In this document: positions 1 through 64,000 of the stretch, in pieces
Numbering within the stretch: position 1 is the stretch's first letter
How the letters are laid out: every line of letters begins with the position of its first letter
Source of the DNA: Flavobacteriaceae bacterium
GTDB taxonomy: Bacteria > Bacteroidota > Bacteroidia > Flavobacteriales > Flavobacteriaceae
DNA: 64,000 nucleotides
Direction: 5' to 3'
Assembly: GCA_021647885.1 (NCBI GenBank)
Contig: JAKITV010000004.1
Coordinates: 1-64,000, forward strand
Made by a program: the position numbers and the translations under genes
Notes under the pieces: model-generated
What the model was told of the DNA's origin: nothing
Database searches by the model: none
What the model saw: the letters and a program-made list of their open reading frames with translations, nothing else

Positions 1-227
1 TAACCAATTCCGGAACTGGTTATTTGGCTTGGGATGCTGCAGACCCAAATCATGCTCAACAATCATGTTCTATAGTTAATGGAACTGGATTAGAAGGCAC
101 TTGTGGTTGTGCTGATGCTAATACTTACAGCTTTATTACTGGGCAATCGTTAGGTACGACTTTACCTTGTACTTTAAAAAGGTATCGTGTTGAGCAAAGT
201 GGAAATACCTTGTTTATTAGTAATTAA
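1..227 (+). CDS. 3' fragment of an unrecognised secreted-type protein
   Basis: An open frame enters from the left edge (first whole codon at base 3) and stops at 225-227, leaving about 74 C-terminal residues. The fragment is rich in Gly, Asn, Thr and Ser and has four cysteines in two groups (SCS and TCGC) plus a later PCT, a composition typical of exported Bacteroidota proteins. It ends in a short strand-like segment (YRVEQSGNTLFISN). I do not recognise the family. The TTG at 24 is only an internal codon, because the frame is open upstream of it. Bases 228-359 hold no gene, only an imperfect hairpin (TTAATGAA 292-299 / TTCATTAA 308-315). Confidence 0.5.
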   Translation, partial: TNSGTGYLAWDAADPNHAQQSCSIVNGTGLEGTCGCADANTYSFITGQSLGTTLPCTLKRYRVEQSGNTLFISN

Positions 228-359
228 TAGTTTTTTGCCAGAATTTGAAGTGCACTATTAATGACTTTATTAAAAAAATTGACGAACTTCGTTAATGAAT
301 GATATAGTTCATTAAAACATATCATATCATTACATTAGCGAATATTAAAAACAAGAAAA

Positions 360-1550
360 ATGAAGAACCTAATAATAATCATATTTGTATTTGTTGGCTT
401 CTTATCTTGTCAACAGACCAAAAAAAAGGATAATGAAACAAATCCATTGTTGAATTATTTAGAAAAAAACAGAAAATACCCAAATGAATACGTGATTGAA
501 AATTTCAAAACTCACGATATTATATTCATTGGTGAAAATCATTTTATAAAGCAACAAGTAGAATTCATTAAAAATTTAATTCCTGAACTATATGAAAACG
601 GAATTTACAATTTAGGCACAGAATTTATCAGATATTCCGATACAGAACTAATGAATAAAATAATCACCGACAGTATTTTTAATGAAAAATATGCAAAAGA
701 AATTACATTTAATTCTTTATGGCATTGGGGTTATCAGGAATATATTGACGTTTATAAAGAAGCTTGGAAATTAAATCGAAGTTTACCGAAGAACGCTCCA
801 AAGTTTAAAATTTTCGGTATTGAAGACGATATGGATTGGAGTTTTGTTAAAACTGAAGAAGACAGAAACAATCCCAAAATAATGACAAAAGTTTTTAAGT
901 CAAGTTCTCAATTTGTAGAGGATGAAGGACTATCTGCATTCGCAATACAAAAAGAGGTATTAGACAAAAATGAAAAAGCAGTAATTCATTCAGGAATTCA
1001 CCACGCATTTACATCTTATTATCAGCCCCACTACAATCCAGAAAAACACGGGTTTGGAGGAAGTTATGAAAAAGAAAGAATGGGAAATCTTATCAAAAAT
1101 AAAATTGGGAATAAAACGATGACAATCTTCCTTCACGGACCTTGGTTTTCTTCTGACGGCTATGAAAATCAAGGTTTGCCTGTTGACGGAGTTTTAGATA
1201 GTCTTTTTTCTCAAAAACATAATATGGAATTTATACCTTTTGGCGTAGATACAAAAGGAACTCCATTTGGAGATTTAAAAGGTGAAACAAGTGTTTATAA
1301 ATATGGTTATCCAAATTTCACTTTAAAAGATTTTTGCGATGGCTATATATTTCTTAATCCAATCTCAGAATATAAATCAGTAACTGCTATACCTAATTTT
1401 GTAACGCCTGACAAGGTGGAATTTATTAAACAACAAGAATTTGAATATAGAAATAAAAATATAACCGCAAAAAACCTTAATGATACAATACAAATATGGC
1501 TAAATGAAAGTGAATTGAAAATGAGAAAAATGTCTAATACCATACGCTAA
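360..1550 (+). CDS. Lipoprotein with GENH motif (erythromycin-esterase/ChaN/Tiki-like fold)
   Basis: A 396-residue exported protein. The N-terminus has a hydrophobic run ending in a lipobox-like FLSC, making Cys17 the predicted lipidated residue. The body opens with IFIGENHF (GENH at 58-61) and later has IHSGIHHAF and a GPWFSSDGYE segment. That pattern of a Glu-His pair near the N-terminus and later histidines is seen in the erythromycin-esterase/ChaN/TraB-Tiki group of putative metal-dependent hydrolases. The substrate is unknown; the family link rests on motifs only, and I do not claim antibiotic resistance. It stands alone, 130 bp after the previous gene. A nested hairpin covers its stop codon. 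Confidence 0.55.
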   Translation: MKNLIIIIFVFVGFLSCQQTKKKDNETNPLLNYLEKNRKYPNEYVIENFKTHDIIFIGENHFIKQQVEFIKNLIPELYENGIYNLGTEFIRYSDTELMNKIITDSIFNEKYAKEITFNSLWHWGYQEYIDVYKEAWKLNRSLPKNAPKFKIFGIEDDMDWSFVKTEEDRNNPKIMTKVFKSSSQFVEDEGLSAFAIQKEVLDKNEKAVIHSGIHHAFTSYYQPHYNPEKHGFGGSYEKERMGNLIKNKIGNKTMTIFLHGPWFSSDGYENQGLPVDGVLDSLFSQKHNMEFIPFGVDTKGTPFGDLKGETSVYKYGYPNFTLKDFCDGYIFLNPISEYKSVTAIPNFVTPDKVEFIKQQEFEYRNKNITAKNLNDTIQIWLNESELKMRKMSNTIR

Positions 1551-1576
1551 CACTGCGTAAAAATAATGGTGGTATT
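1536..1576 (+). repeat. Nested inverted repeat over a stop codon
   Basis: An outer stem AATACCA (1536-1542) / TGGTATT (1570-1576) encloses an inner stem TACGC (1543-1547) / GCGTA (1555-1559). The inner left arm is the last sense codons of the GENH lipoprotein gene and the loop holds its TAA. There is no U-tract, so a simple intrinsic terminator is unlikely. The remaining bases to 1672 hold nothing else I recognise. Confidence 0.45.
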
Positions 1577-1672
1577 GTACTAAATATGAGCATATTAGCT
1601 ATAAATAAACAATATGTTAAAAGGAAAATATTACTAATAAATCTACCACTATTCTTACACCAACCGAACATA

Positions 1673-3883
1673 CTAAAATTTCAAAGTTACTCCTAACAAA
1701 AAATTAGTCGTTGCTTGAGGATAATATCCTGCGCCTTCAATGGTTGTAACTTCTCCAGGAACAGACCACGTATCATCGTAAGTAAAATAATAACCATTTG
1801 ATACATATTTTTTGTTGAACACATTATTTACTAAACCTGAAATAATAATCGTTTTAAAGATTGAGTTTGATTTAATCTCGTAAGTCATATTAAAATCATT
1901 AACAAAATAGCTGTCTAGTTTAGACACTTTAGAATCGGTATTTCCCATAAATTGCTCACCAACATATTTACTTAAAAAAGAGAATTGTAGGTTCTTATTA
2001 GGCTGAAATATAAAAGCATTTGCAGCTATTACTTTAGGTGAAAAAGAAAGATTGGTTTTTCCGAGATTTAATAACTCTCCATCAATTTCTTTGTTTTTAT
2101 TTGAGCTTATGGTAAAATTTGGTTGTAAAACAAGCTTATTGGAAATTTGGATATTTGCTTCTACTTCTATACCTAATCTATAACTTTTACCACTATTAGT
2201 TCTAATAGGTGTGCCTGTATCGTCTATGTTTCCTGTAAGTGCCAACTGCTCGTTATATAACATATAATACGCATTGGCATTAATATTAAATTTGTTTGTA
2301 GTGCGTCTCCAACCTAATTCGAAATCGTTTAACTCTTCGGGCTTAATATTAATATTACTTTCAAAATCGCTTCTGCTTGGTTCGCGATTTGCTCGTGCGT
2401 AAGAAAAGTAAAAACTATTTTTGTCATTAGCTTTATATGTAATTCCAGCTTTAGGGTTGAAAAAATTATAGGTTTCATCTACTTTTAGGTTTATTCTATC
2501 TGACGTAAACCCAGTAGTTTTGTAATCCACAAAACGTATTTGTAAATCTCCATATAAACTTACTTTTTTACTTATTAGGAACGTGGTTTTTGCAAAAATG
2601 CTGAAGTCCTTTTTCTTTCCATTGCCATTATAATAACGATCTCTAATTTGACTGTCGCTTGCATATTGCGCCCAAATAACTTCTCCAAAATGGTCGCCAT
2701 CATAACTGCTGTACGATGCTCCAAAAATTAAATCTATTTTATCGTTTTTATAATTTGCATTCGCATTTAGGACATAAAAATCGTTGTCCAGCCAACGACG
2801 ACGAATTAAATCGGTTGTATTAATAGTTTCTCCACCAATTTCAATAGCTTCAAAATCATAATCATCAAAACCTTGATCTTCTTTGTATTGTTCAAAATAT
2901 CCACGTCCAAAAGTGTAATTTAAACCTATGTTAGTTGACCAATTATTATTAATCCTTTCATTAAAATGTAATTGATAATGATCTTGTTTATAATTATCTA
3001 CTTCATTATCGTAGAATTGAATATTCCCTTCATTATCTGTGTACATTCCTGATGTATTAAATGTTCTGTTATTAGCTAAAGTTTCTGCATCAATGCCATT
3101 CCACGCTTGATACGTGATTTCATGTCCTCCAAAAACCAATCCTTTAATTAAAGTATTCTCATCTACATAAGATGCTTGTAAAAAGTATGATTTTAAATTG
3201 GACGTTGCTCTATCTATATAACCATCAGATTTAATTTGAGACAAGCGTCCAGCAATTTCAAAATGCTTATTAAATTTTCCAGTACTAAATTTTAAGGTGT
3301 GTTTTCTAGTATTAAAACTTCCAAATGAATTAGAAATTTCTCCATTGGCTTTTTCAGCAATAACATCGGTTAAAATATTAATACTAGCCCCAAAAGCACC
3401 AGAACCATTAGTTGAAGTTCCAACACCTCGCTGTAATTGTAAACTCTCTACTGAAGACGTAAAATCCCCTAAATTAACCCAAAAAGTGCTCAACGATTCT
3501 GCATCGTTATACGGAATACCATTAATGGTAATATTGGTGGATTGTGCACTCACGCCACGAACTCGAATACCTGTGTAACCAACTCCTGCTCCAGCATCGC
3601 TTGTAGAAACTACTGAAGGTAAAAAGTTAAGAAGAATTGGAATGTCTTGCCCTAAATTACGTTTAGCAAGTTTCTCTTTAGTAATATTTGAATGTGTAAT
3701 AGGAGAGGTTGCATTTACGCGGACAGCTTTAACAAGGACTTCTTCTAATTTTTCAATCTTCGTGGAATCCTGTTGTTTTTCTTGAGAAAAAGAAGAAACA
3801 CATATTAAAATAAAAAAGGGTAGCAGTAATAAAGACCTTTCGACTGCGCTCAAGGTGACATTATTTTTAAGATGGTATTTCAT
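1673..3883 (-). CDS. TPP-riboswitch-controlled TonB-dependent receptor (probable thiamine receptor)
   Basis: A 736-residue outer-membrane receptor. It has a signal peptide (hydrophobic about 18-31, ending SFSQ), a plug domain (about 50-170, with GYTGIRVRGVS and the usual INGIPYNDAES loop) and a 22-strand-type barrel ending in LLGVTLKF with a terminal Phe. The TPP riboswitch about 90 bp upstream in the same direction strongly suggests that it imports thiamine or a derivative. This matches the Omr1-type receptors predicted in Bacteroidota. Residues 8-17 (NVTLSAVERS) are encoded by a dispersed repeat and give the signal peptide an unusually long charged N-region. No later Met offers an alternative start that keeps the signal peptide. 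Substrate is inferred from regulation, not from the protein. Confidence 0.85.
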   Translation of the reverse strand: MKYHLKNNVTLSAVERSLLLLPFFILICVSSFSQEKQQDSTKIEKLEEVLVKAVRVNATSPITHSNITKEKLAKRNLGQDIPILLNFLPSVVSTSDAGAGVGYTGIRVRGVSAQSTNITINGIPYNDAESLSTFWVNLGDFTSSVESLQLQRGVGTSTNGSGAFGASINILTDVIAEKANGEISNSFGSFNTRKHTLKFSTGKFNKHFEIAGRLSQIKSDGYIDRATSNLKSYFLQASYVDENTLIKGLVFGGHEITYQAWNGIDAETLANNRTFNTSGMYTDNEGNIQFYDNEVDNYKQDHYQLHFNERINNNWSTNIGLNYTFGRGYFEQYKEDQGFDDYDFEAIEIGGETINTTDLIRRRWLDNDFYVLNANANYKNDKIDLIFGASYSSYDGDHFGEVIWAQYASDSQIRDRYYNGNGKKKDFSIFAKTTFLISKKVSLYGDLQIRFVDYKTTGFTSDRINLKVDETYNFFNPKAGITYKANDKNSFYFSYARANREPSRSDFESNINIKPEELNDFELGWRRTTNKFNINANAYYMLYNEQLALTGNIDDTGTPIRTNSGKSYRLGIEVEANIQISNKLVLQPNFTISSNKNKEIDGELLNLGKTNLSFSPKVIAANAFIFQPNKNLQFSFLSKYVGEQFMGNTDSKVSKLDSYFVNDFNMTYEIKSNSIFKTIIISGLVNNVFNKKYVSNGYYFTYDDTWSVPGEVTTIEGAGYYPQATTNFLLGVTLKF
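3835..3860. repeat. Dispersed TTCGACTGCGCTCAAGGTGAC repeat, translated
   Basis: The core ACCTT-TCGACTGCGCTC-AAGGT has 5-bp inverted arms. It lies inside the N-terminal coding region of the TonB receptor, where it reads VTLSAVER on the minus strand. Related copies are at 3945-3970 (ATTCT-TCGCTATGCTC-AGAAT, non-coding) and 48495-48522 (inside sucB). Confidence 0.7.
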
Positions 3884-3944
3884 TCGAATAAAAATATAAT
3901 CGAATAAAAAGAGGTAATTATTCTTTGTTGCTTATGATTGAATG

Positions 3945-3970
3945 AGATTCTTCGCTATGCTCAGAATGAC
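3945..3970. repeat. Dispersed ATTCTTCGCTATGCTCAGAAT repeat
   Basis: A short inverted repeat (ATTCT/AGAAT around TCGCTATGCTC) between the TPP riboswitch and the receptor start codon, so it would be part of the mRNA leader. Its loop and flank (TTCGCTATGCTCAGAATGAC) match the repeat family seen in the receptor and sucB coding regions. Confidence 0.65.
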
Positions 3971-3973
3971 AAA

Positions 3974-4066
3974 AATTTCCTAAACAGCATTACCTGTTCT
4001 AGGTTCAATGGGTTTGATCTCAGCCTCCCGATAACTATCGGGATTGGCACCCCTTTTTTGAGAACA
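3974..4066 (-). promoter_or_regulatory. TPP riboswitch (THI element)
   Basis: On the minus strand the conserved core reads in order GGGGTGCC, a variable stem, GGCTGAGATCAAACCC, TTGAACCT, and ACAGGTAATGCTGTTTAGGAAA. These are the P2/P3 and P4/P5 signatures of the thiamine-pyrophosphate riboswitch. It precedes the TonB receptor start (3883) by about 90 nt and would switch it off when TPP is plentiful. The variable P3 region is made of the dispersed palindrome TCCCGATAACTATCGGGA (4026-4043). A TATATTTG -7 box (4070-4077) lies immediately upstream. Confidence 0.92.
4026..4043. repeat. Dispersed palindrome TCCCGATAACTATCGGGA, copy 1
   Basis: An 18-bp near-perfect palindrome forming the P3 extension of the TPP riboswitch. 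The other copies are at 10214-10231, 30982-30999 and 33089-33106. Confidence 0.85.
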
Positions 4067-4069
4067 GCA

Positions 4070-4077
4070 CAAATATA
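4070..4077 (-). promoter_or_regulatory. Probable -7 box of the TonB receptor transcript
   Basis: TATATTTG on the minus strand fits the Bacteroidota TAnnTTTG element and would start transcription just before the TPP aptamer. No clear TTTG lies 19 bp further upstream. The AT-rich tract of GAATTA units next to it (about 4081-4118) is low-complexity repeat. Confidence 0.5.
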
Positions 4078-4243
4078 ATTATGAATTACGAATTATGAAT
4101 TATGAATTGTGAATTATTTTCACTCATAAATAGGTAGAGCATTAACATACTTTGAAAAGAAAAGTCTCTTATGAAGAGAAAATAATAACAGCACTATTTT
4201 TATCGTAATATTGCAATATTACAATATTATGGTTATAAAAAAA

Positions 4244-4651
4244 TTAACTATCAATATCCGGTTTTTTACGAGTTGTCTTTCTTTCGGATAGTTTCCGTTT
4301 GTCTTTTAGTCGTTTCTTTACTACAGATTTGGGTATTTTAGTAGGCACTCTTTTTTTAGGAACAATTAATCCTTCTTTTATTAAAGTAATAAAACGTTTA
4401 ATAACAAGCTCTTTGTTTTTGTGTTGACTTCGGCTTTCATCACAATTTAAAATGAGAAGTCCTTCTCTGGTAAGTTTTGTGCCTATGTTTTTTGTGAGGA
4501 TTTCTTTTTCTTCTTCATTTAAAACTTCGGATTCTAAAACATTAAAAAACAGCATTACTTTAGATGATACCTTATTGGCGTGTTGTCCTCCAGCTCCACC
4601 ACTTCTTACTGCTTTAAAGCTTAATTCTGATTTTAATGCATCAATATCCAA
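4244..4651 (-). CDS. arfB: ArfB-type peptidyl-tRNA hydrolase (ribosome rescue)
   Basis: A 135-residue protein with only the release-factor domain-3 fold. The catalytic GGQ is at 21-23 in SGGAGGQHANKVSSKV and the C-terminal tail (about 100-135) is rich in Lys and Arg. In ArfB/YaeJ the GGQ hydrolyses peptidyl-tRNA on stalled ribosomes while the basic tail enters the empty mRNA channel. No stop-codon recognition domains are present, which rules out RF1/RF2. It follows the DUF4301 gene by 2 bp and is probably co-transcribed with it. Length is the family's usual length. The 170 bp after it hold AT-rich repeats (AATATTGCAATATT, 4208-4221), then the riboswitch region. Confidence 0.92.
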   Translation of the reverse strand: MDIDALKSELSFKAVRSGGAGGQHANKVSSKVMLFFNVLESEVLNEEEKEILTKNIGTKLTREGLLILNCDESRSQHKNKELVIKRFITLIKEGLIVPKKRVPTKIPKSVVKKRLKDKRKLSERKTTRKKPDIDS

Positions 4652-4653
4652 AA

Positions 4654-6207
4654 TTAATTAATTTGGTGTTGCGGTTTTAATAAATCGTTTACTGTTTTTA
4701 CAGGATTGAAAGTTATTAATGGGACTTCTACAAAAATGCTGTTCCAATTAGCCATACTGCCATTCCAGAGTCCAGGTAATTCTAGTGCTTTTATGTCTTT
4801 TCCCACTTTGGTTTTCATGGTTATAAAAGCGGTTTTAGAATCTACAAATTTTGTGAGATTAAATATTTCTCCTTTATAGTTCTTAATACCGCAAACCAAA
4901 TCTACAGGATTAAAATGTGTAGCGTTTTTAAGGATATCTTTTTGAAGTTTATTCTTTTTATCTATTTGAGCAGATTCGACTATTTGAAGGGAAATGTTTC
5001 CATTTTCTTCTTTTACCCAAAAAGGACCTCCTCCTGGTTCTCCTTCATTTTTTACCATACCACAAACACGAATTGGACGATTTAGTTTTTCAGCTAAGTA
5101 TTCAATTTGATATTTTGTTGAGTATTTCTCGAATTCTGAACTTATGGTTACATTCATTTTATCGGACAAAAACTGTGCTATATTAATAAGCTCTTCCTCA
5201 TTAACATCCTTATTATCTAAATCCTTTTGATATTTGAATGCTTGTTCTTGAATTTTAAGTAAAATTCCTGCTAGCATTTTCTTGTATTGCCCAACTTCTT
5301 CTTCAAAATTAAACACAGCAACATTATCAATATTTTTAACAAAAATAACGTCTGCATCCAAATCATTTAAATTTTCCAGTAAGGCACCATGTCCAGATGG
5401 CCTAAAAAGCAAACTTCCATCTTCTTCTCTAAAAGGTATGTTTTTGGTTGTTACTGCTATTGTATCTGTTGATTCTTTTTGATATGAAAATGAAATATTA
5501 AATGCTGTATTGGTCTTTTTTTCTACAATTTCTTCAATCCGCTTAAATTCATCATCGAATTTATGATTATGCTTTTCTGAAATTGTAAAATGAAGATTAG
5601 CTTTGTTATTTGATGACGCATAGTAAGCTGCTTCAAATAAATGTTCTTCAAAAGCTGTTGCTATATGATTTCTATATTGATGGAATGGCAATAACCCTTT
5701 AGGGAAATCACCATAATTTAGTTTACTCTTTTGCAACATCATTTTTATAAACAATTCAATTTGTTTATTGTTTGATAGTGAATCGAAATCCTTAAAGTCT
5801 TTATATAATTGTTGTTTTACTTTGTAATAAAATGGAAGGTATTTTAATCCTATTATAAAAATTGATAGTTCTGTTGCTTTTTTTCTGTTTATATATGAGT
5901 TTATACTTTCTTTGTCGGCATTATATTCTTTAATAAAACTAAATAAAAATTTAAACATCCTAGTTGCAGCACCAGAAGCAGGCACAAATTTTAGCATTGA
6001 TGTCGTGTCTCGTTTACCGTTAAAATATGTAATATATTCTTCCTTCTCTTTCTTATTAAGCTTCAATATACCATTGCCAATTGTTGCCCTTTCCTTTAAA
6101 TTAATTAATGGAAACCCTGTTTTAAAAAGCTGAATTTGAGCATTGACTTTTTCGATAGTCAACCCTTTTTTTTTAATCTGTTTTATATCTTTTTCGGTAA
6201 AACTCAA
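4654..6207 (-). CDS. DUF4301 family protein
   Basis: A 517-residue cytosolic protein of a family common in Bacteroidota and without assigned function. Visible marks are KFVPASGAATRMFK (about 74-87), which resembles the glycine-rich entry loop of sugar-nucleotidyltransferase folds, a PSGHGALLENLNDLDADVIFVKNIDN block in the middle, and CGMVKNEGEPGGGPFWV (about 384-400). These would fit a nucleotidyltransferase-like fold, but no substrate can be read from the sequence. Its start overlaps the stop of the NadR-like kinase gene by 4 bp (ATGA), and arfB follows by 2 bp, so translation of the set is probably coupled. Confidence 0.8.
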   Translation of the reverse strand: MSFTEKDIKQIKKKGLTIEKVNAQIQLFKTGFPLINLKERATIGNGILKLNKKEKEEYITYFNGKRDTTSMLKFVPASGAATRMFKFLFSFIKEYNADKESINSYINRKKATELSIFIIGLKYLPFYYKVKQQLYKDFKDFDSLSNNKQIELFIKMMLQKSKLNYGDFPKGLLPFHQYRNHIATAFEEHLFEAAYYASSNNKANLHFTISEKHNHKFDDEFKRIEEIVEKKTNTAFNISFSYQKESTDTIAVTTKNIPFREEDGSLLFRPSGHGALLENLNDLDADVIFVKNIDNVAVFNFEEEVGQYKKMLAGILLKIQEQAFKYQKDLDNKDVNEEELINIAQFLSDKMNVTISSEFEKYSTKYQIEYLAEKLNRPIRVCGMVKNEGEPGGGPFWVKEENGNISLQIVESAQIDKKNKLQKDILKNATHFNPVDLVCGIKNYKGEIFNLTKFVDSKTAFITMKTKVGKDIKALELPGLWNGSMANWNSIFVEVPLITFNPVKTVNDLLKPQHQIN

Positions 6208-6773
6208 TGTCTGTTTTTTAATAATTTATCTATATGTTTTACTGCTTCTTGTAGCCTTTCATTTTTACTTCCTTTTAATAAAACATAAGGTCTTTTGTGT
6301 TTTATTAGTGCATCTTCAAAAGCTTTAAACATACGTAGCCTTTCATTTGGCTTATCGCGTAAATCGTCTGCTTCCCAAGGCGTATCAATATAAGTTAAAA
6401 AATATAAATCGTAAGTGTTTTTTACTGCAAATTTATCTAAAACCGGATCGCATGAACCAACATAATATGCTTCAGAATACACTTTGGTTTCTAACAAATC
6501 GGTATCACAAATTAAAACTGAATTCGTTTTTTGTGATAACTCGTTTTCAAGTTTCATTTGTCCTTTGGCAATAGGCACTAAATCTTCAGGTTCACATGTT
6601 TTGCGTTCGTTATTCCATTTATCTTGTAAATATTCACGCGCATATTCTGGCACCCAAACCGAATTATAATGTCTTGCTAATTGTTTTGAAAGTGTTGTTT
6701 TTCCTGTAGATTCAGGGCCAAATAAAACTACTTTTATGCAGTCACTCTTTTTTTGTTTAAGTTTTTCTTCCAT
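6204..6773 (-). CDS. NadR-like P-loop kinase (ribosylnicotinamide kinase type)
   Basis: A 189-residue ATPase with Walker A GPESTGKTTL (about 19-28), then EYAREYL, CDTDLLETKVYSEAYYG-type and a DDLRDKPNERLRMF lid segment. These follow the order of the ribosylnicotinamide kinase domain of NadR, which phosphorylates nicotinamide riboside. There is no N-terminal HTH or adenylyltransferase domain. Its start lies 40 bp inside pnuC, so the transporter and the kinase are coupled: uptake followed by phosphorylation traps the vitamin. Because a TPP-controlled receptor is nearby, thiamine rather than nicotinamide riboside as the substrate should be kept open. Confidence 0.8.
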   Translation of the reverse strand: MEEKLKQKKSDCIKVVLFGPESTGKTTLSKQLARHYNSVWVPEYAREYLQDKWNNERKTCEPEDLVPIAKGQMKLENELSQKTNSVLICDTDLLETKVYSEAYYVGSCDPVLDKFAVKNTYDLYFLTYIDTPWEADDLRDKPNERLRMFKAFEDALIKHKRPYVLLKGSKNERLQEAVKHIDKLLKNRH

Positions 6774-7366
6774 TCAATATATCCTTGAATTGCTAAAATT
6801 GTAAATACTAAATATTGTAATGATAACATTCCTAATCCTCTATATGCATATAGTGGAATAGTTATGATATCTGCAATAATCCATAACGTCCAGTTTTCTA
6901 ATTTCTTATTTGCCATGTACCACATTGCAGTAAAGAAAATTCCTGATGTTATAACATCTATATAATTTGCAATTTGTAAATCGTAATCATACGCTTTATA
7001 AACCATGTAAGTTACAATCATAGTTATTACAAAAAGCATTACACCAATAATTTTTTCTTTTTGGTTTGTTCTAGAAATTGGTACAACTAATTTGTCTTCT
7101 TTCTTACGAGACCAATTCCACCAACCATAAATACTCATAACTGAATAGTAGAAATTCATCATCATATCTCCAAAAAACTCACTAACATATAAGATATATA
7201 CAGTAATAATCGTACAAATAATTCCTGTTGGATAGACTAAAATGTTTGCTTTTTTTGCATACCAAACGCTCATGATTCCAAAAACAAATGCAATAGCTTC
7301 CAGAACAATTAAATGTGTAGGAGTTTCCTTGTAAGCAGCGATGAAAAAATCTATTATCTCATTCAT
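6734..7366 (-). CDS. pnuC: PnuC/PnuT family vitamin transporter
   Basis: A 210-residue inner-membrane protein with about seven hydrophobic segments. The family core NFYYSVMSIYGWWNW is at about 72-86. PnuC carriers move nicotinamide riboside by facilitated diffusion and depend on a cytosolic kinase, encoded here by the overlapping downstream gene. PnuT relatives carry thiamine, and sequence alone does not let me separate the two. No riboswitch precedes this gene: the 45 bp to the upstream gene hold only a 27-bp palindrome. Co-transcription with the GGGP synthase gene upstream is possible. Confidence 0.82.
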   Translation of the reverse strand: MNEIIDFFIAAYKETPTHLIVLEAIAFVFGIMSVWYAKKANILVYPTGIICTIITVYILYVSEFFGDMMMNFYYSVMSIYGWWNWSRKKEDKLVVPISRTNQKEKIIGVMLFVITMIVTYMVYKAYDYDLQIANYIDVITSGIFFTAMWYMANKKLENWTLWIIADIITIPLYAYRGLGMLSLQYLVFTILAIQGYIEWKKNLNKKRVTA

Positions 7367-7378
7367 ATTTTTTATCCT

Positions 7379-7405
7379 CCTGCAAGGTTTTTAAAACCTT
7401 GCAGG
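7379..7405. repeat. Perfect palindrome CCTGCAAGG...CCTTGCAGG
   Basis: A 27-bp perfect inverted repeat, CCTGCAAGGTTTT and its complement around a central T, filling most of the gap between the GGGP synthase and pnuC genes. It looks like a dispersed element: a related copy with the same TTTTTAAAA centre is at 63726-63758. It lacks a U-tract. Confidence 0.75.
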
Positions 7406-7411
7406 AATTTA

Positions 7412-8134
7412 CTAAAGTAAATTGTCAAAAAACGATTCGTCATTTTCAAAAGCAGTTCCTATAACAACCAAATCTGCTCCAGCTTGGTATGCTTTTTCTA
7501 ATTCCTGTTTGCTTCTTATCCCTCCACCAACTATTAACGGAATTTGAAGTGCTTTTTTTACTTCTGAAATCATTTTAGTTTCAATAGGGTGTGTTGCTCC
7601 ACTTCCTGCTTCCAAATAGATTAATTTCATGCCAAGAAATTCTCCAGCTAGAGCAGTATCAACAACATGCTGAATGTTATTTCGTAACATTGGTTGTGTT
7701 CCTGTTACCTTTTGAACTGATGTTGGTTTTCCATTTTCTATTAAAATATATCCTGTTGGAATTACTTCCAAATTGATATTTTTTAAAGTTGAAATGGACT
7801 CAACATGTTTCCCAATTAAGTATTCAGGATTTCGTCCAGAAATTAAAGACAAAAACAATAAGGCATCTGCTATGTTAGTTATTTGAGTAACATCTCCTGG
7901 AAATAATACAACAGGAAGGTTTGTAAGTTTCTTTATTACAGAAACTAAAGCATCTGTTTCATCTCTTTTAACTGTGCTTCCACCAACAAAAATATGTGTT
8001 ACAATTGAAGCATTTACTTTTTGCATGAAATTCTCCAAATACTCTAAATCCATTTTATCAGGATCAATCAATGCGGCAAGTAGGTTTTCTTTGTTAGAAA
8101 TAGAGGCTAATATGTTTTGATAGATTTTTTTCAT
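7412..8134 (-). CDS. Geranylgeranylglyceryl phosphate synthase family protein
   Basis: A 240-residue TIM-barrel prenyltransferase. It shows LLAALIDPDKMD at the N-terminus, THIFVGGSTVKRDE, LPVVLFPGDVTQI, LIYLEAGSGA and the phosphate-binding IVGGGIRSKQELEKAYQAGADLVVIGTA-type end. The family joins a polyprenyl diphosphate to sn-glycerol-1-phosphate, the first step to archaeal-type ether lipids. Bacteroidota members form a separate group with a long prenyl preference, and their role in the cell is not settled. Its ATG directly abuts the stop of the phosphopantetheinyl transferase gene, so the two are translationally coupled. No sn-glycerol-1-phosphate dehydrogenase is visible in the window. Confidence 0.88.
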   Translation of the reverse strand: MKKIYQNILASISNKENLLAALIDPDKMDLEYLENFMQKVNASIVTHIFVGGSTVKRDETDALVSVIKKLTNLPVVLFPGDVTQITNIADALLFLSLISGRNPEYLIGKHVESISTLKNINLEVIPTGYILIENGKPTSVQKVTGTQPMLRNNIQHVVDTALAGEFLGMKLIYLEAGSGATHPIETKMISEVKKALQIPLIVGGGIRSKQELEKAYQAGADLVVIGTAFENDESFFDNLL

Positions 8135-8761
8135 TTACGACATAACGTAAGCGCATGTAAACCCTTCAAACTCTAAATAGTTGGCAGTAAAACGCTGTTT
8201 TTTGTTTTCATAATCTATCCAAGCCGTTGTAGATTTATCTTCAAGAGTAAAAGGAATAACTAAAGTATGCTTTTTAAAACTCAATCCTGATGTTGCAAAC
8301 AATTTATATAATGATTCTTTGATACACCAAATAACCGTTAGCTTCTTTACACATTCTATATTTTCATCTGTTAAATATTGGCTTTCATAATCTACAAACC
8401 TATTGGCTATTCTTACAATTTTTTCACGTTGCTTTTCAATGTCTACCCCTATTTTATAATCACTAATTATAATCGCCGAAAACGTAAACGAATGTGTGAT
8501 AGAAATATACTTTCCATCTTTTAAATAAGGTTTTCCATTTGCGTCATAATGCAATTCTGCATCTGTATAACCAAATTCCTTTAATAAATGGCGTACACTC
8601 AAAAAACCACGTTGGTGCATTTCACTTTTCATAGCTAATACACGCTCTAAACTTTTAGGTTTTAAATCAATGCCTTGCATCAAATCATCATAAGATTCAG
8701 TAATCTTCCAGATTTTAACAGTAGTTTGTGAGTTTGGATGAATGGTTTTATAAAGAGGCAT
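8135..8761 (-). CDS. 4'-phosphopantetheinyl transferase superfamily protein
   Basis: A 208-residue Sfp-like enzyme that moves phosphopantetheine from CoA to a carrier-protein serine. The two Mg/CoA signature blocks are present: ISITHSFTFSAIIISDYKIGVDIE (His, then GVDIE at about 109-113) and WCIKESLYKL (WxxKES at about 148-153). The long spacing and about 200-residue length fit the Sfp/EntD type rather than AcpS. It is the first gene of the minus-strand run and starts 66 bp from the divergent ahcY. No polyketide or peptide synthase lies nearby, so the acceptor may be the ordinary acyl carrier protein. Confidence 0.88.
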   Translation of the reverse strand: MPLYKTIHPNSQTTVKIWKITESYDDLMQGIDLKPKSLERVLAMKSEMHQRGFLSVRHLLKEFGYTDAELHYDANGKPYLKDGKYISITHSFTFSAIIISDYKIGVDIEKQREKIVRIANRFVDYESQYLTDENIECVKKLTVIWCIKESLYKLFATSGLSFKKHTLVIPFTLEDKSTTAWIDYENKKQRFTANYLEFEGFTCAYVMS

Positions 8762-8784
8762 TTATATTTCTCGTTCTTATTACG

Positions 8785-8792
8785 TAACTTTG
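8785..8792 (+). promoter_or_regulatory. -7 box of the ahcY promoter
   Basis: TAACTTTG fits TAnnTTTG. A TTTA, one mismatch from TTTG, lies 20 bp upstream at 8761-8764. The start codon is 35 bp further on. Confidence 0.55.
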
Positions 8793-8827
8793 CAAACTAA
8801 AATTTTTGCTAAAACAAATATACAATT

Positions 8828-10144
8828 ATGAACACAAAAACAATTCCTTACATAGCTAATAAAGTGAAAGATATATCTCTTGCAGAATGGGGAAGAAAAG
8901 AAATAGAATTGGCTGAAGCCGAAATGCCTGGTTTAATGAGTCTTCGTGATGAATATAAAGATTCACAGCCACTTAAAGGCGCAAGGATTGCAGGTTGTTT
9001 ACATATGACGATTCAAACTGCTGTTTTAATTGAAACCTTACAGGCTCTTGGAGCAGAAGTTACTTGGAGTTCTTGTAACATTTTTTCAACACAAGACCAA
9101 GCTGCTGCTGCTATTGCTGCTGCCGGAACTGCTGTGTATGCATGGAAAGATATGACCGAAGAAGAATTTGATTGGTGTATAGAACAAACACTTTTCTTTG
9201 GCGAAGATCGTAAACCATTAAATTTAATTCTAGATGATGGTGGCGATTTAACCAATATGGTGTTAGACAAATATCCAGAATTGACTGAAGGCATTAACGG
9301 TTTAAGTGAAGAAACCACAACTGGTGTTCATCGATTATACGACCGAATGAAAGCAGGAACTTTACCAATGCCAGCAATTAATGTAAACGATTCGGTGACC
9401 AAAAGTAAATTCGACAATAAATATGGTTGTCGCGAAAGTGCTGTAGATGCTATTCGTCGTGCAACAGATATAATGCTTGCAGGAAAACGTATTGTAGTTT
9501 GTGGTTATGGCGATGTTGGCAAAGGCACAGCTGCTTCTTTTAAAGGAGCTGGAAGTATTGTAACTGTTACCGAAATCGATCCTATTTGTGCATTACAAGC
9601 TGCAATGGATGGTTTTGAGGTAAAACGTTTAGAGACTGTTGTTGGCAATGCTGATGTGATTATTACAACTACAGGAAATAAAGACATTATACAAGGTCGC
9701 CATTTTGAAGCTTTAAAAGACAAAGCTATTGTATGCAATATTGGTCATTTTGATAACGAAATTGATATGGCTTGGTTAAACGAAAATTATGGTCATACAA
9801 AAGACACCATCAAGCCACAAGTAGATAAATATACCATCAACGGAAAAGATGTTATCATTTTAGCTGAAGGTCGCCTAGTAAACTTAGGTTGTGCTACAGG
9901 ACATCCAAGTTTTGTAATGAGTAATTCGTTTACCAACCAAACTTTAGCACAATTAGAACTTTGGAATAACAGAGATGCTTATAAAAACGAAGTGTATATG
10001 TTACCTAAACATCTGGATGAAAAAGTAGCTCAATTACATTTAGCTAAAATAGGTGTAGAACTTACAGAGCTTCGTAATGATCAAGCCGAATATATTGGTG
10101 TAAAAGTTGAAGGGCCTTATAAGCCTGAATACTATAGATATTAA
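8828..10144 (+). CDS. ahcY: Adenosylhomocysteinase
   Basis: A 438-residue cytosolic enzyme that splits S-adenosylhomocysteine to adenosine and homocysteine, relieving product inhibition of methyltransferases. The N-terminal substrate domain has [16 protein letters not shown] and [16 protein letters not shown]. The NAD site is [11 protein letters not shown] (about 223-233), followed by TEIDP. The C-terminus ends in the conserved [10 protein letters not shown], whose Lys and Tyr reach into the partner subunit's NAD site. It is a single-gene unit with its own promoter and terminator. Confidence 0.98.
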
Positions 10145-10148
10145 TATC

Positions 10149-10168
10149 ATTCTCACGAAGGTGGGAAT
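10149..10168. repeat. Short inverted repeat ATTCTCAC-GAAG-GTGGGAAT
   Basis: An 8-bp stem with one wobble and a GAAG loop, 4 bp after the ahcY stop. It resembles the dispersed ATTCCCGC/GCGGGAAT hairpins found widely in this family; a similar hairpin, TTTCCGC-TTTC-GCGGAAA, is at 19359-19376. Confidence 0.5.
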
Positions 10169-10202
10169 CTCATGAATTGAAACAAAGTTTTATTGATAAT
10201 AG

Positions 10203-10246
10203 AACCCTTGCAGTCCCGATAACTATCGGGATGTAAGGGTTTTTTT
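10203..10246 (+). terminator. ahcY terminator built around a dispersed palindrome
   Basis: Outer arms AACCCTT (10203-10209) and AAGGGTT (10235-10241) extend the palindrome TCCCGATAACTATCGGGA (10214-10231) and are followed by a run of T. It looks like an intrinsic terminator whose upper stem is the repeat. Confidence 0.8.
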
Positions 10247-10281
10247 ATTGAACAAGAATTCTTTATATTCCATAGATATTT

Positions 10282-10761
10282 ATGGTTTATAAAGAACAGA
10301 AAATAAAAGTCCCTCGGTTTAATGAGGAATCGGGTTTTTATACCACAAAAAAACGTTCAAAAACAATGAGCAAGATTCGTGGTAAAAACACCAAGCCCGA
10401 AATGCTTTTCAGAAAAGCTTTATGGCATAAAGGGGTTCGCTATCGTATAAACAATAAAAAGTTACCTGGAAAACCAGATGTTTCAATCCAAAAATACAAA
10501 CTTGCCATTTTTATAGATGGTGGATTTTGGCATGGTTACAACTGGAACGAGAAAAAGGAAACCATAAAAAGCAATCGCGGTTTTTGGATCCCAAAAATAG
10601 AACGCAATATGCAACGTGATAAAGAAGTCAATCAAAAACTTTCCGAAATGGATTATACTGTTTTTAGGTTTTGGGAAAAAGAAATCAAAAACGAATTGGA
10701 TAAGTGCATTAATGATGTTTTGGTTCACATAGCTACTGGAAAGAACAATTGGCAACGATAA
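10282..10761 (+). CDS. vsr: Very short patch repair endonuclease (Vsr)
   Basis: A 159-residue nuclease of the restriction-endonuclease-like fold. It shows the family signature RSKTMSKIRGKNTKPEMLFRKALW, then LPGKPDVSI with the catalytic Asp, FIDGGFWHGYNW, and a C-terminal FRFWEKEI. Vsr nicks 5' of the T in T:G mismatches made by deamination of 5-methylcytosine. The usual partner, a Dcm-type cytosine-5 methyltransferase gene, is not in the neighbourhood, so this is an orphan copy. It may descend from a lost restriction-modification locus or serve a distant methylase. It sits between the ahcY terminator and a dipeptidase gene. Confidence 0.9.
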   Translation: MVYKEQKIKVPRFNEESGFYTTKKRSKTMSKIRGKNTKPEMLFRKALWHKGVRYRINNKKLPGKPDVSIQKYKLAIFIDGGFWHGYNWNEKKETIKSNRGFWIPKIERNMQRDKEVNQKLSEMDYTVFRFWEKEIKNELDKCINDVLVHIATGKNNWQR

Positions 10762-10851
10762 AACCAAATAGTTTTGTGAAGATTTTTGTTTTACACAATT
10801 GCGATTAAAATTTTCTTAAATTGCGTTTTACTAACCTATTCCTTTATAAAT

Positions 10852-12027
10852 ATGAAACGCCCAAAAAAGATAGCGCTTATTATTATTTCTATTTTACTGA
10901 CCCTCTATTTTATAGCTTCTGTAATAGTTCCTAAAAAAGTAGACGCAAAGTATAATACAATTACTTTAAAACCTCCATATAAAGTTTCTGCTAAGGCTCA
11001 AGAATTATATAATTCGCTAGATTTTATTGCAGACATGCATTGCGATGCTTTGTTATGGAAACGAAATCTTTTAAAGAAAAATGATTTTGGTAGTGTTGAT
11101 ATTCCAAGAATGATAGAGGCTAACGTGAGTTTACAAGCGTTTACCATTGTGACAAAGGCTCCAAAAAAAATGAATTTTGACAACAATACAGATGAAACTG
11201 ATGCTATAACGTTACCATATATTTTACAGCGAAGACCAATAAACTCTTGGTTTAATTTAACAAATAGAGCTTTAGCACAATGTGAAGCATTACATGAGTT
11301 TGAAAACGAATCAAAAGAAACATTTAAAATAATTAAATCAGTTTCAGATTTAGAACAATATTTGGCGAATAGGAAAAAGAACAAAAATATAACAGCAGGG
11401 TTTTTAGGCATTGAAGGCATGCATGCTTTAAACGGAAAACTGGAAAATGTAGATAAACTATATGATGCTGGAGTTAGAATGATGTCTCCGGTTCATTTTT
11501 TCGATAACAAACTTGGCGGTTCTGCACATGGTGTTTCAAAAGAAGGCTTAACCGATTTTGGAAAGCAAGTCATTAAAAAAATGCAAGCAAAAAATATGAT
11601 TGTCGATATTTCGCATAGTTCTCCAAAATTGCTAGACGACATTTTTGAAATATCAACTAAACCAATTGTATCTTCACACACAGGTGTGCAAGGCACTTGC
11701 CAAACCGTTAGAAATTTATCCGATAAGCATCTTAAACAGATTGCTGAATCTGGCGGATTAATAAGCGTGGCAATGTTTGAGCCAGCAACATGTAACAACA
11801 CTCCTGCATCAACAGCAAAAGCTATAAAGTATTGTATTGATTTAGTTGGTGTAGATTATGTGGCTTTAGGCTCAGATTTTGATGGTGCTATTGAAATTCA
11901 CACAGATATAACAGGATTACCAATATATGTTGAAGAACTTCTTAAATTAAATATTTCTAAAGAAGATATAAGCAAAGTAATGGGAGGAAATGTAAAACGT
12001 TTTATGCTCAAAAACCTACCTCGCTAA
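10852..12027 (+). CDS. Membrane dipeptidase, peptidase family M19
   Basis: A 391-residue zinc dipeptidase of the renal-dipeptidase type, held at the membrane by an N-terminal segment (about 5-22). The metal ligands appear in order: HCD in DFIADMHCDALLW, GIEGMHAL, VDISHSS, SSHTGVQG and LGSDFDG, so the site looks complete. The enzyme hydrolyses dipeptides, including some with a C-terminal D-residue. The frame is open to a TTG at 10786, but the ATG at 10852 puts the basic MKRPKK directly before the membrane segment and is preferred. It lies 90 bp after vsr. Confidence 0.9.
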   Translation: MKRPKKIALIIISILLTLYFIASVIVPKKVDAKYNTITLKPPYKVSAKAQELYNSLDFIADMHCDALLWKRNLLKKNDFGSVDIPRMIEANVSLQAFTIVTKAPKKMNFDNNTDETDAITLPYILQRRPINSWFNLTNRALAQCEALHEFENESKETFKIIKSVSDLEQYLANRKKNKNITAGFLGIEGMHALNGKLENVDKLYDAGVRMMSPVHFFDNKLGGSAHGVSKEGLTDFGKQVIKKMQAKNMIVDISHSSPKLLDDIFEISTKPIVSSHTGVQGTCQTVRNLSDKHLKQIAESGGLISVAMFEPATCNNTPASTAKAIKYCIDLVGVDYVALGSDFDGAIEIHTDITGLPIYVEELLKLNISKEDISKVMGGNVKRFMLKNLPR

Positions 12028-12030
12028 CAA

Positions 12031-12061
12031 ATAAAAACCCTTTCTGCAAACGGAAAGGGTT
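12031..12061 (-). terminator. rplU-rpmA terminator
   Basis: Stem AACCCTTTC (12036-12044) / GAAAGGGTT (12053-12061). On the minus strand it is followed by TTTTTATTTG, so it ends the rplU-rpmA transcript. It also lies 8 bp after the convergent dipeptidase stop. Confidence 0.75.
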
Positions 12062-12088
12062 CTAAATATCTTATAAAAAATATATTTC

Positions 12089-12349
12089 TTAAGCCTCAAA
12101 AGGCACTATAGAAACGTATGATTTATTGTTTTTCTTCTTTGAGAATTTCACAAGACCATCAACTCTAGCATGTAAAGTATGGTCTTTCCCAGCATATACA
12201 TTCTCGCCAGGATTATGTGTTGTACCTCTTTGTCTAACGATAATGTTTCCAGCTATTGCAGCTTGACCGCCAAATATCTTAACGCCTAATCGTTTCGATT
12301 CTGATTCTCTACCGTTTTTCGAACTTCCGACTCCTTTTTTATGTGCCAT
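12089..12349 (-). CDS. rpmA: 50S ribosomal protein L27
   Basis: An 86-residue large-subunit protein. It begins [24 protein letters not shown] and has the conserved [15 protein letters not shown], typical of L27, whose N-terminus reaches the peptidyl-transferase centre. No Firmicute-type N-terminal cleavage extension is present. It lies 40 bp after rplU in the usual rplU-rpmA order. Confidence 0.98.
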
Positions 12350-12389
12350 TTTATTTCGATTTAATATTGTTAAACTTAATGGTTAGCAA

Positions 12390-13094
12390 TTACGCTTTTC
12401 CACCATCCAATTCGTCTTGCCACTTCTTTAATTCGTCCCATTTACCGTCAGCAGCTAATTTAGCTTGCTTTGACCATGTATCAGTAACATGATTTCCTCG
12501 AACTCCAGCAATAATCTCAGAAATTTTAGCTGGTTTAGCTTTTGCTAAATCGGAAAAAGTTACAATTCCAGCAGCAATTAAGGTTTCAGAAATCTTTGGT
12601 CCAATACCTTCAATCTTTTTAAGATCATCAGCTTTTCCTGTTGCTTTTTTAGCAGCTGGTTTAGCTACAGGTTTTGATTTAACTTTTGCTTTTGGCGTAG
12701 CCTTCTTTGTTTCAACTTTAGGAGCAGTTACTTTTGGCTCTGCCTTTTTAGTTGCTTTAGCTGGTGCAGCTTTCTTGGCTCCTGAAACTAAAATACTTTC
12801 AATTTGAATTTCGGTTAAAGATTGTCTGTGACCATTTTTAACACGGTAACCTTTACGTCTTTTCTTTTTAAAGACGATTACTTTATCACCTTTTAGGTGC
12901 TTTAAGACTTTTGCTCCTACTTGAGCTCCGCCTATAGCTGGGGCGCCAATAGTTACTTTGTCACCATCACTTAAAAGAAGTACATTATCGAAAGCTACTT
13001 GCTTTCCTTCTTCAGTTTGTAAACGGTGAACAAAAACTTTTTGGTCTTTTACAACTTTAAATTGTTGCCCTGCTATCTCTACAATTGCGTACAT
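12390..13094 (-). CDS. rplU: 50S ribosomal protein L21 with C-terminal helix-hairpin-helix domain
   Basis: A 234-residue protein, over twice the usual length of about 103. Residues 1-103 are a normal L21 (MYAIVEIAGQQFKVVKDQ, then KKKRRKGYRVKNGHRQ). Residues about 108-155 are a linker of Lys, Ala and Pro. Residues about 156-234 form a helix-hairpin-helix domain (DDLKKIEGIGPKISETLIAAG, then WSKQAKLAADGKWDEL) that resembles the C-terminal tail of some NuoE proteins. The stop and frame are clean, so it is a real fusion rather than read-through. The tail may contact rRNA or DNA, but its function is unknown. Confidence 0.95.
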   Translation of the reverse strand: MYAIVEIAGQQFKVVKDQKVFVHRLQTEEGKQVAFDNVLLLSDGDKVTIGAPAIGGAQVGAKVLKHLKGDKVIVFKKKRRKGYRVKNGHRQSLTEIQIESILVSGAKKAAPAKATKKAEPKVTAPKVETKKATPKAKVKSKPVAKPAAKKATGKADDLKKIEGIGPKISETLIAAGIVTFSDLAKAKPAKISEIIAGVRGNHVTDTWSKQAKLAADGKWDELKKWQDELDGGKA

Positions 13095-13135
13095 AGCGTA
13101 ACGTTTTATTAATTAATTTGTTCAAAAAATGAGTG

Positions 13136-13166
13136 CAAATATACTTCTAATTAATTAATCTACAAA
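13136..13166 (-). promoter_or_regulatory. rplU promoter (TTTG-N19-TATATTTG)
   Basis: On the minus strand TTTG (13163-13166) and TATATTTG (13136-13143) are separated by exactly 19 bp, the Bacteroidota housekeeping sigma consensus. The rplU start codon is about 42 bp downstream. Confidence 0.85.
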
Positions 13167-13179
13167 CGTTTTATGTTTT

Positions 13180-13623
13180 TTAAAATGTATTATCACTCCC
13201 TTTAAATAATTGCATAAATACGAATGATAAGATTAGTGTTGATAAAAGCCCTAAGACAATACTAGATAGAATTATAATCTCTGTTTCAAAATTGCGACCT
13301 ACTCTTAATGTAGCAAGTAACTTGGTTGAAAACTCTAAATCTATTTTTGTAACATAGAAGGTCAAGAATGTATTAAAAAGAAACGTTGCCAAAAAGCCAG
13401 TTTTAACACCCATTAAAAACCCTTTAGTATAATTAAACGCCTTATTCTCTTGTAATTTGCGCGTTTTTATCGATTCGTATATTCCAAAAGCAATAATAAC
13501 ACCATTAAATAAACTGTAAACTGGACGTGTGTGTAAATCTAAAAGTCTTAAAACTAAAAAATATGCAATTAAAGAGCTACTAATAGCAATACCTAAACGC
13601 AAAGGCAAAAACATTTTTCTCAT
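13180..13623 (-). CDS. DUF4199 family membrane protein
   Basis: A 147-residue inner-membrane protein with four predicted membrane segments (about 8-26, 36-48, 68-88 and 116-140) and short loops. It resembles the DUF4199 family of Bacteroidota, which has no known function. It is transcribed toward rplU but ends 85 bp before it, and rplU has its own promoter, so it is probably a separate unit. The 170 bp upstream to the M16 gene hold a probable promoter for that gene only. Confidence 0.65.
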   Translation of the reverse strand: MRKMFLPLRLGIAISSSLIAYFLVLRLLDLHTRPVYSLFNGVIIAFGIYESIKTRKLQENKAFNYTKGFLMGVKTGFLATFLFNTFLTFYVTKIDLEFSTKLLATLRVGRNFETEIIILSSIVLGLLSTLILSFVFMQLFKGSDNTF

Positions 13624-13720
13624 AATATTTAATTATTTTCATTTTTAAAGTTAAGAAAAAAATAAGATGTTCGTTTTATTAAGACGTTCATTTTTTATGT
13701 TATTTATAATTTACATTCAC

Positions 13721-13728
13721 TATTTTTG
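13721..13728 (+). promoter_or_regulatory. Probable -7 box for the M16 peptidase pair
   Basis: TATTTTTG fits TAnnTTTG and lies 65 bp before the first M16 start codon. No clear -33 TTTG is visible. Confidence 0.4.
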
Positions 13729-13793
13729 TGATACTGTAACAATTATTAAATATTATAGACCTATATTCAATTAAATAATCAAAATTAATATAT

Positions 13794-15110
13794 ATGAAAA
13801 AAAGCTTATTTTCTTTAGCTGCTTTTGTATTAGCTGGCCTTACAGTTTCTGCACAAGAAGTTAAATTTGAAGAGTACGATTTAGATAACGGTATGCACGT
13901 TATTTTACATCAAGATAATACTGCTCCAGTGGTTACAATATCTGTAATGTACCATGTAGGAGCAAAAGACGAAAACCCAGAACGAACTGGTTTTGCTCAC
14001 TTTTTTGAACACTTACTATTTGAAGGAACCGAAAACATAGAACGTGGTGAATGGTTTACGATTGTAAGTTCTAATGGTGGTAGCAATAATGCCAATACAA
14101 CTCAAGATAGAACGTATTATTATGAGGTATTTCCATCTAATAATGTAGAACTTGGTTTATGGATGGAATCGGAAAGATTACTTCACCCTATTATTAATCA
14201 AATTGGTGTTGATACACAAAATGAAGTTGTTAAGGAAGAAAAGCGTTTACGTGTAGATAACCAACCTTACGGAAGGTTTATAGAAAATGTCAATCTTAAT
14301 ATGTTTAACAAACATCCATATAAAGGAACCACTATAGGTAAACTATCTCATCTTGATGCCGCTACATTAGAAGAGTTTCAAGCGTTTAATAAAAAGTTTT
14401 ACATACCTAATAATGCTGTTTTAGTAGTAGCTGGAGATATTGATGTGCCTTTAGTCAAAAAAATGATTCAAGACTATTTTGGCCCTATTCCGAGAGGTAA
14501 AGATATTGTTAGAAAATTCCCAAAAGAAGATCCAATAACAGAAACTATTAGAGCAAAAGCTTACGACCCTAATATTCAAATTCCAGCTGTTGTTGCTGCT
14601 TATAGAACACCTTCATTTAAAGACAGGGATTCTTATGTATTAAACATGATTTCTAATTATTTAAGTAGCGGTAAAAGCTCTAAACTATATAAGAAATTAG
14701 TTGATGAGAAAAAAATGGCATTGCAAGTTGGTGCCTTTAACATAAGTCAAGAAGACTATGGTGTTTATGTTTTATTTGGGTTGCCATTAGGTGAAACTTC
14801 TCTTGATGGAATTATAGCAGAAATTGATGAAGAAGTAGTGAAAATTCAAAATGAATTAATTTCAGAAAAAGACTATCAAAAACTTCAAAACAAATTTGAA
14901 AATCAATTTGTTAACTCAAATTCAAGTATTTCTGGCATTGCAAACTCTTTAGCAAGATATTATATGTTATATGACGATGTTAATTTAATTAATAATGAAA
15001 TTGATATTTATAGATCAATTACCAAAGAAGAGATTCAAGCAGTAGCTAAAAAATATTTGAACCCTAATCAACGATTAATTTTAGAGTATTTACCTAAAAA
15101 AGACGATTAA
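13794..15110 (+). CDS. M16 family zinc peptidase, active subunit
   Basis: A 438-residue exported metallopeptidase with a signal peptide ending about residue 20 (VSAQ). The inverted zinc motif HFFEH is at 69-73, and a downstream Glu is in NEVVKEEKRLR, so the catalytic set is complete. The length matches a single pitrilysin-type half (two about 220-residue domains), like the mitochondrial processing peptidase beta subunit. The next gene encodes a partner without the zinc motif, 17 bp downstream. The pair probably degrades peptides in the periplasm. Confidence 0.92.
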   Translation: MKKSLFSLAAFVLAGLTVSAQEVKFEEYDLDNGMHVILHQDNTAPVVTISVMYHVGAKDENPERTGFAHFFEHLLFEGTENIERGEWFTIVSSNGGSNNANTTQDRTYYYEVFPSNNVELGLWMESERLLHPIINQIGVDTQNEVVKEEKRLRVDNQPYGRFIENVNLNMFNKHPYKGTTIGKLSHLDAATLEEFQAFNKKFYIPNNAVLVVAGDIDVPLVKKMIQDYFGPIPRGKDIVRKFPKEDPITETIRAKAYDPNIQIPAVVAAYRTPSFKDRDSYVLNMISNYLSSGKSSKLYKKLVDEKKMALQVGAFNISQEDYGVYVLFGLPLGETSLDGIIAEIDEEVVKIQNELISEKDYQKLQNKFENQFVNSNSSISGIANSLARYYMLYDDVNLINNEIDIYRSITKEEIQAVAKKYLNPNQRLILEYLPKKDD

Positions 15111-15127
15111 TAAAAAGACATAAACGC

Positions 15128-17200
15128 ATGAAAACTAAAATATTAATTACATTGTTTTTATTGTCAATTGGAGTAACTGCTCAAATTGATAGATCTAAAC
15201 AACCTAAACCAGGACCTGCTCCTAAAATTACATTGCAAGTTCCTCAAGAATTTGTATTGGATAACGGAATGAAAATTCTGGTTGTAGAAAATCATAAATT
15301 ACCTAGAGTATCTTATAATCTAACAATAGATAACGCTCCAATTACAGAAGGTGATAAAGCTGGTACATCCAGCTTGTTGGGAGCAATGTTAGGAAATGGA
15401 ACAACCAATATTCCCAAAGACGATTTTAATGAAGAAATCGATTTTTTAGGAGCTTCTCTTAGTTTTGGGTCAGAAAGTGCTTTTGCAAGGACTTTGTCAA
15501 AATACTCTGAAAGAATATTAGAATTAATGGCAGATGCAGCTATTAATCCTCTATTAACCGAAGAAGAATTTCAAAAAGAAAAAGACAAACTAATTGAAGG
15601 ATTAAAAACTCAAGAGAAAAGTGTCGATGCTGTTGCCAGTCGTGTTGGTGGAGCTTTATCTTATGGCACAAAACATCCTTATGGTGAGTTTGTGACAGAG
15701 GAAACTGTTAATAATGTGACTTTAGAAAATGTAAATGCATTCTATCAAAAGTATTTTAATCCAAATAATGCGTATTTAGTCATCGTAGGAGATATAGATT
15801 TTAAAACCATTAAAGAACAAGTTGAAAACTATTTTGGGAAATGGGAGAAATCTATTGAAGTAAGCACAAATGTACCTACTGCAAATCCTAATGTACAGTA
15901 CACTCAAATTAATTTTGTGGATATGCCAAACGCAGTACAATCTAACATATCTCTTACAAATAATGTGGAATTAAAAATGAATGATCCCGACTATCATTCT
16001 GTATTAATAGCAAATAAAATATTAGGTGGTGGGTTTAACAGCTATTTAAACATGAACCTTAGAGAAGAGCATGGTTATACTTATGGAGCACGTTCTAATG
16101 TTGGAGCAGATAAATATGCGTCACGTTTTAGTACTGGAACTGCTGTTAGAAATGCGGTAACAGACAGTGCTGTAGTGCAAGTCTTAAAAGAGATAAATCG
16201 TATTAAAAATGAATACGTTACAGATAAAGCATTAGCAAACGCTAAAGCAAAATATGTTGGTGACTTTGTGTTAGCGCTCGAGCGTCCACAAACCATTGCA
16301 CAATATGCTTTAAACATTAAACTGAAAGATCTGCCTGAAGATTTTTACGCCACATATCTTGAAAAAATCAATGCTGTCACCAAAGAAGATGTAAAGCGAG
16401 TTGCCAACACTTATTTTAAAGCTGAAAATGCACGTATAATAGTTGTAGGAAAAGGAAGTGATGTATTGACCAATCTTGAAAAAACAGGAATACCAATTAA
16501 ATATTTTGATAAATATGCAAATCCTGTTGAAAAACCAGAATTTACAAAACCAGTACCAAGCGGTGTTACTGCGCAGTCTGTAATTAATAAATACATCACA
16601 GCAATTGGAGGCAAAGATAATGCTATGGCTGTAAATACAGTTCATTCTAGTGCAGATGTAACTATTGAAGGCGCTCCTTTTGCTCCAAAAGCAGACATAA
16701 AACAAATGGTCCCTAATAAAGAATCTATGGAAATGAGTGTTGAAGGCATGGGAGTTCTTATGAAACAAAAATTTAATGGAGAAACTGGTTACATTGAGCA
16801 GCAAGGGCAAAAAATGCCTATGGAAGGAGAAATACTAGATAATCAAAAATCAAAAATCACTTTATTTCCAGAATTGTATTATGATGACTCGTTTAAATTA
16901 TCTTTAGAAAGTTTAACCACAATTGATGGCAACGACGTTTATAAAGTTAAAATAGAAAAAGATGGAAAAACAACGTTTAAATATTACAATGCTGAAACTG
17001 GTTTATTAGCACGAATTGAAAAAACTGTAACTATTGGAGAAAATGAAACTACTTCTGTTGTAGATTATTCTAAATATTCTCCTGTAAAAGGTGTGCAATT
17101 CCCGTATCATCAAATTATTAAATCCGGTCCACAAACTATTATTTTCAACATAACTAATGTATTAGTTAATGAAGGTGTTAGTGATGAGGATTTTAATTAA
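15128..17200 (+). CDS. M16 family inactive partner with C-terminal extension
   Basis: A 690-residue exported protein with a signal peptide ending about GVTAQ (19). Residues about 35-460 are an M16 fold, but the HxxEH position reads TSSLLGAMLGNGT, so no zinc can be bound there. The MPP-alpha-like R/Y substrate loop LREEHGYTYGARS is kept. Residues about 480-690 are an added beta-rich domain (ITAIGGKDNAMAVNTVHSSADV onward) that resembles the lipoprotein-carrier (LolA-like) folds attached to other Bacteroidota proteases. It follows the active subunit gene by 17 bp and the two probably form a heterodimer. Confidence 0.88.
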   Translation: MKTKILITLFLLSIGVTAQIDRSKQPKPGPAPKITLQVPQEFVLDNGMKILVVENHKLPRVSYNLTIDNAPITEGDKAGTSSLLGAMLGNGTTNIPKDDFNEEIDFLGASLSFGSESAFARTLSKYSERILELMADAAINPLLTEEEFQKEKDKLIEGLKTQEKSVDAVASRVGGALSYGTKHPYGEFVTEETVNNVTLENVNAFYQKYFNPNNAYLVIVGDIDFKTIKEQVENYFGKWEKSIEVSTNVPTANPNVQYTQINFVDMPNAVQSNISLTNNVELKMNDPDYHSVLIANKILGGGFNSYLNMNLREEHGYTYGARSNVGADKYASRFSTGTAVRNAVTDSAVVQVLKEINRIKNEYVTDKALANAKAKYVGDFVLALERPQTIAQYALNIKLKDLPEDFYATYLEKINAVTKEDVKRVANTYFKAENARIIVVGKGSDVLTNLEKTGIPIKYFDKYANPVEKPEFTKPVPSGVTAQSVINKYITAIGGKDNAMAVNTVHSSADVTIEGAPFAPKADIKQMVPNKESMEMSVEGMGVLMKQKFNGETGYIEQQGQKMPMEGEILDNQKSKITLFPELYYDDSFKLSLESLTTIDGNDVYKVKIEKDGKTTFKYYNAETGLLARIEKTVTIGENETTSVVDYSKYSPVKGVQFPYHQIIKSGPQTIIFNITNVLVNEGVSDEDFN

Positions 17201-17233
17201 CCCTAAAATGAGTAAAATAAAAACTTAAATCAG

Positions 17234-17241
17234 TAGTTTTG
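17234..17241 (+). promoter_or_regulatory. Probable -7 box of the heavy-metal lipoprotein gene
   Basis: TAGTTTTG fits TAnnTTTG, 23 bp before the ATG. The -33 element is not clear. Confidence 0.4.
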
Positions 17242-17264
17242 TAAAGAACTTAATACATTAACAT

Positions 17265-17846
17265 ATGAAAACATTAAAAAATATTTTAGCAGTTGTTTTA
17301 GTTGCTATAATTTTTACTGCCTGTAAAAATGAAGTGAAGCCAGAAGTTAAAACTGTGGAAGTTGAAACTAATGCAGAAACTGCAAAAAAAGAATTAGACC
17401 CAAATGCTACTTATGCAAAAGCAGAGTTTACAATTGAAGGAATGACTTGTGCAATGGGTTGCGCAAAAACCATTGAAAAGAAAATTGCCAAAATGGAAGG
17501 CGTTAAATCTGCTACTGTAGATTTTGACAGAAGACTGGCAATGGTAGAGTATGATGAAGCGATGGTAAACCCAACTTCTCTTGAAGAAACTGTTACAAAG
17601 GTTGCCGATATTTATAAAGTAAGCGACATGAAAACTGTTGAAGCTTTTTCTACTAAAAAAGAATGCTCTGCAAAATGCAGTCCGGATTGTACAGAAAAAG
17701 ATTGTTCTAAATGTGCCGAAAAAACAGCAGAATGCAAAAAGAAATGCGAAGCTAAAAAAGCTGAAGCAAATGCTGGAGATAAAAAAATGGCTTGTACTAA
17801 AGATTGTAAGAAAGCATGTTGCACAGAAAAAAAAGCTAAGGCTTAA
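17265..17846 (+). CDS. Heavy-metal-associated domain lipoprotein with cysteine-rich tail
   Basis: A 193-residue predicted lipoprotein (lipobox FTAC, Cys20). Residues about 50-120 are an HMA fold of the copper-chaperone type, but its metal loop is GMTCAMGC (Cys62, Cys66), a C-x3-C in place of the usual C-x2-C. Residues about 128-193 are a low-complexity tail of Lys, Glu and about fourteen Cys, in pairs such as CSAKCSPDC, CSKC and CKKACC, like a metallothionein-style sink. I infer metal (probably copper or zinc) binding in the cell envelope. A symmetric terminator follows. The tail composition differs strongly from that of its neighbours. Confidence 0.8.
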   Translation: MKTLKNILAVVLVAIIFTACKNEVKPEVKTVEVETNAETAKKELDPNATYAKAEFTIEGMTCAMGCAKTIEKKIAKMEGVKSATVDFDRRLAMVEYDEAMVNPTSLEETVTKVADIYKVSDMKTVEAFSTKKECSAKCSPDCTEKDCSKCAEKTAECKKKCEAKKAEANAGDKKMACTKDCKKACCTEKKAKA

Positions 17847-17900
17847 AAATAATTGCATGAGTCAACCTAAACTAAGGTTGATTGTCATTAATATTAAAAA

Positions 17901-17933
17901 ATCCCATCAAATCTAGATTTGATGGGATTTTTT
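17901..17933. terminator. Bidirectional terminator
   Basis: A perfect 28-bp palindrome (17901-17928: ATCCCATCAAATCT and its complement) flanked by A5 on the left and T6 on the right. It can end both the heavy-metal lipoprotein gene and the convergent pyrH-frr transcript. Bases 17934-18014 hold nothing else. Confidence 0.85.
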
Positions 17934-18014
17934 CGTTTTAAAAGCTCAATTTTGTACTAACTTATTTTAGAATATGATGATTAGTTTTAAAAACAACTTT
18001 AGAATAACTTAAAA

Positions 18015-18572
18015 TTATATAGTCATAATTTCTTTTTCCTTTAAGTGGAATAACTCATCTACTTTTTTTATATAAGTATCAGTCATTTCCTGTATATCTA
18101 ACTCTGCATTATTTTTCACATCTTCAGAGAAGTCGTCCATATTCTTAATTTCATTATTAGCCTCTTTACGAGAATTTCTTATACCTACTTTTGTGTCTTC
18201 AGCTTCAGCTTTAGCCTGCTTAGATAGGTTAAGACGTCTTTCTTCGGTTAAAGCCGGAACGTTAATAATAATACTTTCACCATTATTCATTGGGTTAAAT
18301 CCAAGATTAGCAATCATAATAGCTCTTTCAATTTCTTGCAACATACTTTTCTCCCATGGCTGTACTGTAATTGTTCTGCCATCTGGCGTATTTACATTTG
18401 CGACTTGATTTAAAGGCGTTTGAGAACCGTAATAATCTACCATAACACTTCCAAGCATAGAAGGTGTAGCCTTACCTGCTCTAATATTTACAAACTGTTT
18501 TTCCAGATGCTTTATGGCATTTACCATAGCTTCTTTAGTTGTATCTAAAATAAATTGTAACTCTTCATTCAT
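18015..18572 (-). CDS. frr: Ribosome recycling factor
   Basis: A 185-residue protein of standard length. It has the conserved VNIRAGKATPSML start of the long helical arm, YYGSQTPLNQVANV, and the C-terminal helix SRKEANNEIKNMDDFSEDV. With EF-G it splits post-termination ribosomes. It follows pyrH by 53 bp in the common pyrH-frr order. Confidence 0.97.
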   Translation of the reverse strand: MNEELQFILDTTKEAMVNAIKHLEKQFVNIRAGKATPSMLGSVMVDYYGSQTPLNQVANVNTPDGRTITVQPWEKSMLQEIERAIMIANLGFNPMNNGESIIINVPALTEERRLNLSKQAKAEAEDTKVGIRNSRKEANNEIKNMDDFSEDVKNNAELDIQEMTDTYIKKVDELFHLKEKEIMTI

Positions 18573-18625
18573 TTTTAATGTTTTAATTTAAAGATAAATA
18601 TTCAAAAATTAAGCCAAAACAATAG

Positions 18626-19333
18626 CTATAAATTAACGGTTGTACCAATATTCTCTCCCAAAACTACCTTAAGAAGGTTTCCATTTTTATTCATATCAAA
18701 AACAATAATAGGAAGCTTATTCTCCTGACTTAATGTAAATGCTGTAGTATCCATTACTTTCAGCCCTTTTTTTAACACATCATCAAAACTAATATATTCG
18801 AATTTTATAGCTTCTGAATCTTTTTCTGGATCCACATTATAAATACCGTCCACACGTGTGCCTTTTAAAATAACATCTGCTTCAATTTCTATGGCTCTTA
18901 ATACTGCTGCAGAATCTGTAGTGAAATATGGATTTCCTGTACCACCTCCAAAAATAACAACACGTCCTTTTTCTAGATGCCTCAAAGCTTTTCTACGAAT
19001 AAAAGGTTCTGCTACTTCATTAATTTTAATGGCACTTTGTAATCGTGTAGGCACATTAGCATCTTCTAAAGCACTTTGTAATGCCAAACCATTAATTACA
19101 GTGGCAAGCATTCCCATATGATCGCCTTGTACGCGGTCCACTCCATTTATAGCGCCTGCTACACCTCTAAAAATGTTTCCTCCACCAATTACTATAGCAA
19201 CCTCTACGCCTAAATTGGTAATTTGTTTAATGTCTTGAGCATATTCTGCTAGACGCTCAGGGTCAATACCATATTGCCTGTTTCCCATTAAGGCTTCACC
19301 AGAGAGTTTTAAAAGAATTCTTTTGTATTTCAT
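18626..19333 (-). CDS. pyrH: Uridylate kinase
   Basis: A 235-residue amino-acid-kinase-fold enzyme (UMP + ATP to UDP + ADP). It shows [13 protein letters not shown] at the N-terminus, [32 protein letters not shown] and the nucleotide-site [19 protein letters not shown]. Bacterial UMP kinase has this fold and is unlike the eukaryotic enzyme. It has its own promoter, separate from tsf. Confidence 0.97.
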
Positions 19334-19358
19334 TAGTTGATTTACGATTATTAAAAAA

Positions 19359-19376
19359 TTTCCGCTTTCGCGGAAA
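19359..19376. repeat. Hairpin TTTCCGC-TTTC-GCGGAAA in the pyrH leader
   Basis: A perfect 7-bp stem with a 4-nt loop between the pyrH -7 box and start codon. It resembles the dispersed hairpins elsewhere in the window and would fold in the leader RNA. Confidence 0.55.
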
Positions 19377-19387
19377 CAAGAGTTTTA

Positions 19388-19395
19388 CAAATATA
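19388..19395 (-). promoter_or_regulatory. -7 box of the pyrH-frr promoter
   Basis: TATATTTG on the minus strand, 54 bp before the pyrH ATG. The -33 box is not clear. Confidence 0.5.
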
Positions 19396-19432
19396 AACAA
19401 TATCTTAAATTGAAAACCTAGAAATCTGGATA

Positions 19433-19463
19433 TAAAAAAAGCTTCGATGTTAATCGAAGCTTT
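19433..19463 (-). terminator. tsf terminator
   Basis: Stem AAAGCTTCGAT (19438-19448) / ATCGAAGCTTT (19453-19463), followed on the minus strand by a run of seven T. It lies 24 bp after the tsf stop. Confidence 0.85.
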
Positions 19464-19486
19464 GATATTATACAAAACAGTATTTT

Positions 19487-20311
19487 TTATCCTAAAGCAA
19501 CACGCTTAAACGCTGTAACAGTTAAATTACTATCTAATGATTTTACGTAATCGGCAACACTAATTTTAGCGTCTTTAATGAATGCTTGATTTACTAAAGT
19601 GTTGTCTTTAAAGAAACGTTTTAGTTTACCTTTAGCGATATTGTCTAACATGGCTTCTGGTTTCCCTTCCTGACGTAATTGGTCTTTAGCAATTTCAATT
19701 TCTTTTTCAATTACTGAAGCATCAACACCATCTTCATTAAGTGCAATTGGATTCATTGCTGCTGTTTGCATAGCAACATCTTTTGCTATAACTTCGATGC
19801 CTTCTAAATTAGCAGATAAACCAATTAAAGTTGCAATTTTGTTTCCAGCATGAATATAAGATCCTACAAATGGAGCTTCTAATCTTTCAAAAGCACCAAT
19901 TTCTAATTTTTCTCCAATAACTCCAGTTTGCTCAATTAATTTTTCGGATACAGACATACCATTAAAATTTGCAGCTAAAAATTCTTCTTTAGAAGATTGA
20001 GACAATGCTACTTTAGCCAATTGATGCGCTAAATTTACAAAGCTTTCGTTTTTACCTACAAAATCAGTCTCACAACCCAAAACAATAGAAACACCTACTG
20101 TTTTAGAATCGTTTACTATTGCAATAGCAGCGCCTTCTAATGATTCTCGGTCTGCTCTTTTTGCAGCTACTTTTTGCCCTTTTTTACGAAGAATTTCGAT
20201 TGCTTTATCGAAGTTTCCTTCTGCTTCTACTAATGCATTTTTACAATCCATCATTCCAGCTCCAGTAGTTTTTCTTAATTTCATTACGTCGGCTGCTGTT
20301 ATTTTTGTCAT
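19487..20311 (-). CDS. tsf: Elongation factor Ts
   Basis: A 274-residue nucleotide-exchange factor for EF-Tu. The N-terminal UBA-like part has VMKLRKTTGAGMMDCKNAL. The core contains VLGCETDFVGKNESF, the conserved TDFV contact to EF-Tu, and the C-terminus has KGKLKRFFKDNTLVNQ. It is the last gene after rplM-rpsI-rpsB, separated from rpsB by 92 bp that include a terminator-like hairpin. Confidence 0.97.
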   Translation of the reverse strand: MTKITAADVMKLRKTTGAGMMDCKNALVEAEGNFDKAIEILRKKGQKVAAKRADRESLEGAAIAIVNDSKTVGVSIVLGCETDFVGKNESFVNLAHQLAKVALSQSSKEEFLAANFNGMSVSEKLIEQTGVIGEKLEIGAFERLEAPFVGSYIHAGNKIATLIGLSANLEGIEVIAKDVAMQTAAMNPIALNEDGVDASVIEKEIEIAKDQLRQEGKPEAMLDNIAKGKLKRFFKDNTLVNQAFIKDAKISVADYVKSLDSNLTVTAFKRVALG

Positions 20312-20333
20312 AATATTATATGATTTTTAATTT

Positions 20334-20379
20334 AAAAAAAGTCGTTTAACTTATTTCGGGAAGAAACTCATTAAACGAC
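20334..20379 (-). terminator. Attenuator-like hairpin between rpsB and tsf
   Basis: Arms GTCGTTTAA (20371-20379 read on the minus strand) and TTAAACGAC, with a 21-nt loop, followed by seven T on the minus strand. Because tsf lies downstream in the same direction, it probably lowers tsf expression relative to rpsB. Confidence 0.65.
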
Positions 20380-20403
20380 TACTTTATTTTATTTATTGGT
20401 TTA

Positions 20404-21267
20404 TTATTCTTCTTCTTGTGAAATTACTACAGGAGCAGTTTTAACTTCTGCTTTTGGTGCTTCTTTAGCATCAGCTTTAACTTTAGTCTTAACAGGTTCT
20501 TTTACCTCAGTTTTAACTTCAGTTTTAACTTCAGCTTTAGCTGTTGTATCATTGCCTTCTGCTTTAGCATTTTTTTCTGCTTTTCTTTCGGCTAATCCTT
20601 CTGCAACTGCATCAGTTACATAAGATAAGATTTTATCAATAGATTTTGAAGCATCATCATTTGCTGGAATTACATAATCTACCAGTCTTGGGTCAGAGTT
20701 GGTGTCAACCATTGCAAATATTGGGATGCTTAATTTTTGCGCTTCTTTTATTGCAATATGCTCACGCTTAATATCAACCACAAATATTGCTCCTGGAAGA
20801 CGGGTCATATCTGAAATTGAACCTAAATTCTTTTCTAATTTTGCTCTTAAACGTTCTACTTGCAAACGCTCTTTTTTAGAAAGCGTTAAAAATGTACCAT
20901 CTTTTTTCATTCTATCAATAGAAGCCATTTTTTTAACAGCTTTTCTTATAGTAATAAAATTGGTTAACATTCCGCCAGGCCATCTTTCTGTAATGTAAGG
21001 CATATTAACGTTTCCTGCTTTTTCAGCAACAATGTCTTTTGCTTGTTTTTTGGTAGCTACAAATAATATTTTTCTACCTGATGCTGCAATTTTGCTTAAA
21101 GCTTTAGATGCTTCTTCTAATTTCGCAACTGTTTTATAAAGGTTTATAATATGGATGCCATTACGCTCCATATAAATGTAAGGAGCCATATTTGGATCCC
21201 ATTTTCTTGTAAGGTGACCGAAGTGTACACCTCCATCTAATAATTCTTTTACTTCTAATTTTGCCAT
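20404..21267 (-). CDS. rpsB: 30S ribosomal protein S2 with charged tail
   Basis: A 287-residue protein. Residues 1 to about 228 are normal S2 (VKELLDGGVHFGHLTRKWDPNM, RWPGGMLTNF, PIFAMVDTNSDPRLVDYVIPANDDA). The last about 60 residues are a repetitive Lys/Glu/Val/Ala tail with tandem KTEV units, absent from the E. coli protein. Such tails are common in Bacteroidota S2. The gene lies between rpsI and tsf. Confidence 0.97.
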   Translation of the reverse strand: MAKLEVKELLDGGVHFGHLTRKWDPNMAPYIYMERNGIHIINLYKTVAKLEEASKALSKIAASGRKILFVATKKQAKDIVAEKAGNVNMPYITERWPGGMLTNFITIRKAVKKMASIDRMKKDGTFLTLSKKERLQVERLRAKLEKNLGSISDMTRLPGAIFVVDIKREHIAIKEAQKLSIPIFAMVDTNSDPRLVDYVIPANDDASKSIDKILSYVTDAVAEGLAERKAEKNAKAEGNDTTAKAEVKTEVKTEVKEPVKTKVKADAKEAPKAEVKTAPVVISQEEE

Positions 21268-21426
21268 TTGTGATAGTTTACGTTCTGTTGAATTAGCAAT
21301 GATTAAGTGGCTTTTATTAAGACCTTGACCATTTAGATGCTAAACTAAATCCTGACTTAATCGTCATGGACAACAATAACTGGTTTAAATTTTTTTGCTG
21401 AATTAATTTCAATATCTGATAGACAG

Positions 21427-21447
21427 ATCCTGAAACGAGTTCAGGAT
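21427..21447. repeat. Dispersed palindrome ATCCTGAA-ACGAG-TTCAGGAT at the rpsI stop
   Basis: An inverted repeat with 8-bp arms. Its last base is the first base of the rpsI stop triplet region (21447-21449). The 180-bp rpsI-rpsB gap (21268-21446) holds no gene. Confidence 0.65.
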
Positions 21448-21833
21448 TAACGTTTAGAGAATTGGAATTTTTTACGCGCTTTTTTCTGTCCGAATTTTTT
21501 ACGCTCAACCATTCTTGGGTCTCTTGTTAATAATCCTTCAGGTTTTAAGACGCTTCTGTTTTCTTCATCCAATTCGCACATAGCGCGAGAGATTGCTAAA
21601 CGTACAGCTTCTGCTTGACCTGTCATGCCTCCACCAAATACACTTACTTTAATGTCAAAGTTTTTCTCATTGTTAGTTAATACTAACGGTTGATTTACTT
21701 TATACTGTAAAGTAGCTGTAGGGAAGTATGTATTTAATTCTTTTTTGTTAATCGTAATGTTACCTTTTCCTTTTGAAACATAAATACGAGCAACAGCCGT
21801 TTTTCTACGACCAATTTTGTGAATTACTTCCAT
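21447..21833 (-). CDS. rpsI: 30S ribosomal protein S9
   Basis: A 128-residue protein with the S9 marks IGRRKTAVARIYVSKGKG near the N-terminus and the basic C-terminal tail DPRMVERKKFGQKKARKKFQFSKR, whose last Arg contacts P-site tRNA. The ATG abuts the rplM stop. Confidence 0.98.
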   Translation of the reverse strand: MEVIHKIGRRKTAVARIYVSKGKGNITINKKELNTYFPTATLQYKVNQPLVLTNNEKNFDIKVSVFGGGMTGQAEAVRLAISRAMCELDEENRSVLKPEGLLTRDPRMVERKKFGQKKARKKFQFSKR

Positions 21834-22288
21834 TAGTTAACTTCGTTTAAGTTAATTGTTTTTGGTTTTTGAGCTTCGTGAGAATGCTCAGATCCAACAA
21901 CAACATTTAAATTACGGAATAATGCTGCACCTAATTTGTTTTTAGGTAACATTCCTTTAATTGACTTTTCCACTAATCTTGTAGGGCTTTTTCCAAACAG
22001 TTCTGTAGCAGTTAAAGTTCTTTGACCACCTGGATAACCTGTGTGACGCACATAAGTTTTCTCTGTCCACTTGTTTCCTGTTAAGTTGATTTTTTCTGCG
22101 TTTATAACAATAACATTGTCTCCACAATCAACGTGTGGTGTAAAGTTAGGTTTATGCTTACCTCTTAAAAGTATTGCAACTTTAGAAGCCATACGACCTA
22201 ATGTTTGCCCTTCGGCATCAACTAAAACCCACTGCTTGTTTACGGTAGCTTTGTTTGCCGAAATTGTTTTGTAGCTTAATGTATCCAC
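21833..22288 (-). CDS. rplM: 50S ribosomal protein L13
   Basis: A 151-residue protein. Conserved parts are [42 protein letters not shown] and the [19 protein letters not shown] block. It is the first gene of rplM-rpsI-rpsB-tsf and has a consensus promoter. Confidence 0.98.
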
Positions 22289-22334
22289 ACTAAATAATTT
22301 TCTAATTAAACATTCCTCTCTTAAAAAGAGTTTG

Positions 22335-22365
22335 CAAATTTACAATTATATATTTGATTAACAAA
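22335..22365 (-). promoter_or_regulatory. rplM promoter (TTTG-N19-TAAATTTG)
   Basis: On the minus strand TTTG (22362-22365) and TAAATTTG (22335-22342) are spaced by exactly 19 bp. The leader to the rplM ATG is about 40 nt and holds a small CTCTTTTTAAGAG hairpin. Confidence 0.85.
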
Positions 22366-22526
22366 CAGTAAAGAGTGAATATTTTTGCGTCTATTTGATG
22401 TGTTTTTATTGCTAGAAAACCCATCAAATGTTAAATAAGTTAATCTTATGCAAAATGCCATTATTATTTGTAACAAGTATGATAATTTTGTGTCTTTATT
22501 AGTGAAATACTAACCGATTCTATTTT

Positions 22527-25160
22527 ATGAAACTGTTGCTTCAATTTTTTGTGATGACGATTTTTTTATCGTTTAACACAATAATTTCTCAAGAATCTAC
22601 ATCATTAATTATTAAAAGGGTTTATACAACAAAATCTATAGGCAATAGTGAGCCACCTATTATTGATGGAAAGTTGAATGATGCTGCTTGGGATATTGTA
22701 GAATGGCAAACAGATTTTATAGAGAATTCGCCCGATGAAAACACTCCTCCAAGCCAACAAACAAAGTTTAAAATAGTGTACGATGAAAATTATTTGTATG
22801 TAGCACTACATGCTTTAGATACGCATCCTGATAGTATTGTTAAGCGGCTTTCACGACGCGATGGTTTTGTTGGAGACCGAATAAATGTTGTTATAGATAG
22901 TTATTATGATAAGCGTACCGCATTTATTTTTACAGTTACTGCAGCAGGCGTAAAAGGAGAGGAGCTTGCAACAGATAATGGCGATAATATTGATGATAGT
23001 TGGAATCCAATATGGTACACCAAAGCAGGTATGGATGCACAAGGCTGGACTGCTGAAATGAAAATACCATTTAGTCAATTACGATTTGGTAAAGCAAAAG
23101 AGCAAGTATGGGGATTTAATATATCTCGATCTATTTTTAGGGAAAATGAGAGGTCTGTATGGAATCGTATTCCCGTAGATGCTCCTGGTTGGATAAGTGA
23201 AATGGGAGAACTTCATGGACTTATTAATATAAAAGCACAAAAACAATTAGAAATACAACCCTTTACAGCTACCCAATTAGAGACTTATCCTGCTGAAGCA
23301 GGAAATCCTTTTAGAGATGGTAGTGACTTTAAATTAAATGGAGGTCTAGATGCTAAAATTGGTATTACCAACGATTTAACATTGGATTTGACCATTAACC
23401 CAGACTTTGGTCAAGTTGAAGCAGATCCAGGCGCAATTAATTTAGATGGGTTCGAAATTTTCTTTAGAGAACAACGCCCATTTTTTGTTGAGAACAATAA
23501 TATTTTTGATTATAATTTTGGAAGAAGTCGAGATAATCTATTCTTTTCAAGGCGTATTGGAAGAAGTCCACAAGGGTATCCTAGTGCACCATCTGGTGCA
23601 TATATAAATAAACCCCAAAACACAACAATATTGGGAGCTGCTAAATTCTCAGGGAAAACTAAAAATGGATGGTCTATAGGTGTGTTAGAAAGTATTACTG
23701 ACAAGGAGTTTGCCGAAATTGATACTAATGGAGATAGAACTAAAGAGCTTGTAGAGCCTTTAACCAATTACTTTGTTGGAAGATTACAAAAAGACTTCAA
23801 CGAAAAAAATAGTTTTATAGGTGGAATTTTTACGGCTACAAACAGAAAATTAGAAGACAATTTAAACCACTTACGTAAGGAAGCCTATACAGGAGGAATA
23901 GATTTTAAGCATCAATGGAAAGATAGAAAATATTTTATTGAAGGCAATATTGTCGCAAGTCACGTAAAGGGAAGTAGCGAAGCTATTACCAATACACAAA
24001 TGTCTTTAACACATTTATTTCAACGAGTAGATGCAGGACATGTTGATGTAGACCCAAACAGAACATCTTTAAGTGGTACAGGAGGACGATTTGCTGCTGG
24101 AAAAGTTGCTGGAGGGAATTGGACCTATAATGGAGGGCTTATTTGGCGTTCTCCAGAATTAGAATTGAATGATATTGGATTTTTAAGACAAGCCGATGAG
24201 ATCAGACAATATTTTAATTTGGGATATAGAGCGTTAAAGCCCTTTGGAGTCTTTAGAAGTATGAGCGGTAGGTTTAGCCAATTTACAACCTATGACTTTG
24301 AAGGAAATTACAACCGCATACAATACCAATTAAGAGGGCGTGCAGAATTTAATAACACTTGGTGGATTAATATGGGGCTTACACACAAGCCAAGAATATA
24401 TTCCAATACGATGTTAAGAGGAGGTCCTCGTTGGCGTTTTTCTGAAGAAAATTCAATATTTTCATTTTTTGGAACTGATAATCGTAAAAAATTACGTGCT
24501 TTTTTTGGTATTATTTATTCAGGAGCAAAGCAAAATAATTTTTCTTTTTTCAGAATTGAAACAGGAATTACTTATCAGCCAACAGATGCGTTACAAATAT
24601 CATTTAATCCTGAGTTTTCAAGAAACCCAAACAAAACGCAATACGTTACCGAAACAGATTTTAATGGCACACCACGTTATATTTTGGGAACTATAGATAA
24701 TAAAACCTTGAGCGCTTCAATACGGTTAAACTATATTATTAATCCAGACCTATCTATTCAATATTACGGACAACCTTTTATCTCTAGAGGGAATTATTCT
24801 AGCTTAAAATATGTTACTAATCCTATTGCTGATGATTTATATAATCGTTTTTATCAATATGAAGATAACCAAATTTTACTAAATGTAAATAGCAATACAT
24901 ATTTAGTTGATGAAAATCTTGATAGCACTACCGATTATGAAATTAGAAATCCAGATTTTTCTTTTGTCCAGTTTCGGTCTAATCTAGTGGTGCGTTGGGA
25001 ATATATTCCAGGATCTGAAATATTTTTGGTTTGGTCGCAAGGTGTCACAAGTTTTGCAGATCCTTCAGATGATTTATTTAGAGGTTTAGAAACTGGAATT
25101 CTGGATCAAAAACCAGAGAATATCTTTTTGCTAAAAATGACGTATCGATTTGTGTTGTGA
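22527..25160 (+). CDS. DUF5916 protein with CBM9-like domain and predicted outer-membrane barrel
   Basis: An 877-residue exported protein with a signal peptide ending about IISQ (22). Residues about 42-230 resemble the carbohydrate-binding CBM9-like domain (PPIIDGKLNDAAWDIVEWQTDFIENSP, then YDENYLYVALHALD). The rest is rich in alternating strands with aromatic ends and finishes in MTYRFVL, as expected for an outer-membrane beta-barrel. The function is unknown; a link to TonB systems or sugar uptake is only inference. It stands alone and divergent from rplM. A TAATTTTG -7-like box is at 22483-22490. Confidence 0.82.
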   Translation: MKLLLQFFVMTIFLSFNTIISQESTSLIIKRVYTTKSIGNSEPPIIDGKLNDAAWDIVEWQTDFIENSPDENTPPSQQTKFKIVYDENYLYVALHALDTHPDSIVKRLSRRDGFVGDRINVVIDSYYDKRTAFIFTVTAAGVKGEELATDNGDNIDDSWNPIWYTKAGMDAQGWTAEMKIPFSQLRFGKAKEQVWGFNISRSIFRENERSVWNRIPVDAPGWISEMGELHGLINIKAQKQLEIQPFTATQLETYPAEAGNPFRDGSDFKLNGGLDAKIGITNDLTLDLTINPDFGQVEADPGAINLDGFEIFFREQRPFFVENNNIFDYNFGRSRDNLFFSRRIGRSPQGYPSAPSGAYINKPQNTTILGAAKFSGKTKNGWSIGVLESITDKEFAEIDTNGDRTKELVEPLTNYFVGRLQKDFNEKNSFIGGIFTATNRKLEDNLNHLRKEAYTGGIDFKHQWKDRKYFIEGNIVASHVKGSSEAITNTQMSLTHLFQRVDAGHVDVDPNRTSLSGTGGRFAAGKVAGGNWTYNGGLIWRSPELELNDIGFLRQADEIRQYFNLGYRALKPFGVFRSMSGRFSQFTTYDFEGNYNRIQYQLRGRAEFNNTWWINMGLTHKPRIYSNTMLRGGPRWRFSEENSIFSFFGTDNRKKLRAFFGIIYSGAKQNNFSFFRIETGITYQPTDALQISFNPEFSRNPNKTQYVTETDFNGTPRYILGTIDNKTLSASIRLNYIINPDLSIQYYGQPFISRGNYSSLKYVTNPIADDLYNRFYQYEDNQILLNVNSNTYLVDENLDSTTDYEIRNPDFSFVQFRSNLVVRWEYIPGSEIFLVWSQGVTSFADPSDDLFRGLETGILDQKPENIFLLKMTYRFVL

Positions 25161-25231
25161 AATTAATAACTCTTCAGCCAATTGTTAGCTTTATTTAAAT
25201 CCGCTTCTAAAGACACAGACCATTTCTATTT

Positions 25232-26308
25232 TTATAAGTATTTTGTTTTAAGATATTCTTTTGTGTCTTTCATTATTTCTTCAAAAACTGGTTTGTTTTT
25301 AAACCCTCTGTAGCTAAATTCACTGCTTAACAATCCAGGGAAGTCATTCACCTCTATAATGATAGGGCCATTTTCTGTAATAGCAATATCCCAACCTTGA
25401 ATATAACCTGGAAATAAACTAGCAGTATGTCTAACTAAGGTTAAAACCTCATCAAAATAAGGGATTTTAAAATCTTTAAAAACAAAACCAGAATCTGGAT
25501 GTTTATCAGTAATTATTGCTCCTTTAATCATACCTGTTAGAGCTTTTTTAAATAGTTTGCCCTCTTCAATATTTACTGGAACGAAAAACCCACCACTACT
25601 AATATTGTCAACTACTGAATCTCCAGAGCCAAACCGCATAAAAGCACCCAAAAAATGAATGTTATCTTTCTTATCAATAAAAGTTTCAAGACGTATCGTA
25701 TTAATACTTTTATTGTGTATCATATTAACTTCACTGTGTTGAATCACAACTTCCTGATGAATGTAAGAGTTATTTATAAGTGCTTCTAAAACTTGAGAAG
25801 ACTGTTCTCTTATTGTAGCTTTATTAAGTAATAAAATACCTTTTCCTTGACCTCCTTGTGTTGGTTTTAAAAATATGCTACTAATATTTGCTGACTTAAA
25901 AACCATAAGAAAGTAATCAATTAGTTCTGAACTACTATTAATAGTAAACGTTTGCTCATTAAAAAAAAAGCTTTTTTTAAAATTATAGCTAATGACTTTT
26001 GGTGTTGGAATTTTATGCTCTAAACAATAGAAATAGAAAAAAAGTTTATCAAGTATTATCGAGTTAATTGTAGGATGTTTAAGATTTCTACTAGCAATTG
26101 ATTCCATTAACTGATTATATTCTTGAACACTTAAATAATCTTTAAAATTTGTAGGAGCATCCTTTCTGTAAAAAAACCTACCAATATAATGATATGGAAA
26201 ATGTTTTTTTATTATCCATAATTGTAATAACTCTTTAAAGATTATGTGATATGGTTTTTTATGAGAATCTTTTAAAAAATATCTTAATCTTATGAGGTTG
26301 TCTTTCAT
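25232..26308 (-). CDS. Sugar-transfer-associated ATP-grasp protein
   Basis: A 358-residue cytosolic protein with an ATP-grasp fold: FLKPTQGGQGKGILLLN (nucleotide-binding Lys and Gly-rich loop, about 155-171), INTIRLETF, and the metal-binding end IIIEVNDFPGL (about 319-329). It resembles the ATP-grasp family found in exopolysaccharide and glycan clusters. No glycan cluster is present here, so the substrate cannot be named. The 71-bp and 157-bp gaps around it show no structure. Confidence 0.75.
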   Translation of the reverse strand: MKDNLIRLRYFLKDSHKKPYHIIFKELLQLWIIKKHFPYHYIGRFFYRKDAPTNFKDYLSVQEYNQLMESIASRNLKHPTINSIILDKLFFYFYCLEHKIPTPKVISYNFKKSFFFNEQTFTINSSSELIDYFLMVFKSANISSIFLKPTQGGQGKGILLLNKATIREQSSQVLEALINNSYIHQEVVIQHSEVNMIHNKSINTIRLETFIDKKDNIHFLGAFMRFGSGDSVVDNISSGGFFVPVNIEEGKLFKKALTGMIKGAIITDKHPDSGFVFKDFKIPYFDEVLTLVRHTASLFPGYIQGWDIAITENGPIIIEVNDFPGLLSSEFSYRGFKNKPVFEEIMKDTKEYLKTKYL

Positions 26309-26465
26309 AAAATGGGAATTAGTTATATCTATACTAGAAATATATCAATTTCATCTCTTTAAAAATATAATTCTCTTTAACATGTATATAAACACGTTCA
26401 TTTACTTTTACTTACTAATTAACAATACTCTTGTATCTGCTGAAGTTTATCCTAGTGAAACAATT

Positions 26466-29318
26466 TTAATGAGCTTCTAGCCAATTGTCACCAATATCAA
26501 GATCAACTTCAAGAGGAACTGAAAGTTTATAAGCTTTTTCCATTTCGGTTTTAATTAAGCTTTTTACCTTTTCTAATTCAGGTTTAAAAGCATCAAACAC
26601 TAACTCATCATGTACCTGTAAAAGCATTTTGGTTTTGTAATTGCCTTCAGCAAGTTTGTTATGGATATTAATCATGGCAATTTTAATAATATCTGCAGCA
26701 CTACCTTGTATTGGAGCGTTTACCGCATTACGCTCCGCTGCACCACGAACTACAGCATTACGAGAGTTAATGTCTTTTAGGTAGCGACGACGACCTAAAA
26801 CCGTTTGCACATAACCATTATCGCGAGCAAAATCGACTTGCTTACTTATAAATTTCCGAAGTTTTGGATAAGTTGCATAATAGGTTTCTATAAGTTCTTT
26901 AGCCTCACTACGCGATAAATCGGTTTGATTACTTAATCCAAAAGCTGAAACGCCATAAATAATTCCGAAGTTTACTGTTTTAGCATTACTACGCTGTTCT
27001 CTTGTAACTTCGTCTAGTGGGACGTTAAATACTTTGGCTGCTGTAGAGGCATGAATATCTTCGCCATTTTTAAAAGCAGTTATCATATTATCTTCTTCGC
27101 TTAAAGCTGCAATAATACGTAATTCTATTTGTGAATAATCGGCTGCTAAAAGTGTATAATCTTTGCTTCGCGGAATAAAGGCCTTTCTAACCTGTCGCCC
27201 ACGTTCTGTTCTAATAGGAATATTTTGCAAATTAGGATTATTACTACTCAAGCGTCCTGTTGCTGCAACCGTTTGCATATAATCTGTGTGAACACGTCCT
27301 GTTGAAGGCTCTACTTGTAAAGGCAAAGCATCTACATATGTGCTCTTCAATTTTGCAAGACCACGATAATCCAATATATTTTGAATAATCTCATGGTCTT
27401 TTGCTAGGTAAGAAAGTATATCTTCTGAAGTTGCATACTGTCCTGTTTTGGTTTTTTTAGGCTTATCTACGAGTTTTAACTTTTCAAATAAAATAATACC
27501 CAATTGTTTTGGAGATGCAATGTTGAATTCTTCTCCAGCTTTATCATAAATTTTTATTTCTAAAGTTTTAATGTCTGTATCTAAATCTTCAGCTAAAGAA
27601 AGTAAAAAATCTTTATCAAGGTTAATCCCTTCTAATTCCATTGAAGCAAGTACTTTTACCAACGGGATTTCAATCTCATCAAATAATTTTTGAGTATTAG
27701 CTGCTCTTAATTCTTTTTGAAAATGCGTAGCCAATTGAAGTGTAATATCTGCATCTTCAACAGCATATTCGGTTTGTTTTTCTATTGCAACTTCACGCAT
27801 TGATAACTGATTTTTACCTTTTTTTCCAAGAAGTTCTGTAATAGAAATTGGCGTGTAGTTTAAATAGGTTTCTGCCAACACATCCATATTATGCCGCATA
27901 TCTGGATTAATGAGATAATGCGCAATCATTGTGTCAAACAGTTTTCCTTTTATATCTATATTATATTTTGCCAGAACTTTGATGTCGTACTTTAAATTCT
28001 GACCAATTTTTTCAATGGATTCACTTTCAAAAAAAGGGCGCAACTGCTCTATGAGTTCTTGAGCTTCATTTTTGTCTTCTGGAAAAGGCAAGTAAAACCC
28101 TTTACCAATTTCCCATGAAAAAGCAATGCCAACTAATTCGGCAGTTATTGGGTTTAAGCCTGTTGTCTCGGTATCAAAACACACGCTGGTTTGCTTCATT
28201 AAATTTTGAATAAATAATTTCATGCCAATTCCAGGAACAACACTCTGGTAAAAATGTGACGTGGTTTCGGCAGTTTTTCTTGTAAATTCACTAGTTGTTT
28301 CGTCAGAAGCTTGATTGCTGAACGAAGGTGAAGCATCAAACAATGAAAATTGTCCTGCTCCTGCTAAAGATGACTGTTTTTCTTTCGGTTTTGGAGTATT
28401 TGGAGTTATTGTCTCAGGTGCTTCAACAGTATTAGCAACAGTAAACGTTTTTATTAAATTTTCTGTTAAACGTCTAAATTCCAGCTCTTGAAATATCTCT
28501 TTTACCCGCTCTATGTCTGGAGAGTTAAGTTCATAATCATGCTCATCAAATTCTACAGGAACATCTAGCATTATTCGGGCTAATTTTTTTGATAATATAC
28601 CTAACTCGGTATTGGCTTCTATTTTTTCTTTCATTTTGCCTTTAAGCTCGTGCGTATTAGCTAACAAACCTTCCATACTTCCGTAAAGTGCTATAAACTT
28701 TTTAGCAGTCTTCTCGCCAACTCCTGGAAGGCCAGGGATATTATCGGAGGAATCTCCCATCATTCCTAAAAAATCAATGACTTGTTCTGGATGTTCTACT
28801 TCAAACTTTTTCTGTACTTCCGGAATTCCCCAAGTTTCGTAGCCACCACCAAACATTGGTTTGTACATAAAAATGTTTTCGCTTACCAATTGAGCAAAAT
28901 CCTTATCTGGTGTTACCATAAAGGTTTGGTAACCTTCTTTTTCGGCTTGTTTTGCCAACGTTCCTATAACATCGTCGGCTTCATATCCTTCTTTTACAAT
29001 AATAGGAATATGCATTGCTTTTAAGATGCTTTCAATATAAGGCACAGCAATTTTTATGGCTTCAGGTGTTTCGTCTCGATTAGCTTTATATTCGGCAAAC
29101 ATTTCTTTTCTATCTACGCTTCCTCCTTTATCAAAACAAACTGCTAAATGATCTGGACGTTCTCGTTTTATCACATCTAAAAGGGAATTCATAAAGCCCA
29201 TTATTGCAGATGTATCCAGTCCTTTTGAATTGATTCTTGGATTTTTAATAAATGCGTAATAGCCTCTAAATATTAATGCATAAGCATCTACTAGGAAGAG
29301 TCGTTTTTGGTCTGACAT
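26466..29318 (-). CDS. polA: DNA polymerase I
   Basis: A 950-residue replication and repair polymerase with all three parts. The 5'-3' exonuclease is at about 1-290 (LFLVDAYALIFRGYYAF, then EADDVIGTLA and GDSSDNIPGLPGVGEKTA). The proofreading 3'-5' exonuclease is at about 355-530 with its acidic residues intact (CFDTETTGLNP). Family A polymerase motifs are at the C-terminus (ADYSQIELRI, RSNAKTVNFGIIYG, LLQVHDELVFDA). The linker at about 300-345 is low complexity. It is a single gene with no clear operon partner. Confidence 0.98.
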   Translation of the reverse strand: MSDQKRLFLVDAYALIFRGYYAFIKNPRINSKGLDTSAIMGFMNSLLDVIKRERPDHLAVCFDKGGSVDRKEMFAEYKANRDETPEAIKIAVPYIESILKAMHIPIIVKEGYEADDVIGTLAKQAEKEGYQTFMVTPDKDFAQLVSENIFMYKPMFGGGYETWGIPEVQKKFEVEHPEQVIDFLGMMGDSSDNIPGLPGVGEKTAKKFIALYGSMEGLLANTHELKGKMKEKIEANTELGILSKKLARIMLDVPVEFDEHDYELNSPDIERVKEIFQELEFRRLTENLIKTFTVANTVEAPETITPNTPKPKEKQSSLAGAGQFSLFDASPSFSNQASDETTSEFTRKTAETTSHFYQSVVPGIGMKLFIQNLMKQTSVCFDTETTGLNPITAELVGIAFSWEIGKGFYLPFPEDKNEAQELIEQLRPFFESESIEKIGQNLKYDIKVLAKYNIDIKGKLFDTMIAHYLINPDMRHNMDVLAETYLNYTPISITELLGKKGKNQLSMREVAIEKQTEYAVEDADITLQLATHFQKELRAANTQKLFDEIEIPLVKVLASMELEGINLDKDFLLSLAEDLDTDIKTLEIKIYDKAGEEFNIASPKQLGIILFEKLKLVDKPKKTKTGQYATSEDILSYLAKDHEIIQNILDYRGLAKLKSTYVDALPLQVEPSTGRVHTDYMQTVAATGRLSSNNPNLQNIPIRTERGRQVRKAFIPRSKDYTLLAADYSQIELRIIAALSEEDNMITAFKNGEDIHASTAAKVFNVPLDEVTREQRSNAKTVNFGIIYGVSAFGLSNQTDLSRSEAKELIETYYATYPKLRKFISKQVDFARDNGYVQTVLGRRRYLKDINSRNAVVRGAAERNAVNAPIQGSAADIIKIAMINIHNKLAEGNYKTKMLLQVHDELVFDAFKPELEKVKSLIKTEMEKAYKLSVPLEVDLDIGDNWLEAH

Positions 29319-29432
29319 GTTGTTTTTAGTTGAAGACTATAAAACTACAAAACTTATTTCGCGAATTGAAATTAATTGAATTTCAATTTTTGAGTTAGAA
29401 AGAGAATTTTGAAATGCTAACTTTTAAAAAAC

Positions 29433-29458
29433 AAAAAAGCCGCATTAAGCGACTTTTT
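29433..29458 (-). terminator. Terminator of the small secreted protein gene
   Basis: Near-symmetric AAAAAGCCGC-ATTAA-GCGACTTTTT with one mismatch, followed by T6 on the minus strand, 26 bp after the stop of the 85-residue gene. Confidence 0.6.
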
Positions 29459-29483
29459 ATGTTTCTATTTATGTTTTATGAGA

Positions 29484-29741
29484 CTAACTCATTAATGTTT
29501 CTTTACGTTTTAATTGTAAACTTTTTATATAAGCCTTAACACTAATAATATCGTTACTCTTTTTATAGTTAATATCTAAATTTTGTGTTTTCGGATTAAT
29601 GCTTATTGGCTCAATTTTTTTAATAACTACTTCAGTCTTAATAGCAGTTTTAGTTTCTTTTAAAGTATTAATAGCAGTTGTTTGCGCCATTGTGATGAAT
29701 GGAAGAACAAAAATTGCGATTAATAATAAAAACTTTTTCAT
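29484..29741 (-). CDS. Small secreted hypothetical protein
   Basis: An 85-residue protein with a clear signal peptide (MKKFLLLIAIFVLPFITMAQ) and a mature part of about 65 residues rich in Lys, Thr and Ile, with no Cys. It ends in LKRKETLMS. I do not recognise it. Its own terminator supports a real gene. The 217-bp gap upstream (29742-29958) has a 27-codon open stretch but no recognisable gene or structure. Confidence 0.6.
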   Translation of the reverse strand: MKKFLLLIAIFVLPFITMAQTTAINTLKETKTAIKTEVVIKKIEPISINPKTQNLDINYKKSNDIISVKAYIKSLQLKRKETLMS

Positions 29742-29958
29742 GACACAAATATTAGTAGGTTTCTATAGCAAATGTCAGCAAAAGAAGCTTTAGAGTTTAA
29801 AATATTTGATAAAATGCAAAGAAAAGTAGTTTACTCAAAGAATTCAGTTTAAAACATCGACGAAATGCACGTTTATTGATTTCTCTATAAAATTGAAGTA
29901 TGCTTTTTATAGACAAAATAGGCGTTTAATCTAGTGAGAATAAAGGTGTTTAATATAA

Positions 29959-30954
29959 TTAAGTGTAATGTTCAGATTGGAGATTTTCGTTCTTAGCATC
30001 TTGATATTTAGTCATGCTAAACCCTTTGTGTATGGAATAACTACCAGTTTCTCCTTGTTTATTTACAGCTATATAACCTACTTGAAAGTTTTTATAATTG
30101 CTATCTGGCTTGCTCACAATTCTACCTATAGCTTCTTCACAGGCTTCTTGAGGCGATTTTCCTTGTCGCATGAGTTCCACGATAAGAAAGCTACCAACAG
30201 TTTTTACAACTTCTTCGCCCAATCCTGTGGCAACAGCAGCACCAATCTCATTATCTACAAACAAACCAGAACCAATAATAGGTGAATCGCCAACACGTCC
30301 AGCCAGTTTATAAGCGAGTCCGCTTGTAGTGCAAGCACCAGAAATATCGCCACCCTTATCAATGGCCAACATACCAATAGTGTCGTGATTTTCGATATTA
30401 ATAATGGGTTTGTATTTAGCTTTCACTTTCCACTTTTCCCATGCTTCTTTAGAAGCTTCAGTTAATAACTCTTCAGGTTGAAATCCTTTTGAAATTGCAA
30501 ATTGTTCGGCACCTTTACCAGCCAGCATTACATGTGGAGTGTCTTCCATTACTTTTCGTGCTACAGATACTGCGTGAGTAATATTTTGAAGATAGACTAC
30601 AGAGCCACAATTTCCATATTTATCCATAATGCAAGCATCTAAAGTTACATTCCCATCTCGATCTGGCAAACCACCTTTGCCAACAGTTTGATTGATAACG
30701 TTCGACTCTTCAACATTACACCCTTGTTCTACAGCATCCAAAGCGCTACCTCCAGATTGTAGTACTTCCCAAGCTTTAGCTGTAGCATTTTTAACTTCCC
30801 AAGTAGATATAACTAATGGTAATGATGTTTTTTTAATTATTTGGCTTGCTTTAGCTTCTTCTGAAGTGTTTTCAGCACAACTTGCTAAAGTATTTCCGAC
30901 AGCTATGCCAACTCCTGTTAAGGATGCTCTTTTTATAAAGTTTCTTCTTTTCAT
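29959..30954 (-). CDS. Tat-exported N4-(beta-N-acetylglucosaminyl)-L-asparaginase (glycosylasparaginase)
   Basis: A 331-residue Ntn-hydrolase that cuts the GlcNAc-Asn bond of glycoasparagines. The N-terminus MKRRNFIKRAS is a twin-arginine signal, followed by LASC (Cys26), so a Tat-exported lipoprotein is predicted. The autocleavage site is HD|TIGM with nucleophile Thr192. The substrate loop GRVGDSPIIGSGLFVDNEIGA and ACTTSG are conserved, as are LPDRDGNVTLDACIMD and TPHVMLAGKGAE. It closely follows the known Elizabethkingia enzyme in motif order. A role in host or algal glycoprotein breakdown is inference. Confidence 0.92.
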   Translation of the reverse strand: MKRRNFIKRASLTGVGIAVGNTLASCAENTSEEAKASQIIKKTSLPLVISTWEVKNATAKAWEVLQSGGSALDAVEQGCNVEESNVINQTVGKGGLPDRDGNVTLDACIMDKYGNCGSVVYLQNITHAVSVARKVMEDTPHVMLAGKGAEQFAISKGFQPEELLTEASKEAWEKWKVKAKYKPIINIENHDTIGMLAIDKGGDISGACTTSGLAYKLAGRVGDSPIIGSGLFVDNEIGAAVATGLGEEVVKTVGSFLIVELMRQGKSPQEACEEAIGRIVSKPDSNYKNFQVGYIAVNKQGETGSYSIHKGFSMTKYQDAKNENLQSEHYT

Positions 30955-30971
30955 TGAAAATATATTTTTTC

Positions 30972-31006
30972 ATTTCCGTGATCCCGATAGCTATCGGGAC
31001 GGAAAT
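30972..31006. repeat. Dispersed palindrome TCCCGATAGCTATCGGGA, copy 3, with extended stem
   Basis: The 18-bp core (30982-30999) is perfect and lies inside outer arms ATTTCCG (30972-30978) and CGGAAAT (31000-31006), followed by CTGTTTTTAT on the plus strand. It lies upstream of the glycosylasparaginase gene and divergent from the metallophosphoesterase gene. The 195-bp gap holds no gene. Confidence 0.8.
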
Positions 31007-31149
31007 CTGTTTTTATAATTTGTATATCCAAAGTATAAAATGTAAACATAACACAAGGTAATAAATAATTTAAAGTTAGAACGTTTAACAATTTGATAAG
31101 ATAAACGGAAAACTTTATCATTAACTTTAGCCCTTAAAAGAACAACTAC

Positions 31150-32382
31150 ATGCTACGTTGGATTATCTTTATTGCAGTATTAGGAGTTATAGATTTTTAC
31201 GCTTTTCAGGCGATGAAAGCTTTAATTAGGAGTAGTTGGCTTCATTACTTGTATTTTCTTATTTCGGTATTAGTTTTAGGAAATTTTATTTACCAACTAA
31301 CACATATTAATGGCAACGGACTTTCTATAAGCACCAATATTGCGATTGGGTTGTTTTTAACCTTGTATCTTCCTAAAGTGGTCATGATGTTGATAATGTT
31401 TGGCGAGGATATTATTAGATTGCCACAAGCAGCATATTCGTTTTTTGCAGAGAATGATGGCAGCAAAAACAATCATTTTCCATCACGGCGAATATTTATA
31501 AGCCAGATGGCTATTGGTCTTGCGGCAATTCCGTTTGTGTCTTTACTTTATGGCATGTATAAAGGCAAATACAATTTTAAAGTTTTAAAATACACGCTGC
31601 ATTTTGAAGATTTACCAGAAGCTTTTGATGGTTATAAAATCACACAAATAAGCGATATACATAGCGGAAGTTTTGATAATAAGGAAAAAATTGAATATGC
31701 TGTAGATTTGGTTAATGAACAACAAAGTGATGTTATTTTGTTTACTGGAGATATGGTAAATAATAAAGCTGAAGAGATGATTCCTTGGAAAAAAACGTTT
31801 GGTAGATTAAAAGCAAAAGACGGTTTATTTTCAATTTTAGGAAATCACGATTATGGCGATTATGTAAGGTGGAAATCTGATGAAGAAAAAAAGAGGAACC
31901 AAAACGATTTAGCAGAAATTCAACAAGAAATGGGATTCGATTTATTGATGAATGAAAGTCGATTTCTTGAAAAAAACGGACAACGAATTGCTATTGTTGG
32001 TGTCGAAAATTGGGGAAATGGAAGTTTTAAAAAAGCTGGCGATTTAAAAATTGCCTCACAAGATATTAAAAGTAATGATTTTAAAATTTTAATGACCCAC
32101 GACCCAACACATTGGGAAGAAGAAGTTATTAAGGACGATTATCATTATCATTTAACCTTAAGTGGTCATACTCATGGTATGCAGTTTGGGATAGAAATTC
32201 CAGGATGGATAAAATGGAGTCCAGTAAAATGGCGTTATAAATACTGGGCAGGAATTTATAAAGAAAAAGGGCAATATATAAATGTTAATAGAGGATTTGG
32301 ATTTTTAGCATATCCTGGGCGAGTTGGGATTTGGCCAGAAATTACGGTTATTGAACTTAAAAAAGGCACAAATAATACCTAA
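31150..32382 (+). CDS. Membrane-bound metallophosphoesterase
   Basis: A 410-residue protein. Residues 1 to about 140 hold four hydrophobic segments, so the enzyme is anchored in the inner membrane. The calcineurin-type two-metal site follows in order: QISDIHSGS (DxH), FTGDMVNN (GD), LGNHDYGD (GNHD), MTHDPTHW and LSGHTHGMQFG (GHTH). Family relatives include UDP-2,3-diacylglucosamine and cyclic-nucleotide phosphoesterases; the substrate here is unknown. A TAACTTTA -7-like box precedes it by about 20 bp. Confidence 0.88.
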   Translation: MLRWIIFIAVLGVIDFYAFQAMKALIRSSWLHYLYFLISVLVLGNFIYQLTHINGNGLSISTNIAIGLFLTLYLPKVVMMLIMFGEDIIRLPQAAYSFFAENDGSKNNHFPSRRIFISQMAIGLAAIPFVSLLYGMYKGKYNFKVLKYTLHFEDLPEAFDGYKITQISDIHSGSFDNKEKIEYAVDLVNEQQSDVILFTGDMVNNKAEEMIPWKKTFGRLKAKDGLFSILGNHDYGDYVRWKSDEEKKRNQNDLAEIQQEMGFDLLMNESRFLEKNGQRIAIVGVENWGNGSFKKAGDLKIASQDIKSNDFKILMTHDPTHWEEEVIKDDYHYHLTLSGHTHGMQFGIEIPGWIKWSPVKWRYKYWAGIYKEKGQYINVNRGFGFLAYPGRVGIWPEITVIELKKGTNNT

Positions 32383-32525
32383 TTGCAAGGTAATGTTATA
32401 AGTTCTCTTAAATTGCTTATATTTATATTAAAGTAAGAGAAAACCTATTATTTAACCTGTTGTTATTCAATACGAAAAAAATTATGTAGGTTTGTAATAG
32501 TGCATTTGACTTAAAACTTTAAATT

Positions 32526-32822
32526 ATGTCAAAATTTGGGGAATTAATAGATGTAAAGATTCCTGTTTTGTTGGATTTTTTCACAGAATGGAACGAACAA
32601 TCTACGGCAATGCATGCGGTCTTAAGAGATGTAGCAGCAGCTCTTGGTGATAAGGCAAAGGTAATTAAAATTGATGTCGATAAAAACAAAGATTTAGCCG
32701 AAGCCCTTAGAATAAAAGGTCTGCCTACGTTGATTATCTATAAAGAAGGAGAAATGAAATGGAGGCAAAGCGGAGAGCAAGATGCTAATACACTTATTGG
32801 GCTTATTCAGGAATACATTTAA
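32526..32822 (+). CDS. Thioredoxin-fold protein lacking the CXXC active site
   Basis: A 98-residue single-domain thioredoxin fold. The strand-turn LLDFFTEWNEQSTAM occupies the place of the usual WCGPCK: Trp22 is kept but the two cysteines are Asn and Ser. The cis-proline region GLPTLIIYKEG is normal. Without cysteines it cannot do dithiol exchange; a chaperone or binding role is possible. The promoter -7 box TAGGTTTG is at 32487-32494. Its 3' end overlaps the convergent deacetylase gene by 20 bp. Confidence 0.85.
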   Translation: MSKFGELIDVKIPVLLDFFTEWNEQSTAMHAVLRDVAAALGDKAKVIKIDVDKNKDLAEALRIKGLPTLIIYKEGEMKWRQSGEQDANTLIGLIQEYI

Positions 32823-33471
32823 ACTCATATCCTTTTTCGCTAAAATATTCTAATACTTTTGGAAGTGCATATTGCAAATTCTTTTTAGCTTTTATACTGT
32901 CGTGGAATACTATGATATCTCCAGAAGACGCATTGTTGACTACATTTTCCAAACATTTTTCTTCAGTAATTGAAGCATCCCAATCTTTAGCCAAAACGTT
33001 CCACATTATAACTTTATAGCCTAAATTAATTAGTTGTTTTGCTTGCTTTGGTCTTATTTGACCATAAGGAGGTCTAAATAAATTCTGATCCCGATAGTTA
33101 TCGGGACTGAATTCTGAATTCTGAATTTGATTATTTAAAACTTCTTGAGCTTCATCTATATCTTTAAGATAGTTTTTTGTATTAGTTCTCCAACCTTTTA
33201 AATGATTGTAGGTATGATTTCCAACGGAATGACCTTCAGAAACAATTCTTTTAAATATTAAAGGATGTGCATCAACATTTTTTCCAATACAGAAAAAAGT
33301 TGCATTAGCATTGTATTGCTTTAAAACCTCCAACGTCCAATCGGTAACTATTGGTGTTGGACCATCATCGAAGGTTAAATAAATAACCTTTTCTTTTGAG
33401 GGCAAATCCCAAACTAAATCTGGGAATAAAGATTTAGCAAGTTTTGGAGTTGTAACTGGAGTTAAATTCAT
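32803..33471 (-). CDS. Polysaccharide deacetylase (NodB homology) with repeat-encoded insert
   Basis: A 222-residue carbohydrate esterase family 4 protein. Motif 1 is TFDDGP (33-38), motif 2 is HTYNH (86-90) with the two zinc histidines, and motif 3 is RPPYG (133-137), so the catalytic set is complete. No signal peptide is obvious. Residues about 121-129 (FSPDNYRDQ) are encoded by a dispersed palindrome that sits just before motif 3 and keeps the frame. It lies 6 bp after the DUF2723 gene start region in the opposite sense of reading order, downstream in the same direction, and probably shares its transcript. Confidence 0.88.
   Translation of the reverse strand: MNLTPVTTPKLAKSLFPDLVWDLPSKEKVIYLTFDDGPTPIVTDWTLEVLKQYNANATFFCIGKNVDAHPLIFKRIVSEGHSVGNHTYNHLKGWRTNTKNYLKDIDEAQEVLNNQIQNSEFSPDNYRDQNLFRPPYGQIRPKQAKQLINLGYKVIMWNVLAKDWDASITEEKCLENVVNNASSGDIIVFHDSIKAKKNLQYALPKVLEYFSEKGYEFKCIPE
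33089..33106. repeat. Dispersed palindrome TCCCGATAGTTATCGGGA, copy 4, inside a coding region
   Basis: An 18-bp near-perfect palindrome with flanking AATTC/GAATT arms, in frame within the NodB deacetylase gene, where it is read as SPDNYRD. It matches the three non-coding copies elsewhere in the window. Confidence 0.85.
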
Positions 33472-33477
33472 AACTCA

Positions 33478-36400
33478 TTATTCTACACTATCAATTGAGA
33501 CAGTATCGACAGGTAAATCTTTTTCAGTTCTTTCGTCTTCTTCAAGTTCTTCTCCTGTAAATAATCTTAAATAGCTATTGAATTTTTGCATTTCAGCTTT
33601 TACAAAATCGTCATCTTCATAAATCATTAGCACATCTACTAAACCTCTGTATCGTCCTATATCTGTATATATTTCTTCAATTAACTGTCTTTGGTTTTTT
33701 TCGCTTAATGAACTGTAATAGTTAAGATTCTCTTGATATTTTATAGAAACGTCTTTAAATAGTTGTCTTGCCTTTTCTTTGGCCTTAACTTCGTAGTAAG
33801 CTCCTATATAAGGCTCTAATAAAGTATAGTAACCAAAGGCATCCACAGGCATTTTTTCCATAGCGAGGTCTGCAATTTCTTCAGCTTTTTCTAATTGTTC
33901 TTCATTAATTAGTGTTTCAATTAATCGTGCTAAATTACCTCTGTATGAAATACCGTTTTTACGTGTTTCTACATCATGATAAATAGTTTCATTACCACTA
34001 TTTCCCCAATCCCAGGATTTTACCATATTGTACATTAGATCACTATCTATTCTTCCCATATCGAAAGGATTTGCTCTATCTACAGGTGTTTTAATAGGAA
34101 CGAGTTTATAGCATAAACCATCGAGTTGTAAATAATCTTTCATCCAAATATAATCGTCGTCCCCAAAAGCACCACCTGTAAAATAAATAGGGCGTTCCCA
34201 ATTGTTATTAGCAACAATATCTAACATAAGTAAGCGGTTTTTGTAAAGTGCGCCACCTTTTATTTTAATATCAATATAAGGCACAATCTTGCTACTGTCC
34301 TTTGCTTTAACAATACCGTTTTTTAAAACAGATGCTTTATCTACTGGGATTCTTATATTTTCTGTTGGTAAATAATTTCCGTTAAGGTCTTGGCTTCTCA
34401 TTTTACTAATATCGTAACCTTCCCGCTGTAATACTGTTTTGTATTTAGTTCTTGGGCTATCGCTTGTAATAAAATTTAGAAATTCTTTAATGTTTATAGT
34501 ATCTTTAAATTGCACATCTTTTATAATGTAATCTCTGGTGCCATATTTATATTTATCGTGTGTGAGTTGTGATGGTATTGGGTCGCTTTCATACGCCTTA
34601 CGTTTCATTTGGTCTATATACCAATCTGTTTGAAACAAACTTGTGTTTATTACTCTTACATCTCTTCTAATACCTTCAATTTCTTGAGCATACCATAAAG
34701 GGAAAGTATCGTTGTCGCCAATAGTAAATAAAATAGCATTGGGTTGACAGGATTCCAAATATTTTATAGCCATAGAATGCGCAGTTGCTTTTCCAGACCT
34801 GTCGTGGTCATCCCAATTGTTAGCAGCTAGAATTGTTGGTACTAATGCTATACAAATTAGAGTAACTGCTGGAGCAAGTAATTTATGTTTATAAACTTTA
34901 TTTAAAGCATTATAAATAGCATAAACTCCAAAACCAATCCATATTGCGAACACATAGAAAGATCCTACAACCGAGTAGTCTCGTTCACGAGGCTCGAAAG
35001 GTCTTACATTGGTATAAACTTGTATGGCAAGTCCTGTAAAAAGGAAAAACACCATCATAACCCAAAACAGCTTTTTATCCCTATTAAATAAGAAGAATAA
35101 ACCTATGAGACCTAAAATAAGAGGCAAAAAGTAATACGTATTTCGAGCTTTGTTATTAAGGACATCGCTTGGCAAATTATCTTGAGACATACCTAAATGC
35201 CATTCGTCAATAAAGTTTATGCCACTTAACCAGTTGCCGTGCAAATCGTATTTACCCTGTATGTCGTCTTGTCGTCCTGTAAAATTCCACATAAAATAAC
35301 GCCAATACATATAACCTAATTGGTACTCCAGCATATAAGCAATGTTTTTGCCAAGCGAAGGTTTTTCAATATCTAAATATCTGCCAAATTCCCTTAAGAA
35401 ATTATGGTAATCTTCATAATCTACTTCTCCTTCAGCTACTTGATTTCTAAATCCTGAAACTATACTTCTTAACTCATTTTCCATTTGATATTCAGATTTA
35501 ATATTAAAATCTAAATACCCAGAATACAGCATATAATTTTCGGCATGTTCTGTACTCCACATTCTAGGAAGTATTGAAGCGTGATCTGAATTATAATTTT
35601 GCTTTGCATTCTTGTAATCGTTTACAATAACATATTCTCCTTTTTCATAATCTTTTTCATATTTGGGTTTATCATCTGAATATGGATTGTTTTCGTCTTC
35701 ACCAGAGTATTGATCGGTAAACTGTGGGCCATAAAACAAATACGTTTTAGGATATTGTTCTAAATTATAATAAGCCAAAAGTTCTCTTGCGCTAGAAGGA
35801 TTGTTTTCATTAACGACTACATTTGCATTTGCACGTATTGGAAGCATTATCCAAGACGAGAATCCTATAAAAATAAAAAGCACACAGAGTATTAAAGTGT
35901 TAGCATGTTTGTATTGCTTTTCTCTGGTATATTTTATTCCGAAATAGAATAAAGCTATCGCAACGATACCAGCAATTATAGATCCTGAATTAAAAGGTAA
36001 ACCAAAGCTGTTTACAAAAAACACTTCAGAAGCACTAAAAAACTTAAGTGTTGTTGGAAGCAAAAGCTTGAAAATAATAAGCAAAATAGCTACAACAGCA
36101 ACATTAGCTATAATAAAATTTTTAACAGTAATCTCTTTATGGTTTTTAAAGTAATAAATTAAACCAATAGCAGGAATGGTTAGCAGTCCCATAAAATGCA
36201 CTCCAAAAGAAAGTCCAGTAATAAATGCAATTAATATGAGCCATTTATTTCCCCTGGGTTTATCCATATCCTGTTCCCATCGTAATCCAAGATAGAATAA
36301 TACAGACATAATAAGAGTTGCCATAGCGTAAACTTCTGTTTCCACAGCATTAAACCAAAATGAATCTGTAAATGTAAATGCTAAACTACCAACTAAAGCA

Positions 36401-36771
36401 GCACCTAATACAGCTTGACTTTCAGTTTTAGAAATAGCTTCAGTTGTAACTACTAATTTTCGCAACAAAATGGTAATAGACCAAAACATAAATAAAATAG
36501 TAAATGCACTTGCAGCAGCACTCATCATGTTTAACATCAAACCAATTTGAGAAGGTTCAGTAGCAAATACAGAGAAAAAGGCACCAAGCATTTGAAACAA
36601 GGGAGCTCCGGGAGGATGTCCAACCTGTAGTTTTGAGGAGGTCAAAATATATTCTCCTGCATCCCAAAAACTTACTGTAGGTTCTACTGTTAAGCTAAAT
36701 GTTATTAATGCAATTAAAAAAACGAACCAACCTAAAATGGTGTTCCACTTTTTAAAGTTGAAGTGTGTCAT
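33478..36771 (-). CDS. DUF2723 (GT117-type) membrane protein
   Basis: A 1097-residue inner-membrane protein. The first about 320 residues carry many membrane segments, with the family's N-terminal TVEPTVSFWDAGEYI and LQVGHPPGAPLF, where acidic residues in the first periplasmic loop recall the Asp-Glu motif of C-type glycosyltransferases. A second hydrophobic block is at about 545-650, then a soluble C-terminal region with helical repeats and an acidic end. The family has been placed as GT117 and resembles protein O-mannosyltransferases. I infer lipid-linked sugar transfer to proteins or glycans. It is the first gene before the NodB deacetylase, 6 bp apart. Confidence 0.8.
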   Translation of the reverse strand: MTHFNFKKWNTILGWFVFLIALITFSLTVEPTVSFWDAGEYILTSSKLQVGHPPGAPLFQMLGAFFSVFATEPSQIGLMLNMMSAAASAFTILFMFWSITILLRKLVVTTEAISKTESQAVLGAALVGSLAFTFTDSFWFNAVETEVYAMATLIMSVLFYLGLRWEQDMDKPRGNKWLILIAFITGLSFGVHFMGLLTIPAIGLIYYFKNHKEITVKNFIIANVAVVAILLIIFKLLLPTTLKFFSASEVFFVNSFGLPFNSGSIIAGIVAIALFYFGIKYTREKQYKHANTLILCVLFIFIGFSSWIMLPIRANANVVVNENNPSSARELLAYYNLEQYPKTYLFYGPQFTDQYSGEDENNPYSDDKPKYEKDYEKGEYVIVNDYKNAKQNYNSDHASILPRMWSTEHAENYMLYSGYLDFNIKSEYQMENELRSIVSGFRNQVAEGEVDYEDYHNFLREFGRYLDIEKPSLGKNIAYMLEYQLGYMYWRYFMWNFTGRQDDIQGKYDLHGNWLSGINFIDEWHLGMSQDNLPSDVLNNKARNTYYFLPLILGLIGLFFLFNRDKKLFWVMMVFFLFTGLAIQVYTNVRPFEPRERDYSVVGSFYVFAIWIGFGVYAIYNALNKVYKHKLLAPAVTLICIALVPTILAANNWDDHDRSGKATAHSMAIKYLESCQPNAILFTIGDNDTFPLWYAQEIEGIRRDVRVINTSLFQTDWYIDQMKRKAYESDPIPSQLTHDKYKYGTRDYIIKDVQFKDTINIKEFLNFITSDSPRTKYKTVLQREGYDISKMRSQDLNGNYLPTENIRIPVDKASVLKNGIVKAKDSSKIVPYIDIKIKGGALYKNRLLMLDIVANNNWERPIYFTGGAFGDDDYIWMKDYLQLDGLCYKLVPIKTPVDRANPFDMGRIDSDLMYNMVKSWDWGNSGNETIYHDVETRKNGISYRGNLARLIETLINEEQLEKAEEIADLAMEKMPVDAFGYYTLLEPYIGAYYEVKAKEKARQLFKDVSIKYQENLNYYSSLSEKNQRQLIEEIYTDIGRYRGLVDVLMIYEDDDFVKAEMQKFNSYLRLFTGEELEEDERTEKDLPVDTVSIDSVE

Positions 36772-36873
36772 AATTATTGTTTGTTTCCGAAGGCGAATTT
36801 AAGAATAAATAAATTACACTTGAAGGTTTTTAAGTAAACGTTAAGGGTTTAGTGTTATTTTCTTTATAAATTG

Positions 36874-36904
36874 TTTGTGCAACTAAAACTTTGTTCTAAA
36901 TTTG
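36874..36904 (+). promoter_or_regulatory. tRNA-Gln promoter (TTTG-N19-TAAATTTG)
   Basis: TTTG (36874-36877) and TAAATTTG (36897-36904) are spaced by exactly 19 bp and lie 17 bp before the tRNA 5' end. Confidence 0.9.
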
Positions 36905-36921
36905 CAACCTCAAATATAGAA

Positions 36922-36994
36922 TGGCCTATGGTGTAACTGGCAACACGTCTGGTTTTGGTCCAGAAGAGTCTAGGTTCGAGCCCTAGTAGGCCAA
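36922..36994 (+). tRNA. tRNA-Gln (anticodon TTG)
   Basis: A 73-nt cloverleaf. The acceptor stem TGGCCTA / TAGGCCA is followed by discriminator A. The anticodon stem TCTGG / CCAGA holds loop TTTTGGT, giving anticodon TTG for CAA codons. The T-arm CTAGG-TTCGAGC-CCTAG is intact. CCA is not encoded. The U1-A72 pair is typical of glutamine tRNA. It precedes rimP-nusA-infB. Confidence 0.97.
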
Positions 36995-37091
36995 CAAAAA
37001 CAGAATTCTAACATTTGCTAAAGTAAGTTAGAAATTTTGTTTTCGCTGTAAAATGACCTTTAAACCTTGATAAAAATCAAGATAAATGTTG

Positions 37092-37099
37092 TATATTTG
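37092..37099 (+). promoter_or_regulatory. -7 box of the rimP-nusA-infB promoter
   Basis: TATATTTG fits TAnnTTTG. A TTG at 37067-37069 lies 22 bp upstream. Transcription would begin just before a strong leader hairpin. Confidence 0.65.
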
Positions 37100-37125
37100 C
37101 AGCGCTGAAAGAGAAAAAGGAAGAT

Positions 37126-37151
37126 GAGGGGACGTAAAGTCCCCTCTTTTT
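37126..37151 (+). terminator. Terminator-like attenuator in the rimP leader
   Basis: A perfect 8-bp GC-rich stem GAGGGGAC (37126-37133) / GTCCCCTC (37139-37146) with loop GTAAA, then five T. It lies between the rimP promoter and the rimP ATG (37161), so it should stop most transcripts unless relieved. A feedback role for NusA is a natural guess. Confidence 0.8.
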
Positions 37152-37160
37152 ATACTAAAA

Positions 37161-37625
37161 ATGTTTAAAAGCACTGTAAAAGCATTACTGGACAAAAGTC
37201 TTGAACAACGAAAAGACTTGTTTTTAATAGACTTTGATGTCCTAGAGGGAAATTCTATAAGAATTGTAATAGATGGAGATAATGGAGTGCTTGTAGAAGA
37301 TTGCATTTATATAAGTCGTGCTATTGAGCATAATTTAGATAGAGAAGAACATGATTTTTCTTTGGAAGTAACTTCGGCAGGAGCTGCAACACCTTTAAGT
37401 AACGAAAGGCAGTATAAAAAAAATATTGGCAGAATCGTAAATATTAAAGCTGTAAATAACCAAAAGTTTGAAGCAAAACTGGTTGAAGCAGATAATGTAG
37501 GAATAACATTAGAGTGGAAAACCAGAGAGCCAAAACCCATTGGAAAAGGGAAGGTTACAGTACAAAAGGAAGCAAAACTATTGTATAGCGATATAATAGA
37601 AGCAAAAGTAAAGATAAAATTTTAA
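37161..37625 (+). CDS. rimP: Ribosome maturation factor RimP
   Basis: A 154-residue 30S assembly factor. The two-domain order is visible: N-terminal alpha/beta part with IRIVIDGDNGVLVEDCIYISRAIEH, then DFSLEVTSAGAATPL, the RimP hallmark (usually EVSSPG), and a C-terminal SH3-like part. It leads rimP-nusA-infB, with 11 bp to nusA. Confidence 0.95.
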   Translation: MFKSTVKALLDKSLEQRKDLFLIDFDVLEGNSIRIVIDGDNGVLVEDCIYISRAIEHNLDREEHDFSLEVTSAGAATPLSNERQYKKNIGRIVNIKAVNNQKFEAKLVEADNVGITLEWKTREPKPIGKGKVTVQKEAKLLYSDIIEAKVKIKF

Positions 37626-37636
37626 CCAAAGTAGTT

Positions 37637-38869
37637 ATGGAAAATATTGCGTTAATTGAATCGTTTTCAGAATTTAAGGACGATAAATTAATAGATCGAG
37701 TTACCTTAATGTCAATTTTAGAAGATGTATTTAGAAATGCATTGAAAAAGAAATTTGGTGATGACGATAATTTCGATATTATTATAAATCCCGATAAAGG
37801 CGATTTAGAAATTTGGCGAAATAGAATTGTAGTAGCAGATGGAGAAGTAGAAGACCCAAATCAAGAAATCTCTTTAACCGAAGCTCAAAAAATCGAACCA
37901 GATTTTGAAGTCGGTGAAGATGTATCAGAAGAAGTAAAACTTATGGATCTTGGTCGCAGAGCAATTTTAGCCTTACGTCAAAATTTAATTTCAAAGATAC
38001 ACGAACACGACAACACAAATATCTATAAACAATTTAAAGATTTAGAAGGTGAGATTTATACAGCCGAGGTTCATCATATTCGCCATAGAGCAATAATTTT
38101 ATTAGACGACGATGGCAACGAAATAATTTTACCAAAAGAAAAACAAGTCCCTTCAGATTTCTTCCGAAAAGGAGAAAATGTAAGAGGCATAATAGAAAGT
38201 GTTGAACTTAAAGGAAGTAAGCCAATAATAATTATGTCTAGAACAGCTCCAGTATTTTTAGAAAAATTATTTGAGCAAGAAATTCCAGAAGTTTTCGACG
38301 GATTAATTACCGTAAAAAAAGTAGTAAGAATTCCAGGCGAAAAAGCAAAAGTAGCTGTAGATTCTTATGATGACAGAATTGATCCTGTTGGTGCTTGTGT
38401 AGGTATGAAAGGATCTAGAATTCATGGCATTGTTCGTGAGTTAGGAAACGAAAACATAGATGTAATTAATTATACTAATAATGTGCAATTGTTTATTACC
38501 AGAGCCTTAAGTCCAGCAAGAGTAACATCTGTAAAACTTAATGAAGAAACAAAACGCGCAGAAGTTATTTTAAAACCGGAAGAAGTAAGTAAAGCTATTG
38601 GTCGTGGCGGACATAACATTCGTTTAGCAGGACAATTAACAGGTTACGAAATAGATGTATTTAGAGAAGGTGTTGAAGAAGATGTAGAATTAACAGAATT
38701 TTCAGATGAAATCGAAGCTTGGATTATTGAAGAATTAGCAAAAGCAGGGTTAGACACAGCAAAAAGTGTTTTAGAGCAAGATGTCGATGATTTAGTTAAA
38801 CGTACAGATTTAGAAGAAGAAACAATTAATGATGTTATAAGAATTCTTAAAGAAGAATTTGAAGAATAA
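37637..38869 (+). CDS. nusA: Transcription factor NusA
   Basis: A 410-residue elongation and termination factor. It has an N-terminal RNA-polymerase-binding domain (1 to about 125), an S1 domain (about 135-200) and two KH domains (GACVGMKGSRIHGIVRELGNENIDVI and KAIGRGGHNIRLAGQLTGYEIDV). The C-terminal acidic repeats of the E. coli protein are missing, and a short acidic helical end replaces them, as usual in Bacteroidota. It lies between rimP and infB. Confidence 0.97.
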   Translation: MENIALIESFSEFKDDKLIDRVTLMSILEDVFRNALKKKFGDDDNFDIIINPDKGDLEIWRNRIVVADGEVEDPNQEISLTEAQKIEPDFEVGEDVSEEVKLMDLGRRAILALRQNLISKIHEHDNTNIYKQFKDLEGEIYTAEVHHIRHRAIILLDDDGNEIILPKEKQVPSDFFRKGENVRGIIESVELKGSKPIIIMSRTAPVFLEKLFEQEIPEVFDGLITVKKVVRIPGEKAKVAVDSYDDRIDPVGACVGMKGSRIHGIVRELGNENIDVINYTNNVQLFITRALSPARVTSVKLNEETKRAEVILKPEEVSKAIGRGGHNIRLAGQLTGYEIDVFREGVEEDVELTEFSDEIEAWIIEELAKAGLDTAKSVLEQDVDDLVKRTDLEEETINDVIRILKEEFEE

Positions 38870-38891
38870 AAGTGTATTATAAAGGCAATTT

Positions 38892-41594
38892 ATGGCTGAA
38901 ACAATTAGATTAAATAAAGTTTTAAGGGAGTTAAACATCTCAATAGATCGTGCTGTCGATTTTTTAGTCACCAAAGGGATTGAAATTGAAAAGCGCCCAA
39001 CTACAAAAATTTCTTACGAAGTTTACGAAGTTCTTTCTAATGAGTTTCAAACAGATGCTAATAAAAAAGTAGCCTCAAAAGAAGTAAGCGAAGCAAAACT
39101 TAAAGAAAAAGAAGCTCTTCGCATAGAACGTGAGCGTGAAATTGAGGAGAAATTTCAAAAACAACAAGTTTCTCAAAAAGAAATTGTTAAAGCTAAAACT
39201 ACTTTAGAAGCCCCAAAACAAGTTGGAAAAATCGATTTAGAAACTCCAAAAAAAGAACCAACAAAGGCTAAAGATAGTAAAGAAGAAAAAAAGCTTGTTA
39301 AAGAAACAAAAGTAACACCTAAAAAAGAGCAGCCAACTCCAGAAAAACCGAAAAAGAAAGAGGTATCAAAGACTATTGATGTGTTGCCTGAAGAAGGGGC
39401 AGAAAAAATCGAAAAAGTTACTACTCAATATAAAAAGCTTTCTGGCCCAAAGGCTACTGGTAAAACAATTGATTTAGCTAAATTTACTAAACCAAAGAAG
39501 AAGGAAGAGAAAAAGCCAAAACGAAACGAGAGTAGTACAGACGCAAAAAAGAAGCGTCGTCGTATAAGCAAGACAGGAGGAGGTTCGCCACAACAAGGAG
39601 GACAAAGACAGAGTCATGGAAATGCTCGAGGAGGAAACAGAAGTAAAGGAAGAGGTCAAAGACGATCACAAATTGTTAAAGAAGAGCCTAGTGCAGAAGA
39701 AGTTCAAAAACAAGTCCGTGAAACTTTAGAAAAGCTTCAAGGAAAATCCAAAAAAGGAAAAGGAGCTAAATATCGTAGAGAGAAAAGAGACTTACATCGT
39801 GAACAAACAGAGATAGATCAAGAAATTGCAGCAGCCGAAAGTAAAACGCTAAAAGTAACAGAGTTTGTTACAGCAAGCGAAGTTGCAACTATGATGGATG
39901 TTCAAGTAACTCAAATTATTTCTGCATGTATGTCTCTCGGTATGATGGTAACAATGAACCAGCGATTAGATGCCGAAACACTTTCAATCGTTGCAGAAGA
40001 ATTTGGTTATAATGTAGAATTTGTAAAAGCTGATATTGAAGAATCTATAGAAGAAGTAGAAGACAAACCAGAAGACTTAAAACCACGTGCTCCAATAGTA
40101 ACAGTTATGGGACATGTAGATCATGGTAAAACATCACTTCTAGATTATATTCGTGAAGAAAACGTAATAGCAGGAGAATCAGGTGGAATTACGCAGCATA
40201 TTGGAGCCTATGGTGTGACTTTGGAAGACGGTCAAAAAATAGCATTTTTAGACACTCCTGGTCACGAAGCCTTTACAGCAATGCGTGCTCGTGGTGCTCA
40301 AATTACCGATTTAGTAATTATTGTTATTGCAGCAGATGATGATATTATGCCTCAAACAAAAGAAGCTATTTCTCATGCGCAGGCAGCTGGAGTACCAATC
40401 ATATTTGCAATAAATAAGATTGATTTGCCTAATTCTAATCCAGAAAAAATAAAAGAAGGTCTTGCTAATATGAATTTGTTAGTCGAAGATTGGGGAGGAA
40501 AAATCCAATCTCAAGATATTTCGGCAAAAAATGGAGATGGTGTAAATGAATTATTAGAAAAGGTGTTTCTAGAAGCAGAGTTATTAGAGCTTAAAGCAAA
40601 CCCAAATAAGTTCGCATCTGGAACAGTTGTCGAAGCATTTCTTGATAAAGGGCGAGGTTATGTATCAACTATTTTAGTCCAAGCAGGAACTTTAAAAATA
40701 GGCGACTATATCCTTGCAGGGAAAAATAGCGGCAAGGTTAAAGCAATGCATGACGAGCGTGGTAATGAAATAAAAGAAGCAGGGCCGTCAACACCTGTTT
40801 CTATTTTAGGATTAGATGGCGCACCACAAGCTGGAGATAAGTTTAATGTTTTTGAAGATGAACGTGAAGCAAAACAAATTGCAACAAAACGAGCACAATT
40901 ACAACGCGAACAATCAGTAAGGACGCAACGACATATTACGCTTGACGAAATAGGTCGACGTATCGCACTTGGTGATTTTAAAGAATTGAATATTATACTT
41001 AAAGGTGATGTTGATGGATCGGTTGAAGCACTAACAGATTCTTTCCAAAAATTATCGACCGAAGAAATACAGGTTAATATTATTCATAAAGGTGTTGGAG
41101 CAATTACGGAGAGTGATGTGTTATTGGCAACAGCATCTGATGCAATTATTATAGGGTTTAATGTGCGTCCAATGGGTAATGCACGTCAAATAGCAGACAA
41201 AGAAGAAATTGATATTAGAATGTATTCTATTATTTATGATGCTATAAACGATCTTAAAGATGCTATGGAAGGCATGTTGTCTCCAGAGTTTAAAGAGGAA
41301 ATCACAGGTAATGCAGAAATTAGAGAAATCTTTAAAGTATCTAAAATTGGAAGTATTGCTGGATGCATGGTAACTAATGGGAAAATATTTAGAAATTCAG
41401 GTGTTCGTTTAATTCGTGAAGGTGTAGTAGTTTATACTGGTGAGTTAAGCTCATTAAAGCGTTTTAAGGACGATGTAAAAGAAGTTGCGAAAGGTTACGA
41501 TTGTGGAATGCAAATTAAAAATTACAACGATATTAAAGTAGGAGATATTATTGAATCCTTCCATGAAATTGCTGTTAAAAAGACTTTGAAATAA
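38892..41594 (+). CDS. infB: Translation initiation factor IF-2
   Basis: A 900-residue GTPase that brings initiator tRNA to the 30S subunit. Residues 1 to about 70 are the IF2N-type domain. About 70-300 is a long charged Lys/Glu tract with a [12 protein letters not shown] patch. The G domain shows [29 protein letters not shown] and NKIDLP. The C-terminal domains end with the fMet-tRNA-binding half ([27 protein letters not shown]). It is the last gene of the operon and is followed by a terminator. Confidence 0.98.
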
Positions 41595-41620
41595 TTTCTA
41601 GCAGAATTTCATTTTTATAA

Positions 41621-41653
41621 AAAAAGCCAGTAAAGTTAACTTTACTGGCTTTT
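41621..41653. terminator. Bidirectional terminator of infB and the exb operon
   Basis: A palindrome with arms AAAAGCCAGTAAAGTT and AACTTTACTGGCTTTT. A and T runs on both sides serve the two convergent transcripts. Confidence 0.88.
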
Positions 41654-41708
41654 AAAATTATTTGAAAATTGTAAGCTTATTTTAGATAACTCAATTCTAA
41701 AATTATTA

Positions 41709-42182
41709 CTAATTCGAGATGCCTCCCTTTATTGCAGCATAGTTAATTTTTAGAGCATTTACTTTTCTAAGCTCCTGCTTAATATCGCCAATTAAACCCA
41801 TGTTGGCATCTTTATCTACTTTTAAAGATGTAATTAAGGCTGGTATTTCTTCTTCTCTTTTTTCTGCACGTTCTGCTGCTATAAAAGCTGCAATATCTCC
41901 TACTTCGGCAAATTTATCGTTGAGTTGTATTCTGGCTTCTGTTCCATACTTTGCTTTATATCCTTGACTTGGTTTTCCAACATAGATATACATAACCAAA
42001 TTCTTTTTTTCCAGCTTTTCAACTTGATCTGCTTTTGGCAATCTATTTTCAATCATAAGAGAACTATCTCTCATTACGGTAGCCACCATAAAGAAAAATA
42101 ATAACATGAAAACAATATCTGGTAAAGATGCTGTGTTAATTGCTGGCAAACCGCCATCTTTTTTCTTTTTAAATTTAGACAT
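41709..42182 (-). CDS. exbD: ExbD/TolR family protein (second copy)
   Basis: A 157-residue protein with one N-terminal membrane helix (about 20-40) containing the proton-path Asp22 in LPDIVFMLLFFFMV. The periplasmic part has the family end LRKVNALKINYA. With ExbB it would energise TonB. It is the last gene of the four-gene set, 27 bp after the first exbD. Confidence 0.92.
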   Translation of the reverse strand: MSKFKKKKDGGLPAINTASLPDIVFMLLFFFMVATVMRDSSLMIENRLPKADQVEKLEKKNLVMYIYVGKPSQGYKAKYGTEARIQLNDKFAEVGDIAAFIAAERAEKREEEIPALITSLKVDKDANMGLIGDIKQELRKVNALKINYAAIKGGISN

Positions 42183-42209
42183 AATTTATTTTATCTGTAA
42201 AATTCTAAA

Positions 42210-42800
42210 TTACTGTACTTCTGAAAGTTTCATAGGATATTCCAATTTTATTTGGTCTATTCTCTCTTTTAACTTTGTTTTATTTCCAATCCACTGTACA
42301 TCTTTATAGTTCTTTTGCATTTCTAAAAAAGATGTGCCAAATTGCTCTTGGGCTCTTCTATTTCTTAATTCATTATAAGCGCCTACAAGTTCATTTTGAA
42401 CAGAAATATAAGTCTCATAAGATGTTTCTCGTTCATTCTTTAAAGAAATAATTGCTTTGTCTGGATTATCTGAAGACTTTGGGTTTCTACGTCCTTTGCA
42501 ATAAGTACAAGATCCATCTCCTCCATTATCCAAAAACTCAACTGCTGCTGCTCGTAAATCTTTAATTTGCATAAGCTCATCCTCTACAAGCATTTGATCT
42601 TTACCGTTAATAAGAACAGTAAATATGTTTTTTTGCTTGATAATCACATCCTCCTGATCGTCATCTTGAATTGGAGGTAGCTTTCTGTTAATTCCAGAAT
42701 CTTTCTCCATAGTTGTAGTAACTAAAAAGAAGATTAGTAACAAGAAAGCAATGTCGGCCATAGAGCCTGCATTAACTTCGGGTGCTGCTCGTTTTGCCAT
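42210..42800 (-). CDS. exbD: ExbD/TolR family protein with CxxC insert
   Basis: A 196-residue protein with a single membrane helix (about 13-30) carrying Asp16 in MADIAFLLLIFFLV. The periplasmic domain is longer than usual and has an inserted GGDGSCTYCKGRRNPKSS segment (Cys98, Cys101) before the conserved DKAIISLKNE strand. The CxxC could bind metal or form a disulphide. It lies 2 bp after the small membrane protein gene. Confidence 0.9.
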   Translation of the reverse strand: MAKRAAPEVNAGSMADIAFLLLIFFLVTTTMEKDSGINRKLPPIQDDDQEDVIIKQKNIFTVLINGKDQMLVEDELMQIKDLRAAAVEFLDNGGDGSCTYCKGRRNPKSSDNPDKAIISLKNERETSYETYISVQNELVGAYNELRNRRAQEQFGTSFLEMQKNYKDVQWIGNKTKLKERIDQIKLEYPMKLSEVQ

Positions 42801-42802
42801 AA

Positions 42803-43240
42803 TTACTTAATTAATTTTTTAACTCCAGATAATAACATAGATAAAATTGCGATAGTTCCCAACATATAAAATGCTACAAGACCTGCTCCCACTAAATGAG
42901 ATTGCTTATCTGTTGCTATTCCTTCACTATAAGTATATTCTGTAGTATCTCCACCTGTAACAAGATATGCAATTATCAATACAGCAGCAAAAGCTCCTAC
43001 ACCAATTAGTGTGCTTTTTAAAGAACTAGTATTTGTAACTAAGTTTTTAACAACAAAAAACACTACAAATAATAATATTAATGCTAAAGTTATATATGCT
43101 ATATAAGACATATTATCTACAGCACCTGCATCTCCAGCTTTAATAGCATCATCTCCTTTAGAGACAATCATTGCTAAAAATATTGCGCCAGTTAAACTTA
43201 AAACCGCAACAACTATTCTAAATATTTTGTGTAATTTCAT
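42803..43240 (-). CDS. Small membrane protein of the exb operon
   Basis: A 145-residue protein with four hydrophobic segments (about 7-25, 46-66, 76-96 and 114-138) and no recognised domain. It is placed between exbB (22 bp upstream) and exbD (2 bp downstream), so it is probably a part or an assembly factor of the same proton-channel complex. This rests on position only. Confidence 0.6.
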   Translation of the reverse strand: MKLHKIFRIVVAVLSLTGAIFLAMIVSKGDDAIKAGDAGAVDNMSYIAYITLALILLFVVFFVVKNLVTNTSSLKSTLIGVGAFAAVLIIAYLVTGGDTTEYTYSEGIATDKQSHLVGAGLVAFYMLGTIAILSMLLSGVKKLIK

Positions 43241-43262
43241 AATAGTTTATGATTTAAAATAA

Positions 43263-44024
43263 TTACTTCTGGTTTCTTATCAATAAATCCATCAATGTAA
43301 TTGATGCATCTTCCATATCGTTTACAATACTATCAATTTTAGCAACAATATAATTATAAAAAATTTGAAGTATAATCGCCACAATTAAACCAAATACAGT
43401 TGTTAAAAGTGCTACTTTAATACCTCCTGCCACAAGCGATGGTTGCATATCTCCAGCAGCCTCAATCATATCGAATGCTTGAATCATCCCAATTACAGTT
43501 CCCATAAAACCAAGCATTGGAGCTAGTGAGATAAATAAAGAAATCCACGATACGTTTTTCTCTAATTGTCCCATTTGCACACCACCATAAGCTACTACAG
43601 CTTTTTCTGCGGCTTCTAAGCCTTCATCTGTTCTATCTAAACCCTGATAGAATATTGATGCTACAGGTCCTTTTGTGTTTCTGCAAACTTCTTTTGCTGC
43701 TTCAACACCTCCAGAGGAAAGTGCGTCTTCAACTTCTTGTGTTAATTTTTTTGAATTTGTTGTAGAAAGGTTTAAAAAGATAATTCTTTCAATAGCAATT
43801 GCTAGACCTAGAATTAAACATAATAATACAATTCCCATGAACGCAGGTCCACCTTCAATAAATCTCTTTTTTAATTCCTGATGAAATCCAACTTCCTCTG
43901 AAGCAGCTGCTTCTTCTTCTTGAATTGAATTTACAATCGTGTTTGTGTTCGCATTTGTATTAGCATTTACAGTTCCGAATGCCATAATACCTGCGATAGC
44001 TAGAATAGAAAATAATCTTTTCAT
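43263..44024 (-). CDS. exbB: MotA/TolQ/ExbB proton channel protein
   Basis: A 253-residue inner-membrane protein with an added N-terminal signal-like segment and three further helices. The family core is APMLGFMGTVIGMIQAFDMI (about 168-187) followed by GGIKVALLTTVFGLIVAI with the conserved Thr. It drives TonB or Tol using the proton gradient. It is the first gene of the set. The two TonB receptors in this window would depend on such a complex. Confidence 0.92.
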   Translation of the reverse strand: MKRLFSILAIAGIMAFGTVNANTNANTNTIVNSIQEEEAAASEEVGFHQELKKRFIEGGPAFMGIVLLCLILGLAIAIERIIFLNLSTTNSKKLTQEVEDALSSGGVEAAKEVCRNTKGPVASIFYQGLDRTDEGLEAAEKAVVAYGGVQMGQLEKNVSWISLFISLAPMLGFMGTVIGMIQAFDMIEAAGDMQPSLVAGGIKVALLTTVFGLIVAIILQIFYNYIVAKIDSIVNDMEDASITLMDLLIRNQK

Positions 44025-44098
44025 TGATTTTGATCTTAATTTTATTAGTTAAGGGTTAAAGATATAAAAAAATTGCAATTAAAAAATAAAATTTACAG

Positions 44099-44186
44099 CA
44101 GAGAGGAAGGGATTCGAACCCTCGATACGCTTTTAACGCATACACGCTTTCCAAGCGTGCGCCTTCGACCGCTCGGCCACCTCTCT
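44099..44186 (-). tRNA. tRNA-Ser (anticodon GGA)
   Basis: An 88-nt class II tRNA. The 7-bp acceptor stem begins A-GAGAGG and pairs with CCTCTC-T, followed by discriminator G, as expected for serine. The anticodon stem CACGC / GCGTG holds loop TTGGAAA. The long variable arm ATGCGTTAAAAGCGTAT and the T-arm GAGGGTTCGAATCCCTT are present. CCA is not encoded. Confidence 0.96.
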
Positions 44187-44253
44187 AAAAATCTATTTTT
44201 TATTACAGTCGCCCAAATAACAAAAAAAAGTTTAGACCTTAAAATTTTGCCCG

Positions 44254-45285
44254 TTAATTTTGCGACATTTCTCCTCGTATTGATGTTTCAAAGGTTGTTT
44301 TAAATACTTTTGTAGATAGATTCTTACTCAATAAATACATAAGCTTTGTTACTGCCGCTTCTGTTGTTATGTCTTTACCAGATATTACTCCAATCTTTTT
44401 TAATTGTGTGCTTGTTTCATATTGACCCATTTCAACACTTCCTCCAGAGCATTGTGTAACATTAATAATATGTACTCCTTTAATAATAGTTTCTCCTAAT
44501 AACGTAATAAACCAATCTTCAGTAGTGCAATTTCCTGCTCCATAAGTTTCTAAAATAACTCCTTTAAGATTAGGTGATTTAAATATAGATTGTAAAAAAG
44601 ATTGTGAAATACCTGGAAATAATTTCACTAATGCAATATTTGTGTCAAGCTCTTTATGTACTAATAAAGTTTTAGTGCTATCTGGTTTAAATAAATAAGG
44701 ATAGTTAATTTTTAAATGCACTCCCGACTCTGCTAAATCAGGATAATTTAAAGATGTGAAGGCTTCAAAATGTTCGGCATTAATTTTTGTTGTTCGATTG
44801 CCTCTATATAATTTGTATTCAAAATATAATCCTACTTCTTTTATTACTGGTTTGTTTTCTTCTTGCAATGAAGCTACTTGTATAGATGTAATTAAATTCT
44901 CTTTAGCATCTGTACGCAAATCTCCTATAGGTAACTGCGATCCTGTAAATATTACTGGTTTAGATAAGTTTTCTAACATAAAACTTAAAGCTGAAGCTGA
45001 ATAGCTCATTGTATCACTTCCGTGTAAAACCACAAAACCGTCAAAAGAAGAATAATTTTTTTCTATAATTTCAGCGATTTGAATCCAATAAGCTGGATTC
45101 ATATTTGATGAATCAATTGGCTCATTAAACGAAATGGTTTCGATTACGCAATCTAAAAGTTTAAGTTCAGGAATCTTAATTAATAAATTATCAAAATCGA
45201 AAGAACGCAAAACTCCTGTTTCGGAATCTTTTATCATTCCAATGGTTCCTCCTGTATATACTAATAGTATGTTTGGCTTATACAT
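44254..45285 (-). CDS. ansA: L-asparaginase type I
   Basis: A 343-residue cytosolic asparaginase. The first catalytic Thr is in LLVYTGGTIGMI (about 10-17) and the second set is in VVLHGSDTMSYSASAL (about 84-99). There is no signal peptide, which fits the type I (low-affinity, cytosolic) enzyme. It lies 2 bp after the TatD gene, so the two are coupled. tRNA-Ser follows on the same strand. Confidence 0.93.
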   Translation of the reverse strand: MYKPNILLVYTGGTIGMIKDSETGVLRSFDFDNLLIKIPELKLLDCVIETISFNEPIDSSNMNPAYWIQIAEIIEKNYSSFDGFVVLHGSDTMSYSASALSFMLENLSKPVIFTGSQLPIGDLRTDAKENLITSIQVASLQEENKPVIKEVGLYFEYKLYRGNRTTKINAEHFEAFTSLNYPDLAESGVHLKINYPYLFKPDSTKTLLVHKELDTNIALVKLFPGISQSFLQSIFKSPNLKGVILETYGAGNCTTEDWFITLLGETIIKGVHIINVTQCSGGSVEMGQYETSTQLKKIGVISGKDITTEAAVTKLMYLLSKNLSTKVFKTTFETSIRGEMSQN

Positions 45286-45287
45286 TA

Positions 45288-46055
45288 TTAAACTTTAAAA
45301 ATGGCTTTTGAATTTGCTGTAGTAATTTCGGCAATTTTTTCTTGAGGAAGCTTATATATTTCCGATAATTTTTCTAACACCATTATTATATAACTACTTT
45401 CATTGCGTTTACCTCTATAAGGTGATGGTGATAAATATGGCGAATCGGTTTCTAAAACAATATGTTTTAAGTCTATTTGATTTAGAAACTGATCTATTTT
45501 TCCGTTTTTAAAAGTAACTACACCTCCAATGCCAAGTTTCATATTATAGGAAATGGCTCGATGTGCTTGCTCTAAAGTGCCTGTGAAACAATGAAAAATG
45601 CCAAATAAATCTTCTGCTTTTTCTTCTTCTAAAATTTCAAATATTTCGTCAAAAGATTCTCGGCAATGTATCACTATTGGCAATTTATATTGTTTTGCCA
45701 GTTTTATTTGATACCTGAATGCATCTTGCTGAATGCCAAGCGTTGATTTATCCCAATACAAGTCTATACCAATCTCGCCAATGGCATAAAATTTTCTTTT
45801 TTGAAGCATCTCTTCCACATGATTCAATTCATCTTTACAATTATCTTTTACGTGTGTTGGGTGCAGACCCATCATTAAGAACACATTTTCTGGGAAATCC
45901 ATTTCCAACTGAAGCATCGCTTTAGTGTATGTTGAGTCTATGGCAGGAATAAAAAAACGAGTGATGTTTTGGTTTAAAGCGCGCTTAATCATATCTTTTC
46001 TGTCATCGTCAAAAGCTTCGCTATATAAATGTGTATGAGTATCTGTTATAACCAT
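45288..46055 (-). CDS. tatD: TatD family hydrolase
   Basis: A 255-residue TIM-barrel metal-dependent DNase. The metal ligands are in ITDTHTHLYSEAF (HxH), IGEIGID, VIHCRESFDE, FGIFHCFTGT and LETDSPYLSP, so the active site is complete. The name tatD is historical; the protein is not part of Tat export. It is first in the tatD-ansA pair and divergent from the retropepsin-like gene. Confidence 0.93.
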   Translation of the reverse strand: MVITDTHTHLYSEAFDDDRKDMIKRALNQNITRFFIPAIDSTYTKAMLQLEMDFPENVFLMMGLHPTHVKDNCKDELNHVEEMLQKRKFYAIGEIGIDLYWDKSTLGIQQDAFRYQIKLAKQYKLPIVIHCRESFDEIFEILEEEKAEDLFGIFHCFTGTLEQAHRAISYNMKLGIGGVVTFKNGKIDQFLNQIDLKHIVLETDSPYLSPSPYRGKRNESSYIIMVLEKLSEIYKLPQEKIAEITTANSKAIFKV

Positions 46056-46100
46056 GAGGCAAAAGTAAGGTTTGATTCCTATATTTGAAAAAAAAAGCGG

Positions 46101-46538
46101 ATGACGTTACAAGAATTTCTTCTTAAGCAAGGCTATACAAAAATTAAATTAAAGTTTACAAAGACCAATCACTTCGAAATTAAAGCCACTATAAATGGTG
46201 CTAAAGGGCTTTTTATTTTAGATACTGGAGCTTCAAATTCTTGTATTGGATTTAATTCGATTAAGAATTTTGATTTAGAAATAGAAGATTCAGAAGTTAA
46301 AGCTGCTGGTGCAGGTGCAACAGATATGACTACAAAACTTTCAAAAAAAAATGTAATTAAAATAGGCAAATGGAAACGAGACAAAGTCGCACTAATCTTG
46401 TTTAATCTTGCGCATGTAAACACAGCATTAACGAACCATAACTCAAACCCTATTGATGGAATTATTGGCGCAGATATTTTAAAAAAAGGAAAAGCAATTA
46501 TAGATTATCAAAAAAAATATTTATATCTTAAGCTTTAA
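46101..46538 (+). CDS. Retropepsin-like aspartyl protease domain protein
   Basis: A 145-residue protein with one retroviral-protease-type domain: FILDTGASNSCIG (active-site DTGAS, about 40-44) and the later flap and IDGIIGADIL. One copy per chain means it would act as a homodimer. No signal peptide or membrane segment is visible. It lies 33 bp upstream of a response regulator gene, and a functional link is only possible. Confidence 0.82.
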   Translation: MTLQEFLLKQGYTKIKLKFTKTNHFEIKATINGAKGLFILDTGASNSCIGFNSIKNFDLEIEDSEVKAAGAGATDMTTKLSKKNVIKIGKWKRDKVALILFNLAHVNTALTNHNSNPIDGIIGADILKKGKAIIDYQKKYLYLKL

Positions 46539-46571
46539 TTCATTAACACAGTTTATTAACCCATCTCTTCT

Positions 46572-47198
46572 ATGAAACCTTCCATAATTATTGCCGATGA
46601 TCATCCTTTAATATTAAAAGGGTTACATGATTTTTTAACTGAAAAAAAATATAATGTAATTGCAATCGCAGCAAATGGCAAAGATGCTTATGAATTAATC
46701 GTTAAACATAGTCCAGATATCGCCATTTTGGATATTAGAATGCCTTTTATGTCAGGTATTGAGGTTACAAAAAAATGCATGAGTAATAATATTAACACAA
46801 AAATTGTGCTTATTACTTTTGAAAAAAGCATTCAACTTTACCAAGAAGCTAAAGCATTAACCGTGTCTGGTTACATCCTTAAAGAATTTGCTTTAATAGA
46901 AATTGAAAATTGTTTAATTTCTATACAAAACAACACTCCTTATTTCAGTCCTGAAATTGAAGAATATATATCTAAACAAAAAGATGTTTTAGGCTTTAGT
47001 TTTTTAACTCCAACCGAAAAAAAGATTTTAAAATTAATTGCACAAAATAAAACCGCTAAAGAAATTGGCGGGGTTTTATTTACCTCAAACAGAACAGTAG
47101 AAAAACATAAGAGCAACATTATCAAGAAGTTAAATATACAGCCTCATCAAAATAGCTTATTGATTTGGGCTAAAGAAAATCAAGATTCCCTTCTATAA
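46572..47198 (+). CDS. Orphan NarL/LuxR-type response regulator
   Basis: A 208-residue two-domain regulator. The receiver has the acidic pair Asp9-Asp10 and phosphorylation site Asp54 (IAILDIRMPFMSG). The output is a LuxR HTH (TPTEKKILKLIAQNKTAKEIGGVLFTSNRTVEKHKSNIIKKL). The usual Thr of beta4 (LITF) and Lys of beta5 (YILKEF) are present. No histidine kinase gene is adjacent. A 20-bp palindrome follows the stop by one base. Confidence 0.92.
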   Translation: MKPSIIIADDHPLILKGLHDFLTEKKYNVIAIAANGKDAYELIVKHSPDIAILDIRMPFMSGIEVTKKCMSNNINTKIVLITFEKSIQLYQEAKALTVSGYILKEFALIEIENCLISIQNNTPYFSPEIEEYISKQKDVLGFSFLTPTEKKILKLIAQNKTAKEIGGVLFTSNRTVEKHKSNIIKKLNIQPHQNSLLIWAKENQDSLL

Positions 47199-47199
47199 A

Positions 47200-47219
47200 A
47201 ATACGTAACGTTACGTATT
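47200..47219. repeat. 20-bp perfect palindrome AATACGTAACGTTACGTATT
   Basis: A loopless perfect palindrome directly after the response regulator stop. A dimeric regulator site is more plausible than a terminator, since there is no loop or U-tract. Confidence 0.5.
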
Positions 47220-47295
47220 GTTTGGCATACTTTTATTCAAGATATTTACAGTGCTATTAATTAGTTATTACAAAGGAATTATTTAGGAAATTCTG

Positions 47296-47330
47296 GAAAG
47301 CTCTGAATTTATTTTTAATTCAGGGCTTTC
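47296..47330 (+). terminator. Hairpin after the response regulator gene
   Basis: A 14-bp stem GAAAGCTCTGAATT (47296-47309) / AATTCAGGGCTTTC (47317-47330) with one wobble and a 7-nt AT loop. The T-tract after it is weak (AAAATTTT). Confidence 0.55.
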
Positions 47331-47373
47331 AAAATTTTAATCCTATTCTTTCCATAAGACCCAAATTTATCCT

Positions 47374-47475
47374 ATGTGTAAAAAAAATAGCCTTACAAAT
47401 AAGATTTTATTAATTGGATTAGTTTTTATAGTAATAATCGTTATTTCTATAAATGTATTAGTTGGTTTATTATAG
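47374..47475 (+). CDS. 33-residue predicted membrane microprotein
   Basis: A short frame of 33 codons, ATG at 47374 and TAG at 47473. The first ten residues are polar and basic (MCKKNSLTNK) and the other 23 form one hydrophobic helix (ILLIGLVFIVIIVISINVLV...). It is flanked by a hairpin on the left (47296-47330) and a strong terminator 5 bp after the stop, which suggests its own transcript. No homologue is known to me, and chance occurrence in AT-rich DNA cannot be excluded. The rest of 47199-47597 holds repeats only. Confidence 0.45.
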   Translation: MCKKNSLTNKILLIGLVFIVIIVISINVLVGLL

Positions 47476-47479
47476 AGAT

Positions 47480-47511
47480 AAAAAGCGCAATTTTAAAAAA
47501 TTGCGCTTTTT
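47480..47511 (+). terminator. Terminator after the microprotein
   Basis: A perfect stem AAAAAGCGCAATTTT / AAAATTGCGCTTTTT closed by a minimal AA, ending in T5. It lies 5 bp after the 33-codon frame. Confidence 0.8.
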
Positions 47512-47532
47512 ATATTCTTAATCTATTTAATT

Positions 47533-47586
47533 AAAGAATTTCTTGAAACCAACTATCCTCGAGGCAGAAGCCTAGAGGAATTCTTT
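47533..47586. repeat. Imperfect inverted repeat CCTCGAGGC-AGAA-GCCTAGAGG
   Basis: An inner 9-bp stem with one mismatch (47557-47578) inside outer arms AAAGAATT (47533-47540) / AATTCTTT (47579-47586). It lies 12 bp after the sucB stop and has the look of a dispersed element. Confidence 0.55.
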
Positions 47587-47597
47587 TCGATTAATAA

Positions 47598-48824
47598 CTA
47601 TAATTCCAAAGATTTTTTTACCTCATTATTCATTAATAATTCTTCTGGTTTTTCAAGTGCTTCTTTAACTGCAACCAAAAACCCTACGCTTTCTTTACCA
47701 TCAATAATTCTGTGGTCATAAGATAAAGCAACGTACATTATTGGTCTTATTTCTACTTTACCATTAATTGCAACTGGACGCTCTACAATATTGTGCATTC
47801 CTAAAATACCGCTTTGTGGTGGATTAATAATTGGCGTAGATAACATACTGCCAAATACACCTCCATTAGAAATAGTAAATGTTCCGCCAGTCATTTCATC
47901 TACAGTAATTTGACCATCACGAGCACGAATTGCTAAACGTTTTACTTCAGTTTCAACACCTCTAAAAGTTAAATTTTCAGCATTTCTTATTACTGGAACC
48001 ATCAATCCTTTAGGGCCGGAAACAGCAATACTAATATCACAAAAATCATAAGTAATCATTTCTTTTCCATCAATCATTGAGTTTACCGTTGGGAATAATT
48101 TTAAAGCTCTAACGATGGCTAATGTAAAAAAGGACATAAAGCCTAAGCTTACATCATGCTTTTCTTTAAAGGTTTCTTTGTATTGTTTTCTCAACGCAAA
48201 AATTGGCGACATGTCAACCTCGTTAAATGTCGTTAGCATTGCGGTTGTATTTTTAGCTTCTACCAAACGTTCAGCCACTTTACGCCTAAGCATAGACATT
48301 TTACTTCTAGATGATGTTCTATTACCTCCTTCAGGTAATGTTCCCATAGAAGGAACTGCTTTTATAGCATCTTCTTTTGTTACACGTCCATCTTTTCCTG
48401 TGCCTTTAATTTTTGAAGAAGATATTCCTTTTTCGGCTAAAATCTTTTTCGCAGCTGGAGATGCTGTTCCAGTTGCATATGTTGTTTTTTCTGAAGGTTT
48501 TTCGACTTCACTCAAAGTGACTGTTTTGTCTTCAGCTACAACTGAAGAACTGGTTTTTGAAGAATTTTCGCTGCCTACTGGTTTTTTAGCACTTGTGTCA
48601 ATTAAACACACTACAGCACCAACTGCAACTGCATCACCTTCTTCGGCTTTAAAAGTTATCGTTCCGCTTTCTTCGGCAGGAAGTTCTAAAGTTGCTTTAT
48701 CACTATCAACTTCTGCAATTGCTTGGTCTTTTTCTACATAATCCCCATCTTCTACCAACCAAGCTGCTATTTCAACTTCAGTTATCGATTCTCCTGGCGA
48801 TGGAACTTTCATTTCTAAAATCAT
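47598..48824 (-). CDS. sucB: Dihydrolipoyllysine-residue succinyltransferase (2-oxoglutarate dehydrogenase E2)
   Basis: A 408-residue core subunit. The lipoyl domain is at 1-77 with lipoylated Lys43 in [11 protein letters not shown]. The linker is at about 78-112, the E3-binding domain at about 115-150 ([21 protein letters not shown]) and the catalytic domain at about 180-408 ends with [16 protein letters not shown] (His and Asp of DHRxxDG). Linker residues 101-109 (TVTLSEVEK) come from a dispersed repeat. It follows sucA by 30 bp, and the two form the first steps of the complex. Confidence 0.96.
48495..48522. repeat. Dispersed TTCGACTTCACTCAAAGTGAC repeat in the sucB linker
   Basis: It matches the repeat in the TonB receptor gene (3835-3860) at most positions and is read in the same frame and sense, giving VTLSEVEK. 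The position is the flexible linker, where an insertion is tolerated. Confidence 0.65.
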
Positions 48825-48854
48825 CTTATTTCTTTTTTAATGCTATTCTTTAAT

Positions 48855-51590
48855 CTAATCAAATACACTTTCAATCACTCTTTGGTGTCTTAACTTAAAT
48901 CGTGTCGAAGAACCTGCTGCTGGAACCGAATAATATTTTCTTGAGCGCACTTGTAAGTCTTTCAATTCAAAACGCTGTAACATATAACTCCACGCTCCCA
49001 TATTTCTTGGTTCTTCCTGTGCCCAGATATAATCTTTAACATTCTTATATCTATTGATTATTAATTCAATTTTATCGTTGTGCAACGGAAATAATTGTTC
49101 TACACGAATTAATGCAATATCGTTTCTTTTCAGTTTTTCGCGTTCTGCCAATACATCATAGTAAAATTTTCCTGAACAAAATACCATCCGTTTTACATTA
49201 TCAGGATTTATTGTATCATCAATGATTTCCTGAAATTCTCCATTGGTAAAATCTTCTAAAGTTGAAGTTGCTAATGGATGCCTTAACAAACTTTTTGGCG
49301 TAAATACAATAAGAGGTTTGCGGAAATTACGTTTCATTTGACGACGCAACAGATGGAAAAAGTTTGCTGGAGTTGTACAATTAGCCACTGTCATATTATC
49401 AACACCACATAATTGTAAATAACGCTCAATTCTTGCAGATGAATGTTCAGAGCCTTGACCTTCGTATCCATGAGGCAATAAAATTACAATCCCGTTTTGT
49501 TGTTTCCATTTGTCTTCGGCTGCCGATAGATATTGGTCGAAAATAATTTGTGCTCCATTACTAAAGTCTCCAAATTGAGCTTCCCAAATGGTTAAGGTAT
49601 TTGGTGCAGCCATGGCGTAACCGTAATCAAATCCCAACACACCATATTCTGATAAAGAAGAATTATAAATCGTCATTTCTCCTTTGTTCTTTGGATTTGT
49701 ATTTAGCAAATTAAATGTTTTGGTCGAAATTTCATCTCTTAATATAGTATGACGATGGGAAAATGTCCCTCTCTCGACATCCTGACCAGACATTCTAACA
49801 TTATATCCTTCTTCTAACAGACTACCAAATGCAAAAATCTCTGCCATGCTCCAGTCTAATTTATTGGTTTCAAAAACCATTTTAGCTCTGTCACGTAAAA
49901 TCCGTTCTGCTTTTCTTAAAAACTTAACACCTTTTGGAACTGTAGAAACTATTTCAGCAATTTTTTGTAAATTCTTTTTTGGATATTTTGTGCCAACACT
50001 TAATAACAAGCCTTCTAAATCCTGATACATAAAACTATGCCAAATATTATCCATAAATGGCTTAACTTTAGTTGCAGAATCTTCTTTAGACTTATCGAAT
50101 TCTTTTTCTAATAAAGCTTTGTATTCAATAATTAAATTTGAAGTGTGATTTTCGTCAATTACACCTTCTGCAATTAATTTATCGTTATAGATATCGCGTG
50201 GATTTGGTTGTTTTGCAATTGCTTTATACAATTTAGGTTGTGTAAAACGAGGTTCATCCCCTTCGTTATGACCATATTTTCTATAGCCTAACAAATCTAT
50301 AAACACGTCGCGCTTAAACTTCATTCTAAAATCCAAAGCCATTAAAACGGCATGAGTAACAGCCTCAACATCATCTGCATTAACATGTAACACAGGAGAT
50401 AATGTAACTTTTGCAACATCTGTACAATAGGTGCTTGAGCGTGCATCTAAATAACTTGTTGTAAATCCTATTTGATTATTTACCACAATATGTACTGTTC
50501 CCCCTGTTGAATAGCCTTTTAACTTACTCATTTGAATAAGCTCATAAACAATTCCCTGTCCTGCAACTGCAGCATCGCCATGAACAATTATAGGCAATAT
50601 TTTTGAAGAATCGCCTTGATATTCTTCATCTATTTTTGCGCGAGTAATGCCTTCTGCTACCGAACCAACAGTTTCCAAATGAGATGGGTTTGGCACCAAA
50701 TTCATGGTAATCTCCTTATTGCTTTTAAGGGTTTTCTTTATTGTAGAACCCAAATGATATTTTACGTCACCATCAAAATCATCTTCATCGTAATCCTTAC
50801 CAGCAAACTCATTAAAAAGCTCTCGAATTGGTTTTCTAAAAATATTCACCAAAGTATTTAATCTGCCTCTGTGTGCCATACCAAGAACAAACTCATCTAC
50901 ATCATATTGTTCAGCTGCAATCCTAACTATTGCTCCTAATGCTGGAATAAGGGTTTCACCTCCTTCTAACGAAAATCGTTTTTGACCTACATATTTAGCT
51001 TGTAAAAACTGCTCAAAAGTAACTGCTTGTACTAATTTTGAAAGCACATATTTCTTGGTTTCTGGAGTATAATTGGGATGATTGTCGTTTTTGTTTAGTT
51101 TATTTTGCCACCATTGAATTTCTTCGGGATTACGAATAAACATATACTCAATTCCAATTGAATCACAATAAATTCTCTCCAGATGAAAAATGATTTTATC
51201 CAATCTTTGTGGCCCTATACCTAAAATATCGCCTGCATTAAAAACTGTATTTAGATCTTTATCTGTTAACCCAAAATTTTCTATTGCTAATGTTGGCATA
51301 TATTTTCGACGCTCTCTAACAGGATTCGTTTTAGTAAATAAATGCCCTCTACTTCGATAACCATCTATAAGTTTTATAACCTGAAATTCTTTTTGTACCT
51401 GCTCTGGAATTTGTGTTGTAACACCTTCTATAATTTCTCCATCAATGCCATAGTTTTCTCTCCCAAAATCGTAGCCTTGAAAAAAGGCTCTCCAACTTGG
51501 CTCTACAGAATCTGGATTAGATATATATTGTTCGTATAAATCGGCAAAGTATGCTGTATGTGCCGCATTTAAAAAAGAATATTTGTCCAT
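48855..51590 (-). CDS. sucA: 2-oxoglutarate dehydrogenase E1
   Basis: A 911-residue thiamine-diphosphate enzyme that decarboxylates 2-oxoglutarate in the citric acid cycle. It shows the N-terminal E2-binding FLNAAHTAYFADLYEQY, FVLGMAHRGRLNTL, the ThDP site IIVHGDAAVAGQGIVYE ... VVNNQIGFTTS, and GSEHSSARIERYLQL near the C-terminus. sucB follows directly. There is no gene in the 141 bp between it and the rrf2-type gene. Confidence 0.98.
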   Translation of the reverse strand: MDKYSFLNAAHTAYFADLYEQYISNPDSVEPSWRAFFQGYDFGRENYGIDGEIIEGVTTQIPEQVQKEFQVIKLIDGYRSRGHLFTKTNPVRERRKYMPTLAIENFGLTDKDLNTVFNAGDILGIGPQRLDKIIFHLERIYCDSIGIEYMFIRNPEEIQWWQNKLNKNDNHPNYTPETKKYVLSKLVQAVTFEQFLQAKYVGQKRFSLEGGETLIPALGAIVRIAAEQYDVDEFVLGMAHRGRLNTLVNIFRKPIRELFNEFAGKDYDEDDFDGDVKYHLGSTIKKTLKSNKEITMNLVPNPSHLETVGSVAEGITRAKIDEEYQGDSSKILPIIVHGDAAVAGQGIVYELIQMSKLKGYSTGGTVHIVVNNQIGFTTSYLDARSSTYCTDVAKVTLSPVLHVNADDVEAVTHAVLMALDFRMKFKRDVFIDLLGYRKYGHNEGDEPRFTQPKLYKAIAKQPNPRDIYNDKLIAEGVIDENHTSNLIIEYKALLEKEFDKSKEDSATKVKPFMDNIWHSFMYQDLEGLLLSVGTKYPKKNLQKIAEIVSTVPKGVKFLRKAERILRDRAKMVFETNKLDWSMAEIFAFGSLLEEGYNVRMSGQDVERGTFSHRHTILRDEISTKTFNLLNTNPKNKGEMTIYNSSLSEYGVLGFDYGYAMAAPNTLTIWEAQFGDFSNGAQIIFDQYLSAAEDKWKQQNGIVILLPHGYEGQGSEHSSARIERYLQLCGVDNMTVANCTTPANFFHLLRRQMKRNFRKPLIVFTPKSLLRHPLATSTLEDFTNGEFQEIIDDTINPDNVKRMVFCSGKFYYDVLAEREKLKRNDIALIRVEQLFPLHNDKIELIINRYKNVKDYIWAQEEPRNMGAWSYMLQRFELKDLQVRSRKYYSVPAAGSSTRFKLRHQRVIESVFD

Positions 51591-51731
51591 TATATTATAT
51601 TAGACGTTCTTGCTTCAAGAAAATTTTGTCAAAAGTACAACTTTTAGCAAAATTACTAACTGTTTTAATGCATTAATAACACTAAGGATTTATTGATTTA
51701 ATAATACTTTTTTTGGAAAGATTTATAAACT

Positions 51732-52163
51732 TTAAAGTGGTAAAAAAGCATTTCCTAATTCAACTTCTAACGCTAAATCTTTAATTGAAATACTTTCTAA
51801 ATTTCTTATAATACTTGATTTGAAAGGATATAAAGATTTATGAAGAGGACAAGGTTTGTCTTCATCACATTCATTTAAACTCAACATACAAGAATTGAAA
51901 TTTTTTTCTCCATCAATAACATTTACAATGCTCATTATTGATTGCTTTCTATTATTATCACTTAAATAAAACCCTCCTTTAAATCCTCTTGACGAAGAAA
52001 TTATGTTTTGTCTTGAAAGCTCTTGTAACAGTTTCGCAATATAAGCTTGAGGTACATTAATGGGTTCAGAAATATCTTTAACCATTACCTTTTTTTTATC
52101 ATTAGAATTTAACGCTAAAAACAAAACTGCTTTTATAGCATATTTTGATGATTTTGAAAGCAT
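51732..52163 (-). CDS. Rrf2-family regulator (NsrR/IscR-like)
   Basis: A 143-residue regulator. The N-terminal winged helix has KYAIKAVLFLAL and VPQAYIAKLLQELSRQNII, typical of Rrf2. Three cysteines (92, 99 and 105; C-x6-C-x5-C) occupy the place of the Fe-S ligands of NsrR and IscR. It is divergent from the nos genes with a palindrome between, so it probably senses NO or redox state and controls N2O reduction. Which of the two it senses cannot be told from the sequence. Confidence 0.88.
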   Translation of the reverse strand: MLSKSSKYAIKAVLFLALNSNDKKKVMVKDISEPINVPQAYIAKLLQELSRQNIISSSRGFKGGFYLSDNNRKQSIMSIVNVIDGEKNFNSCMLSLNECDEDKPCPLHKSLYPFKSSIIRNLESISIKDLALEVELGNAFLPL

Positions 52164-52206
52164 TTAGAGTGAATATTAATAAGAAACTCAAAAATAAAAA
52201 GATATC

Positions 52207-52239
52207 TTTGTCTTAAATATGATTTTTATCATATTTTTG
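52207..52239 (+). promoter_or_regulatory. nos promoter with overlapping 22-bp operator
   Basis: TTTG (52207-52210) and TATTTTTG (52232-52239) are 21 bp apart. Between and over the -7 box lies the perfect inverted repeat AAATATGAT-TTTT-ATCATATTT (52215-52236). The position suggests repression, most simply by the divergent Rrf2 protein. The TGAT-N4-ATCA centre also resembles FNR/CRP-type sites. On the other strand a TATTTTTG (52189-52196) could be the -7 box of the rrf2-type gene. Confidence 0.7.
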
Positions 52240-52292
52240 TATATACGAAGGTCTTATTTTTGACCCAATTTAATTATCAATTAACATACATT

Positions 52293-52790
52293 ATGAAAAC
52301 ACTAAAAACCCTATCAATCTTCTTTGTTCTATTAGTTCTTAGCTGTGGTGGAAACGATGAAACGAAGAAAGAATCTTCAAAAGTAAAACTTAAAACCACA
52401 GAAAAAAAGGTCGAAGCTAAAAAAACTACAACAACAAAGCCTTCCGAAACTATTGATCTTGTTAACAAAGGTGTCGGTCCTATAACTTCAGTTACTTTAG
52501 CTCCAGAAGTAGATCAAGCTATGGCTGCTCAAGGTGCAAGTATATATAAAAAAATGTGTACTGCTTGCCATAAGCCAGACAAAAAATTTATTGGTCCAGC
52601 TCCAAAAGGGATTATGGAAAGACGAACTCCAGAATGGATAATGAATATAATTTTAGATCCAGAAGGCATGGTAAAAAACGATCCTTTAGCAAAAGCACTA
52701 CTTATGGAATTTAACGGCTCACCAATGGCAAATCAAAATTTAACCGAAGAAGAAGCCAGAGCTGTACTTGAGTATTTTCGAACACTATAA
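52293..52790 (+). CDS. Cytochrome c lipoprotein, first gene of the nos locus
   Basis: A 165-residue periplasmic lipoprotein (lipobox LVLSC, Cys18) with a Lys/Thr-rich linker and one class I cytochrome c domain. The haem site is MCTACH and the likely Met ligand is in GSPMANQNLTEEEARAVLEYFRTL. The frame is open to 52260, but only the ATG at 52293 gives a proper signal peptide. As the gene heads the nos locus, it is the likely electron donor to NosZ or a carrier to its donor. Confidence 0.9.
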   Translation: MKTLKTLSIFFVLLVLSCGGNDETKKESSKVKLKTTEKKVEAKKTTTTKPSETIDLVNKGVGPITSVTLAPEVDQAMAAQGASIYKKMCTACHKPDKKFIGPAPKGIMERRTPEWIMNIILDPEGMVKNDPLAKALLMEFNGSPMANQNLTEEEARAVLEYFRTL

Positions 52791-52823
52791 ATATATATGA
52801 ATCAACACTATAAATAATATAAT

Positions 52824-53405
52824 ATGAAACCAAACCTTAAAATGTTATTTAGTGTAATTATTGTACTACTATTTATTAGTTGCAAAAATGATGCTAATAA
52901 CCAAAAAACAAACGACGACGCGACAACAGTTAACACACAAGCTGATAAGACTACAGGCCAAGCCTTTATAGCAGATGATGGTTCTATGCCAAATGTATTG
53001 CAAATTGCAATCGGATCTCCAGATCACACAACTTTAGTAGCTGCTGTACAAGCTGCAGATTTAGAAAATGCATTGGTTAATGCAGGACCTCTAATGGTAT
53101 TTGCTCCAACAAACGCTGCTTTTGATGCTCTGCCTGAAGGCACAGTAGAAACTTTGCTTAAACCAGAAAACAAAAACACATTAGCAGACATTTTAAAATA
53201 CCATGTTACTCCTGGAAACTACAGCAAAGAATTTCTTAAAAAGTTTAAAAAACTTGGTCAAGCTAATAACCAGTATGTTACTGTAGAAGTAAAAGGTGAT
53301 GATGTATATGTTGGTGGAGCAAAAATTCTTGGAAGCGTTAAAGCTGGAAACGGAATAGTGCATGTTATTGATAAAGTTATGTTACCACCTTCTAAAGAAA
53401 ATTAA
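52824..53405 (+). CDS. Fasciclin-domain lipoprotein of the nos locus
   Basis: A 193-residue predicted lipoprotein (lipobox FISC) with a single fasciclin (FAS1) domain: LVAAVQAADLENALVNAGPLMVFAPTNAAFDALPEGTVETLL, then ILKYHVTPG and the end GIVHVIDKVMLPP. Fasciclin genes are often seen beside clade II nosZ in Bacteroidota, with no defined role. It lies 33 bp after the cytochrome gene and 30 bp before nosZ. Confidence 0.9.
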   Translation: MKPNLKMLFSVIIVLLFISCKNDANNQKTNDDATTVNTQADKTTGQAFIADDGSMPNVLQIAIGSPDHTTLVAAVQAADLENALVNAGPLMVFAPTNAAFDALPEGTVETLLKPENKNTLADILKYHVTPGNYSKEFLKKFKKLGQANNQYVTVEVKGDDVYVGGAKILGSVKAGNGIVHVIDKVMLPPSKEN

Positions 53406-53435
53406 AATATTTAAAAACTAACACACAAAATAATA

Positions 53436-55397
53436 ATGAAAAATATAATTAAAATTTCTATTGGATTTCTATTGATTGCATTTGCTTTCACTAGCTGTAA
53501 TAATAGCAATTCATCACAATCAAAAGGAGCTTTATCATCTAGTGCTGCCGAAAAAGTTTATGTAGCACCTGGAGAGCACGACGAATTTTACGCCTTTGTT
53601 TCAGGTGGATTTAGTGGACAGTTAGCTGTTTATGGATTGCCTTCAGGAAGACTGTTTAAGGTAATTCCCGTATTTTCAGTAGATGCTGAAAAAGCTTGGG
53701 GATTTAACGAAGAAACCAAACCTATGTTAAATACATCTTACGGTTTTATTCCTTGGGATGATTCTCACCATCCAGATATTTCTCAAACAAATGGAGAGTT
53801 AGATGGCCGTTGGGTATTTATTAATGGAAACAATACACCTCGTATTGCAAAAATTGATTTAACAACTTTTGAGACAACAGAGATAATTGAAATCCCTAAT
53901 ACTGCAGGGAATCACAGTTCATCATATGTAACTGATAATACTGAATATGTAATTGCTGGTACAAGATTTAGTATTCCTGTGCCTCAAAGAGATATGTCTA
54001 TTAAAGAATATAAAGGTAATTTTAAAGGAACACTTTCTTTTATTAAAGTTGACCCAGAAGATGGTGGAATGGAAATTAAATTTCAATTATTAATGCCAGG
54101 TTTCAATTATGATAAAGCACATCCTGGAAGAGGAAAATCTCATGGCTGGTTCTTCTACACAACTTATAATACCGAAGAAGCTCATAGTTTATTAGAAGTA
54201 AATGCATCACAAAATGATAAAGATTTTATTGCTGCAGTTAACTGGAAAAAAATCGAAGAATATGTAAATAATGGTGGTGGAACTATGATGCCAACCAACT
54301 ATGCACATAATGTTTATGACGACAGAACTCATAGTGCTACTTCTACAATGATAAAAGAAGTTCTTATGGTTGATCCATCTGAAGTTCCTGGTGCTGTTTA
54401 CTTTTTACCAACACCTAAGTCTCCTCATGGTTGTGATGTAGATCCAACTGGAGAATATATTGTAGGGAGTGGAAAGCTTTCATCAAACGTTACAGTACAC
54501 TCTTTCACAAAAATGTTAGATGCTATTGAAAACGAAAAATTTGCAGGCGAAGCTTATGGTATTCCTATTTTAAACTTTGAAGATATTTTAGCAGGTAGCG
54601 TTGAGCAACCAGGTTTAGGGCCTTTACATACAGAGTTTGATGGTAAAGGAAATGCATATACAACATTCTTTATTTCATCTGAAGTTGTAAAATGGAAATT
54701 AGGAACTTGGGAAGTTTTAGACAGAAAACCAACCTATTATTCAGTAGGTCACTTAATGATTCCTGGAGGGAATTCTCAAAAGCCTTATGGAAAATATCTA
54801 TTGGCCATGAATAAAATTACCAAAGATCGATATTTACCTACTGGTCCAGAAGTAACACAATCTGCTCAATTATACGACATAACAGGAGATAAAATGGAAC
54901 TTTTATTAGATTTTCCAACAGTTGGAGAACCACATTATGCAGCAGGAATTCCAGCAGATTTGATAAAATCTAAATCTAAGAAGTTGTTTAATTTAGAAGA
55001 AAACGAACATCCTTATGCAACTAAAACTCCTGCAGATGTTAAAGTTGTTAGAAATGGAAAAGAAGTTCATATTTATATGACTACGATTAGAAGTAACATG
55101 AACCCAGACAATATAGAAGGTGTCAAGGTTGGGGATAAAGTATATTTCCACGTAACTAATCTTGAGCAAGATTATGATGTACCACATGGTATAGCTATGA
55201 TAGGTGCTAATACATCAGAGTTGCTTATTATGCCAGGACAAACAGAAACATTTGTTTGGTATCCTAAAAAAGTTGGTGTTTGGCCATTCTATTGTACAGA
55301 TTTCTGTTCTGCTTTGCACCAAGAAATGCAAGGTTACGTAAGAGTGTCTCCAAAAAACTCAAATATAGAATTGTCATGGTCTCTTGGAGAAGATTAA
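53436..55397 (+). CDS. nosZ: Nitrous-oxide reductase (clade II type)
   Basis: A 653-residue copper enzyme reducing N2O to N2. The N-terminus is a Sec-type signal ending FTSC (Cys21), with no twin-arginine motif, which fits clade II. A seven-bladed propeller with the CuZ histidines follows: His111-His112 in DDSHHPDIS, GNHSSSYV, PHGCDVDP, LGPLHTEFDG, VGHLMIPGG and GEPHYAAG. The C-terminal cupredoxin domain holds CuA: VPHGIAM and FYCTDFCSALHQEM (Cys620, Cys624, His628, Met631). All visible ligands are in place, so the enzyme should be active. A terminator follows. Confidence 0.97.
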   Translation: MKNIIKISIGFLLIAFAFTSCNNSNSSQSKGALSSSAAEKVYVAPGEHDEFYAFVSGGFSGQLAVYGLPSGRLFKVIPVFSVDAEKAWGFNEETKPMLNTSYGFIPWDDSHHPDISQTNGELDGRWVFINGNNTPRIAKIDLTTFETTEIIEIPNTAGNHSSSYVTDNTEYVIAGTRFSIPVPQRDMSIKEYKGNFKGTLSFIKVDPEDGGMEIKFQLLMPGFNYDKAHPGRGKSHGWFFYTTYNTEEAHSLLEVNASQNDKDFIAAVNWKKIEEYVNNGGGTMMPTNYAHNVYDDRTHSATSTMIKEVLMVDPSEVPGAVYFLPTPKSPHGCDVDPTGEYIVGSGKLSSNVTVHSFTKMLDAIENEKFAGEAYGIPILNFEDILAGSVEQPGLGPLHTEFDGKGNAYTTFFISSEVVKWKLGTWEVLDRKPTYYSVGHLMIPGGNSQKPYGKYLLAMNKITKDRYLPTGPEVTQSAQLYDITGDKMELLLDFPTVGEPHYAAGIPADLIKSKSKKLFNLEENEHPYATKTPADVKVVRNGKEVHIYMTTIRSNMNPDNIEGVKVGDKVYFHVTNLEQDYDVPHGIAMIGANTSELLIMPGQTETFVWYPKKVGVWPFYCTDFCSALHQEMQGYVRVSPKNSNIELSWSLGED

Positions 55398-55448
55398 TAA
55401 TATGAAGATTAATAGCTAGGAGAATTTTGTTTTAGTGTTTATTTTCCT

Positions 55449-55486
55449 AAAAAGGCGGGAGTAATTGGTTGTTTCTCCCGCTTTTT
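55449..55486 (+). terminator. nosZ terminator
   Basis: Stem GCGGGAG (55455-55461) / CTCCCGC (55475-55481) with flanking AAA and TTTTT. It separates nosZ from the accessory genes, which then need read-through or their own promoter. The gap to 55599 shows no consensus promoter. Confidence 0.8.
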
Positions 55487-55599
55487 ATTTGAAAAAAAAT
55501 TCCGATATTTGTAGTAGAGTATTAATAATACAATTATCACTCTCACTAGCCTTATTATTGTCAAAAAAGAGCAAATCAGAATAACTGAAAAAAAAGAAA

Positions 55600-56190
55600 A
55601 TGGAAAAGTCAAAAATGTTAATGTTGTTAGCAGCATTACTCCCTTTGGGATTGTTTATATTTCCTTTATGGAACATAACTCTTGAAGCACCTCAATATCC
55701 TACTCCATTAGGAATGAATATTCATATAAATGATTTTACCGATGCTAATCCTTTCGATATTAAAAATATAAACATAATGAACCATTATGTTGGTATGAAA
55801 TATATTCCCGATGCTATTCCAGAATTTAAAATATTCCCAGCAGGAATTATTATAACCACAATTATTGGACTTATAATTGGGTTTAAATTTAATTACAAAT
55901 GGTTTTTAGGATGGTTTATTTTAATGTGTGTTTTAAGTCTTGCAGGGCTTTATGACTTTTATCTCTGGAATTATGACTACGGTCACGATCTGGATCCAAG
56001 AGCAATAATGAAATTTACTAATCCTGATGGCAGTGCTATGGGCTTTCAACCTCCTTTATTTGGATCTAAAGATGTACTTAATTTTAAAGTACATTCTTAT
56101 CCGCGTTTTGGAGCACTGTTTTTAGCTTTAGGTATAGGATTATCATTTTTTGCTTACTTGCTTGGCAAAAAGGAAAAAATAAAACAATGA
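55600..56190 (+). CDS. Membrane protein of clade II nos loci
   Basis: A 196-residue inner-membrane protein with four hydrophobic segments (about 6-24, 82-100, 104-124 and 168-188). The first external loop has the motif INIMNHYVGM, which I recall in proteins at this position of other clade II nos loci. The conserved His and Met could contact copper. The function is unknown. The stop overlaps the nosL start by 4 bp. Confidence 0.65.
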   Translation: MEKSKMLMLLAALLPLGLFIFPLWNITLEAPQYPTPLGMNIHINDFTDANPFDIKNINIMNHYVGMKYIPDAIPEFKIFPAGIIITTIIGLIIGFKFNYKWFLGWFILMCVLSLAGLYDFYLWNYDYGHDLDPRAIMKFTNPDGSAMGFQPPLFGSKDVLNFKVHSYPRFGALFLALGIGLSFFAYLLGKKEKIKQ

Positions 56191-56624
56191 ATAAAAAGTT
56201 AATTGTTGTTCTAATTGTTACATCGGTTTTAATTGCATGTAACGCAAAACCTAAAGCTATAGAATATGGTGTAGATGGTTGTCATTTTTGCAAAATGACA
56301 ATTGTGGATAAACTACATGCGGCCGAAATTGTAACTGAAAAAGGAAAAGTATATAAGTTTGATGCTACAGAATGCATGATAAATTTTATGGGTGAATTTG
56401 ATACTTCAACCATAGCATTATACTTATCAAATAATTATACAGAACCTGAAGTGTTAATAGACGCTACTCAAGCTACATTTTTAATTAGCAAAAATATACC
56501 AAGCCCAATGGGAGCCTTTCTTTCAGCATTTAAAAATAAAGAAGACGCTATTAAAACTCAAGCAGAAAAAAGTGGTGATATTTATACTTGGGAAGAACTT
56601 TTAACACATTTAAAAAACAAGTAA
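56187..56624 (+). CDS. nosL: NosL copper chaperone lipoprotein
   Basis: A 145-residue lipoprotein (Cys18, lipobox LIAC). The copper-site signature is GCHFCKMTIVDKLHAAEI and the conserved ATECMINFM follows. NosL delivers Cu(I) toward NosZ with NosDFY. It lies between the membrane protein gene and nosD. Confidence 0.94.
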   Translation: MNKKLIVVLIVTSVLIACNAKPKAIEYGVDGCHFCKMTIVDKLHAAEIVTEKGKVYKFDATECMINFMGEFDTSTIALYLSNNYTEPEVLIDATQATFLISKNIPSPMGAFLSAFKNKEDAIKTQAEKSGDIYTWEELLTHLKNK

Positions 56625-56657
56625 AACTTCAATTTTATTTTATTGTACTTTGCGCTT

Positions 56658-57899
56658 ATGAAAAAGGGCTTTATTTCTTTAATTATAATCTTCTGTGCTT
56701 CAGTTTTAAATATAAAAGCTGAAACCATTGAGGTTTGCACAACTTGTAAGATCACTTCAATAAAAGAAGCCATTGCTATTGCCAAAGATTTTGATACCAT
56801 TATTGTAAAAAAAGGGACTTACTACGAATATGATATTGTTATAGATAAACCACTAACCATTATTGGTGAAAATTATCCTGTTATTGATGGTAAATTAAAA
56901 GGGGAAATCATTACAATTCATTCAGATAATGTTACTGTTGGTGGGTTTCATATAATAAACGTAGGAATAAGTTATACTGAAGATTATGCTGCAATTCGCA
57001 TTGTAAAAAGCAAAAATTTTATTATTCAGAATTTAAAACTCGAAAAGCTTTTCTTCGGAATTTATTTAGAAAAAGCCAAGGAAGGTAAAATACTTAATAA
57101 CACTATAATAGGTGATGCCAAGCAAGAATATAATTCTGGGAATGGTATCCAATTATGGTATAGTAAAAACATAGAAATAGAAGGCAATTATGTACAAGGT
57201 GTGCGAGACGGCATTTATTTAGAGTTTTCAGATTTCTGTAATATTACCAATAATATAAGTAAAGGTAATATACGATATGGACTTCATTTCATGTTCTCAA
57301 ACAACGATGTATATAAAGGCAATACATTCGAAAATAATGGTGCTGGTGTTGCGGTTATGTTTTCGAAAAAAATAAAGATGTACAACAACACTTTTAAAGA
57401 AAATTGGGGATCGGCTTCTTATGGTTTACTTTTAAAAGAAATAAACGATGCCGAAATTATAGGTAATACTTTTGAAAAAAACACTATTGGGATAAACATT
57501 GAAGGCACGAACCGAATTAATTACAAAAACAATGATTTTATTAGAAATGGTTGGGCTATAAAAGTTCGAGGTGCATGTTATGCTAACATTTTTTCTGGGA
57601 ATAATTTTTTGTACAACTCATTCGACCTTTCCTATAATAGTAAAATGAATGACAATGTGTTTGATGGAAATTATTGGAGCAATTATGCAGGTTACGACTT
57701 GGACAAAGATGGGATTGGCGATGTGCCTTATAGACCAGTAAAATTATTTTCATATATTGTGAACCGCACACCAGAAACTATTATATTGCTCCGTAGTTTG
57801 TTTATAGATATTATAGATTTTTCTGAAAAAGTATCACCAGTTTTTACACCAGATGATTTGTTGGATAATAACCCTTCAATAAAAAAAATAGAATGGTAA
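56658..57899 (+). CDS. nosD: NosD copper-site maturation protein
   Basis: A 413-residue periplasmic beta-helix protein. After a signal peptide (MKKGFISLIIIFCASVLNIKA) come repeated right-handed helix turns rich in Asn and Gly (FIIQNLKLEK, GNTFENNGAGV, NNTFKENWGSASYG). The conserved NosD end NYWSNYAGYDLDKDGIGDVPYRP is present. The frame is open to a TTG at 56643, but the ATG at 56658 gives the signal peptide. The stop overlaps the nosF start by 7 bp. Confidence 0.94.
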   Translation: MKKGFISLIIIFCASVLNIKAETIEVCTTCKITSIKEAIAIAKDFDTIIVKKGTYYEYDIVIDKPLTIIGENYPVIDGKLKGEIITIHSDNVTVGGFHIINVGISYTEDYAAIRIVKSKNFIIQNLKLEKLFFGIYLEKAKEGKILNNTIIGDAKQEYNSGNGIQLWYSKNIEIEGNYVQGVRDGIYLEFSDFCNITNNISKGNIRYGLHFMFSNNDVYKGNTFENNGAGVAVMFSKKIKMYNNTFKENWGSASYGLLLKEINDAEIIGNTFEKNTIGINIEGTNRINYKNNDFIRNGWAIKVRGACYANIFSGNNFLYNSFDLSYNSKMNDNVFDGNYWSNYAGYDLDKDGIGDVPYRPVKLFSYIVNRTPETIILLRSLFIDIIDFSEKVSPVFTPDDLLDNNPSIKKIEW

Positions 57900-58600
57900 C
57901 TATTGAAAATTTGCATAAAAAATTTAACAAAAACATAGTACTAAGTGGTATTGACCTCAATATTAACGAAGGTGGTATTTTTGCTGTCCTTGGACCAAAT
58001 GGTTCTGGAAAAACAACGCTTATTAAGTCTATTTTAGGAATGGTTATTCCTAACAAAGGAAAAATATCAGTACTCGGCACAAACATAAAGCACAATTCAG
58101 CATATAGAAGTAAAATTGACTATTTACCACAAATTGCAAACTTTCCCAATAATCTTAAGGTTAGGGAACTTATTAAAATGATAAAGGATTTGCGTGGTAA
58201 AACCGATGAAGATGTGCGCTTAATTAAGCTCTTTAATTTAGAGCCTTTTTTAAACAAAAAATTGGGCAACCTATCGGGAGGAACAAAGCAAAAAGTGAAT
58301 ATTGTTTTAACCTTTATGTTCGATAGCCCTTTAATAATACTTGACGAGCCTACAACTGGTTTAGATCCTATTTCGTTAATTGAACTAAAAAAACTTATTC
58401 AAAACGAAAAAGCTAAAGGAAAAACCCTTTTAATAACATCTCATATCATGAGTTTTGTTGAAGAAGTATCAGACGAAATTGTTTTTATTTTAGAAGGCGA
58501 AATTTATTTTAAAGGAACCATAAACGACTTAAAAACAAAAACAGATCAACCCGATTTTGAACACGCTATTGCATCAATTTTAACAATCAATAATGCTTAA
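57893..58600 (+). CDS. nosF: NosF ABC transporter ATPase
   Basis: A 235-residue ATPase with Walker A GPNGSGKTTL, signature LSGGTKQKV, Walker B LIILDEPTTGLDP and a switch His in TSHIMSF. With NosY and NosD it forms the complex that assembles CuZ. It overlaps both neighbouring genes. Confidence 0.95.
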   Translation: MVTIENLHKKFNKNIVLSGIDLNINEGGIFAVLGPNGSGKTTLIKSILGMVIPNKGKISVLGTNIKHNSAYRSKIDYLPQIANFPNNLKVRELIKMIKDLRGKTDEDVRLIKLFNLEPFLNKKLGNLSGGTKQKVNIVLTFMFDSPLIILDEPTTGLDPISLIELKKLIQNEKAKGKTLLITSHIMSFVEEVSDEIVFILEGEIYFKGTINDLKTKTDQPDFEHAIASILTINNA

Positions 58601-59375
58601 AATATTAAAATATAGTTTTTACGATTTAATGCGAAGCCGTTGGAGCTACGTGTATTTTGTTTTTTACCTGCTTCTTGGTGTTGTGTTATTATTTCTTAAT
58701 AACAATTTATCTAAAGCAGTCATTACATTAATGAATGTAATTATAGTTCTTGTTCCATTAATAGGAACCATTTTTGGAGTCATGTATTATTACAATTCTA
58801 AAGAATTTACAGAACTTTTATTAGCACAACCCTTAAAGCGATCGTCCATATTTTTAGGACAATATCTAGGTGTCGCTTTGTCCTTATCTATGAGTTTAAT
58901 ATTAGGATTAGGGATTCCTTTCGTGTTCTACGGTTTATTTAGGTCGAATGACATTTGGGATTTTTCATTATTGTTAATTACTGGAACTTTTTTAACTTTT
59001 ATATTTACTGCTTTGGCATTTAATATTGCTTTATCAAACGAAAATAGAATAAAAGGTTTTGGTTATGCCATTTTACTTTGGTTGTTTTTAGCAGTAATTT
59101 ATGATGGTTTATTTTTAATGTCCTTAATTCTTTTTGAGGATTATCCATTAGATAAATTATCTCTTTTTGGCACAATGCTTAATCCTATTGATCTCTCAAG
59201 AACACTCATTCTATTAAAACTGGATATTTCTGCATTGTTAGGTTATACTGGAGCGGTTTTTAAAAAATTCTTCGGCACAAACTTTGGCTTAATTGTTTCT
59301 ATTATAATGCTTTCCGTTTGGGTTGTTTTACCAGTTTTAAGAATAGTATATAAATCAAATAGAAAAGATTTTTAA
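58593..59375 (+). CDS. nosY: NosY ABC transporter permease
   Basis: A 260-residue inner-membrane protein with six hydrophobic segments. The start overlaps nosF by 8 bp. Conserved parts are YSFYDLMRSRWSYVY at the N-terminus and YYYNSKEFTELLLAQPLKRSSIFLGQYLG, typical of NosY. It anchors NosF and NosD. Confidence 0.93.
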   Translation: MLKILKYSFYDLMRSRWSYVYFVFYLLLGVVLLFLNNNLSKAVITLMNVIIVLVPLIGTIFGVMYYYNSKEFTELLLAQPLKRSSIFLGQYLGVALSLSMSLILGLGIPFVFYGLFRSNDIWDFSLLLITGTFLTFIFTALAFNIALSNENRIKGFGYAILLWLFLAVIYDGLFLMSLILFEDYPLDKLSLFGTMLNPIDLSRTLILLKLDISALLGYTGAVFKKFFGTNFGLIVSIIMLSVWVVLPVLRIVYKSNRKDF

Positions 59376-59405
59376 ATCCATAATAAACATTAATTTATAC
59401 ATATC

Positions 59406-59867
59406 ATGAAAATAAAACTTTTAACCATATTCGTTCTAATATTATCACTTATGAGTTGCAAAAATGAAACTCAAAAAAATAATCCCAATACAACTGAAGC
59501 AGAAGAAGTGACTGTTGATGAATCCTTAAAATTAAGACTTGATAATGGAGAGAAATGGGTTGCTAACAAAGAAACCCATATTGGCATTAAAAATATGGAT
59601 TCCTTAATTAAAGCGTTTAATACAGATGATACTAAAAACTATTTTGATTTAGGTGAAGCACTTTCAAAGCAAACCAGTTATGTGATAAAAAACTGTTCTA
59701 TGAAAGGCGAACCTCATGATCAATTACATATTGTTTTAGTGCCAATGTTAGATGAAATTTCGGTGTTAAAAGAAGCCAAAAACAACAAGGATGCCTCCAA
59801 GGCTCTTGAAAACCTGAAAGCTCTAATCACAAAATATTTTATATATTTTAGGTATAGTAAAACCTGA
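59406..59867 (+). CDS. Unknown lipoprotein after nosY
   Basis: A 153-residue predicted lipoprotein (lipobox LMSC). The mature part is helical. A segment VIKNCSMKGEPHDQLHIVLVPM places Cys, Met and two His close together and may bind a metal; otherwise it is a plain helical bundle. I do not recognise a family. It follows nosY by 30 bp and is probably in the same transcript, which suggests a job in NosZ assembly or copper handling. Confidence 0.7.
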   Translation: MKIKLLTIFVLILSLMSCKNETQKNNPNTTEAEEVTVDESLKLRLDNGEKWVANKETHIGIKNMDSLIKAFNTDDTKNYFDLGEALSKQTSYVIKNCSMKGEPHDQLHIVLVPMLDEISVLKEAKNNKDASKALENLKALITKYFIYFRYSKT

Positions 59868-59911
59868 TTTTAATCATAAACTCACCAACACTTATTATTT
59901 AAATTTGCGTT

Positions 59912-60310
59912 GTGATCATATCATTTACAAATAAAATAGTAGCGTTAATATTATCCATTATATTGTTGACACATAATATAAACAATGCTATTATAATAGG
60001 TGATTTTATAATCAATCAGGACATAATAGCCAAAACCTTATGTATTCAAAAGGAAGAACAAAAAGGGTGTAATGGCAAATGCCAACTTCGTAAGGAACTC
60101 TCACAAAACATTAATTCAGATTCTAATAGTGAGTCCCAAATTCCAGAAACCAAAAGAATGGCATTAGACTTCTATAACATTACAAATAGCAACAATGTTA
60201 AATCTCAATGGGCTTGGAGCTTAAATACTAAACATAAAATCATTACCAATAGTAATATACCAACATCTATTTATTATGATGTAGATACTCCTCCTCCAAT
60301 TTTTAGTTAA
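59912..60310 (+). CDS. Small exported cysteine-motif protein
   Basis: A 132-residue protein. A single hydrophobic N-terminal segment is followed by DFIINQDIIAKTLCIQKEEQ and KGCNGKCQLRKEL. That pattern of one Cys and then C-x3-C is one I recall in small Bacteroidota proteins next to copper TonB receptors. The only upstream start is GTG at 59912, and a TAAATTTG box at 59900-59907 would place transcription at almost that base, so translation may be leaderless or the box is fortuitous. The gap after it (60311-60416) has a small GTTTAC/GTAAAC hairpin. Confidence 0.6.
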   Translation: MIISFTNKIVALILSIILLTHNINNAIIIGDFIINQDIIAKTLCIQKEEQKGCNGKCQLRKELSQNINSDSNSESQIPETKRMALDFYNITNSNNVKSQWAWSLNTKHKIITNSNIPTSIYYDVDTPPPIFS

Positions 60311-60416
60311 TCTTTATTGTTTACTGGTAAACTTAATGTTTCCCAACAATTATTTGCTTATTTATTTAAGCGAACAAGATGCTATATAACATATATAAAC
60401 ATAAAATTACTAAAAA

Positions 60417-61259
60417 ATGAAACTAAAATATATATTACCTATCCTATTCATCTCATTGTTTAACATTGCTTGTTCATCTGATGATGACACACCTATTATT
60501 AATGAAATAGAAGATCTTTTAAAAGTTCAAGATATAATAAACAACACACATACTATAGAGCTTTACACAAAAAGTGGTATGTTTTACACAGGCTACAATG
60601 AAGTAAGTATTAGAATAAAAGACAATACGAATGATGCCTTTTTTGAAAATGCAACTATTAACTGGATGCCTATAATGCAAATGATGACTATGCAACATTC
60701 TTGTCCAAAATCCAGTTTAACAAAAGCTGAAGGAAAAGATACAGTTTACACTGGCTTTGTTATTTATCAAATGACAAATGCTGATGGTTCTGGTTGGTCA
60801 TTAACATTTACCTATACTATTAATGATGTAGAATATACCGTTACAGACACTATAAATGTAATGCAATTTGACAATCAAAACGTTACAAGCTTTATGGGAA
60901 GTGATGACACTAAATACATTATGGTTCTAATAGAACCTGACAGCCCAAAAATCGCTATCAATAATTTAAAGGTTGGCCTTTACAAAATGGAAAGCATGAT
61001 GGCTTTTCCGGTTGTAGAAAATTATACCATTACTTTAGACCCTCGCATGCCTGGAATGGGAAATCATAGCTCACCTAACAATACAGATTTAACATATAAC
61101 ATAGCAGATGGCATGTATAATGGAGATTTATCTCTTACAATGACTGGCTATTGGGTATTGAATTTAAAACTGCTTAATGAGCAGGGCATAGTATTAAAAG
61201 GTGAAGATGTAACTGAGGCTAACACTCAAAGCAGCCTATATCTGGAACTGGAGTTTTAA
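60417..61259 (+). CDS. Met/His-rich surface lipoprotein, probable copper binder
   Basis: A 280-residue lipoprotein (lipobox NIAC, then SSDDD). An acidic run right after the Cys is the Bacteroidota lipoprotein export signal, so exposure on the cell surface is predicted. Two beta-sandwich repeats of the FixH/YtkA-like type follow. Each has a Met/His cluster: WMPIMQMMTMQHSCP in the first (about 81-95) and PRMPGMGNHSSPN in the second (about 205-217). I infer copper capture for the TonB receptor encoded next, as in a SusD-SusC pair. Confidence 0.72.
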   Translation: MKLKYILPILFISLFNIACSSDDDTPIINEIEDLLKVQDIINNTHTIELYTKSGMFYTGYNEVSIRIKDNTNDAFFENATINWMPIMQMMTMQHSCPKSSLTKAEGKDTVYTGFVIYQMTNADGSGWSLTFTYTINDVEYTVTDTINVMQFDNQNVTSFMGSDDTKYIMVLIEPDSPKIAINNLKVGLYKMESMMAFPVVENYTITLDPRMPGMGNHSSPNNTDLTYNIADGMYNGDLSLTMTGYWVLNLKLLNEQGIVLKGEDVTEANTQSSLYLELEF

Positions 61260-61285
61260 TACACTAAAGGTTTATTTAAAACCAA

Positions 61286-61325
61286 TTAACAGACACATTG
61301 TGGCAAAGAACAATGTGTCTGTTAA
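61286..61325 (+). promoter_or_regulatory. Strong hairpin before the copper-type TonB receptor gene
   Basis: A perfect 16-bp stem (TTAACAGACACATTGT, 61286-61301, with its complement at 61310-61325) and an 8-nt loop. There is no U-tract, so it may stabilise or process the mRNA between the lipoprotein and receptor genes, or control receptor translation. Confidence 0.65.
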
Positions 61326-61352
61326 AATATCTATCATTTAATCTGTAAAATC

Positions 61353-63353
61353 ATGAAAAAGCTTACCATACTTGGTGTTAGCTTACTTTTTAGCACCTTA
61401 ACCATTGCTCAAGAAACATCAACAATCAAAGAGCAGGATACAACAAAATTAGAAGAGATTATTATTATTGGTCGTAGAAAATTAAGCAACTACAGACAGG
61501 AAAAAACACTCTCAAGTATAGATGACTATTTGGAAAAGTCTAACAGGATAACCATGATAAAGCGTGGTAATTACGCATGGGAACCTGCATTGAACAATAT
61601 GGTTAGTGACAGGCTTGCCATAACTATAGATGGCATGCAAATTTTTGGCGCATGTACAGATAAAATGGATCCTATTACGTCTTATGTAGATGTTTCAAAT
61701 TTAGAAAAAGTAGTCATAACCTCTGGACAGGAAGGTACTGAAAATGCACATTCTGTTGGAGGCGGAATAGACTTAAAACTACCACAATCTACATATTATG
61801 ATTCTGGACTAAAAACCAGTATTGATTTAGGTTATGAAACTAATGGAAATTACAGCGTAGGTGGTTTAGACATAGAATATTCAGGAAATAAATTTTATGC
61901 AAATTTAGATGGGATTTATCGTAAGTCTGATAATTTTGAAGCAGGAAACAACGAAGAAGTTTTATACTCTCAATTTGAAAAATATAACATTTCCTTTCAA
62001 GGTGGCTACAAACTGTCTAAAAGCCATGTGCTTGATGCTAATATTATTTACGATCGTGCCACAAATGTAGGTTACCCTGCATTACCAATGGATGTGTCTT
62101 TAGCAGAAGCCACAATTGTCTCTTTAAAACATACTTATAAAAGTGATTCTGCCAGAATAAAATCATGGGAATCTAAATTATACTTTAATACCATTACTCA
62201 TATTATGGACGATTCTAAACGTCCTGATGTTCCTATTCGCATGGATATGCCAGGTTGGAGTGATACTTTTGGTTTTTACTCTAAAGCAACTTTTAAAAAA
62301 GATAAACACAATTTACTATTTAATTTTAATGGGTTTTATAACCGTTCTTTAGCAGAAATGACCATGTATCCAAATGACACTAGTCAGCCTGCTATGTTTA
62401 TGTACACATGGCCAGATATCAGAACTTTATATACTGGTCTTTACGTCAAAGACGCTTTGGCTTTAAACGAAAAAGAAACAATATCAGCTTCAATACGTTT
62501 GGGTTTTCATAACAATAAAATTGCCGAAGAAGCAGGACTTGAGAGCCTTCAAATTTTTTATCCTGACATAGAGGATTCCAAAAACAGGTTTTTAATAAGT
62601 ACATCTGCTAATTATGAGCTGAAACACAAAGCTTATGATGCCACATTTGGTTTAGGTTATGGCGAAAGAGCACCTTCGGTTAGTGAAGGTTATGGATTCT
62701 TCTTGTTCAACAGTTTTGACAATTATGATTATATAGGGAATCCCACTTTAAAAAACGAAAAATCATTAGAAGCTAATATTAAAGCAAACTATTATTTTAA
62801 AGACTTTAAGCTTGGAATAGAATCCTCTTACTTTCATATTATGAATTATATTATTGGCGAAATAGACGAATCTTTAAGCCCAATGACAATTGGTGCAAAT
62901 GGCGTAAGGGTTTATGAAGGGTTAAATTATGCCAATATTTTTAATGTGTATTTAAATTCAACTTATAAGATTTCAAAAAAAGTATCTTTAAACGGCACTA
63001 TTGGATATAACCATGGAAAAGGCAGTAATGATGAAAACTTGCCTCTAATTCGTCCCGTTACATATTTAGCTGAAATAAATTATAGCACTTCAAACTTTAA
63101 TGCTGCCTTACAGTTAGATGGAAACAGCACACAAAATAAATACAGCAGTAATTATGGTGAAGATAAAACTCCTGCCTACACTATATTGAACCTTAATTTA
63201 GGGCATTCATTCTTATTAAAAGACAACAAAATAATACTTAAATATGGTGTTGAAAACCTATTGGATAAGAACTACTCAACATTTGCAGATTGGAACAACA
63301 TTCCTCGACAAGGGCGTAATTTTTATCTTAATATATCTTATGTAATCCTTTAG
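61353..63353 (+). CDS. TonB-dependent copper receptor, OprC/NosA type
   Basis: A 666-residue outer-membrane receptor with signal peptide (ending about TIAQ, 20), plug (about 35-150) and barrel ending in YVIL. The plug loop reads FGACTDKMDPITSYVD, giving Cys101-x3-Met105. An HxM (His283, Met285) lies in the barrel in THIMDD. OprC of Pseudomonas binds copper through CxxxM plus HxM with nearly the same spacing. NosA, its relative, is needed for copper loading of NosZ in Pseudomonas. Position at the end of a nos locus fits. It ends 5 bp from a convergent gene. Confidence 0.85.
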   Translation: MKKLTILGVSLLFSTLTIAQETSTIKEQDTTKLEEIIIIGRRKLSNYRQEKTLSSIDDYLEKSNRITMIKRGNYAWEPALNNMVSDRLAITIDGMQIFGACTDKMDPITSYVDVSNLEKVVITSGQEGTENAHSVGGGIDLKLPQSTYYDSGLKTSIDLGYETNGNYSVGGLDIEYSGNKFYANLDGIYRKSDNFEAGNNEEVLYSQFEKYNISFQGGYKLSKSHVLDANIIYDRATNVGYPALPMDVSLAEATIVSLKHTYKSDSARIKSWESKLYFNTITHIMDDSKRPDVPIRMDMPGWSDTFGFYSKATFKKDKHNLLFNFNGFYNRSLAEMTMYPNDTSQPAMFMYTWPDIRTLYTGLYVKDALALNEKETISASIRLGFHNNKIAEEAGLESLQIFYPDIEDSKNRFLISTSANYELKHKAYDATFGLGYGERAPSVSEGYGFFLFNSFDNYDYIGNPTLKNEKSLEANIKANYYFKDFKLGIESSYFHIMNYIIGEIDESLSPMTIGANGVRVYEGLNYANIFNVYLNSTYKISKKVSLNGTIGYNHGKGSNDENLPLIRPVTYLAEINYSTSNFNAALQLDGNSTQNKYSSNYGEDKTPAYTILNLNLGHSFLLKDNKIILKYGVENLLDKNYSTFADWNNIPRQGRNFYLNISYVIL

Positions 63354-63358
63354 GTAAC

Positions 63359-63709
63359 TTAGCTATATTGATGTTTAAACCATACTTTTTGCCATTCTCT
63401 TTTTAAGATTAAAAATGCAACTTGTTCAGAAAGTTTCAAGATGTCGCTTCCGTCAAGTTGCTTTATTTTTTCTTCAGAAACGTCAATGATGTAAAGTAGG
63501 CTTAAGTAGTCTGCAAATTTCTCTTGAATGAGTTTATAAATGGTTTCGTGCAGGATTAGTTTTAAACTTGATGGCAATATATCTTCATCAAAATCTAAAT
63601 CAATATTTGCATACAAAAAGTCTTTATTGAGTTGTTGGATGAGTTTTTTGTATAGACCATTATGATTTGCATGCTGCACTAACTCATCAAAGTTTATAAG
63701 ATTTTTCAC
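63359..63709 (-). CDS. Hypothetical protein
   Basis: A 116-residue acidic helical protein with no signal or membrane segment. It begins MKNLINFDELVQHANHNGLY and ends LKREWQKVWFKHQYS. I do not recognise a domain. It lies 51 bp after the polyprenyl synthetase gene on the same strand, with a dispersed palindrome between. Confidence 0.6.
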   Translation of the reverse strand: MKNLINFDELVQHANHNGLYKKLIQQLNKDFLYANIDLDFDEDILPSSLKLILHETIYKLIQEKFADYLSLLYIIDVSEEKIKQLDGSDILKLSEQVAFLILKREWQKVWFKHQYS

Positions 63710-63725
63710 TAAAATAGATTTATTT

Positions 63726-63758
63726 AAACCTCACAGATTTTAAAAACCTGTGTGGTTT
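63726..63758. repeat. Inverted repeat AAACC(T)CACAG...CTGTGTGGTTT
   Basis: A 33-bp imperfect inverted repeat with a TTTTAAAAA centre between the last two genes. The layout matches the perfect palindrome at 7379-7405. Confidence 0.6.
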
Positions 63759-63760
63759 AT

Positions 63761-64000
63761 TTATACGTTTCTATCCATCAAATGTTCTCCAAACTGTCTT
63801 AAAACAAATTTTTTATCTTCAGTAATATTAAGAGTTTCTAATACAGAAAATGCTTTTTGAGTAAAATCTTTAATAGCGTTTTTTGTTGCTTCAGCAGAGC
63901 CACTTGTAATAAAAAGTTGGCTTACCTTTTCTATTTTATCAGTATTATCTTCTGGTTGAATACTAAATAAATTCTGCAACTGAAGCCTCTCATCTTCATC
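63761..64000 (-). CDS. Polyprenyl synthetase family protein, C-terminal fragment
   Basis: The frame is open to the right edge, with about 79 codons visible. The end reads DKIEKVSQLFITSGSAEATKNAI, then KAFSVLETLNI and FGEHLMDRNV. This pattern of helices is that of the C-terminus of Bacteroidota all-trans polyprenyl (isoprenoid) diphosphate synthases; the catalytic DDxxD motifs would lie outside the window. The internal TTG at 63977-63979 is not a start. Confidence 0.65.
   Translation of the reverse strand, partial: DEDERLQLQNLFSIQPEDNTDKIEKVSQLFITSGSAEATKNAIKDFTQKAFSVLETLNITEDKKFVLRQFGEHLMDRNV

Follow-up and report, generated by a model that had tools for sequence, protein, structure and literature searches.

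The locus and the question it raises

Copper supply can decide whether denitrification ends in N2 or in released N2O, and clade II N2O reducers are widespread sinks. To our knowledge, the route by which copper crosses the outer membrane of clade II reducers is not settled. This question is raised by a nos locus in the draft genome of a Flavobacteriaceae bacterium (GCA_021647885.1; 87% complete, 67 contigs), in which the nitrous oxide reductase genes are followed by genes of copper-uptake type. We analysed a stretch of 64,000 nucleotides (contig JAKITV010000004.1, positions 1 to 64,000; hereafter the window). Its initial annotation regarded the last four genes of the locus as a copper module dedicated to NosZ and suggested that the cell may consume N2O without denitrifying, as no nirS, nirK or nor gene lies in the window. 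Our literature search, in which subscription journals were thinly covered, found no statement of a link between nos and TonB receptors in Bacteroidota.

Anatomy of the locus

In this locus a copper cassette follows a nos operon of clade II, Sec type (Table 1). All the genes named in the initial annotation were open in the positions and on the strands given there, and the agreement of reading frames with family matches bore out its gene inventory. The nos core order in Flavobacteriaceae is rrf2 / cytochrome c–fasciclin–nosZ–nosB–nosLDFY. The NosZ protein scored well above the cut-off of the Sec-dependent model, which places it in clade II, and was aligned with the solved NosZ 6rkz (E = 1.2e-89), including the C-terminal CxxxC..H..M CuA motif. 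The cluster also qualifies as clade II by its NosB, which is encoded between nosZ and nosL/D and carries NHYVGM and YGHD, corresponding to the two motifs that mark this protein.

Table 1. Features of the nos locus and the adjoining copper cassette (positions in the window)
Feature	Position	Strand	Evidence or remark
Rrf2-family regulator	51732..52163	-	PF02082 91.9 bits; divergent from nos
rrf2 composite promoter element, TGAT-N4-ATCA-N23-TAnnTTTG	52189..52231	-	downstream gene is rrf2; FNR-type box common to the nos promoter
nos operon composite promoter element	52220..52262	+	FNR-type box 52220-52231; -7-like TATTTTTG 52255-52262
Cytochrome c lipoprotein	52293..52790	+	Cytochrom_C PF00034 41 bits; homologue at 112/113 fetched nos loci
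Fasciclin-domain lipoprotein	52824..53405	+	Fasciclin PF02469 106 bits; 98/113 nos loci
nosZ, clade II Sec-type nitrous-oxide reductase	53436..55397	+	TIGR04246 ('Sec-dependent') 934 bits, cut-off 625
nosB, membrane protein	55600..56190	+	motifs NHYxGM and YGH (PMC9697520)
nosL, copper chaperone	56187..56624	+	PF05573 53.3 bits
nosD	56643..57899	+	PF05048
nosF, ABC ATPase	57893..58600	+	PF00005
nosY, ABC permease	58593..59375	+	position; PF12679 26 bits, slightly below cut-off 27.2; 110/113 nos loci
Lipoprotein A (lipoA), four-helix, conserved CxMxGxxH	59406..59867	+	nos neighbour independent of the cassette
Copper-cassette composite promoter element	59865..59907	+	box 59865-59876; -7-like TAAATTTG 59900-59907
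Small Cys/Pro protein ('cnk', label coined here)	59912..60310	+	GTG start; C44, CNGKC 53-57, DTPPP close to C-terminus; candidate copper-sensing leader
Lipoprotein B (lipoB)	60417..61259	+	two Ig-like domains; conserved Met/His/Cys
14-bp perfect inverted repeat, lipoB-tonB gap	61288..61323	+	read from the sequence; same gap strongly structured in relatives
OprC/NosA-type TonB-dependent receptor (tonB)	61353..63353	+	C101, M105, H283, M285 invariant in 19 relatives
116-aa gene, far edge of cassette	63359..63709	-	comes after lipoA in congener locus L067

The copper cassette comprises the last three genes, which encode a small Cys protein (the candidate leader), a two-domain Met/His lipoprotein (lipoprotein B) and an OprC/NosA-type TonB receptor. 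The fourth gene of the originally proposed module, lipoA, had to be set apart, because it adjoins nos without the other three genes at loci L067, L106 and L123; the genome with L067 belongs to the same genus and keeps lipoA without the cassette. Among 113 nos loci, lipoA occurred at 17 and the leader at 34, and in a congener (G292) nos is present and the cassette, receptor and leader are all absent. The structure of lipoprotein A matched generic four-helix proteins (Z about 11, within the unspecific range), and the assignment of a specific fold was rejected.

The reported lack of nirS, nirK and nor genes held for the window and failed for nor in the genome, because NorB-like genes lie on other contigs. 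In a whole-assembly search, COX1-family genes were found on other contigs only; two of them were NorB-like, one within a norC-norB-norQ-norD cluster (contig C2). The search of the same assembly (87% complete, 67 contigs) gave no matches for nirS and none for nirK. Thus, the idea of N2O consumption without denitrification is weakened by norCBQD and agrees with the nir result, and the genome is not that of a non-denitrifying N2O reducer devoid of both nir and nor.

Co-occurrence and linkage of the receptor with nosZ

The co-occurrence of the receptor with nosZ was surveyed in 397 genomes of the family, with the receptor class defined at 45% or more identity to the receptor of the window. Such receptors were present in 66 genomes, 60 of which carried nosZ, in comparison to 121 of the 331 genomes without the receptor; hence, the objection that the copper genes are found mostly without nosZ fails. 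Fisher p-values overstate independence because the surveyed genomes are related, and a count of one genome per genus was used in place of a species-tree test (nosZ in 34 of 37 receptor genomes and in 113 of 235 overall). Receptors of 41–45% identity were rejected as a nosZ-tied class (6 of 14 with nosZ). As many as 121 of 181 nosZ genomes had no receptor of at least 45% identity, although some may have been missed, at most three candidates per genome having been scored. The receptor was encoded within 25 kb of nosZ in 38 of 65 cases; among the named loci, 50 of 80 were linked to nos. Of the 30 genomes left, 16 do carry nosZ, beyond the stretch that was fetched.

A common promoter element and the scope of the cassette

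The cassette has its own promoter, in which the same FNR-type box stands at a spacing of 29 bp, as in the nos promoter. The strict composite element occurred 10 times in the assembly (87% complete) and the reversed pattern did not occur. The strict box was found upstream of the cytochrome c gene in 58 of 144 regions (2.3 when shuffled). For the leader the count was 25 of 95 regions (0.8 when shuffled; only 28 of 105 leaders in another count), and the box was present in 0 of 103 lipoB regions and 2 of 109 tonB regions. The box-promoter spacing was 29 in all 56 paired cytochrome c regions; one of these contains an additional pair, at 55. Of the 19 paired leader regions, 18 had a spacing of 29 and the remaining one had 30. 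With a relaxed box, spacing 29 was seen in 119 of 144 cytochrome c upstream regions; strict -33/-7 promoter pairs were so infrequent that they were set aside. An FNR-like palindrome at 37067–37080 was discarded as a further element, its spacing being 18 and not 29. The evidence from these cis-elements suggests that expression of the cassette is not independent of nos, and the low-oxygen signal that switches on nos would probably switch on the cassette as well.

A wider role, that of a general low-oxygen copper importer for cbb3 oxidases and other cuproenzymes, with adjacency to nos reflecting a common regulon, is quite possible, if short of probable. In accordance with such a role, 34 genomes encode some OprC-type receptor without full nosZ (fragments of nosZ are present in two, G146 and G214), and the promoter is kept in nosZ-free genomes, as the box at spacing 29 in G071 (locus L079) and as the full element immediately upstream of the leader in G093. 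In G115 the nos operon was deleted, and its scar remains beside the cassette, which survived. The assembly contains four CRP/FNR-type genes, one of which diverges from a heavy-metal ATPase gene on the same contig as a COX1-family gene, probably cbb3. Against a role of this generality, 60 of the 66 receptor genomes carry nosZ, and nos specifically is the operon to which the receptor is repeatedly linked. The initial annotation was thus right to attach a copper cassette to nos, in view of the copper site (see below), the co-occurrence, the linkage and the promoter, and the term 'dedicated to NosZ' was too strong, because six of the 66 receptor genomes have no nosZ, the cassette outlived a deleted nos operon and a congener has nosZ without the cassette. 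Its function is probably low-oxygen copper acquisition that is co-regulated with nos and does not serve NosZ alone.

The small Cys/Pro protein as a candidate leader

The first cassette gene most likely encodes a leader whose nascent chain would sense copper, in the manner of CutF and CruR. In the window the predicted leader has 132 aa, with CxGKC followed 69–70 residues on by Pro-Pro near the stop. Both features were present in 103 of 106 distinct homologues, at a spacing of 69 or 70 in 86 of the 103. The Pro-Pro lay 2–8 residues ahead of the stop in 103 of 106 homologues and within the last ten residues in 105, whereas in a background of 3069 ORFs, called mechanically and at least 150 aa long, 92 had Pro-Pro in their last ten. 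The aligned homologues were only 20–54% identical to the leader of the window, whose N-terminus is hydrophobic; hardly anything was invariant beyond the Cys motif and the end, yet the spacing between the two was kept via compensating gaps. The median gap from the leader was 111.5 nt to lipoB (92 cases) and 162.5 nt to tonB (12 cases). The leader family extends beyond the cassette, with matches in 235 of the 397 genomes, which counts against a tie to copper import alone.

CruR (DUF2946) of Bordetella pertussis is likewise the first gene ahead of a TonB copper receptor, with an N-terminal hydrophobic segment, a long gap to the next gene, and a Cys motif and C-terminal Pro-Pro at near-constant spacing (PMC9426467). 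The leader differs from CruR in having CX3C (CxGKC) in place of CXXC and a spacing of about 70 instead of 45, and for the leader the mechanism is a putative one. Its assignment to DUF2946 was rejected, as none of 24 members of the leader family matched it at E ≤ 1, and no other Pfam family gave a convincing match. CutF and CutF-like proteins share with the leader the CxxxC motif, a Pro-rich end, a length below 150 aa and a next gene on the same strand, and the leader conforms to the CutF-like rules (<150 aa, Pro-Pro in the last 15 residues) as given in the available text of PMC9973294. That survey takes in Bacteroidota, TonB neighbours and nos neighbours. Here, unlike there, the product of the next gene is either a Met/His lipoprotein or a receptor of OprC type, and in the available parts of the survey we found no description of the clade II nos of Flavobacteriaceae (PMC9973294).

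The folding of intergenic gaps, scored as z against dinucleotide shuffles, gave means of −2.2 for leader-lipoB (63 gaps), −5.4 for lipoB-tonB (71), −4.2 for nosZ-nosB (120) and −1.1 for nosL-nosD (8). Close to the stop, 33 of 63 leader gaps contained a perfect hairpin of 6 bp (12.4 when shuffled), as did 19 of 71 lipoB-tonB gaps (13.5) and 29 of 120 nosZ-nosB gaps (19.9). An RNA switch in the leader-lipoB gap was rejected, and folding there is no special evidence, because the lipoB-tonB and nosZ-nosB gaps of the same loci fold more strongly. The single Rfam match over 50000–64000 scored 22 bits, far under its gathering score of 100.

This unspecific outcome would suit a mature periplasmic copper chaperone with structural C-terminal prolines, as would the hydrophobic N-terminal segment and the metal-type CNGKC motif. 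Among the best 90 genome matches, 21 likewise do not head an OprC-type receptor; the other 69 do, which, together with the position of Pro-Pro against the ORF background and the spacing kept in an otherwise variable protein, renders a chaperone unlikely.

Gene arrangements on the receptor tree

A single arrangement was common to 59 of 79 linked rows, and the labels clustered strongly on the receptor tree, as would be expected if the cassette had inserted once downstream of nosY in an ancestor of Flavobacteriaceae and was then passively inherited. We consider such passive linkage improbable, since the cassette also occurs upstream of nos with two gene orders, behind an inverted fasciclin gene (Flavobacterium type) and divergently in F. 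denitrificans, and L125 and L163 have receptors of a second subfamily. The tree contained 14 linked/unlinked changes and 6 arrangement changes.

The receptor and lipoprotein B

Residues C101, M105, H283 and M285 of the receptor (CxxxM-HxM) were invariant in 19 diverse receptors. Within E ≤ 0.001, OprC was the sole solved structure matched by the receptor profile (6fok, E = 1.6e-30), and the site residues were aligned with GACPNRMD and HIMD of OprC, whose copper ligands are C143, M147, H323 and M325 and of which NosA is termed an orthologue (PMC8610252). We call the receptor OprC-type and do not file it under TIGR01778 (TonB-copper), because its 127.1 bits are below the curated cut-off of 472.45. 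The receptor would probably bind and import copper via the CxxxM-HxM site; import of heme, zinc or a siderophore is very improbable, for the heme receptor model TIGR01785 reached 77 bits and the copper model, albeit under its cut-off, scored higher, in line with the invariant site and with OprC as the sole solved match.

NosA/OprC of Pseudomonas is a TonB receptor with the same aligned site; NosA is tied to N2O reductase, and expression in the absence of oxygen with repression by copper is described (PMC8610252). In one P. stutzeri strain, a nosA knockout reportedly left NosZ activity and copper content unchanged (PMC8610252). The receptor studied here is distant from NosA/OprC and differs in its putative Met/His lipoprotein partner, its attachment to clade II nos and the common FNR-type promoter. 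A Bizionia relative is 21.8% identical to OprC (PMC11213822). For G2EC70, an OprC-like receptor of Bizionia argentinensis, the CxxxM-HxM motif has been reported (PMC11213822), and it is probably the same receptor as that of the window, because a Bizionia species heads our homologue list. In the table of that paper its tag, BZARG_1494, is close to NosL (BZARG_1501); the available text treats it as general copper uptake and does not mention links to nos, a leader or a lipoprotein (PMC11213822).

Domain 1 of lipoprotein B has the fold of CrdA of Helicobacter pylori (9ll2; Z 13.2, rmsd 2.6, 105 residues; next best row 8.6). It differs from CrdA in its low identity (11%), its two domains and a Met/His pattern of its own. 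YtkA (PF13115) gave 21.2 bits, below the gathering cut-off of 25.9. Whole-model Foldseek comparisons of lipoprotein B were set aside, most of the rows being antibody-type or other Ig folds.

Discussion

We consider it likely that this OprC/NosA-type copper-import cassette is part of a low-oxygen programme with nos, under an FNR-type activator, with copper passed to NosZ and import tuned by the leader. This activator would switch on nos from one promoter and the cassette from another. Copper would cross the outer membrane through the CxxxM-HxM site of the receptor, be bound by lipoprotein B with its CrdA-like Ig domain, either at the receptor itself or within the periplasm, and reach NosZ by way of the NosL and NosDFY machinery. 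Import is perhaps fine-tuned by the leader peptide: its nascent chain may sense copper by CxGKC, and its Pro-Pro end may slow the ribosome, whereby import is proposed to be matched to the copper supply. Both the mechanism and the sign of this control are our inference.

Tentatively, and with slightly less than even confidence, the cassette can be described as a doubly gated operon for anaerobic N2O respiration, in which the FNR-type promoter would set when copper is imported and the nascent peptide how much, the coupling being kept where cassette and nos are apart. For a clade II reducer, one can now name a candidate importer together with the promoter site and the possible copper sensor that belong to it. 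The question of whether a TonB receptor feeds NosZ, posed by NosA, becomes testable by comparing the linked lineages with sister genomes that have no cassette.

The nos operon and the extent of the copper cassette

All genes listed for the nos locus in the initial annotation were confirmed in the window, as was the observation that copper genes accompany them. The NosZ of the window scored 934 bits with TIGR04246 in a profile search, and the operon reads as a clade II, Sec-type nos cluster; the previously unnamed membrane protein is NosB, by motifs given in the consulted part of PMC9697520. A total of 113 nos loci were fetched from the 175 family genomes with nosZ over the cut-off. Among these loci, part of which were picked since the receptor adjoined nos and some of which stop within the cassette, the nos core was near-invariable (nosZ 113, cytochrome c 112, nosD 111, nosY 110), Rrf2 was found in 70, and the copper genes were variable (receptor 35, leader 34, lipoprotein B 30, lipoprotein A 17). 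The fasciclin-domain lipoprotein was near-constant (98/113); the word "fasciclin" was absent from the main text of the flavobacterial nos papers searched for it.

A copper module beside nos had been proposed to comprise four genes. The module stands, but with three genes: a putative leader (small Cys/Pro protein; the leader below), lipoprotein B and the TonB receptor. In a genome of the same genus (G292, 94% complete), rrf2 to nosY is followed by lipoprotein A and then by the 116-aa gene found at the far end of the window's cassette; no match to the leader, lipoprotein B or receptor was found in this nos locus, nor to the receptor and leader anywhere in that genome. Thus, with both flanks conserved, the cassette is either wholly present or cleanly absent, and lipoprotein A is a nos gene in its own right.

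Folding covered gaps of 60-160 nt (the window's own nosZ-nosB gap has 202 nt) and showed the nosZ-nosB gaps of relatives to be far more stable than shuffles (z below −2 in 116/120), as were the lipoB-tonB gaps (69/71). In the window, the lipoB-tonB gap holds a 14-bp perfect stem.

Features of the window and of the fetched loci
Feature	Stretch	Coordinates	Strand
Palindrome before putative rimP and nusA	window	37067-37080	
rrf2	window	51732-52163	-
TGAT-N4-ATCA box, nos	window	52220	
Cytochrome c to nosY	window	52293-59375	+
Fasciclin-domain lipoprotein	window	52824-53405	+
Lipoprotein A	window	59406-59867	+
TGAT-N4-ATCA box, leader	window	59865	
Leader	window	59912-60310	+
Lipoprotein B	window	60417-61259	+
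lipoB-tonB gap	window	61260-61352	
TonB receptor	window	61353-63353	+
116-aa gene	window	63359-63709	-
norC-norB-norQ-norD	L065	7860-12500	
Second NorC/NorB-like pair	L065	12645-14394	
Rrf2 paralogue	L065	18947-19402	
Putative nos deletion scar	L077	9154-13320	
Second receptor subfamily	L125	12346-15073	
Second receptor subfamily	L163	4726-7453	

Association of the receptor with nosZ

As anticipated initially, the receptor was mostly found with nosZ across 397 Flavobacteriaceae genomes. A receptor of at least 45% identity was present in 66 of them (window included, three partial matches), and nosZ in 60 of these 66 versus 121 of the 331 others. Counting one genome per genus, nosZ accompanied the receptor in 34/37, with 113/235 nosZ genomes overall. 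For any OprC-type signature, the figures were 117/151 with and 64/246 without, and receptors of 41-45% identity showed no association (6/14).

The receptor lay within 25 kb of nosZ in 38 of 65 genomes (window's excluded), the place of nosZ being undetermined in two more. When the 80 best named loci were taken by receptor similarity alone, 50 contained nosZ; 16 of the remaining 30 genomes carried an above-cut-off nosZ beyond the counted stretch, two of them (L197, L250) with part of nos inside the locus. The cassette was found downstream of nos on the same strand (the window type), upstream as leader-lipoB-tonB or leader-tonB-lipoB, downstream behind an inverted fasciclin gene (Flavobacterium) or divergent from nos (F. 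denitrificans). On a FastTree tree of 114 receptors, in which linked rows are over-represented since presence of nosZ guided the choice of most unnamed loci, there are 14 or more switches between linked and unlinked (starred branches force 12 of them) and 6 switches of arrangement within the linked rows. In the L077 locus of genome G115, the cassette is intact and nos is reduced to cytochrome c and the last 34 residues of nosY, with no match to its other genes, which reads as the scar of a deleted nos operon.

Cassette proteins

The leader showed eight invariant positions in 24 rows (C44, C53, G55, K56, C57, L59, P128, P129). CxGKC plus Pro-Pro within the last ten residues occurred in 103 of 106 distinct homologues; as background, PP fell in the same place in 92 of 3069 ORFs (at least 150 aa, called mechanically). 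The spacing between the motifs was 64-71 residues (69 or 70 in 86/103), and the stretch between them was poorly conserved with its length kept: the difference was at most one residue in 724 of 959 random pairs with 25-40% identity in the stretch and two or more gaps. CruR (excerpts of PMC9426467) and CutF (excerpts of PMC9973294) are leaders reported to sense copper through cysteines and to influence the ribosome through prolines, although strong stalling by CutF was not seen in the tests of PMC9973294. The small Cys protein follows the same logic, a Cys motif plus C-terminal prolines, as judged here from sequence. Membership in DUF2946 was ruled out, none of 24 members matching that family at E ≤ 1. 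Because the protein agrees with what the CutF-like survey asks of length, prolines and synteny, and this survey takes in Bacteroidota, TonB neighbours and nos neighbours (same excerpts of PMC9973294), the leader class is already known; our claim is of a member, or new family, that would head a nos-linked importer. Matches to the family occurred in 235/397 genomes, and it appears to head other genes as well, since 21 of the 90 strongest matches precede no OprC-type receptor, against 69 lying within 4 kb upstream of such a signature.

With TIGR01778 (TonB-copper), the receptor reached 127 bits, below the cut-off of 472, so it would not be filed as a member. A profile of 19 receptor relatives matched only OprC among solved structures at E ≤ 0.001 (best E 1.6e-30). 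The OprC copper ligands Cys143, Met147, His323 and Met325 (PMC8610252, in part) align with Cys101, Met105, His283 and Met285, invariant in 19/19 relatives; the same site is already published for an OprC-like receptor of Bizionia (PMC11213822, in part). In L125 and L163, nos is preceded by a second OprC-type subfamily, 23% identical, that keeps the site as ACPNRMD and HLMD; a small Cys protein of the leader family heads it in both, and no match to lipoprotein B was found in these stretches. AlphaFold gave lipoprotein B two Ig-like domains (pLDDT 89.5), the first resembling CrdA of H. pylori (Z 13.2, next row 8.6), and its conserved PxMxM...MxHxCP and DPRMPxMxNH are plausible copper ligands.

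A shared promoter element

Both TGAT-N4-ATCA boxes of the window are followed by TAnnTTTG beginning 29 bp after the box centre, and rrf2, on the opposite strand, uses the nos box as well. With exact duplicate regions removed and near-copies kept, strict boxes were found upstream of cytochrome c in 58/144 regions (2.3 in shuffles) and of the leader in 25/95 (0.8 in shuffles), and were near-absent upstream of lipoB (0/103), tonB (2/109) and nosZ (0/142). Strict pairs were spaced by 29 in 56/56 cytochrome c regions (one with a further pair at 55) and 18/19 leader regions, the other showing 30. Relaxed boxes at 29 occurred in 119/144 and 50/105 regions, respectively, and at 30 in 16 leader regions; other spacings averaged about one. 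The element also lies at or just upstream of the leader start in the nos-distant cassettes of G054 and G090, and in G093, which lacks nosZ. We take TGAT-N4-ATCA to be the FNR core and TAnnTTTG the Bacteroidetes −7 element, and the 29-bp spacing presumably fits activation from about −41.5. The activator of both promoters is inferred to be of FNR type; the assembly has four CRP/FNR-type genes as candidates, one of which, on a contig that also carries a COX1-family gene, adjoins a heavy-metal ATPase.

The whole assembly contained 10 composite elements versus 0 for the reversed pattern. The seven others (L265, L269-L274) precede genes read as pyruvate phosphate dikinase, 2-oxoacid:ferredoxin oxidoreductase, universal stress protein, a TerB-like/thioredoxin pair, a putative haem-type lipoprotein, a LamG protein and an Mla-type permease, a candidate low-oxygen regulon. 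A full palindrome, TTGATAAAAATCAA, stands upstream of putative rimP and nusA, its spacing to a TAnnTTTG being 18 and not the 29 of the composite elements.

Denitrification and copper supply

The suggestion that the cell may consume N2O without denitrifying was weakened. The initial annotation had noted no nirS, nirK or nor gene in the window; searching the whole assembly (87% complete) returned no nirS or nirK, but norC-norB-norQ-norD lie together on contig C2 (stretch L065), adjoining genes read as putative molybdenum-cofactor synthesis genes; its NorB matched solved NorB with E 2e-107. The sole molybdopterin oxidoreductase match in the genome reads as formate dehydrogenase. Since norCBQD is present and no nir was found, the cell can probably turn NO into N2 and would not be a bare N2O reducer; a nir gene may be hidden in the missing 13%. 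Nearby lie another NorC/NorB-like pair and a paralogue of the nos Rrf2 (44% identity). In this second pair, the NorB-like protein is a distant NorB match (E 5e-16) and lacks the VEGVW glutamate motif seen in the first NorB. Small cytochromes resembling that of the second pair occur near nos in 10/113 loci.

The idea of copper import for NosZ was strengthened as regards a low-oxygen importer that travels with NosZ and probably does not serve NosZ alone. As far as the literature on a nos-TonB link in Bacteroidota was searched, what is new is the recurrence of nos linkage across Flavobacteriaceae, the promoter element common to nos and cassette, and the leader that heads the latter.
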